From: a virus
Reading direction: 5' to 3' (one strand)
Length of the DNA stretch: 29,024 nt
Virus record (IMG/VR): IMGVR_UViG_3300025138_000239
Location: 1 to 29,024 of that record
Shown here: in pieces, positions 1-29,024 of the stretch
How positions within the stretch are numbered: the stretch's first letter is position 1
Layout of the letters: each line of letters begins with the position of its first letter
Notes under the pieces: generated by a model
The model's database searches: none
The model's input: only the letters and a program-made list of their open reading frames with translations
What the model was told of the DNA's origin: nothing
Translations under genes and position numbers: made by a program

Positions 1-1573
1 AACTGACAATTTTATCCTTCCATCCTTTTAATGAATTATGCTCAGTTCGCTGAGTCTTGACATCAACACCACCTTGACCGACACCTCCTAAAGTCATTGA
101 GACAGTAGGAGTTCCTAAATCCCCAATTTCTTTAAGTGGAGTTGTTTCACCAAGATTTAAGTTGCGCTTGATCTCCGAATCGGTCACATCCATTAGGTTT
201 GAACGGCCTCTTATCTCAAGGCTTGCGCCCTCGTTTCCAATCAAAGTGTTGAACTCTTCCGCACGACCATTGAGTAAAGCAATTTCAATTGTAATCAATG
301 GCGGATTTACTGATTCCGATGCCGATAAGAAGTCTTCAAGTCCAGCATAACGGTTGGGATTTGCTGGTGCAACTAAAATGAAATGTTGATTTTGCGTTAT
401 TTCATTATCAAGAATGTTGAACACTTGTAAAGAGGAACGTGCGAAAGATGAAGGGGTTTGTGTTGTTCCTGTGTAAGCAGTAAGGTTTTCTCCAACGGAT
501 GATGAAACAGTCATAACGTGATGTGAGGGATTGGCGGTTGGATCGGGAGTATTGGTGTTTTCAATTGCTTTAGGCCGACCATATCCAGATAAACCATCCT
601 TTATGGTTAAAACGCAATTTTCAATGTTGATGAAAGGTGATGGAAAAGAACCATCGAAACCATGAGCCTTCAATAAATGAGATTTGATAGGTCGTTTGAA
701 ATCTTGTGTTGGTATTTCAACAATGCCCCCTGCTGCAATAACTTCCAACTGAACATCCGAAGCAGTTCCAGGTGCCGAGGTGTAGGGTTTCAACAAAATA
801 TCGGATAATGAACGGTATGTTCCCGCTATATTGAACAGTGTTGAACCAGATGGAACAGTCTTTTTTACAACCAAATATGGTTTATTGCTTTGAACATGAT
901 ATGGCCTAATTCGAGGATTGACTTGAGAAGGAGTCAAACCTGTTCCAGCAACAACTTCTCCCGTCAAATCAATTGCATCATAATACACCAATATGCGACT
1001 TGGACCACCTGCTGAGGTAAGTATAGCAGGGGATTTAATTGATGCAATAACAGTTCGATCCGTAGGGGTTAAGTGCTTAATGTAGCCGTCATTTGTTGGT
1101 TTGTCGTTTTTAATTTCGCCTGTGTAATCTGTATCAAGACCCTTGATTAAAAATGGCCTTATGTCATCAACCGCAACTGCAATTATCTCATCGTGAACTG
1201 ATGCTGATAGATTTGTAGCCAATGTTTCATCATAAGAACCTGCACCACCTTGAATGATAATTCGGTTGAAAGGATCGCCGCCTGAATCGGTTGAGTATGA
1301 TGTTTCAGTTCGGTTATAAACCGACTTTGTTTCACCAATGTATGTGTTTTCTGTTATCTTGACTGGCTCATTTTGTTTTAGAATTGATTGAAGAGAGACT
1401 TCTTCGCTGGAATAAATGAACTCATCAACAACGCCTTGAATTGTTTGCTTCACCACCTGTTCTTCTGGAATCGGCATTTGATGTAAGAAAAACTCTCCAT
1501 CAACCCTGTTGTATGCGGTCATTCCTGACATTCCAGCCAGTCCGTCTTCATTGGATTCTTTGAGATCAACCAT
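1..1573 (-). CDS. Tail/baseplate protein of unknown family, C-terminus beyond window
   Basis: Reading the minus strand from ATG at 1573 gives an open frame of more than 520 codons that leaves the window at position 1 without a stop. An in-frame ATG at 1576 is also possible, but 1573 sits 4 nt after GGTGA and shares one base with the upstream TGA stop, so I prefer it. The product begins MVDLKESNEDGLAG and is a mixed polar, beta-rich-looking sequence with no transmembrane segment and no motif I recognise. It is the fourth gene after the tape measure gene, where tail hub, baseplate or receptor-binding proteins are usually encoded, so a tail-tip role is inferred from position only. The frame shows no internal stop. 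Confidence 0.8.
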   Translation of the reverse strand, partial: MVDLKESNEDGLAGMSGMTAYNRVDGEFFLHQMPIPEEQVVKQTIQGVVDEFIYSSEEVSLQSILKQNEPVKITENTYIGETKSVYNRTETSYSTDSGGDPFNRIIIQGGAGSYDETLATNLSASVHDEIIAVAVDDIRPFLIKGLDTDYTGEIKNDKPTNDGYIKHLTPTDRTVIASIKSPAILTSAGGPSRILVYYDAIDLTGEVVAGTGLTPSQVNPRIRPYHVQSNKPYLVVKKTVPSGSTLFNIAGTYRSLSDILLKPYTSAPGTASDVQLEVIAAGGIVEIPTQDFKRPIKSHLLKAHGFDGSFPSPFINIENCVLTIKDGLSGYGRPKAIENTNTPDPTANPSHHVMTVSSSVGENLTAYTGTTQTPSSFARSSLQVFNILDNEITQNQHFILVAPANPNRYAGLEDFLSASESVNPPLITIEIALLNGRAEEFNTLIGNEGASLEIRGRSNLMDVTDSEIKRNLNLGETTPLKEIGDLGTPTVSMTLGGVGQGGVDVKTQRTEHNSLKGWKDKIVS

Positions 1574-3930
1574 CATATCACCGTGTATTTGTCAATAAAA
1601 TAACCTTGAACTTGAAGTCTTTCCGCATCTGTAAGAACCCTGTCATAGAGCAAGAACTCAGCCAATCTCATATTTTGGGGGGCTTTATCGCTTGCCGTTC
1701 CTGTTTTAGCGGCAGGGTTGGTGCTTAAAGCCCTGCCGAAAAGACCAAACAAACGATTGTCAAAGCGATAATTTGCGACAACCTTTCCAACAAAAGTTCC
1801 ACCTGCATTTGAATGATGATGAAGTGTCGCATTGGTCGTTGTGTGATTGAAGGTGATTGAAAACAAACCTGCTTGAGTCAAGTTCGCACCACTTACAATT
1901 GTAGTTGCCCCATGATTTGTCAAAAAGAACTTATCGGGGTTTGGGTCTTGTCCGAAAAACGTCTTTTGCGTGGAAGCGTTTTCCCCTATCAAATCATAAT
2001 TTGCACTTAACGTTCCAGACGGTCTTTGAACCATGAAAAAGGCAGTAAAACCATTTGTAGTGAGATCGTGAGTTATTTGCTTTGATTCACCATCGTTAGT
2101 TCCGATATTGACCAATGCGCCCGTTGCTGAGGTAATTTTCAATGCAGGGAATGAATTGAATACTGCACTTTGAGCCTCATAAGCCCATGTTCCTACGGTA
2201 TAAACTCCAAAATCATTCCCGCTATAATCGGGAAGATGCGTGACTGTCGCCCCATCCGATAAACCAGTCAAAGCACTTACTGGAAGCCACATAATCAATG
2301 AAGAACTGAACTTTGGGGGGTCGGGCAATGATACCTCAGTTGAAGGCGGTGAGGCTGCAAGAGTTGAAGGTATTCGACTTTGAATTGAAGTAAAAAAAGC
2401 AGTATTGCCATTTCCGCTTTTATCATTGAATCTTTGCCCTTGAGTAAAAATGGCTCTTGTAAAAGCATCTTTTTGTCTTGTGACTTGACCCCCAACCGCC
2501 GCCGATGTCGTTTTATTCCCATCGTCAATAACCAAATCAGCATTCCCTAAAACCAACCAAATTGGAGTTCCGTCATCATGATCGAATAACATTCCTTGAC
2601 CCTTTGGGTGATTATCGGTTGTAGCCCCGCTTGTAGCATCATTAGCAAGGTGAACGGATTGACAAATAATTCTGTCATTAGCAAAATCGAGAGCGATAAT
2701 CCGAACTCTTTCAATTGGATTAACCATCGGATCTAAATCAGCGATATTGGCAAGTGCTATGTCCGAGCCTGATGTCATATTGATTAAACGACCACTTGCA
2801 CTTTTAGCAAGGCCAGTTATTGGGTGCGTTCCAGATTGATTGATAACTGCGTTTAACGTTGAATGCTTAATTCGATCCGATGCTAAGTAATCCAACGTTC
2901 CAATGTTAGTTCCGTAAGCGTATGCGTTTAAGTTCAAAGAAGTGGAAAACCATGTTTGTTCTTTTATTTTTTCAAGTTCAATTCCCGTAGCAAAAGAAGC
3001 AATTTTTTCCAATGCTGAGTATGAGTCATCGTTGCCGTTTGGATGTGCTGGCTTTTGATATACCTTGAAATATCCCAAATCGTTGATGTTTTGAAAATCA
3101 TATCCAATAAAAACCAAAGGCAATTCAAAGTTCTCTTTGTGATCGGAAGTTCCATCTCTTCCTTGATACGGCGTGGCTTCGTTTCTGTTATTGAAAAAAT
3201 GTAAATTGGGTATATGCAACTCATCTTCAAAATCCCAAAAACCCAGTGTATCATCAATAACCGATAATGGGGCGAGGATTGGCATATCTTCGCCACTGTC
3301 AATGCGAATACTTTCGATTATACCTCGAAACTCTCCCCCTCTCCCGCCGATAAACAAATCCGATGAAACGTTATCTAAAATACGCTGTTCAATTAGATTC
3401 AATGAAGCAACAAGATTTGTATTGACATACAAACGCATTGCATCTCCTGTAAATTGAGCAGTAATGAGCATCAATGGTTGCGCCCCTTCGGATAGGTCAT
3501 TTGGAAGGTGTTCACCCCCAGTATATGCCCCTGAATGAGATTCCATCAATGTATTAACGTCAAAGGGGGTAATCAAAGTAAAAACCCTGCCAATACAATG
3601 TATAGAGAACTGAATTGGTGCTGCTTTGAAAGGGTCGCCCACTTTCAGTTCAAAACATTCTGGCTTAACAACAACAGTTCCACCATAATTTGGAACAACG
3701 TAAGCATTGATTGTAAATGCACCCAATATGTTATTGAGAGGGTTCGTTTCATTTGGCAAATGTTTTCGACCAATTTTGGTTGCTTGACTGGTGGTGGTTG
3801 CCGATCCACCTGCGTATGTTGGGCGGAGTAAATTGACTCCCGATTCTTTGAATTGCCCTGTTGGAACGACTATTCCATCCGTAAAACCATTGAAACGAAT
3901 GGCTTTGCTCTTGATTCTGTGAAGCCCCAT
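1573..3930 (-). CDS. LamG/concanavalin-like tail protein (two lectin-like domains)
   Basis: The product is 785 aa from ATG at 3930, 1 nt after the upstream stop. A longer in-frame start at 4044 would overlap the upstream gene by 113 nt and is rejected. Two regions look like concanavalin A/laminin-G beta sandwiches. The first (about residues 65-215) contains a typical strand pattern ending in DLFIGGRGGEFRGIIESIRI. The second (about 540-785) ends in AEFLLYDRVLTDAERLQVQG, the usual end of a LamG_3-type domain. Such domains bind glycans, and in tail genes they are commonly on receptor-binding or side-fibre proteins. The middle part (about 215-540) is unassigned. Position in the tail-tip cluster supports host-surface binding as an inference; no enzymatic motif is visible. 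Confidence 0.85.
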   Translation of the reverse strand: MGLHRIKSKAIRFNGFTDGIVVPTGQFKESGVNLLRPTYAGGSATTTSQATKIGRKHLPNETNPLNNILGAFTINAYVVPNYGGTVVVKPECFELKVGDPFKAAPIQFSIHCIGRVFTLITPFDVNTLMESHSGAYTGGEHLPNDLSEGAQPLMLITAQFTGDAMRLYVNTNLVASLNLIEQRILDNVSSDLFIGGRGGEFRGIIESIRIDSGEDMPILAPLSVIDDTLGFWDFEDELHIPNLHFFNNRNEATPYQGRDGTSDHKENFELPLVFIGYDFQNINDLGYFKVYQKPAHPNGNDDSYSALEKIASFATGIELEKIKEQTWFSTSLNLNAYAYGTNIGTLDYLASDRIKHSTLNAVINQSGTHPITGLAKSASGRLINMTSGSDIALANIADLDPMVNPIERVRIIALDFANDRIICQSVHLANDATSGATTDNHPKGQGMLFDHDDGTPIWLVLGNADLVIDDGNKTTSAAVGGQVTRQKDAFTRAIFTQGQRFNDKSGNGNTAFFTSIQSRIPSTLAASPPSTEVSLPDPPKFSSSLIMWLPVSALTGLSDGATVTHLPDYSGNDFGVYTVGTWAYEAQSAVFNSFPALKITSATGALVNIGTNDGESKQITHDLTTNGFTAFFMVQRPSGTLSANYDLIGENASTQKTFFGQDPNPDKFFLTNHGATTIVSGANLTQAGLFSITFNHTTTNATLHHHSNAGGTFVGKVVANYRFDNRLFGLFGRALSTNPAAKTGTASDKAPQNMRLAEFLLYDRVLTDAERLQVQGYFIDKYTVI

Positions 3931-3931
3931 T

Positions 3932-5212
3932 TCACAACCCCACCAACTGTTCAACTGGTGCGAGGTTGATTTGATAAGTCCACACCGAATCACCCGCTTC
4001 ATAACCAGGGTCGAAGGATTGAACAACAACTGGTATAGCCACACCTTGCCTCAAAAACGGGTTTGGGCGAACTGCCTTGTTGTTGATAATATCCACTGGG
4101 TCATAAGATTCAGTATTCGATATTGCCGAATGGTCGGTTCCTGGTCCAGCAGGTATCAAGAATTGCCTCAATTCCCTGTTGCCTGATGCTGATGAAACAA
4201 GCGATTCATAGGGGATGCGAACTCCTACAATGTATTTTTTAACAGACTTTGCTTGATCTATGCGTAAAAATTGCGCTGAATCAAAAGAAGCAATAGAATC
4301 TGGCAAGTCAATTGCCGATCCAGTCAATACCTGTGGACTAATTAAAGCACCACCAGCACTTGGATTTGTCACAGCGTTGATGAGGTCTTGTAATTTATCT
4401 CCACGTGTCATCTGTATTCCATCAACACCGCCAGTCATATTGGTGACAAAGAATTGCTTCTCCCATGAGGTATTGCTCGTTCCACTTTGTTTCATCACGT
4501 TTGTAATCGTATTGCCTAATTCTCCTGTTTGAACGTTTCTTATTGAAATCATTTCATTCGAGTATGTTCCGATTGAACCGTTTTGATTTTGATATGATAC
4601 TGCCGCCGCTTGACCTGCTTTGGTTGAAACGGTGACATGGGATGAAAGAGATACGGTTGCAGTATCAACTTTGATACTTGCCGCATTCAAAGCATTTACA
4701 ATGGCCGTTGAAAGCGTTGATGTGTTGGTGGTGGATGAAACGTTCACATTGATGACGCTTTTTGTAGCAACTGTATTCGCTAAACTGCCATTATACAGCC
4801 TAATTTCATTTGCTTCACCCAGTCCAGCCACAACTTGGCCTTTGGTTTGAAACTTGATTGTTGCTAAATGGATTTGTGTTTTGATGTTAGGCCAATTTGC
4901 GCCAAGACCGCCACCCAATGCGAATCCGTTTGGAAGGGCGGATAGATACCATGAAGTTGCACCTGCATTTCCAAATGCAAGGGATAAATCAAGAGTTAAT
5001 TCAGCAGCCGAAGCCCCTTTTGCTTCTTCATCATCGGTAATAATTCCATCAATAACAATGCCAACTTGAGGTTGGTTAAGGTCCAACGCTGCACGTGTCG
5101 CCAACAAAGGAATAGGGTGAACCAAAACGTTGCGTTGGATCGAAATGCCGATGCTTGTTGCTTCGAGTTCTATGATAGTGCTATCCCTTCGTATCAATTG
5201 AATCTTTGGCAA
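3932..5212 (-). CDS. Distal-tail candidate, unknown family
   Basis: The product is 426 aa. The start codon is TTG at 5212, directly after the TGA of the tape measure gene and 5 nt after GGTGA, which lies in the end of that gene; no better ATG is nearby. The protein begins with a beta-rich stretch (IQLIRRDSTIIELEATSIGI) and has a Thr/Ser/Asn-rich middle, which suggests a virion surface protein. The gene right after the tape measure often encodes the distal tail (Dit-like) or hub protein, and this is the best guess for role. No family motif supports it, so the function is positional inference. Confidence 0.75.
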   Translation of the reverse strand: MPKIQLIRRDSTIIELEATSIGISIQRNVLVHPIPLLATRAALDLNQPQVGIVIDGIITDDEEAKGASAAELTLDLSLAFGNAGATSWYLSALPNGFALGGGLGANWPNIKTQIHLATIKFQTKGQVVAGLGEANEIRLYNGSLANTVATKSVINVNVSSTTNTSTLSTAIVNALNAASIKVDTATVSLSSHVTVSTKAGQAAAVSYQNQNGSIGTYSNEMISIRNVQTGELGNTITNVMKQSGTSNTSWEKQFFVTNMTGGVDGIQMTRGDKLQDLINAVTNPSAGGALISPQVLTGSAIDLPDSIASFDSAQFLRIDQAKSVKKYIVGVRIPYESLVSSASGNRELRQFLIPAGPGTDHSAISNTESYDPVDIINNKAVRPNPFLRQGVAIPVVVQSFDPGYEAGDSVWTYQINLAPVEQLVGL

Positions 5213-6640
5213 TCAAATCACCCCTCTTGTGAAGTTGCCGCCCCTTGAACGGTTTCTCATGACTTTACTTACTTCATCGCTGACGGCCTTTGCGATTTCT
5301 TTAGCATTCCCTCCACCGCTTACATTGATTGTAATGTTGGTATTGGTGGATGAACCGCCCCCCATGCCGCCTTTGATTGATACGGGGATTGTTCGACCAT
5401 CTGGAAGAGGGACAACTGCCTCCGTTCCGTGTAGTGTGACTGGATAGCCGCTTTTCGGTCCACTTGCTACTCCGCCGTCATTAAAGCCCATGAAATCAGC
5501 AGCACCGCCCAATAGATCGCCTCCAAATGAAAGTGCTTCCGAAGCCCCATCAATAATCGTGGTGATAACGTCAAGAATCGGCTCAAGGATATACATTAGG
5601 CCATCCATCGCATCCTCAAAATATGGCGCAAGCCAGCCAATAAGCCCCATAATTGCATTCATAATTAGTCCGATTATTCCCGTCACAATCCGAATAATTG
5701 GCTCAAGGAAACTGAAAAACGCACTAACAAATCGAACCAATGGGGGGCCAACAATTCCCCAAATCTTGATGAAAAGTGCAATAACAGAAGCAATAACAAC
5801 TGCTAATACGCCATAAAACACCGCAACGTATTCAATCACTTGAACTGCAAACTCAATGAGTCCACTGTTGAACAAGAAATTGACAAATCCATTTACAGCG
5901 TTCTCAATACCTGAAATTAAATCATCCATTGTAATTCCTGTATCATCAAACGCATCCATTATGATTCCTAAAGCCATGCCGACAAGACCAAAGAATGTTC
6001 CGAAGGCATCCACGATCCTTTGAAACATACCCGCTTCATCCATACGTGTGACAATATCTCCAATTCCAGTCAATACCGCACCAATGAAAGTAAGATACAA
6101 GGTGAGGATGTTTGAAAGGAATACAAAAATACCTTCTAACATTGGTATAAACACCCCTGCCGACCCTTCAAAGTCAATACCGCCCACCGCATCTCCGACA
6201 GCACTTACAACACCCATAAAAGCCTCAATGACACCTTTACCTGCCTCAACAACCATTCCGAAAGCGGCAAAGGCCGATTCACCACCTCCAAATGATTTGG
6301 TGAGTAAAAATATAGCCGCACCAACCAATGCAAATGCGCCTAAAACAAAAATCATAATTGTGTTTATTTGGGTGAATGCTTTCAAAACTCCTGTCACTGG
6401 CTTTAGAAGAAGATCGGTTGCCTTAGCCAATTTTTCAGTCGAAGCACCGACCTCTTCAAAAACATCCACTACGGTTTCAGCAGTATTTTTCAAATCAACA
6501 TACTTGCGATAAAATGGACCTAATGTTTTGTTAATCAATTTGTATTTCATGTTAAGAATGTTCATTGATTTACCCTGTTCTTTCGCAAGGGTGTTCAACT
6601 TGGACTGTGCCGATAGAAACTTATTCATCTCATCGGACAT
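5213..6640 (-). CDS. Tail tape measure protein (short)
   Basis: 475 aa from ATG at 6640, preceded by GGAG at 7 nt. The N-terminal ~90 residues are helical and charged. Strongly hydrophobic helices follow at about 92-113, 170-195, 210-230, 262-295 and 312-340, as in tape measure proteins. Residues ~386-420 carry the Gly/Pro-rich motif FNDGGVASGPKSGYPVTLHG followed by TEAVVPLPDGRTIPV, which is characteristic of the C-terminal part of many tape measure proteins. The protein would set tail length and probably help DNA pass the cell envelope. It lies just downstream of the frameshifting chaperone pair, the standard order. At roughly 1.5 angstrom per residue the tail would be about 70 nm, which is short for a siphovirus. 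Confidence 0.9.
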   Translation of the reverse strand: MSDEMNKFLSAQSKLNTLAKEQGKSMNILNMKYKLINKTLGPFYRKYVDLKNTAETVVDVFEEVGASTEKLAKATDLLLKPVTGVLKAFTQINTIMIFVLGAFALVGAAIFLLTKSFGGGESAFAAFGMVVEAGKGVIEAFMGVVSAVGDAVGGIDFEGSAGVFIPMLEGIFVFLSNILTLYLTFIGAVLTGIGDIVTRMDEAGMFQRIVDAFGTFFGLVGMALGIIMDAFDDTGITMDDLISGIENAVNGFVNFLFNSGLIEFAVQVIEYVAVFYGVLAVVIASVIALFIKIWGIVGPPLVRFVSAFFSFLEPIIRIVTGIIGLIMNAIMGLIGWLAPYFEDAMDGLMYILEPILDVITTIIDGASEALSFGGDLLGGAADFMGFNDGGVASGPKSGYPVTLHGTEAVVPLPDGRTIPVSIKGGMGGGSSTNTNITINVSGGGNAKEIAKAVSDEVSKVMRNRSRGGNFTRGVI

Positions 6641-6644
6641 TTTA

Positions 6645-7007
6645 TCACTCCATCACTTTTTGATTATGTCGCTCAAAGAAATCATCTAAAGAGTCGCCAT
6701 CGCTCGTTGTGCGTATAGGTTGCCCCTTATTGCCTCTTCCGTGTTTCATTTGCCTTTCAGCCTGTTTTTTCATTCTCTCAAGCATCTCCGCTTTCTTTTC
6801 ATTTGCTGCTCGCATAATCATGTAATCAAGCATAACACGGTCTGGTGGTTGATCATCCCAAAAGTGAGGGGGGCAACCAAAATGAGTTCCAAGACCAAAA
6901 GTGATTGCTTGATAAGAAAGTATTGTTGCCTGAGTGACATTGAGATCGGGTCGCTCATCTTCATCTAAATCTTCATCGAGGAATGAAACTAAATCCTCGT
7001 AAGTCAA
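6645..7007 (-). CDS. Tail assembly chaperone, distal part (gpT-like), made by -1 frameshift
   Basis: 120 codons open from TTG at 7007, with no ATG near the N-terminus. It overlaps the end of the preceding chaperone gene by 4 nt in the -1 frame. It is probably translated mainly as the C-terminal extension of that protein by ribosomal slippage at CCCTTTG (7016-7010), which would give a product of about 239 aa. The sequence has an acidic start (SFLDEDLDEDERPD), a central helical part with FGCPPHFWDD, and a Lys/Arg/Glu-rich C-terminal half. The place between the tube gene and the tape measure gene, and the frame relation, match the G-GT chaperones of siphoviruses, which hold the tape measure protein for tube assembly. 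Independent initiation at TTG cannot be excluded. Confidence 0.85.
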   Translation of the reverse strand: MTYEDLVSFLDEDLDEDERPDLNVTQATILSYQAITFGLGTHFGCPPHFWDDQPPDRVMLDYMIMRAANEKKAEMLERMKKQAERQMKHGRGNKGQPIRTTSDGDSLDDFFERHNQKVME

Positions 7008-7016
7008 TCCAAAGGG
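6977..7016 (-). promoter_or_regulatory. Programmed -1 ribosomal frameshift site (slippery heptamer and hairpin)
   Basis: On the minus strand, 7016-7010 reads C CCT TTG in the phase of the upstream gene, which fits the X XXY YYZ rule. Slippage lets CCC TTT pair in the -1 frame and continues GGA TTG ACT TAC into the downstream frame, bypassing the TGA at 7006-7004. Ten nt after the heptamer, CGAGGA (6999-6994) and TCCTCG (6982-6977) can form a perfect 6-bp stem with an 11-nt loop, a plausible stimulatory hairpin. The layout matches the conserved G-GT frameshift of tailed phages. Confidence 0.8.
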
Positions 7017-7363
7017 CTTACACCAGCCGCAAATTGTCCGATGATTTCATTGAGGTCTGGGAGAACTGTTTTGATAACAGCCCCTACTTCTGGCGTAAGA
7101 TTGAGAAGGTCTTTTTTGCTGAGGTTTGGCTCAGTCTTTTGAATACAATTCGTCAAGACATATTTCCAATAACCGCCCAAATCAATGTTCGGCGCAAGTC
7201 CTCCATCTTCTCCTGTTTTGAATGAAACGAATTGTGACATGGCCTCTTGCTGCTCAACCCAAGACAAGGGTTTGACATAAACAACCAACAAACCAACTGG
7301 GGTTTCTAATTCGTGGCGTTGAGGTTTGTTGCTTAATACAAAGGGATTATTCGGATTGCTCAT
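7004..7363 (-). CDS. Tail assembly chaperone (gpG-like)
   Basis: 119 aa from ATG at 7363 (MSNPNNPF...), with GGAG about 8 nt upstream; an in-frame ATG at 7369 is possible. A longer version back to 7432 would bury half of the upstream coding end and lacks a good ribosome site. The gene overlaps the upstream SAP-protein gene by 17 nt. The protein has a beta-rich N-terminal half and a helical C-terminal half (WKYVLTNCIQKT, then a Leu-rich region), a common layout for gpG-type chaperones. Its last codons, AGC CCT TTG GAT TGA, contain the slippery heptamer C CCT TTG. Most ribosomes should stop here to give the short form, and a minority shift to -1 to add the gpT-like part. No sequence family is recognised directly; identification rests on position and frameshift architecture. 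Confidence 0.85.
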   Translation of the reverse strand: MSNPNNPFVLSNKPQRHELETPVGLLVVYVKPLSWVEQQEAMSQFVSFKTGEDGGLAPNIDLGGYWKYVLTNCIQKTEPNLSKKDLLNLTPEVGAVIKTVLPDLNEIIGQFAAGVSPLD

Positions 7364-7703
7364 CCTCATCCTCTCCTTCTTCAACAACTTCTTCTTCAAC
7401 AGGTTCGGCATCGTATTCGAGCAAACGTGCAATCAGTTCATCCTTTTTACCAGATACAGTCAATCCTCGGTTTGTTAATTCGACTCGAAGATCGGTGACA
7501 GTCATTGCATCCCATCGGTTTGTTTCGACTTCTTTTAGAGGCGCAGGTGCGCCACGAACAGATGCCGCCAAATCGGGAATTGAGGTATGAACTCGGACAT
7601 CATCGGCTGATAGCCCTGGTCCAGCCTTGACAGATATGCCGTCAATTCGCCAATCTAAACTTACTCGCTTTCCATCAACATTCACAGTTCCCGTTAATCG
7701 CAT
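7347..7703 (-). CDS. Small tail-region protein with C-terminal SAP domain
   Basis: 118 aa from ATG at 7703, which is 5 nt after GGTGA; an in-frame GTG at 7712 is less likely. Residues 1-60 are beta-rich (MRLTGTVNVDGKRVSLDWRI) and of unknown family. Residues ~66-97 (MTVTDLRVELTNRGLTVSGK then KDELIARLLEY) match the SAP helix-extended loop-helix fold, normally a nucleic-acid-binding module, with the conserved Leu, Gly and Lys positions. The last ~20 residues are almost all Glu/Asp. It lies between the tail tube and the tail chaperone genes, so it is probably a minor tail or assembly protein. What the SAP domain binds here is unknown. Confidence 0.82.
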   Translation of the reverse strand: MRLTGTVNVDGKRVSLDWRIDGISVKAGPGLSADDVRVHTSIPDLAASVRGAPAPLKEVETNRWDAMTVTDLRVELTNRGLTVSGKKDELIARLLEYDAEPVEEEVVEEGEDEDEQSE

Positions 7704-7743
7704 TGTATTCACCGTTGTTTTCTTTTGTCTTAAAGCCTCATCA

Positions 7744-9933
7744 TCAAAGCGTGAAATAAGGCGAGTTCTCCGTCACTTTGAGGTGTCGGACCGCCAGTTC
7801 GACTTGAACCATAACTGCCCCTTTGTCTTCTGGCATTTGATGGTCGGCCTTAATGATGGTATAATCCTCAATTGTAATTGTTGCATTTTCACGTGTGCTA
7901 CTGCTTCCACGCTTTTTCATGCTCAATGTAATGTCGTTTGTGTTTTGATGATGCTTGCGTGTGCGAATCTGTTCCCAAAGTTGGTCATCTTCGATCATGG
8001 CAGTAAAGGAAAAGGTGTATTCTCGCTGTGCTTCTGTAATATCAAGAGGCATTTGAACTGCACCAAGTTGAACTTGATCTGAATCGGTTGTAGCCCCTTC
8101 ATACCCTCGAATAAAGTGTCGTGCTTGATTCCCATTAGCGATGGTAAAATCAACCTGTGATGCTCTTAGAACAGGTCGGCCAAAGACTTCAAAGTTCAAG
8201 TCTTGGAATAGGTATGGCTTCTCTCCATTAACTGCAATTCCAGATGCTTTCCTGTTAATTGCTGTGTTTGCAGTATTCTCAAACATGCGGTGAGGCGTGA
8301 ACGCATTTGCCGTATCTGTGTAGTGTCGGCCACCTTCATAATCAACCTGCAACTTAACTTCACCCTCAGTATTTGCTGCAAAGGAGATTCCTTGAACTTT
8401 GCATCCATTGTAAAGGCGTAGCAACTGATTAGAACCAGGTGTTGCGTTATCCCTGCGGAATGATTGCTCAATCATAAATGTTGGAAGAGAAGTGTCACCA
8501 AATAGGGTGTGTTCAACGCCGAATTGGAGTTCTTTTGTTGTTGCATCAATGTTTGGACTTCCTCTTAAATCCGTTGCGGTGTATTGAAGTCTTTCAACAC
8601 CAGCCGATCCAACAGCGTGAGCGAAAAAGAACGGTTCTTCGACATAAACGTAATCACCATCAACAGCAATAACCCGTCGAATCTCATTCTTGAATACTGT
8701 CGGCAAGGTGTCGTCTTGACCAGGAATAGTGTGCGTATCTTTGTCAATGATTTGGATATAATCACCTGCTGTGAATAATGCCCGTATTGTTGCACCAACC
8801 TTTACTCGAACATCTCTTCGAGATATGACGGCAGTAAGAGGGGCAAGGAGATAAACGGTATTCCCTGATGCTGCTGCTCTTGCTAATGCGCCAGTATCAA
8901 TATCTGCCGCCCCTGTTAGATTTAGTGCGTCAATGCCTGTATATGACCCAAACAAAACATCGCCTGTGTTGCTTAGGGTTTTGAATATGCCTCCATTTGA
9001 AGTATCAACCGATACGTGAGTGTCGGCGGCAATGTTTGTGAGAAGTGTAATTATACTTGCTGCATCTGTTGAAGTGTTGGTCTTTGCCCCAACAAGAACA
9101 TGATCACCTGAAACCAAACTGCTTGTTCCTGTCAAAGTGCTTGATGAAACAGCACTAAGGGTATCGGTGTCGGCTGTTCCGTATTGCTGTGCTTGATACA
9201 CTTTAGTTGCGGCCTTGATGTTAAGCGGTTGTTCTCCGCCTGTAATGCCGCCTGAGCCATCGGAAAGCGTGACAAACTCGCCTTTGCTCTTTGCTACATG
9301 GCCTCCAAGCGCATACTTCATCCACCGAAGGGTGTGAGCGTTAAGGGCGAAAGAACCGCCAGCAAGCGTTTCACGGCCACTTGTCAAAACATTGACATCT
9401 CGACCCATGCCGATGATGTGTTGTTTGCGAACATCAATCTCAGGCTCAGGGAGAGAGAAGTTGTCAAGAAGTCCAAAGAACTGATCAGTCTTAACCTGCT
9501 GTGCAGCATCGGTCATAGCCGATTCAAAAGTTGGAGATCGTAGTGAATCAAGAATAAGCAAATCGGTTGTGGCGGCGTGTGAAGATCCACCTGCTGCGGT
9601 GACAAGCGAGGGTTGAACGGTAATTGTTCCAGCCGTAGTATCGTTAGCAATCACATAATACGTGCGTTTTGTTGAAGCATGGTCATCTAATGCGAAGGCA
9701 CTTCCACCTGTAATTCTCATAATGCAGCCAACAAGAGCATTGTCTGGGATTTCAACATCATTTCCACTTCCTGTATGCCAATAATTGGCTGTTCCAATGG
9801 TGATGAGGCTTGTATTGCCCGATTTAGAGGTGTGAGTCCATCCTGTTGCTGAACCTGTGCCAGTCGCCATCAATCCTGTTTCTTTGCCCCATGACACTTC
9901 GGCTACGTCACCCTTGAATATCGTTCCAACCAT
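7744..9933 (-). CDS. Major tail tube protein, enlarged
   Basis: 729 aa from ATG at 9933, with GAGGA 7-8 nt upstream. The N-terminus (GTIFKGDVAEVSWGKETGL) resembles the start of tube proteins of long-tailed siphoviruses. The C-terminal ~100 residues (EAQREYTFSFTAMIEDDQLW, then TLSMKKRGSSSTRENATITI and a strand-rich end) also fit a tube-fold terminal sheet. Most tube proteins are about 150-300 aa. The extra length lies in Ala/Thr/Ser/Gly-rich segments at about 25-130 and 225-420, probably outward-facing domains on the tube. The N-terminus does not look like a contractile sheath, and no second tube/sheath gene is present. Order (terminator, tube, chaperones, tape measure) supports the call. Confidence 0.8.
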   Translation of the reverse strand: MVGTIFKGDVAEVSWGKETGLMATGTGSATGWTHTSKSGNTSLITIGTANYWHTGSGNDVEIPDNALVGCIMRITGGSAFALDDHASTKRTYYVIANDTTAGTITVQPSLVTAAGGSSHAATTDLLILDSLRSPTFESAMTDAAQQVKTDQFFGLLDNFSLPEPEIDVRKQHIIGMGRDVNVLTSGRETLAGGSFALNAHTLRWMKYALGGHVAKSKGEFVTLSDGSGGITGGEQPLNIKAATKVYQAQQYGTADTDTLSAVSSSTLTGTSSLVSGDHVLVGAKTNTSTDAASIITLLTNIAADTHVSVDTSNGGIFKTLSNTGDVLFGSYTGIDALNLTGAADIDTGALARAAASGNTVYLLAPLTAVISRRDVRVKVGATIRALFTAGDYIQIIDKDTHTIPGQDDTLPTVFKNEIRRVIAVDGDYVYVEEPFFFAHAVGSAGVERLQYTATDLRGSPNIDATTKELQFGVEHTLFGDTSLPTFMIEQSFRRDNATPGSNQLLRLYNGCKVQGISFAANTEGEVKLQVDYEGGRHYTDTANAFTPHRMFENTANTAINRKASGIAVNGEKPYLFQDLNFEVFGRPVLRASQVDFTIANGNQARHFIRGYEGATTDSDQVQLGAVQMPLDITEAQREYTFSFTAMIEDDQLWEQIRTRKHHQNTNDITLSMKKRGSSSTRENATITIEDYTIIKADHQMPEDKGAVMVQVELAVRHLKVTENSPYFTL

Positions 9934-9943
9934 TTTTCATTCC

Positions 9944-10381
9944 TCATGTTATTGTTTCTAAAGCATCAGCAAACGTGATCACTTCGGCTTGCATTGTGTA
10001 TCGAAAGAACCTCTTACTACGGTCCGACAAATCGGTTCTCGTCTTGAAGATAACCCTATCAAAGTCGGTATTGTTGCCCTTTCTGTGCTTATGAATGATG
10101 CGTCGAACCTCGTCACGGAGGGCGGCAAGACGCTCTCGACTCTTGACGGTGCGAATATCAATCGTCAAATTGACGTTTATATTTACAAAATCAAAGAGCA
10201 ATTCTGGTTGCGCCTCGTTATGAGCCGTTTCAAAAAGTCGGATGACATCGTGATCTTGAAGTCGGCCTCTTTTACCTTCGCCACGATCCAATACTGCAAT
10301 ATCCTCAATAGAAGGTTTTGGCGAGATATTCCAATTTGAGTCCAACAAATCTCGAATAGCAAACAAAGCATCTTTAGCCAT
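9944..10381 (-). CDS. Tail terminator/completion protein candidate
   Basis: 145 aa from ATG at 10381, 6 nt after GGTGA. The protein has an N-terminal helix (MAKDALFAIRDLLDSNWN), a short Arg-rich loop, then alternating strands and a helix (RERLAALRDEVRRIIHKHRK). A final strand pair ends in FRYTMQAEVITFADALETIT. A helix-sheet protein of this size, directly upstream of the tail tube gene and downstream of the connector, is the usual place and form of the tail terminator (gpU/gp17-like), which caps the tube and joins it to the head. No family signature is identifiable by eye, so the role is inferred from fold pattern and position. Confidence 0.75.
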   Translation of the reverse strand: MAKDALFAIRDLLDSNWNISPKPSIEDIAVLDRGEGKRGRLQDHDVIRLFETAHNEAQPELLFDFVNINVNLTIDIRTVKSRERLAALRDEVRRIIHKHRKGNNTDFDRVIFKTRTDLSDRSKRFFRYTMQAEVITFADALETIT

Positions 10382-10387
10382 AAATTA

Positions 10388-10633
10388 TCACCTATTCATC
10401 GCTTTCAAAGTGCGTTTCAAATCCTCATCAACCTTTCTCTTGTAAGGGCTTGATTCTGCAAGTATAGATACGTTTCTATCAATTTCTTCATCATCCATCT
10501 CAATGCTATCACTATCGGCTTCAGCCATTTTAATTTCACGATCTTTAATTTGTTTTCGATAATCCGATTCGCCTTTGATAGCAGCCTCAGTTGAACGGGC
10601 TATGTCCTTGAAAGACTTTGATAGTTCTTTCAT
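10388..10633 (-). CDS. Small charged neck-region protein, unknown
   Basis: 81 aa from ATG at 10633 (MKELSKSFKDIA). An upstream in-frame ATG series exists, but ATGGAGATGTAT just before 10633 looks like a ribosome binding region (GGAG 6-7 nt from the start). The protein is about half charged residues: a Lys/Glu-rich predicted helix at 2-40, an acidic middle with DSDSIEMDDEEIDR, and a basic C-terminus (YKRKVDEDLKRTLKAMNR). It lies between connector and terminator genes with 5-30 nt spacing. No family is recognised; a minor neck or assembly factor is possible. Confidence 0.6.
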   Translation of the reverse strand: MKELSKSFKDIARSTEAAIKGESDYRKQIKDREIKMAEADSDSIEMDDEEIDRNVSILAESSPYKRKVDEDLKRTLKAMNR

Positions 10634-10660
10634 ATACATCTCCATAAAAAGAAAGAGCAT

Positions 10661-12241
10661 TTAACCACCCATCCCTGCAACAATGATTGTTTCTTGATAA
10701 GGAATTAACATTCGCTTGACTTCTTCATCCAACTTTTGCACTTTTGTATTCAAGTCTATGTTGCTTGTTCCTTCTGGGAAAAGAACTGTATAATCATCAG
10801 TGAGGTATATATCCATGCAAACCATTTTGATGCAAGCCTCTTTAATGACCTTATCCAAATATCGCTCTCCAAATATGTATGATACTTTGATTGAATGGTT
10901 TTCATAGAACGGATATTGATTGTTGAACATGATTGCCCCGTTATCCTCCATAGCCCACCAATCCTTTTGACGGGCTTCATCTATGATGTCGGTTTTGAAT
11001 CGCAATTGCTTCACTACAATATCAGTTGCCAGATTTGATGTAAAACCTGCCACCAACTCGGCTTGAACAGTGAATACATTCGCCAAACGGCTACATCGAG
11101 CAACATAAGTTGTTTCCGATTTGGTGTAAAAAACCAACCCTATTCTTTCGCTAAAGGTGCTTCCATTAGCAACGGTAAAGTTCGATCCATCAACATTAGT
11201 GATTGCGCTTTCAGGGTCATGCACCAATGAGAACTCAAAAGCCTCTCGATTGGTTGTAGCAATGGTTGAATCCTCACCTTCTTCTGTTGAACGCATAGAT
11301 GAGATAGTGACAAATCCATCTCCTTCATCACTATTGGCCGTTGCCAAATACTCATTATCCACATTGAGTTGTTTGCTATTCTCAGTCAAAGTCCCAATCG
11401 CAATATCTCCACGTGAAGTTGCCGTATCTTTGTTAATGAGATTCGCAATGTTCTGTGCGGTTGTTTTATGCCCAAAATCCCCATCCCACGTAGTCAAAGT
11501 CTTTCCACGTTCCAGCGTAGCCGTATGAGGCACACCAGGGCATAGGAACAACTTATCCGTAGCGGTGATTGAATTATGCTTAACTTCAAACTTAGCAATT
11601 GACGAACCCAACTCTCGGTATTTGTCGCCTTGCCAAACGCTCAAACGAAGGATTCTTTGAACTGCCCTATGTCGAAGATAAACAGCACCCACATAATCAG
11701 TATAATACCGTCTTCTATACGGTTTGAAGGTGGTGAAATTGTAATACTGATCAGAAGCAATATGCGGCCTCCATGTCATACGGCACACGGTATCAATGTA
11801 ATCTTGCTTTTCACGGATAAGTGATTCAACCTGTGATTTCGTCAATCCACGTTCTTTGCTATTGGTTAATGCCGAATTGATTTGTATTTGTGCGCCATTG
11901 GCGGTGGAATATGTTTCGCTGGCTATTTGCTCAACAATGACATTGACGTTGCCACTACTGCCGCTTTCAACGGTCAATACAGTGTAGGTATCGCCAAGCG
12001 CATTTGCATCATCATAAACAGTAATTGAGGTGTCCTTCTCAATTTTCCAACGCCTGTAATTTGCACCAGTTATTGGCAATTTCAAATTATCACCAGCAAC
12101 GATGCTATCGCCAGATAGTGCCACTGGATCGGGGAGGGGCAGTTGAAGAAAATTGGCAACGTCATCAACGCTACAATATACCAGTTCTTCTGGGAACAAA
12201 GGCGAACTTGGCCGATGACCTGGATTGAAGATTTCTGGCAG
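10661..12241 (-). CDS. Head-tail connector (gp6/adaptor-like), greatly enlarged, likely CTG start
   Basis: The ends look like a small head-tail adaptor of the gp6/gp15 type: N-terminal VDDVANFLQLP, a later helix SQVESLIREKQDYIDTVCRM followed by TWRPH, and a C-terminal helical pair (DKVIKEACIKMVCMDIYLTD). Known adaptors of this type are usually about 100-150 aa, but this product is 512-526 aa, with two long beta-rich inserts. No ATG lies near the N-terminus. The strongest ribosome site (GGAGGG, 12254-12249, right after the upstream TAA) is 7 nt from CTG at 12241, giving a start PEIFNPGHRPSSPLF; the next in-frame candidate is TTG at 12199, without a ribosome site. I chose CTG, with moderate confidence. 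The protein probably sits under the portal as the first neck ring. Confidence 0.75.
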   Translation of the reverse strand: MPEIFNPGHRPSSPLFPEELVYCSVDDVANFLQLPLPDPVALSGDSIVAGDNLKLPITGANYRRWKIEKDTSITVYDDANALGDTYTVLTVESGSSGNVNVIVEQIASETYSTANGAQIQINSALTNSKERGLTKSQVESLIREKQDYIDTVCRMTWRPHIASDQYYNFTTFKPYRRRYYTDYVGAVYLRHRAVQRILRLSVWQGDKYRELGSSIAKFEVKHNSITATDKLFLCPGVPHTATLERGKTLTTWDGDFGHKTTAQNIANLINKDTATSRGDIAIGTLTENSKQLNVDNEYLATANSDEGDGFVTISSMRSTEEGEDSTIATTNREAFEFSLVHDPESAITNVDGSNFTVANGSTFSERIGLVFYTKSETTYVARCSRLANVFTVQAELVAGFTSNLATDIVVKQLRFKTDIIDEARQKDWWAMEDNGAIMFNNQYPFYENHSIKVSYIFGERYLDKVIKEACIKMVCMDIYLTDDYTVLFPEGTSNIDLNTKVQKLDEEVKRMLIPYQETIIVAGMGG

Positions 12242-12254
12242 CGTCTATCCCTCC

Positions 12255-12620
12255 TTACTGGCGGAGGATCATTGGGGGTCTTCCACCTTTGCCTCGCATC
12301 ATGTGTTTAATTGCGTTTCTTCGAGTCCCACATGCTGACATTGGAACATCAGGTGTAGGGCAAGCCATATGATCGCCAAGACAAACTGGGCAATCGCCAA
12401 ACTTCATCAAATCCCATGAAGTGTCAAAAACAACATCCTTTGATTTACCAAAGTTCTTTGGATCATTCATCATGTTGTTCTCCATATTTTTCTTATCCGC
12501 AGCGACATCCCGCTTTGGTGCAAAAGGCTGTCTTTTCTTTGGATTAACTGGTTCATTATACGGCTGAGAATCAGGGTTTTTCTTTGTTGGGTTGAATGGG
12601 TTGGAGTCTTTTTTGCTCAT
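12255..12620 (-). CDS. Small Pro/Lys-rich protein with Cys4 zinc-knuckle-like C-terminus
   Basis: 121 aa from ATG at 12620, in a 4-nt ATGA overlap with the upstream gene and 9 nt after GGAGG. Residues 1-50 are Asn/Pro/Lys-rich and look disordered (SNPFNPTKKNPDSQP). Residues 77-97 hold four Cys: C77-x2-C80-x6-C87-x9-C97, plausible zinc ligands. The C-terminus is Arg/Lys/Gly-rich. It is next to a second Cys-motif gene and before the connector gene, so it is probably a minor head-neck protein. No family is recognised. Confidence 0.7.
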   Translation of the reverse strand: MSKKDSNPFNPTKKNPDSQPYNEPVNPKKRQPFAPKRDVAADKKNMENNMMNDPKNFGKSKDVVFDTSWDLMKFGDCPVCLGDHMACPTPDVPMSACGTRRNAIKHMMRGKGGRPPMILRQ

Positions 12621-12931
12621 TGGTGGTGTCCTCCTAAGTTGTAGTGCATTTGATCTCCACATACGGCGCATTCGGGAGTCCAACAGAAGTGAAGCATACC
12701 ACAGGACAAACAACGTGTTCCTGAGCCGATGTTTTGAATGTCTTTGGCTTGTTGCTGTGTCACCTTAACAAAGGTGTTCGCTGCTCTCGCCATGTTTTCT
12801 TTGCTGAAAGGAGATTGATCCTCGGCAATCGAACCTTGATTCGTTGCTAACTCAAACATTCGAGTATTCCTTCGCTTTTTAATCTCAAGCGAAGTGTCAA
12901 GGTCTATGTCGCCTAATTCGAGTCTTGGCAT
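12617..12931 (-). CDS. Small protein with C-terminal zinc ribbon
   Basis: 104 aa from ATG at 12931, preceded by GAGGGGG. An in-frame GTG at 12952 is possible but would overlap the upstream gene. Residues 10-65 are charged and helical. The C-terminal part has CLSC (74-77), C83 and CAVC (88-91), a rubredoxin-knuckle-like pair expected to bind one zinc, and the protein ends in a His-containing tail. The stop overlaps the next start (ATGA). Together with its neighbour it forms a pair of small Cys-motif proteins in the head-neck region; partner and role are unknown. Confidence 0.72.
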   Translation of the reverse strand: MPRLELGDIDLDTSLEIKKRRNTRMFELATNQGSIAEDQSPFSKENMARAANTFVKVTQQQAKDIQNIGSGTRCLSCGMLHFCWTPECAVCGDQMHYNLGGHHQ

Positions 12932-12944
12932 GGGGTATTCCCCC

Positions 12945-13259
12945 TCATGCACGTCGGCCAGTCACGGTGATATAGACGGTGTGAGTTGAAAGGTTGGTTG
13001 CATCAGCGACGGCATCCAAAGCCGCACCATCAGATCCCGCTTCAAAAGCGAGCAACTTGTTGTTTGCCCGATCATATTGCCAGACATATCCTGTTGCGCC
13101 ACCATCAAGGGAGATTGATTCAATTGTTTTGACATAATCAGTGAGAACAAGTGCTTCGCCAGCAGCAAGCCATGAAGCATCAGGCACTACTTTCAATACA
13201 ACGGTTTTTCGTGAACCGCTTACGTTATCTCTTCCTTCTTGTGTGACCGTCAATGCCAT
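12945..13259 (-). CDS. Small virion protein candidate, beta-rich
   Basis: 104 aa from ATG at 13259, with GAGGA about 7 nt upstream. The sequence is almost entirely alternating short strands and turns (MALTVTQEGRDNVSGSRKTV, then GGATGYVWQYDRANNKLLAF) and ends in VYITVTGRRA. It has no Cys, no hydrophobic segment and no signal peptide. Small all-beta proteins of this sort next to capsid genes are often decoration or stopper proteins, and similar short proteins occur among marine phage structural genes. The specific role is not determined. The 49 nt upstream gap shows no clear structure. Confidence 0.7.
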   Translation of the reverse strand: MALTVTQEGRDNVSGSRKTVVLKVVPDASWLAAGEALVLTDYVKTIESISLDGGATGYVWQYDRANNKLLAFEAGSDGAALDAVADATNLSTHTVYITVTGRRA

Positions 13260-13308
13260 ATTTATTCCTCAGTTCGTTTTTGTTTATATCCCTTTTCATA
13301 ATAGATGC

Positions 13309-13830
13309 TTATTCAGTAAGGATAATGACTCGGACAACGGATGGTGGGGCTACTGCGGCTGGTGCTGTGCAACCAATAACAATCCTAACATTTCCGCAAA
13401 CAAGGCCGTTCCATGCTGCGGGTTCGTTAATTGCGCCAGCCCCCGATTCGGAAGCGGAGGTGGTTGAAACTGAAAAGTGAAGTGAGTTCTTTGAATTAGC
13501 AGTTCCTTGATTCGATCCTTGCGTGACTTCGTGCATTGAAACCATATCTCCGCCAGAACCAGTAAAGTTCAATTTTGATATTTTATCAAAGTAAGGGTGT
13601 TCGGATCCCCCATCTGTTTCAACATCCATTAAAAATTGGAGTTCTCCTACATTGGAAGTTGAGCCAAGTGTTGTCGCCCCTGTTGCATCAACAATGACCT
13701 TTGAAACCTTTCCGTTTATTCGGACTTGAACTGCGGGATTCTCACCTGAGATTTCAACAACATAACGATTAACACGGCAACGGCTGAGGTAATTCTCTCC
13801 ATCAGTCATTGTTTGCCTGTTGCCCGTCAT
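13309..13830 (-). CDS. Virion protein candidate, unknown family
   Basis: 173 aa from ATG at 13830, 6 nt after GGTGA. The protein looks beta-rich (CRVNRYVVEISGENPAVQVR, later a Ser/Thr/Ala-rich middle) and ends in strand-like NVRIVIGCTAPA and VVRVIILTE. It has three Cys and no known motif. The position two genes after the capsid cluster and the composition suggest a capsid-associated or spike protein. No function is recognised. Confidence 0.68.
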   Translation of the reverse strand: MTGNRQTMTDGENYLSRCRVNRYVVEISGENPAVQVRINGKVSKVIVDATGATTLGSTSNVGELQFLMDVETDGGSEHPYFDKISKLNFTGSGGDMVSMHEVTQGSNQGTANSKNSLHFSVSTTSASESGAGAINEPAAWNGLVCGNVRIVIGCTAPAAVAPPSVVRVIILTE

Positions 13831-13844
13831 GATAAATCACCTTA

Positions 13845-14240
13845 TCATGCCGACAAAAGTTCAATGAGTTCTGCTTTCTTTGAAGTGTTCTTAACAGCAA
13901 TTCCACGTTCTTTGCATAGAGACATCAATTTTGCTCTCGTCAAGGATGAGTAATTAACCTCTTCAACTGCTTCTTCGCTTTCTGTTTCTTCAACCAGTTC
14001 TTCAACGATCTCTTCAACAGTCGGCTCAATTGTAGCCTTCATTGCTTCTGTTTTTTCATCAGGTTTTGAATCTTCAATGATTTTCCACATAGTTGTGCCG
14101 TGTTCAATACCAGGTCGGATCATTGTATCAACAAATGAATCTGGTAAATCTCGAATCATGCCACGTGAAAAACCAGTTCTCACGCCATCAAGAGCGAACT
14201 CAGTGTAAGAACTGCCGCCCACATATTGGACCTTAACCAT
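13845..14240 (-). CDS. Capsid-cluster protein with C-terminal SAP/HeH-like domain
   Basis: 131 aa from ATG at 14240, 6 nt after GGTGA; a TTG at 14243 is the only extension. Residues 1-55 are beta-rich (MVKVQYVGGSSYTEFALDGV), similar in style to small head-completion proteins. Residues ~63-95 are an acidic Glu/Thr/Val-rich linker. Residues ~97-130 (YSSLTRAKLMSLCKERGIAV then KNTSKKAELIELLSA) match a SAP/HeH helix-loop-helix module with conserved Leu and Lys-x-Glu-Leu positions. It lies between capsid and neck genes; such domains at the C-terminus of small head proteins are known from other phages, where they may contact DNA or guide assembly. Confidence 0.78.
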   Translation of the reverse strand: MVKVQYVGGSSYTEFALDGVRTGFSRGMIRDLPDSFVDTMIRPGIEHGTTMWKIIEDSKPDEKTEAMKATIEPTVEEIVEELVEETESEEAVEEVNYSSLTRAKLMSLCKERGIAVKNTSKKAELIELLSA

Positions 14241-14251
14241 CAAGGTTCACC

Positions 14252-14668
14252 TCAACGGTATAAGAAAGTCAATCGAACAGTGTCGCCATCTTGACCTGCT
14301 GCTGCGGGGGTCAATTTGATCAGTGTTGTGGTTGAAACGTTTCCAGCAACCGTGAAAGCGTTTCCACCTGCGGTTGTGATGTTGTGTGCTGAAAGAAGCC
14401 CAACAAGGGTTGTTCCAGACACAGCGTTTGTAGCCAAAGCAAGGTCATAAGCGAAAGCAGCGTCACCATCAGCGACGACCACATCAACTACGCCCAGGTG
14501 AACAGTGCCATTTGCTGCATTCGATCCAATTGGGCTTTGTAGCCAATCAGTATCGCCAGCATCAATCAATGTGCCAGCGTTGTTCACTTTTGTAAGTCCA
14601 CCAACGCCAGCCCATAGTGCGGCGTTAAGGACAACAGTTCCATTTCCAGTTAGGTTTGCATTTGCCAT
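14252..14668 (-). CDS. Putative head decoration protein
   Basis: 138 aa from ATG at 14668, with GGAGATGA 7-10 nt upstream. The protein is Ala/Gly/Thr/Val-rich, lacks Cys and charged clusters, and looks like a compact beta fold (ANLTGNGTVVLNAALWAGVG, ending in DGDTVRLTFLYR). It is the first gene after the major capsid protein and shares its unusual leader motif. Small, beta-rich, abundant-looking proteins directly after the capsid gene are commonly decoration or cement proteins (gpD or Hoc/Soc-like in role). The assignment is by position and composition only. Confidence 0.68.
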   Translation of the reverse strand: MANANLTGNGTVVLNAALWAGVGGLTKVNNAGTLIDAGDTDWLQSPIGSNAANGTVHLGVVDVVVADGDAAFAYDLALATNAVSGTTLVGLLSAHNITTAGGNAFTVAGNVSTTTLIKLTPAAAGQDGDTVRLTFLYR

Positions 14669-14702
14669 CTTAATTCATCTCCATATTTTTTTGTTTTGAG
14701 TA

Positions 14703-15851
14703 TCAGGCGGATAGGTCACGAATCTTGCCGTGTGCGCCATAGAAGAGTTGCCAAAGTTCACCCATTGTGTGGAAGAGTCCGACTTGACCAAGACGGTTGA
14801 TACCGAATGGATCGCCAGTCTCAATTCCGCTTTCGTGGTAAAGAGTTGGTTTTGCTGTGCAAAAATACATGTAATCTGTATCAAGCATATAGATTCGAGA
14901 TAGTCCACCTGCTGGTGCGTGAACATCCTTTGCAGGGATGATTGGCACACCATTGTAGGTTGCGACAACAAATCCGCCTTCCATACCAGGGATTCCTTGA
15001 ACACCGTTCACGGATGGCGTGACACGCTTCATTTCAGTGAAACGCTGCTGAGGTTGAAGCAGTTGTTGAATCTTCTCAATGGTATCATATCCAGTGAGCA
15101 TGACCTTTGGCTGACCTCCACGTTCCCAGACCTTGCGGAACATTCCGTCAAGGACATTCAGGGTGAGAGGGCGTTCAGCACCAGCAGTTCCAGCATCCAC
15201 GTTTGCATCAAACCAACTGTTTGCGCCAGTTGAGTTGCGGGTAATGGAATACATGTTGTGGTCTGTCAAAGCCGAGATGTCACCGAAACTTGCTGGTTCA
15301 GTGAAAGAGGAAGAAGTTGCACGATCAAGTGATTCAAAGTTGTTTGAAGCAACGGTATCAACATCTCGAAGAAGCATTTTGTTAATGCTCTCAGCGTGAG
15401 ATTTCGACATTTCCATCTTGATAACAGCCCTTGCATCGCCCAGTCCATCATCCTTGTCTGCAAGGAACATGGCGGTTTCGCTGAGGTCAAACTTAGAAGC
15501 CACAGTCTTTGGCTTTGTGCTGACTTCTTCAAAGGTTGGCTTGGTCGAATCTGGAAGCGCACCGTTTTCAGGGACACCGACAGCATCAGTTGGCTTGCCA
15601 GTCACGACACGCCATCCACTCTTTTCCCAGGGTTTCTTAGGAAGAATTGAGAAGGCGTTGAACTCTTGGTTCAACTGTGACCAAACTTTACGACCAAAGA
15701 TCGCTTGGTAAGTTCCTGATGTTGAGGACATCAATGGGTTATCAGCCTTGAGTAAGTCTGTTCCACTGTATGCCCATGCGTTTGTTCCAGCACCCGCACC
15801 GTAGTAAAGGCGTTCCATGTCTTCGATTGTTCGGATATATCCTTGTGTCAT
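14703..15851 (-). CDS. Major capsid protein (HK97 fold)
   Basis: 382 aa from ATG at 15851 (MTQGYIRTIEDM). Two in-frame ATGs just upstream (15860, 15866) overlap the GGAG ribosome site and are less likely. The sequence has the layout of an HK97-type capsid protein: an N-terminal arm, a segment with FNAFSILPKKPWEKSGWRVV, a long spine-helix region (EMSKSHAESINKMLLRDVDT), and a C-terminal strand-rich A-domain (VVATYNGVPIIPAKDV, then IYMLDTDYMYF). The length fits the family. The order protease then capsid protein is standard. The N-terminal arm may be trimmed or not; the upstream protease carries a large scaffold-like tail. The C-terminus GLFHTMGELWQLFYGAHGKI resembles capsid proteins of archaeal and marine tailed viruses, as far as I recall. 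Confidence 0.9.
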   Translation of the reverse strand: MTQGYIRTIEDMERLYYGAGAGTNAWAYSGTDLLKADNPLMSSTSGTYQAIFGRKVWSQLNQEFNAFSILPKKPWEKSGWRVVTGKPTDAVGVPENGALPDSTKPTFEEVSTKPKTVASKFDLSETAMFLADKDDGLGDARAVIKMEMSKSHAESINKMLLRDVDTVASNNFESLDRATSSSFTEPASFGDISALTDHNMYSITRNSTGANSWFDANVDAGTAGAERPLTLNVLDGMFRKVWERGGQPKVMLTGYDTIEKIQQLLQPQQRFTEMKRVTPSVNGVQGIPGMEGGFVVATYNGVPIIPAKDVHAPAGGLSRIYMLDTDYMYFCTAKPTLYHESGIETGDPFGINRLGQVGLFHTMGELWQLFYGAHGKIRDLSA

Positions 15852-15880
15852 CTTATTCATCTCCATTTATTTTTTGGTTT

Positions 15881-17224
15881 TCACTCGCCCCGCAAAGCAC
15901 GTTGAGCGAGCATTTCTGCTGCTCGCCAGCCGTCGAGGTCGCTTCCCATTGCGCCAAACTCAGCATGAGTTGGAACACGGATTGAAGTTGATGGGGTTGT
16001 AGGTGTCAAGTCGCTCTTTGACAACGTATCATTTTCCGACTTGAGCATTGCGATCTCTTCACGGAGAGAGTTCAACTGAACGCCAACATCGTTTGCTTTT
16101 CGCATCTCGATTGCCTGAGTTGTTTCAACATTGTATCGCTCTTGCCATTCTTTCTCAACAAGACCCTTTACTGCTTCTTCATCTCGAAGTGCAGCGTAAG
16201 TTCGATAGCCTTTTTCCAATGTTTCAGGAGTCAAGGACTTGATAACGTTTTCATTGCCGCTTGGTGCGTTCATTGCCATTGGGCGAACACTTGGGGCTTT
16301 GATGACGTTTTGATTGCCACTTGGGGATGGGAGAGATGGATAAGATGGCTCGGTTGCACCTTCGCCAGATCCGACTTCATCTCCTTGTCCTCGGTGAGAA
16401 TAACCGCCACGACCTTGTTCTGGGAGGTAAGCCTTCTCCAAACCAAAGTGATCACGAACCGCATTCAAATCAACGCCAGATTCTTGAGCAAACTTTTCAA
16501 GAGTTGTGATGTATTCGAGTGCCGCTTCTTCCTCAAAGGATTTTTTGGCATCCGTTTTATCTTCGTTATACAACTTTTCTTCTTTCATTTCCTTGTCATC
16601 GGCTTTTTCGCTCAGTTCTTTGAGGACTGTGTTCAGTCCAGCCTTAATTTCATTTAGGGTTTCCGTATTGCTCATGTTATCATCTTCCATTTTTAGTATC
16701 GTGTAGGTTGATTCTGGGTTTATTCCTTTCTTGCACAGCGTAATTTCATGCAGTTCAAGATCGGTAATCTCTCGATGGTTGCCAAGTTCTGGTGTGGTTT
16801 TACTCACACGGAATAGGGCTTGACCCCCAATCGAGAATGCTCGCAAATCTCCGTTGCGAATCTGTTTTTGCACTTCACGTGCTTTTTGAATATCATTGCG
16901 AATCTTACATACTACGAATAGTCCGTGATCATCCACTTCTGATTTCCATACTCGGCCATCGGAGTCTGTGTGGTTGCCAACAACTTCACCGACTTGAATA
17001 CCAGAATGTGCCAACTGAACGTTGCGGAATGCTTTGTTATCCATGAATTGACCGAATGCTTTCTTTAGAGCAGCAGTTGGGATTCTATCTCCCTGCTTAT
17101 CCACCATATCAACAGATGCGTAGCCAGCAACATAAAGTTCGCCTTGACTACCAGACGACTTCAATAAAAAGTCCGAACCTTCCGCATTCCAAGATGCGGT
17201 GTGGAGTTCAAGACTGGTCGCCAT
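15881..17224 (-). CDS. Prohead maturation protease with scaffold-like C-terminal region
   Basis: 447 aa from ATG at 17224. Residues ~28-180 are a prohead serine protease of the HK97 family: GYASVDMVDKQGDRIP opens the fold, H73 (QLAHSG), S131 (RAFSIGG) and E160 (LHEITL) fit the His-Ser-acid site, and NPESTY follows. Residues ~180-447 are helical and charged, with acidic, Lys-rich and Pro/Gly-rich stretches and a coiled-coil-like end, so this looks like a protease-scaffold fusion. A 20-residue direct repeat includes PSGNQNVIK and PSGNENVIK, possible processing points. The start lacks a good Shine-Dalgarno site. It precedes the capsid gene by 29 nt, and it would cut scaffold and perhaps capsid protein during head maturation. 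Confidence 0.9.
   Translation of the reverse strand: MATSLELHTASWNAEGSDFLLKSSGSQGELYVAGYASVDMVDKQGDRIPTAALKKAFGQFMDNKAFRNVQLAHSGIQVGEVVGNHTDSDGRVWKSEVDDHGLFVVCKIRNDIQKAREVQKQIRNGDLRAFSIGGQALFRVSKTTPELGNHREITDLELHEITLCKKGINPESTYTILKMEDDNMSNTETLNEIKAGLNTVLKELSEKADDKEMKEEKLYNEDKTDAKKSFEEEAALEYITTLEKFAQESGVDLNAVRDHFGLEKAYLPEQGRGGYSHRGQGDEVGSGEGATEPSYPSLPSPSGNQNVIKAPSVRPMAMNAPSGNENVIKSLTPETLEKGYRTYAALRDEEAVKGLVEKEWQERYNVETTQAIEMRKANDVGVQLNSLREEIAMLKSENDTLSKSDLTPTTPSTSIRVPTHAEFGAMGSDLDGWRAAEMLAQRALRGE
16241..16324 (-). repeat. 60-bp-spaced direct repeat inside the protease-scaffold gene
   Basis: Positions 16241-16264 and 16301-16324 are near-identical (gataacgttttcattgccgc and gatgacgttttgattgccac, each followed by ttgg), exactly 60 bp apart. 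They encode PSGNENVIK and PSGNQNVIK, so 20 residues are duplicated in the linker between protease and C-terminal coiled region. Confidence 0.75.
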
Positions 17225-17266
17225 TAAACTATACGACTTCGTGTAATCCTATATGAAGGGATATGT
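17225..17266 (-). promoter_or_regulatory. Candidate archaeal-type promoter before protease and capsid genes
   Basis: This 42-nt gap has no Shine-Dalgarno site before the protease ATG. The minus strand reads TTCATATAGG centred about 28 nt upstream of the ATG, a spacing typical for a TATA box of a leaderless archaeal transcript. No clear BRE element is seen. The match is short and could be chance. Confidence 0.25.
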
Positions 17267-20200
17267 TCAAATCTCTTCGGCTTCCGACCTATCATCAGGT
17301 TCGGATTCTTGCTCATCAGCCATCCCCTGTTGCGTTTTTAGAGGCATTCTTAATGTTGCCTTGCCATTTTCAATATCAACAACGGCTTGATCCCCAGTTG
17401 CGTTATCTTTGACCTGCAAATGTTTCATTGGAATCTCTTCAACCTCTTCGGATTCTTTGGGATCGTAAAATGTAGTCCCACTATCCTCAATAAGTTCTGT
17501 TGGGCCTCTTGGTGCGGTAATATCCGCTTGAAGGCCAGACCATGCGCCACCATCTGGTGAAACCCGATTCATTCGAGGAAACATATTTTCGATGACATCA
17601 TCATCAATTGCTTGATTCACAGTCCACTTTTTGCTATCTTCTGTTTTTTCGATACCATATTCACCGCAATACATCTCAAGCATTTTCTTATTCAATCCCT
17701 TGACATTTTTCAAAAGATATTCTGTTGTTTTAGCGGTATCGTCTTTAGTGATTGCTTTACGTGTGAACTGCATAATAGCGGCTACATTGTCGCCTTCTTC
17801 GTTTTCACCAATAATTGATGGCGCACGTAGCAAGGTTTGTTTTGTTATTTTCAACTTACGTGGCTTCTTTCTTTTAGGTGTTGAATGAAGCGGTTGATAA
17901 GAACCAGCATCACTTGAAGTAAATGCCCCAGATGCGCCACCTGCCGACGATGCACCACCGCCACCACCTGCCGCAGCACCCTCTTTGAGCAAATCAATAG
18001 CAACTGGACCCCATAATGGAATATCTTTTCTTGCTTTGTCGAATATAGCATCATACCCTTCAAATGATGAGATGTTGAATCCTTTTCCATCGAAGTCACC
18101 CTTAACAATCACAGGGTCATAAATTGACGGATAAACCAATTTGATTTGATTTGGATATACAATGAGTTCAGGCATTGGCGGATAGAATGCCTTAGCAATT
18201 GATTCCTTAGCATAACGAATCCACTTAGGGTGAACTTCTTTTTCTTTCATAAATGTTGATTTGGAATCTCTAATCAATAATTCGTTTTCATCAAAATTGC
18301 TTATTGCTTTATCCAAACCTTCATGATCGGTTGATACACAATTTGTTGGCATTGGGAAGTGAACATTTTCTGTTGAGTCGTAAAGAGTTCGTAGTGCATT
18401 GATTCGATCATCAAGAGGTTCGAGGTGCAAATCCGAGCCTTTATGAACCAACAAATCAACAACTTTGAGCGTTTTTCCATCCAAATATCCATCAAATATG
18501 AAATCGCCTTTTATCTCACGAAGTTGCTTTTTAATTTTACTTGGCAATTTATCTGTTTTCAAATGGTTGCCTTTCTTTTCAACAAACATTCGCTTTCCCT
18601 GCGGCATCTTTTGAACAATCCAATCGCCCGAAAATCCCTTCAACTTATCCATGTCTTCTAATTTGTGAATTGTATATGCTGGAATAATCTTGGTTGTGAA
18701 CACGCCTGTTGGCTCATAGTCCTCGGCTTTGAGAATACTCCCTGTGGCGATAGGAGATAGCCCCCTGGAATCTAATGCTGATAAAGCATGAATGTCTCTT
18801 TGCTTTGGCATAATGCTTGATTCCAATAATGAAGGTAAAACTGCTTTTATTTTATTTTCATGAACGGTTCTTTGCATGATGTTGAAAGGTTCCTCGGCCA
18901 TGCCAAAACTGATTCCTCCGCTTTGAGGATCATGTTTCCATGTGAGCGTTGCTGGCATTTCATGACCCCAAAGATGCGTGTTTCCTGTATTGTAAATCGG
19001 AGGGGTGGTTGCGAAAGATGATGGATGAACTGGGCCAATTGATTTCAATTGCATTGCCATATCGGTTCCATTCATTGAAGGGGCTAATGCCCTGTATTCA
19101 TCCCCCATATTGACTTTCTTCATGGCAAAATCAGCCGCACTTGCGAGTTGTTGTAAGTTGCCACGTGCAAGAGTCGCTTGTTCCATATTCTTTGGATCGG
19201 CTGGATTGAGTATTCCTGAACCAAGTTGTTTCATCACTTTTTGAGCCATATTGTTCATCACTTTACCCATGTGCATGTCATTTGCTGCGAATAGAGCATT
19301 GTGATTATCCCAATATGTGGGGTTCGATGATGGGTGTTCTTCACGGAACATACCAATTCTTGGAGAACCCATGTCGGCTTGACCAGATAATGAACGACCT
19401 AAACGACTCATCATCATTTGGTCGGATGGAATAAGCATTCGGCCTCCTTGACCTTGAACTTCACTTGGATGCAAAAAGTGAAGGTTTGAAGCATGACTCC
19501 AATTCGCCCTTCTTTTTTCAAAGAACTCAGCATCGTTAAAATTGGATTTAAGAGATGCGTGGTCGGGATGTCCTTTAGCATCTGGATGGTTGGTGACATT
19601 AGGAAAATGACTCCCTCCATCGGAGTCATAGGTGTCAAGCATATTGTTTGAAGTGTTCATCAAAACATCATCTAACCAACCATTGTCAAATACTTCGGGA
19701 TATGATTGTTTCAATATATCGTGTAGTGAGTTGTAATCTCGGCCAACCCCGCCCCAGGGCTGAAATATGTCCCACCAATGATGCGTAAATGATTCTTCAA
19801 CTCCCTGCGGCATTTCGACATAAGGACTGACGAAGTGTAAATCAGCATTGGAGGGGTCACTTTTCATCAAATCAACATTTGGCATCATCATAGGCATTGG
19901 CATTTGAGCAGGGGTGACTGGCCCATGTCGATCACTTGCCCTTCTCCACCATTGAAGGAGGGGAATGAACCTTGCTCGAAATGAACGCAATGCTCGACCC
20001 CAAGAGATACCTGCTTTTTCTTGCATTTTATTTCGCAAGACTCTTGAATCAGGGGAGTTCAAATCTTTCTTTGTTCCCATTTTTTTCATAAGTCGAATAA
20101 AATGTTCACGTTGATCCTCGCTATTGTATTCAAGACCGAACAAATAAGGCAATAATCCCAAACGTTTTTGCCATTCATTCACTTTGCCATCACGGTATTC

Positions 20201-20737
20201 TTCATCGGAATAAGTGTTGTAGCGATTTCGATCACGTATCATTAAGTCATGAAGTGTTTCTTTTGGTTGCCCGTATCGGTCTGGGTCAAAATTGATTCGT
20301 TTTTCACGTTGGGCGATTTCTTTTAGGTTTGGCATAGCGTGAGCCAAATGTTCAGCATACGCAGGGTCGCCCCATGCTGCGCCATGTAGCAAAGGGCAAC
20401 TATTCGATTTCATGCCAAAGGGTTGATGTTCCCCAAATTGATTTTCAGGAGATGCAATCGGCCAATCTGTTAATGGACTGTTTGAAACTTTTGTATGACC
20501 TGCAATAAAATCAGCATGACTTGGTATCTTCATTTGAGATACGGCCATTGGTGCTGATAGATTTGTCATTCTAAACTCGGGCAACTCAGGACTCATGCCT
20601 CCAAGCATGGTTGCTGTGTCAAGTGGTGTTTCTTCACCTTCTGGTATTTGACCCGCATAATGCTTAAAATCAAAAGGACTTGCTTTGTGAATGGATATAA
20701 TTGCATCAGTTCGCAATCTGTCTAAATCCGTTGTCAT
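17267..20737 (-). CDS. Large head-region protein with degenerate ligase-like nucleotidyltransferase domain
   Basis: 1156 aa from ATG at 20737, preceded by a G-run (GGGGGG). Residues 1-680 are of unknown family, rich in His, Met, Pro and Asn with several Trp motifs (LLQWWRRASDRHG, HHWWDIFQPWGG). Residues ~700-846 follow the order of ATP-dependent DNA ligase motifs: I, QKMPQGKR (K710, R716); III, FIFDGYL (746-752); IIIa, VVDLL with PLDDRINALRTLY; IV, NELLIRD (818-824); V, KWIRYAK (838-844). The expected Glu of motif III is Tyr, and that of motif IV is Asn, and motif I has an extra residue, so catalysis is doubtful. A Gly/Ala/Ser linker (920-945), a basic stretch (PKRKKPRK) and an acidic C-terminus follow. 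It lies between portal and protease, so it may be a head-internal or ejected protein. Confidence 0.85.
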   Translation of the reverse strand: MTTDLDRLRTDAIISIHKASPFDFKHYAGQIPEGEETPLDTATMLGGMSPELPEFRMTNLSAPMAVSQMKIPSHADFIAGHTKVSNSPLTDWPIASPENQFGEHQPFGMKSNSCPLLHGAAWGDPAYAEHLAHAMPNLKEIAQREKRINFDPDRYGQPKETLHDLMIRDRNRYNTYSDEEYRDGKVNEWQKRLGLLPYLFGLEYNSEDQREHFIRLMKKMGTKKDLNSPDSRVLRNKMQEKAGISWGRALRSFRARFIPLLQWWRRASDRHGPVTPAQMPMPMMMPNVDLMKSDPSNADLHFVSPYVEMPQGVEESFTHHWWDIFQPWGGVGRDYNSLHDILKQSYPEVFDNGWLDDVLMNTSNNMLDTYDSDGGSHFPNVTNHPDAKGHPDHASLKSNFNDAEFFEKRRANWSHASNLHFLHPSEVQGQGGRMLIPSDQMMMSRLGRSLSGQADMGSPRIGMFREEHPSSNPTYWDNHNALFAANDMHMGKVMNNMAQKVMKQLGSGILNPADPKNMEQATLARGNLQQLASAADFAMKKVNMGDEYRALAPSMNGTDMAMQLKSIGPVHPSSFATTPPIYNTGNTHLWGHEMPATLTWKHDPQSGGISFGMAEEPFNIMQRTVHENKIKAVLPSLLESSIMPKQRDIHALSALDSRGLSPIATGSILKAEDYEPTGVFTTKIIPAYTIHKLEDMDKLKGFSGDWIVQKMPQGKRMFVEKKGNHLKTDKLPSKIKKQLREIKGDFIFDGYLDGKTLKVVDLLVHKGSDLHLEPLDDRINALRTLYDSTENVHFPMPTNCVSTDHEGLDKAISNFDENELLIRDSKSTFMKEKEVHPKWIRYAKESIAKAFYPPMPELIVYPNQIKLVYPSIYDPVIVKGDFDGKGFNISSFEGYDAIFDKARKDIPLWGPVAIDLLKEGAAAGGGGGASSAGGASGAFTSSDAGSYQPLHSTPKRKKPRKLKITKQTLLRAPSIIGENEEGDNVAAIMQFTRKAITKDDTAKTTEYLLKNVKGLNKKMLEMYCGEYGIEKTEDSKKWTVNQAIDDDVIENMFPRMNRVSPDGGAWSGLQADITAPRGPTELIEDSGTTFYDPKESEEVEEIPMKHLQVKDNATGDQAVVDIENGKATLRMPLKTQQGMADEQESEPDDRSEAEEI
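18200..18640 (-). other. Ligase-like nucleotidyltransferase domain (within the 1156-aa protein)
   Basis: Encodes residues 700-846. Motif order and spacing (K710, D749-G750, D761, R778, R823-D824, K838-K844) agree with the adenylation domain of ATP-dependent ligases, in compact form. Departures at motifs III and IV suggest a pseudo-enzyme or a changed activity. Confidence 0.65.
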
Positions 20738-20748
20738 CTAAACCCCCC

Positions 20749-21738
20749 TCAATTTGAAGGGGTTTCGATTAGGTCTTTGACCTGCTTCAACAATCCTTCA
20801 ATCTCTCCGATCATTCCAAGATTGTTTCGCCCTGCGTGTTTTGTTAATGATGCAAGGCGTTGTTCGATAGTGTCAATGTTTGGAGGATTCTTTCGAGTTC
20901 CGCCAGCATCATTGTAGTGCATGTGAAGGCTACTACTCTTTACTGTGTAGCCGTTTTGAGCGTATGCAGGGATTTTAGCGGTTTCACTGATAATGGATTT
21001 TTTAGGTCCGTCGTTAGTTGCAGGGTATGTGCCATTGGTTGTGAATCCGTGTGCATCAACTGGCATTCCGCCATCAACGTTTTGGAACTTGGGGAATAAG
21101 TTCTCAACACTTGATTCTTGACTATATTTTTTGAGTTCTTTTCCGCATTCCCTATCGCATTGCGCTTTTTGTTTGGATGAACATTCGGAATAACTGCAAT
21201 TAAAGTGCTTTTGACAGTATTTATTCTTCTCGCTCATGTCGGCTTTCGACAATTCTTTTCCGCATTCCCTGTCGCATTTTGCTTTTTGCTTAGGTGTGCA
21301 TTGAGAATAATTGCATTGGAAGTTCTTTTGACAGTATGCGTTTTTTGAATCCATACTTGACTTTTTCATGTCGCTCATGCAATCCGAGCAATTCATTTTG
21401 TCATCGTCGCTCATGCACACGCTACAAGTGGTGTTTTTTACGAAAATACCCATTTCTTGAAGAATCTCGGTTGTTTTGTCAATCTTGATTTTGTTGCCTT
21501 TTGGAGTTGGCATATTTGGAGGCGTTCTTTGACCACGATCTGATTTGTATTGCCCCATCTTTGGGTTCATGTTTCTTTCGATGGCTTTTGCTCTTTTCTT
21601 TTCATAACCTGACAATTTACCGTCTTTATCCAAGTCGGCTTTTTTCTTATTGCGAACTGCTTTCAACAATTCTTGCACGTCGCCTAAAAGAAGCCCTTCT
21701 GGGGTGTCGGTCATTGGATTAAACCATTGAATACTCAT
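20749..21738 (-). CDS. EF-hand and Cys-repeat protein, unknown role
   Basis: 329 aa from ATG at 21738, in a 4-nt ATGA overlap with the upstream gene and 4 nt after GGTGA; a longer start at 21768 lacks support. Residues 35-46, DLDKDGKLSGYE, are a full calcium-binding EF-hand/dockerin-like loop (Asp at 1, 3, 5, Gly at 6, Glu at 12). A CxxC pair follows (105-108, 117-120). Then come two near-identical units with Cys 136/142/147/155/159 and 175/181/186/194/198, spaced 39 residues (C-x5-C-x4-C-x7-C-x3-C). The last ~120 residues are unassigned and end in a helix. Cys-rich units may bind metal or form disulfides. It lies in the portal-protease block, so a virion component is likely. No known family. 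Confidence 0.82.
   Translation of the reverse strand: MSIQWFNPMTDTPEGLLLGDVQELLKAVRNKKKADLDKDGKLSGYEKKRAKAIERNMNPKMGQYKSDRGQRTPPNMPTPKGNKIKIDKTTEILQEMGIFVKNTTCSVCMSDDDKMNCSDCMSDMKKSSMDSKNAYCQKNFQCNYSQCTPKQKAKCDRECGKELSKADMSEKNKYCQKHFNCSYSECSSKQKAQCDRECGKELKKYSQESSVENLFPKFQNVDGGMPVDAHGFTTNGTYPATNDGPKKSIISETAKIPAYAQNGYTVKSSSLHMHYNDAGGTRKNPPNIDTIEQRLASLTKHAGRNNLGMIGEIEGLLKQVKDLIETPSN
21133..21342 (-). repeat. Two tandem Cys-rich coding units, 39-residue period
   Basis: Units at 21342-21250 and 21225-21133 encode YCQKNFQCNYSQC and YCQKHFNCSYSEC followed by KCDRECGKEL and QCDRECGKEL. The DNA is also highly similar, which points to a recent duplication. Confidence 0.8.
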
Positions 21739-22049
21739 GCTCTCACCTGTTGTTCTGCTGCTTCCCAATCCTTGAGTCTTTCATCTCTTGATTTAAGGAA
21801 TAAGTCACCGCTTCCTGAAAACGGAGTATTGTCGTTTGGTATTTGACGATTCAATGGATCGAAAGTTTCATCAGCATGGGGCGTGGTGAACTTTTTCCAA
21901 CCATGCTTTTTCATCATCACTTCGGGATCGCCAATTGCTTTTGCTAAAGAAGTGTTCTCAGCCTCAAGTGCTTGGACTCTTTGATTGAGAACTCGAACTT
22001 CGCCAATCAATTCTTTTAGAATGTCAATTTGCTCTTGTTCATCGCTCAC
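21735..22049 (-). CDS. Small coiled-coil protein
   Basis: 104 aa from ATG at 22049, overlapping the upstream stop by 4 nt (ATGA) after GGTGG. Residues 1-38 form a clear heptad coiled coil (IDILKELIGEVRVLNQRVQA, then LEAENTSLAKAI). Residues 45-85 are polar and turn-rich with KHGWKKF, and the C-terminal helix is charged (KSRDERLKDWEAAEQQV). It is part of the block between portal and protease. Scaffold or internal head functions are possible, but no family is recognised. Confidence 0.72.
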   Translation of the reverse strand: MSDEQEQIDILKELIGEVRVLNQRVQALEAENTSLAKAIGDPEVMMKKHGWKKFTTPHADETFDPLNRQIPNDNTPFSGSGDLFLKSRDERLKDWEAAEQQVRA

Positions 22050-22489
22050 ATTCCCACCCCCATGCCGCCCTGTGGTGGCATACCTTGTGGTGGCATACCT
22101 TGTGGCGGCATACCTTGTGGTGGCATACCTTGTGGCATACCTTCCATTCCTGGTTGAATTGGTCCAAGCGGTTGCATATTTGCGATTGAATCATGTGCGG
22201 TTCTAATCATTGAAATGTCTTGAGAGAGAGATAGGACTTTTTGACGAAGTGCTTCCATGTTCTTTTGAAGTGCCAAAGTTGGTTCGGACTCAACATTTGT
22301 TGCACGTGCTTGAGACATGAGTTGGTTCATTTCATTGCATTGTGATGCAAGCATTTGGATTCCGTCATCAATTGCGTTAATGAGCAAAGCCGCAGGTGCG
22401 GTTGAAACAGAAGTCACAGGAGAGTTCTTGTAAAGATCATAGATGTGCGCTGTTTGGCGACGATCTACCCACCCGTCTATTTTCCACAT
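22046..22489 (-). CDS. Helical protein with MPPQG repeat tail
   Basis: 147 aa from ATG at 22489, 8 nt after GGGTGG. Residues 1-25 include WKIDGWVDRRQTAHIYDLY. Residues ~30-105 are helical (APAALLINAIDDGIQMLASQ, then a Leu/Gln-rich stretch), compatible with a coiled coil. The C-terminal ~35 residues are Met/Pro/Gln/Gly only, with four MPPQG units, and should be flexible. It sits in the portal-protease block in tight spacing. No function is recognised; scaffold-like or portal-associated roles are possible. Confidence 0.72.
   Translation of the reverse strand: MWKIDGWVDRRQTAHIYDLYKNSPVTSVSTAPAALLINAIDDGIQMLASQCNEMNQLMSQARATNVESEPTLALQKNMEALRQKVLSLSQDISMIRTAHDSIANMQPLGPIQPGMEGMPQGMPPQGMPPQGMPPQGMPPQGGMGVGM
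22071..22130 (-). repeat. 15-bp tandem repeat, four units
   Basis: Four consecutive 15-bp units of tgtggtggcatacct (one with a single change, tgtggcggcatacct), followed by a partial copy to about 22142. They encode the MPPQG repeats and could vary in number by slippage. Confidence 0.9.
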
Positions 22490-22492
22490 TGT

Positions 22493-22831
22493 TCAAACCA
22501 CCCGATGAGGTGTAAAGAAACCAGTGGCACGACCATGACGACTTACTCCCTGAGCCACCGCATTTTCAGTCCCGTTATAATCGGATGCTAAGTTGTCGAA
22601 TTGAGGGATAACTCCCATAAATAAATCAGCAGGTTGATTCTTTGAAATGGACTTTTGAACTTGGTCATGTAGTGCCAAATCGCCCTTTAACATTGATAGT
22701 GCGTTTTCAGCAGCCATAATCCCTGCGGAGATTGCGTTTGGGTCATTTGAGGCAATTGCCTTTTGTATTCCTTCAACTGCTGCTAATGCCTTTCGAGCCA
22801 TTGGGTCCATCTTTTCAATAATATCAAACAT
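22493..22831 (-). CDS. Small helical protein after portal, unknown
   Basis: 112 aa from ATG at 22831, 6 nt after GGTGA. Residues 1-60 are helical and Ala/Met/Asp-rich (FDIIEKMDPMARKALAAVEG, then DPNAISAGIMAAENALSML). The second half has no clear pattern and ends in SRHGRATGFFTPHRVV. It follows the portal gene with a 30-nt gap and abuts the next gene by 3 nt. It may be part of the same head-assembly set as the coiled-coil neighbours; no family is recognised. Confidence 0.7.
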   Translation of the reverse strand: MFDIIEKMDPMARKALAAVEGIQKAIASNDPNAISAGIMAAENALSMLKGDLALHDQVQKSISKNQPADLFMGVIPQFDNLASDYNGTENAVAQGVSRHGRATGFFTPHRVV

Positions 22832-22861
22832 CTTCGCTCACCCTTTGGCACTATCTCCCAC

Positions 22862-24667
22862 TTATTGACTGTTGCCCCTTGAACCGCCCAAACCGTGTCG
22901 TTTTTCTGTTTCTTTGATTTGGTGGTCAATGGCTTTTTCCTGTGGAGACTTATGTTCTCTTTTATCCGTTTTTACCGATGCGCCAGTTGGCGCACCCTCA
23001 ACCCTGCGAATCATACCTGGACTTTGACCTCCGCTTTGACGTGTGTTTTCGCTTTGATTCCTCAAAGGCGGCAAATCAGTTCCAGCAGTTGTAGCCAATG
23101 AATCAGCAAAAGGAACAGACCCCCTGCTTGCATCAAAATTAGTTCGCTTGAAAAGTGCGTTTGGATCGGAGAAGGTATCATCTCCCTTTTGGACTGGCTG
23201 ACCTCCGCCTCCACCTTGTTGTTGAGCCTGTTGAGCCTCAGCCGCAGCAACCGCTTGAGGGTCGGGTTGCTTGAAATCGAAGTGGAGTATCTTGTCATCT
23301 ATTCCATCACGCAGGTTTGCTTCATACCCTGCTTGCTTCATTTGCATCATGTTGCGAATTGCCATTTCATCTCTTCGCAGTTGCATAATCTCATCCTCTT
23401 CCTCATGCGGATTCAAGACCAATTCCCATTCTTTAATTTCAAATGCTTCGATGATTTGAGGAAATAAAACTCGATTGTAAATTGATTGAGCAAAGGCAAC
23501 GGCTCTATTGCTCACTACAATTTGCATTCCTTCGTTATTGAGTCCACCACCTGATACATCATTCATAAACACATTTGAAACACCAAAGAATGCTGCAATG
23601 CGCTGGCGAATATCGTCTTTAATTGGAATGTATTGTAGTTCTTCGAGGGTGTCCATCATACGCACATATTCAAGGCCACCTCGCCCAGATTCGGTTTCAA
23701 CACCAATTGTTGGGATGTAAGAAGGATCACGCTCAAGGTGTTCCTGAATGTTTCGGGCAGTTCGCTCAACCGTTTCCATGTTGGATGATTTGATGACCAT
23801 AACCCCTCTCGGCATACGCTTCTTTTGATATGCTGAATAAACGTAATTATCCATCGCAATGAGAGTATTGACCTGTCGCCACATTGTTGCGATAGGACTA
23901 CGGCCATACAATTTACCAGGCGACCATTTGCTAAGGTGAATGACTTCACCCTCAGTATATACTTGACCTTTACCAACACCTGCGAGGTTCATGTAGTGAA
24001 TTGGAACTACTGGCATTCCAGTCACAGGGCATTTGTCTTTTGGGTCGCTGGTTCGGAATGTTCGATCAACAAGGCTGGTATATTGACTCCCGCCACGCAT
24101 ACCTCTCTTGTCGGCAAGCATACGCATGAAAATAGGGTCGGCACGTGTAATCTCTTTGACCCTAAAAAACATAACTTTCTTTGTATCAGGATCAACAAAG
24201 TATTCTTTGGTTAAAACCAAATAAGCATCATCAACGATGTTTAAGTCCATTTCAACTTCTTTCATAATTTCAATAAATGATTGCATCATGCTGTTCTTGC
24301 TTTCCAGCAATGTTTCAGCATATTCGAGTTCGGATTTATCCGCTTTACGAACATCACCGCCACATTTTTTGCATGATTCGACTTCTTGGTGGTATTTCTC
24401 TTCACATTCCCTACATTTTACTACAAACTTTGGCTTCCATCCATAGCCCTTTCTAAACGCTTCAACAGACAAATGATTCAAAATTGATCGCAGCACTACA
24501 CATTCAAAGGTTGCAGCGTAAAGTGCAGGGATGGTGATTCCTTGTAAAAGCGGAGGTTCTTGAATGCCAGATTGAAACAAAGGCATTGTTGGCTTAGGCG
24601 TTGTATGCCTTTCCATGTCAATTCCAATGGCTGAGAACAAACGTTCCATTCTCTCTTTATCAGCCAT
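22862..24667 (-). CDS. Portal protein with zinc-ribbon-like insertion
   Basis: 601 aa from ATG at 24667, overlapping the upstream stop by 8 nt. The central part fits phage portal proteins: a stretch with EVIHLSKWSPGKLYGRSPIA and the stem-wing helix region LIAMDNYVYSAYQKKRMPRG, then DDIRQRIAAFFGVSNVFMND and QIVVSNRAVAFAQSIYNRVL. Residues 85-102 add a CxxC-x10-CxxC pair (C85, C88, C99, C102) near the N-terminus, not usual for portals. The C-terminal ~130 residues are Gln/Gly-rich and disordered-looking. The portal forms the dodecameric vertex through which DNA is packaged. Order terminase, unknown gene, portal is normal apart from the inserted gene. Confidence 0.9.
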   Translation of the reverse strand: MADKERMERLFSAIGIDMERHTTPKPTMPLFQSGIQEPPLLQGITIPALYAATFECVVLRSILNHLSVEAFRKGYGWKPKFVVKCRECEEKYHQEVESCKKCGGDVRKADKSELEYAETLLESKNSMMQSFIEIMKEVEMDLNIVDDAYLVLTKEYFVDPDTKKVMFFRVKEITRADPIFMRMLADKRGMRGGSQYTSLVDRTFRTSDPKDKCPVTGMPVVPIHYMNLAGVGKGQVYTEGEVIHLSKWSPGKLYGRSPIATMWRQVNTLIAMDNYVYSAYQKKRMPRGVMVIKSSNMETVERTARNIQEHLERDPSYIPTIGVETESGRGGLEYVRMMDTLEELQYIPIKDDIRQRIAAFFGVSNVFMNDVSGGGLNNEGMQIVVSNRAVAFAQSIYNRVLFPQIIEAFEIKEWELVLNPHEEEDEIMQLRRDEMAIRNMMQMKQAGYEANLRDGIDDKILHFDFKQPDPQAVAAAEAQQAQQQGGGGGQPVQKGDDTFSDPNALFKRTNFDASRGSVPFADSLATTAGTDLPPLRNQSENTRQSGGQSPGMIRRVEGAPTGASVKTDKREHKSPQEKAIDHQIKETEKRHGLGGSRGNSQ

Positions 24668-25904
24668 TTACAACACCACTAATTAACTCATCAAATGCTT
24701 CAAGTGAGAGATTCCATGACTTCAACAACTTTACCTGCTTTTGGGTATTTGCTTGAGAATATGCCAAACATCTTAACGCATCCTCGTCATCCTCAAGTGC
24801 TTTCTTCAAAACCACGATCTCACCTTTCTTCTCATTCAAATGGGGCAACGCCAAATCAAGAGACTTGGCGACTGAGGATTCCCCCTCAATGACCAACCCT
24901 TTGCCCTCGGCTATAATTCCTCGCACCTCTAATTGAGAATTAAGTGCATGAGCATATTCTTTGCATACTCTTGAATTGAATGGTAAAATAATTCTTGGAG
25001 TTCCACGTGGACTAATTTCATAATGCCCCCCCATTTCATACAAATTGCCGATTAAAGCCCCTGCATCCTTCACTATGATGTCATTTTTCTTTAAGCCATA
25101 AAACAAAGACCTTGCATTATTCTTTGAACCTGAACCAAATGCCTCTATGTCGTAAAGGAATCCATGTGATTTGATAAGCATAGCAATTTTAGTCGTGCTT
25201 CCATCAACCCCATAGGTTTGTAGCGATTGTGTATTCATGTTCCCATGTTTGTCAAGAACCTCATGTGTTTTTTGTAGCGTCTTTCTTTCAGGGAGACTCA
25301 AATGTTGCTCTTTGGTAATTCGATTCGACCAAATATCATAAGCATCATCATTCCCATCATTCCAACTTTTTACAAATCTTCTAAACGGGATTTCTAATGA
25401 TGATGTATTTTTATGCAACATTTTCCAATCAAAATCAGTGAACGGTATTTTATCAACAAGATCGGCTGATACAGAAGGAAAGGATTTTAGCAACGATTTT
25501 CGTTCTTCAACAATCAACGGCTGAATAATTCCAACGATTTGCGTTTTCCCAGATTTGATTAACAAATCAACAATCTCAGTTCCCTGCATTCCGAAATTAT
25601 CAACAAACCATGTCTTTGATACGGGCAAGGGAGATGTAGCCGTTTGAACAGATGTTCCAGGTTGTTTATCACCGCCACCAGTATTTGATGATTCAAGACC
25701 ATCAATAGACGCTTCATCACGTGGGCTACCTGCGGCTGCTGCATCCTTTTGATTTGCCGCCTCTTTCTTTTTTTGCTCAAGTAATTTCTTTTCTTGAACG
25801 TTGTTTTTTAATTCCATCTCAACCAATTTGGTGTCGAGAACTTTGATGATTGCATCGGCGGGTGATTGAACGTCAAAAACACCCTCTATTCTTCCTTCAA
25901 ACAT
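24660..25904 (-). CDS. Unknown protein between terminase and portal
   Basis: 414 aa if started at ATG 25904, which overlaps the terminase end by 8 nt; ATG at 25940 would add 12 residues with a 44-nt overlap and no ribosome site. Residues ~30-55 are a Lys/Glu/Gln-rich helix (LVEMELKNNVQEKKLLEQKK), then a Gly/Ser/Pro-rich linker to about 95. The remainder is a mixed helical/strand domain with KNNARSLFYGLKKNDIIVKD and HYEISPRGTPRIILPFNSRV, which I cannot place in any family. It ends with an acidic helix (ALEDDEDALRCLAYSQANTQ). A packaging or portal-associated role is a guess from position. Confidence 0.8.
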   Translation of the reverse strand: MFEGRIEGVFDVQSPADAIIKVLDTKLVEMELKNNVQEKKLLEQKKKEAANQKDAAAAGSPRDEASIDGLESSNTGGGDKQPGTSVQTATSPLPVSKTWFVDNFGMQGTEIVDLLIKSGKTQIVGIIQPLIVEERKSLLKSFPSVSADLVDKIPFTDFDWKMLHKNTSSLEIPFRRFVKSWNDGNDDAYDIWSNRITKEQHLSLPERKTLQKTHEVLDKHGNMNTQSLQTYGVDGSTTKIAMLIKSHGFLYDIEAFGSGSKNNARSLFYGLKKNDIIVKDAGALIGNLYEMGGHYEISPRGTPRIILPFNSRVCKEYAHALNSQLEVRGIIAEGKGLVIEGESSVAKSLDLALPHLNEKKGEIVVLKKALEDDEDALRCLAYSQANTQKQVKLLKSWNLSLEAFDELISGVVNG

Positions 25905-27333
25905 TTGCCCATCCCAACCTTCCTTGCCATAATTCAGCATCTAAAATGACGATGCTATCTCGATATTCTTTTGTTGCTTGAACGCCTAATGCGAGAGCAA
26001 TAACCATGTCGTCGTGACCGCCCAAACTCTCCATCCTCCCGTTATCCAACATAGTGAACGTGGAGAGTTCAGTCAATAAAGTGTTCATCAATCTCCGTGT
26101 CCCTCCTTCGTCTTTGTAGGGTATATTCAACTTGCCCTGTTCAAATTGCAGTTGGAGGGTATGAATTAAAGCCTCTTTCTTCATACGGCTCATATTGAAT
26201 GGTTTTATTGGAAGATCGCTGATTTCGTTTAGCACTTGATTGAATGCAATTGCGAAGTTGTTTGTTTCAAGTTCGATGATAACTGGATTGAAGCGAGCAT
26301 TCAATTCAATGATTTTGTCAATTTGAGATGAAAAGTCCATTCCCTTTTCGTGATGAGTATGAATGATGTGTTTGTTTTTGTTTTCATCAACGGCAATAAC
26401 CATCATGCACGTGTAGTCGGCTCTCCGATCTGCTGAGATTGCAGGATCCCATCCGATGTAATAGTTGTAGGCTTCGCCATCATGCGGATAGTAAGACAAC
26501 GCTAACTCTTCGTCTTTGACTTTGTTTAGCACCTCTTCTGGGAATAGACTTGCTTCGCTCGCAATTGGTTTGCACAGGTATTCTCTTGTGAATGCAATAG
26601 AAGTCATATCATTGCGTCTTGAGTTCAATGCCTCCATATCCCAACGCTCAGGGAACAAACATTCTCCTGTTTGCTCATTGATAGCGGGATATTCTCGAAC
26701 AGCGTATGATTTTAATTTCTTCAATTCAGCGTAAAGATCGGTATATGAAAACGGAGTTCCAACAATACATAACTGGGCTGTGTGGTGAAGAACTGGCAAT
26801 AATGCTGTGTAAAACCATGAGGATATGTGCTTGAGTTGGGTTTGCGCCTCACTTGACAAAATATCGTCAAGCACTACGATTTGAGGGTGCGCCCCACGAA
26901 CTGCTTTCCCGACAGACATAGCCGATATGGATGATTTGTTGGTGAACTTGAACTTCTGTTTCGCCCATCCTCTTTTTGGCTTGAGATGTTGTAATGCAGG
27001 GATTGATTCAATCAACTCATTCATTTTACCCATGTGTTCGATAGATTGGTGTTGGCTGTGAGAGAAGAAAAGAACTTCTGTGCCAGGATTGTAAGCCATT
27101 TTCCAAAGGAGATAAACCCGATAAAATACAGATTTTCCATGATCACGACTGGCAATAATGCAGGTCTTACTATTCCCTTCGGATAACTCAAACCATTCTT
27201 GGTGAAACTTTGTTAAAATCCAGGGATTCTTTGCTTCATACTTCCCACATACCTCTTCAAAAAAATACTTGAAATCACGGCGACCCATTTCAAAATCAAC
27301 ATTAGCAGTTAATTGTTTGAGGGCTTCGGACAT
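25897..27333 (-). CDS. terL: Terminase large subunit (ATPase and nuclease)
   Basis: 478 aa from ATG at 27333, 6 nt after GGTGA. The N-terminal ATPase has a Walker A-like loop at 61-69 (ASRDHGKSV, a known variant form), Walker B with D156-D157 (IVVLDD), and a coupling motif with IVGTPFSYTDL (190-200). The C-terminal RNase H-like nuclease has D296 (GWDPA), an acidic pair near 354-356 (IELETNN), and H440-D441-D442 (GHDDMVIALAL). The length is typical. It drives DNA into the prohead and cuts the concatemer. No convincing small terminase subunit is in the window. Confidence 0.95.
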   Translation of the reverse strand: MSEALKQLTANVDFEMGRRDFKYFFEEVCGKYEAKNPWILTKFHQEWFELSEGNSKTCIIASRDHGKSVFYRVYLLWKMAYNPGTEVLFFSHSQHQSIEHMGKMNELIESIPALQHLKPKRGWAKQKFKFTNKSSISAMSVGKAVRGAHPQIVVLDDILSSEAQTQLKHISSWFYTALLPVLHHTAQLCIVGTPFSYTDLYAELKKLKSYAVREYPAINEQTGECLFPERWDMEALNSRRNDMTSIAFTREYLCKPIASEASLFPEEVLNKVKDEELALSYYPHDGEAYNYYIGWDPAISADRRADYTCMMVIAVDENKNKHIIHTHHEKGMDFSSQIDKIIELNARFNPVIIELETNNFAIAFNQVLNEISDLPIKPFNMSRMKKEALIHTLQLQFEQGKLNIPYKDEGGTRRLMNTLLTELSTFTMLDNGRMESLGGHDDMVIALALGVQATKEYRDSIVILDAELWQGRLGWANV

Positions 27334-27343
27334 TTGCGATCAC

Positions 27344-29024
27344 CTACTCAAATAAATCATTCATGCTGGTCCACACAGGGTTTCCATCATCATTGGATTG
27401 TAGCCTCGGCGCAATCAATGTTTGAAACAGATTATCATTATCCTCAGTATTCATGTGAGCCAAGCCTGACAAACTAAGGGGCGTATGTTCTCCACCATGA
27501 AACGTAATTTCTTGGTTTGGGTCTATACTGTTTGATTGGAACATATTTGCGAATCGGTTTATATTAGGGGCTGAAAAAGCGGCCTCACCAATACGCAACA
27601 TATTCTGTTGAGGGGATGCGCCTTTGACTCTTGCTTTGAACTCTTTTGGAGTCATGGAAAGAATCTCCTTCATTGAAGAAGTGTCATCCAGCCCAACAAA
27701 AGGAGTAATGGTTTGACCATCCAGTGGTCTAATTGAACGTTCTCCTAACAAATAGCCAGGAAGTTCATGTGATTTTGCACCGAGATTTACGCCCCTTTCA
27801 AATGGAAAATCTAAAAAGCCTGAGTTTGGATTATATCGTGGCGAAAGCATATTTGGACCTTTAATTGAAGGAAAAGGATTTTTGCTCTTTGCATTGATTA
27901 TTCTTTGTCCTTCTGGGGAAGAGGACATGATTCTTGAGCCATCTTCTCTAAAATATCCTTCTGGATTGTTTGTTGTTCCTTTTGGAAGACCTTCATACCT
28001 CCTAAGTGGCTCAGGACTCCCTGCGATAATTCGAGGCATTGAAGGATATGGTTTCGGTGTGACCCAACTTGAAACTCTTTTGTTATGTTCTCCTGGGATC
28101 CTCAAGAACCGATCCATCTCGTCTATCCTATCACTTTTTGAACGTGCGCTCAAACCCCCGCCACCAGATGACATACTCATAATTTTATCCGTGTCAAGAC
28201 CTATTGCCCCCCTTTCCTTTGGAGGAACAAAAAATCCTTTATCATCAAACATGCTTCTTGGACCAACTGCGTGTTGATAAACATGCGATGGATCAACTGC
28301 CCCTGCCGAATCAATGTAGCCTTGACTATCCAACATCAACAAAGGGTCGGTTTTTAATTTACCAAACATTCGCAAATCATTCATTGTGAGTCTTTTCAAA
28401 AGATCACTTGCTGAATCGAGTTCTAAAGAGTCGGCTGAACGCCGATAATCAGTTGGTTTTTTTGAATCAACGGCTGATAAATCTTGCGTTTCTTCTTTCA
28501 CTTCACTTTTTTTTTTAGAACCTTTTGCGGCTTTCTTTGCCGCTTCGGTGGTTTTGTCGTTGGAGGGCTTCTGGCCCTTCATACCTGCCGCCACCATTGC
28601 GGCAGCACGTTCCGATACAGTATTCTTTCCTTTCTCCGATGCCACCTTGCGGTTAATGAGTTCCATGTTAGATTGCGCCGTTGTTTTCTTTGCGGCTGGC
28701 TCGCCCTTGCCGCCATTAGGCTTTAATGAAGTAATCGGCTTTTTCGTTGCCGTTGGTATCTTTTTTGCTGCGTTTAGAACGTTTTTATCGGTTTTTGGAG
28801 TTGTAGTGGGTTCGCCGCCCATTGTCTTTCCACTAATTGGCCTTAGTTCTGCGGTCTTTACGGCTTTAGGTGCGACCTTAGAAACCGATGGATCGGGTTT
28901 AGGCTTAGGCTTTGGCTTAGGCTTTGGCTTAGGCTTTGGCTTAGGCTTAGGCTTTGGCTCAGGCTTTGGCTCAGGCTTTGGCTCAACCATTGCTGGATAT
29001 GCTTCTTTAAATGCGGTTTCGTGT
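27344..29024 (-). CDS. Lys-Pro repeat protein upstream of terminase, 5' end beyond window
   Basis: The frame is open from the window edge: ATG at 28990 would give 548 aa, but the frame continues upstream without a stop (HETAFKEAYPA before the Met) and no ribosome site precedes the ATG. I therefore treat the gene as partial. It starts with a Lys-Pro/Glu-Pro tract (~32 residues), then Lys/Ala/Thr-rich low-complexity sequence to about 170. A more ordered part follows, with Met/Pro/Gly-rich segments (PYPSMPRIIAGSPEPLRRYE, NPFPSIKGPNMLSPRYNPNS). No enzyme motif is seen. The position before the large terminase might suggest a packaging role, but it does not look like a small terminase subunit. Confidence 0.78.
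   Translation of the reverse strand, partial: HETAFKEAYPAMVEPKPEPKPEPKPKPKPKPKPKPKPKPKPKPDPSVSKVAPKAVKTAELRPISGKTMGGEPTTTPKTDKNVLNAAKKIPTATKKPITSLKPNGGKGEPAAKKTTAQSNMELINRKVASEKGKNTVSERAAAMVAAGMKGQKPSNDKTTEAAKKAAKGSKKKSEVKEETQDLSAVDSKKPTDYRRSADSLELDSASDLLKRLTMNDLRMFGKLKTDPLLMLDSQGYIDSAGAVDPSHVYQHAVGPRSMFDDKGFFVPPKERGAIGLDTDKIMSMSSGGGGLSARSKSDRIDEMDRFLRIPGEHNKRVSSWVTPKPYPSMPRIIAGSPEPLRRYEGLPKGTTNNPEGYFREDGSRIMSSSPEGQRIINAKSKNPFPSIKGPNMLSPRYNPNSGFLDFPFERGVNLGAKSHELPGYLLGERSIRPLDGQTITPFVGLDDTSSMKEILSMTPKEFKARVKGASPQQNMLRIGEAAFSAPNINRFANMFQSNSIDPNQEITFHGGEHTPLSLSGLAHMNTEDNDNLFQTLIAPRLQSNDDGNPVWTSMNDLFE
28897..28985 (-). repeat. Lys-Pro coding 6/12-bp repeat tract
   Basis: About 89 bp of imperfect units of ggctta and ggcttt, with ggctca in the distal end, encode alternating Lys-Pro and Glu-Pro. 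Such a tract is prone to slippage and would form an extended, cation-rich arm. Confidence 0.88.

What the first reader, a model, noticed from the sequence alone, without database searches (positions are those of the whole stretch)
18200..18640. Degenerate ATP-ligase-like domain inside a 1156-aa head-region protein
All main nucleotidyltransferase motifs occur in order (K710, FIFDGYL, PLDDRINALRTLY, NELLIRD, KWIRYAK), but the conserved Glu of motifs III and IV are replaced and motif I has an extra residue. A ligase-like domain fused to large unknown regions in a portal-protease block is not a standard morphogenesis gene. It could be a structural pseudo-enzyme that binds nucleotide or DNA ends, or a delivered enzyme with changed chemistry.
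Basis: partly seen in the sequence, partly recalled or inferred. Interest (0 to 1): 0.8.

Follow-up and report, generated by a model that had tools for sequence, protein, structure and literature searches.

The report
Dead DNA-ligase fold in virus head operon
A large protein made from the capsid-building gene block of viruses of ocean archaea carries a DNA-ligase-shaped domain whose catalytic residues have been lost but which evolution still conserves tightly, while related viruses keep a working-looking ligase at the same spot in their genomes.

Summary
Residues 700-846 of a real 1156-aa gene (window 17267-20737, minus strand), between portal and prohead protease, carry the ATP-ligase motif order. 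A structure model (pLDDT 76) matches only ATP-dependent DNA ligases in PDB (top 50, best E 1.4e-07). K710 is not the ligase lysine. A gapless profile alignment puts the catalytic Lys at 711 (Met in 12 of 23 relatives, Lys in 11). KxDG Asp and motif III Glu are absent in all 23; motif IV Glu is kept in 5 and motif V Lys in 1. Yet dN/dS is 0.025-0.06, the lowest in the protein. It is therefore a constrained pseudo-ligase, not a decaying gene.

New here: other tailed viruses carry an intact ligase domain in the same gene block. One group shares homologous portal, protease and capsid protein with the window. The window domain resembles these ligases far more (hhalign E 4.4e-08) than cellular or T7-type ligases (E 0.002). 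A relative lies on a 106-kb contig of a Ca. Poseidoniales single-cell genome, which points to the host. Best reading: an enzyme at this slot became a non-catalytic head-assembly or DNA-binding module. Presence in the virion is inferred, not shown.

The parts
17267..20737 (-). 1156-aa head-block protein (P0001) carrying the pseudo-ligase domain
   Evidence: 37 homologous loci in viral contigs and one in a Poseidoniales single-cell genome
18188..18670 (-). Residues 690-850: degenerate ATP-ligase adenylation (nucleotidyltransferase) domain
   Evidence: AF2 model then Foldseek: all top 50 PDB hits are ATP-dependent DNA ligases; PF01068 matches 9 of 14 domain sequences; dN/dS 0.025-0.06
18572..18622 (-). 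Degenerate motif I (residues 706-722, WIVQKMPQGKRMFVEKK); catalytic-Lys position 711 = Met, KxDG Asp position 713 = Gln
   Evidence: gapless hhalign; column counts
18482..18502 (-). Degenerate motif III (residues 746-752, FIFDGYL): Asp749 kept, Glu replaced by Tyr751
   Evidence: Tyr 22/23, Phe 1/23
18380..18469 (-). Motif IIIa strand and helix (residues 757-786, LKVVDLLVHKGSDLHLEPLDDRINALRTLY), best preserved part
   Evidence: Asp761, Leu775, Arg778 invariant; aligned
18266..18292 (-). Degenerate motif IV (residues 816-824, DENELLIRD)
   Evidence: Glu at position 818 in 5/23 only; Arg823 and Asp824 invariant
18206..18232 (-). Degenerate motif V (residues 836-844, HPKWIRYAK)
   Evidence: Trp839 invariant; the motif V Lys position 841 is Arg/Leu/Thr, Lys in 1/23
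18005..18187 (-). Residues 851-911: beta-rich module at the place of the ligase OB domain (position and strands only)
   Evidence: model strands at domain residues 202-238; Foldseek alignments of about 280-300 columns run through it
19103..20737 (-). Residues 1-545: mostly helical region with no known fold
   Evidence: AF2 model mean pLDDT 68; best PDB hit E 1.4, i.e. none
18818..19102 (-). Residues 546-640: beta module with invariant Trp590-Gly591 and Gln622-Arg-Thr-x-His-Glu627
17270..17992 (-). Residues 916-1156: glycine-rich linker, basic KRKKPRKLK patch and C-terminal region
   Evidence: sequence
22862..24667 (-). Portal protein with zinc-ribbon insert
   Evidence: PF04860 E 1e-13; 28% identity to HVTV-1 gene 112 product
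15881..17224 (-). Prohead (S78) protease, directly downstream
   Evidence: PF04586 E 2.9e-11; 43% identity over 147 aa to the protease of the intact-ligase virus L109
14703..15866 (-). HK97-fold major capsid protein
   Evidence: phrog_24667 E 8.9e-49; 34% identity to the capsid protein of L109
25897..27333 (-). Terminase large subunit
   Evidence: phrog_38 E 1.8e-73

Best explanation
The protein is a head-morphogenesis component of tailed viruses of Poseidoniales (Marine Group II) archaea. Its residues 690-911 descend from an ATP-dependent DNA ligase core that sits in the same portal-to-protease gene block in related viruses, and that has lost adenylation and ligation chemistry in this lineage. 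I propose that the ligase fold is kept as a structural module binding duplex DNA or a partner protein near the portal or inside the prohead. The long helical N-terminal half would anchor it in the prohead, and the neighbouring prohead protease may mature it. Shown: the fold (by prediction), the loss of catalytic residues, the strong purifying selection, the conserved gene position, and intact counterparts in viruses with homologous portal, protease and capsid proteins. Inferred: descent from that slot ligase rather than later replacement, presence in the virion, and DNA or partner binding.
For: Fold: AF2 model of the domain (pLDDT 76) gives only ATP-dependent DNA ligases among the top 50 PDB hits, best E 1.4e-07, prob 1.00. 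PF01068 matches 9 of 14 members, best E 7.7e-4, and E 9.4e-06 in one relative. Loss of chemistry, from 23 sequences: position 711 Met 12 / Lys 11; KxDG Asp 0/23; motif III Glu 0/23; motif IV Glu 5/23; motif V Lys 1/23. Constraint: dN/dS 0.025-0.06 for residues 690-850, the lowest of the protein. Slot ligases: TerL - portal - ligase polyprotein - protease/capsid order in L107/L109, L113-L118, with PF01068 above cut-off. hhalign of the domain to these: prob 94.9, E 4.4e-08, against E 0.002 for cellular archaeal and for T7/LigD-type phage ligases. L109 shares homologous protease (43%), capsid protein (34%) and portal. Host: TerL 78% identical in the same contig of Poseidoniales single-cell genome AG-422-I20.
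Against: No virion proteome or structure exists, so the structural role rests on gene position. The helical N-terminal region is not shared with the slot ligases, so a separate acquisition of a ligase domain is possible. Every one of the 23 sequences has a Lys at 710 or 711, which leaves a small opening for retained covalent chemistry. The domain model comes from a shallow alignment (14 sequences); the five models range over pLDDT 58-76 and TM-scores are about 0.4-0.5. The better score against slot ligases may partly reflect that profile's greater diversity.
Confidence: 0.6

Rival explanations
1. Packaged and ejected protein: the protein travels inside the head and enters the cell with the genome. 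There the pseudo-ligase binds incoming DNA ends or a host factor, for example protecting or bridging ends for circularisation by the host NAD-dependent ligase.
For: Same gene slot in HVTV-1 (homologous portal and protease) holds a 1313-aa protein with zeta-toxin and ADP-ribosyltransferase domains, an effector-like make-up. Other viruses hold metallo-beta-lactamase or methyltransferase plus ligase there. Poseidoniales relatives have only NAD-dependent ligase (28 of 30; ATP-type 0 of 30). Poseidoniales viruses carry many ORFs with a common N-terminal peptide that could be a packaging tag.
Against: This protein lacks that peptide at its N-terminus. No catalytic domain was recognised in the rest of it. 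No direct evidence of packaging.
Confidence: 0.22
2. Active nucleotidyltransferase with changed chemistry, using Lys710 or Lys711 for AMP or GMP transfer to protein, RNA or DNA.
For: A Lys stands at 710 or 711 in all 23 sequences. Arg716, Asp749, Asp761, Arg823, Asp824 and Trp839 are (nearly) invariant.
Against: The Asp of KxDG and the Glu of motif III are missing in every sequence, the Glu of motif IV and Lys of motif V in most. No unusual alternative metal-binding cluster was seen.
Confidence: 0.08
3. Cytoplasmic (non-virion) accessory protein for packaging or repair that merely sits in the head operon, such as an adaptor recruiting the host ligase or the terminase.
For: Ligases act in DNA metabolism; no separate ATP ligase or PolB was detected in the sibling contigs.
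Against: Position inside the tight block portal - small proteins - this gene - protease - capsid, 12 bp from its upstream neighbour, with the same order in sibling G003 and in the single-cell virus.
Confidence: 0.08
4. Chance resemblance: a helical or beta structural protein that only mimics ligase motifs.
For: The window protein alone has no Pfam, PHROG or PDB sequence match, and the family profile finds no ligase in PDB sequences.
Against: Foldseek, PF01068 on homologues, and profile comparison with shuffled and reversed controls agree.
Confidence: 0.02

Closest known systems
ATP-dependent DNA ligase core (Pfam PF01068 DNA_ligase_A_M)
   Same: Order of motifs and secondary structure, fold by model and Foldseek, motif IIIa strand-helix, Trp of motif V, following beta module at the OB place
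   Different: Catalytic Lys, KxDG Asp, motif III and IV Glu and motif V Lys not conserved; below the Pfam cut-off; fused to more than 650 residues of unknown fold
Head-block ligase polyproteins of other tailed viruses (L107-L118 here)
   Same: Large multidomain protein between portal and protease/capsid genes; ligase domain closest by profile
   Different: They have an intact catalytic Lys and Gly-x-Arg in motif I and GSEG in motif IV, and other partner domains (metallo-beta-lactamase, methyltransferase, or fusion to the XkdF protease)
ANMV-1 virus ATP-dependent DNA ligase (KP703175, AJP62006)
   Same: 866-aa virus-encoded protein with a PF01068 domain and relatives among the slot ligases
   Different: Intact motifs (KKFDGVHVR, GSEG); no homologous N-terminal half
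HVTV-1 gene 115 'zeta toxin' protein (Druskaviridae)
   Same: Over 1100 aa, same gene slot, in a virus with homologous portal, protease and capsid protein
   Different: Zeta-toxin and ADP-ribosyltransferase domains, no ligase domain; no sequence similarity to this protein
ICTV family Satyavativiridae (order Adrikavirales), Poseidoniales viruses
   Same: Host, size class, HVTV-1-like capsid gene block, no recognised PolB replisome (PMC13108676 description)
   Different: Its reference genome PP497040 is not held, so sequence membership was not tested

Membership tests
ATP-dependent DNA ligase (catalytic) | Nucleotidyltransferase fold followed by OB-type module | tested here: met
   AF2 model and Foldseek, top 50 PDB hits all DNA ligases; predicted, not solved
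ATP-dependent DNA ligase (catalytic) | Motif I KxDG(x)R with nucleophilic Lys | tested here: not met
   Position 711 Met 12 / Lys 11, position 713 never Asp in 23 sequences; gapless register
ATP-dependent DNA ligase (catalytic) | Glu of motif III and motif IV | tested here: not met
   Tyr/Phe in 23/23 at III; Glu in 5/23 at IV
ATP-dependent DNA ligase (catalytic) | Lys of motif V | tested here: not met
   Lys in 1/23 at position 841
ATP-dependent DNA ligase (catalytic) | Family profile score above the curated cut-off | tested here: not met
   PF01068 best 19.3 bits in the wider family, cut-off 26.2
ATP-dependent DNA ligase (catalytic) | Adenylation and nick sealing | not testable with these tools
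   needs biochemistry
Head-block ligase polyproteins | Gene between portal and prohead protease in a tailed virus | tested here: met
   window gene order and L083; counterpart order in L107, L109
Head-block ligase polyproteins | Ligase domain of the same sequence family | tested here: met
   hhalign prob 94.9, E 4.4e-08, shuffle control passed
Head-block ligase polyproteins | Intact ligase motifs | tested here: not met
   against A4 invariant Lys, Gly, Arg and GSEG
Head-block ligase polyproteins | Shared other domains (EEERKKWWP domain, beta-lactamase, phosphoesterase-like region) | tested here: not met
   no match in hhalign of the full protein nor Pfam
mRNA capping enzyme / RNA ligase | Closer to capping enzymes or RNA ligases than to DNA ligases | tested here: not met
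   DNA ligases rank first in PDB and lead among named BFVD hits; capping enzymes are weaker BFVD hits
Virion structural or ejected protein | Presence in purified virions | not testable with these tools
   no cultured virus, no proteome
Satyavativiridae / Adrikavirales | Sequence relationship to Poseidoniales virus P01 (PP497040) | not tested
   record not held

The most novel reading that the evidence does not exclude
A tailed-virus lineage has turned a virion-linked DNA ligase into a conserved, non-catalytic part of the head that grips the DNA end at the portal: an enzyme fold recruited as a capsid or packaging component, with the ancestral active form still present at the same gene slot in sister viruses.
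Probability: 0.35. Interest if true: 0.8.

Novelty: new variant of a known kind. Interest (0 to 1): 0.6.

Why it matters
Ligase-fold pseudoenzymes in virus head-gene blocks did not turn up in the searched literature. If right, it shows an enzyme-to-structure transition with both states preserved at one genomic position, and it makes testable whether some archaeal tailed viruses carry ligases in or near the capsid. It also corrects an annotation trap: these proteins could be called 'DNA ligase' on weak profile hits although the chemistry is gone. The host link to Poseidoniales, abundant uncultured ocean archaea that here show only NAD-dependent ligase, adds ecological weight.

Tried and rejected
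Single-sequence searches of the protein (Pfam, PHROGs, PADLOC, PDB sequences, tblastn in 50,697 phage records) found nothing significant. A family profile against PDB sequences gave only chance repeats. Homology of the whole protein to HVTV-1 gene 115 or 113: none. A phosphoesterase-like region shared with slot ligases: none. N-terminal region against PDB folds: nothing. First hhalign run used a wrong global setting and was discarded. Magrovirus and Poseidoniales virus reference records ON649702, OR863078 and PP497040 are not held. Capture of the domain from present hosts was considered and is unlikely: no ATP ligase in 30 relatives of the single-cell genome.

Full report
WHAT IS THERE. The window is a 29,024-base virus record that encodes on its minus strand a tailed-virus head and tail block: terminase large subunit, a 426-aa protein, portal, four small or medium proteins, the 1156-aa protein in question, S78 prohead protease, HK97-fold major capsid protein and tail genes.

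RELATIVES. Two scans of viral contigs gave up to 37 loci with 42-100% identity; contigs reach 96.6 kb. Alignment A2 (23 sequences) shows that residues 640-860 are among the most conserved of the protein. One relative lies on a 106-kb contig of a single-cell genome of Ca. Poseidoniales, AG-422-I20, together with a terminase 78% identical to the window's. The host group is therefore most likely Poseidoniales, with the usual caution about single-cell contamination. No PolB and no other ATP ligase was found in the sibling contigs. This fits the description of Satyavativiridae rather than replisome-carrying magroviruses (PMC13108676, PMC10768690, PMC12999244), but membership could not be tested because the reference record is not held.

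THE FOLD. The window sequence alone has no profile match (NCBIfam NHEJ ligase only at E 0.17 over residues 756-842). Nine of 14 homologous domain sequences match PF01068 (best E 7.7e-4). In sibling genomes the PF01068 search finds only this domain (E down to 9.4e-06, below the cut-off). An AlphaFold2 model of residues 655-911 (pLDDT 76) has the strand-helix order of an adenylation domain followed by a beta module. Foldseek lists ATP-dependent DNA ligases for all of the top 50 PDB hits (best E 1.4e-07, prob 1.00), and DNA ligases lead among the named hits in the viral library too. TM-scores are modest (about 0.4-0.5), probably because of inter-domain orientation and a shallow alignment.

THE CATALYTIC RESIDUES. 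Profile alignment with seven intact viral ligases is gapless across motif I (WIVQKMPQGKRMFVEKK over YALEKKFDGLRVVLIKT). The catalytic Lys position is therefore residue 711, which is Met in the window, and there is no extra residue. Counts over 23 sequences: 711 Met 12 / Lys 11; Asp of KxDG 0; Glu of motif III 0 (Tyr 22, Phe 1); Glu of motif IV 5; Lys of motif V 1. Scaffold residues Gly714, Asp749, Asp761, Leu775, Arg778, Arg823, Asp824 and Trp839 are invariant. A Lys is present at 710 or 711 in every sequence, which is the one observation that keeps an altered chemistry open. The domain is nonetheless under the strongest purifying selection of the protein (dN/dS 0.025-0.06), so it is functional in some non-standard way. 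The synonymous distances in these pairs are near saturation, so the ratios are approximate.

INTACT COUNTERPARTS AT THE SAME GENE SLOT. A PF01068 search over the phylum of the single-cell genome led to a 9.8-kb contig (L107) with terminase, portal, a small ORF, an 1146-aa protein with metallo-beta-lactamase and intact ligase domains (VMKIDGMR, GSEG), and a prohead protease. Viral contigs L108-L118 extend this: ligase domains with a Lys-x-(D/N/G)-G-x-R motif I and GSEG in large proteins after the portal gene and before the protease or capsid gene (in L114 fused to the XkdF protease). ANMV-1 has a related ligase. The capsid protein, protease and portal of L107/L109 are homologous to the window's (34%, 43% over 147 aa, 20% over 435 aa). 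The window domain matches this ligase set with E 4.4e-08, against 0.002 for archaeal cellular and for T7/LigD-type phage ligases. Shuffled (200) and reversed controls stay far below. In HVTV-1, whose portal and protease are also homologous, the slot holds a zeta-toxin plus ADP-ribosyltransferase protein. The slot between portal and protease thus seems to host large, changing, enzyme-bearing proteins.

HOW IT MOST LIKELY WORKS. Inference: an ancestor carried an active ligase fused to a head-associated protein. In the Poseidoniales virus lineage the chemistry was lost and the ligase clamp fold was kept as a binding module for duplex DNA or a head partner, while the helical N-terminal half (no known fold) provides assembly contacts. 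That the protein is in the virion is inferred from gene position only. The ejected-protein version is the main rival.

NOVELTY AND SCORE. DNA ligases of tailed viruses are well known as replication enzymes (from general knowledge). A conserved, catalytically dead ligase fold in the capsid gene block, with intact versions at the same slot in sister viruses, was not found in the searched papers. I rate it a new variant of a known kind, interest 0.6.

Noticed in passing
L067 (G003, 96.6-kb sibling contig) 1148-8632 + strand; L070 4670-5423 + and 10891 -; L083 6896 and 7543 +; window about 12404-12428 (minus) internal: About 15 otherwise different ORFs in one sibling genome begin with nearly the same peptide, M-[TNS]-x-F-D-x-A-W-x-L-L/M-K (e.g. 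MTAFDTAWDLLK), and two more in the Poseidoniales single-cell virus. It looks like a shared N-terminal tag, possibly a capsid-targeting or prohead-protease signal like the T4 capsid-targeting sequence. Two tagged proteins continue with APYHGTT / APFHGTT, resembling ADP-ribosyl or RNA 2'-phosphotransferase starts (from memory, untested). This may deserve its own study.
   Followed up: partly
L083 (CACGHY010000002.1 72406-95681): A Poseidoniales single-cell genome contig of 106 kb carries a relative of this virus, a likely captured infection linking the virus group to its host.
   Followed up: partly
G023-G052 (relatives of the single-cell genome): 28 of 30 genomes have an NAD-dependent DNA ligase and none an ATP-dependent one, unusual for archaea.
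   Followed up: partly
L064:6557-10498 (HVTV-1 gene 115): Besides the annotated zeta toxin, the protein has a C-terminal ADP-ribosyltransferase domain (PF03496 E 1.4e-08, residues 1148-1297).
   Followed up: no
L114:4580-10111: A 1844-aa ORF fuses an intact ligase domain to an XkdF-type prohead protease (PF14550 E 3.1e-25).
   Followed up: no
window 20749-21768 (minus): The protein just upstream of the finding has two near-repeats of a cysteine-rich motif (CQKNFQCNYSQCTPKQKAKCDRECGKEL / CQKHFNCSYSECSSKQKAQCDRECGKEL), no family match.
   Followed up: no
window 24660-25940 (minus): A 426-aa protein between terminase and portal, with a similar-sized ORF at the same place in the single-cell virus, has no recognised family.
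   Followed up: no
L067:2202-3071: Sibling virus encodes an HMG-CoA-lyase-like enzyme (PF00682 E 1.4e-25), also reported for Aoguangviridae (PMC10768690).
   Followed up: no
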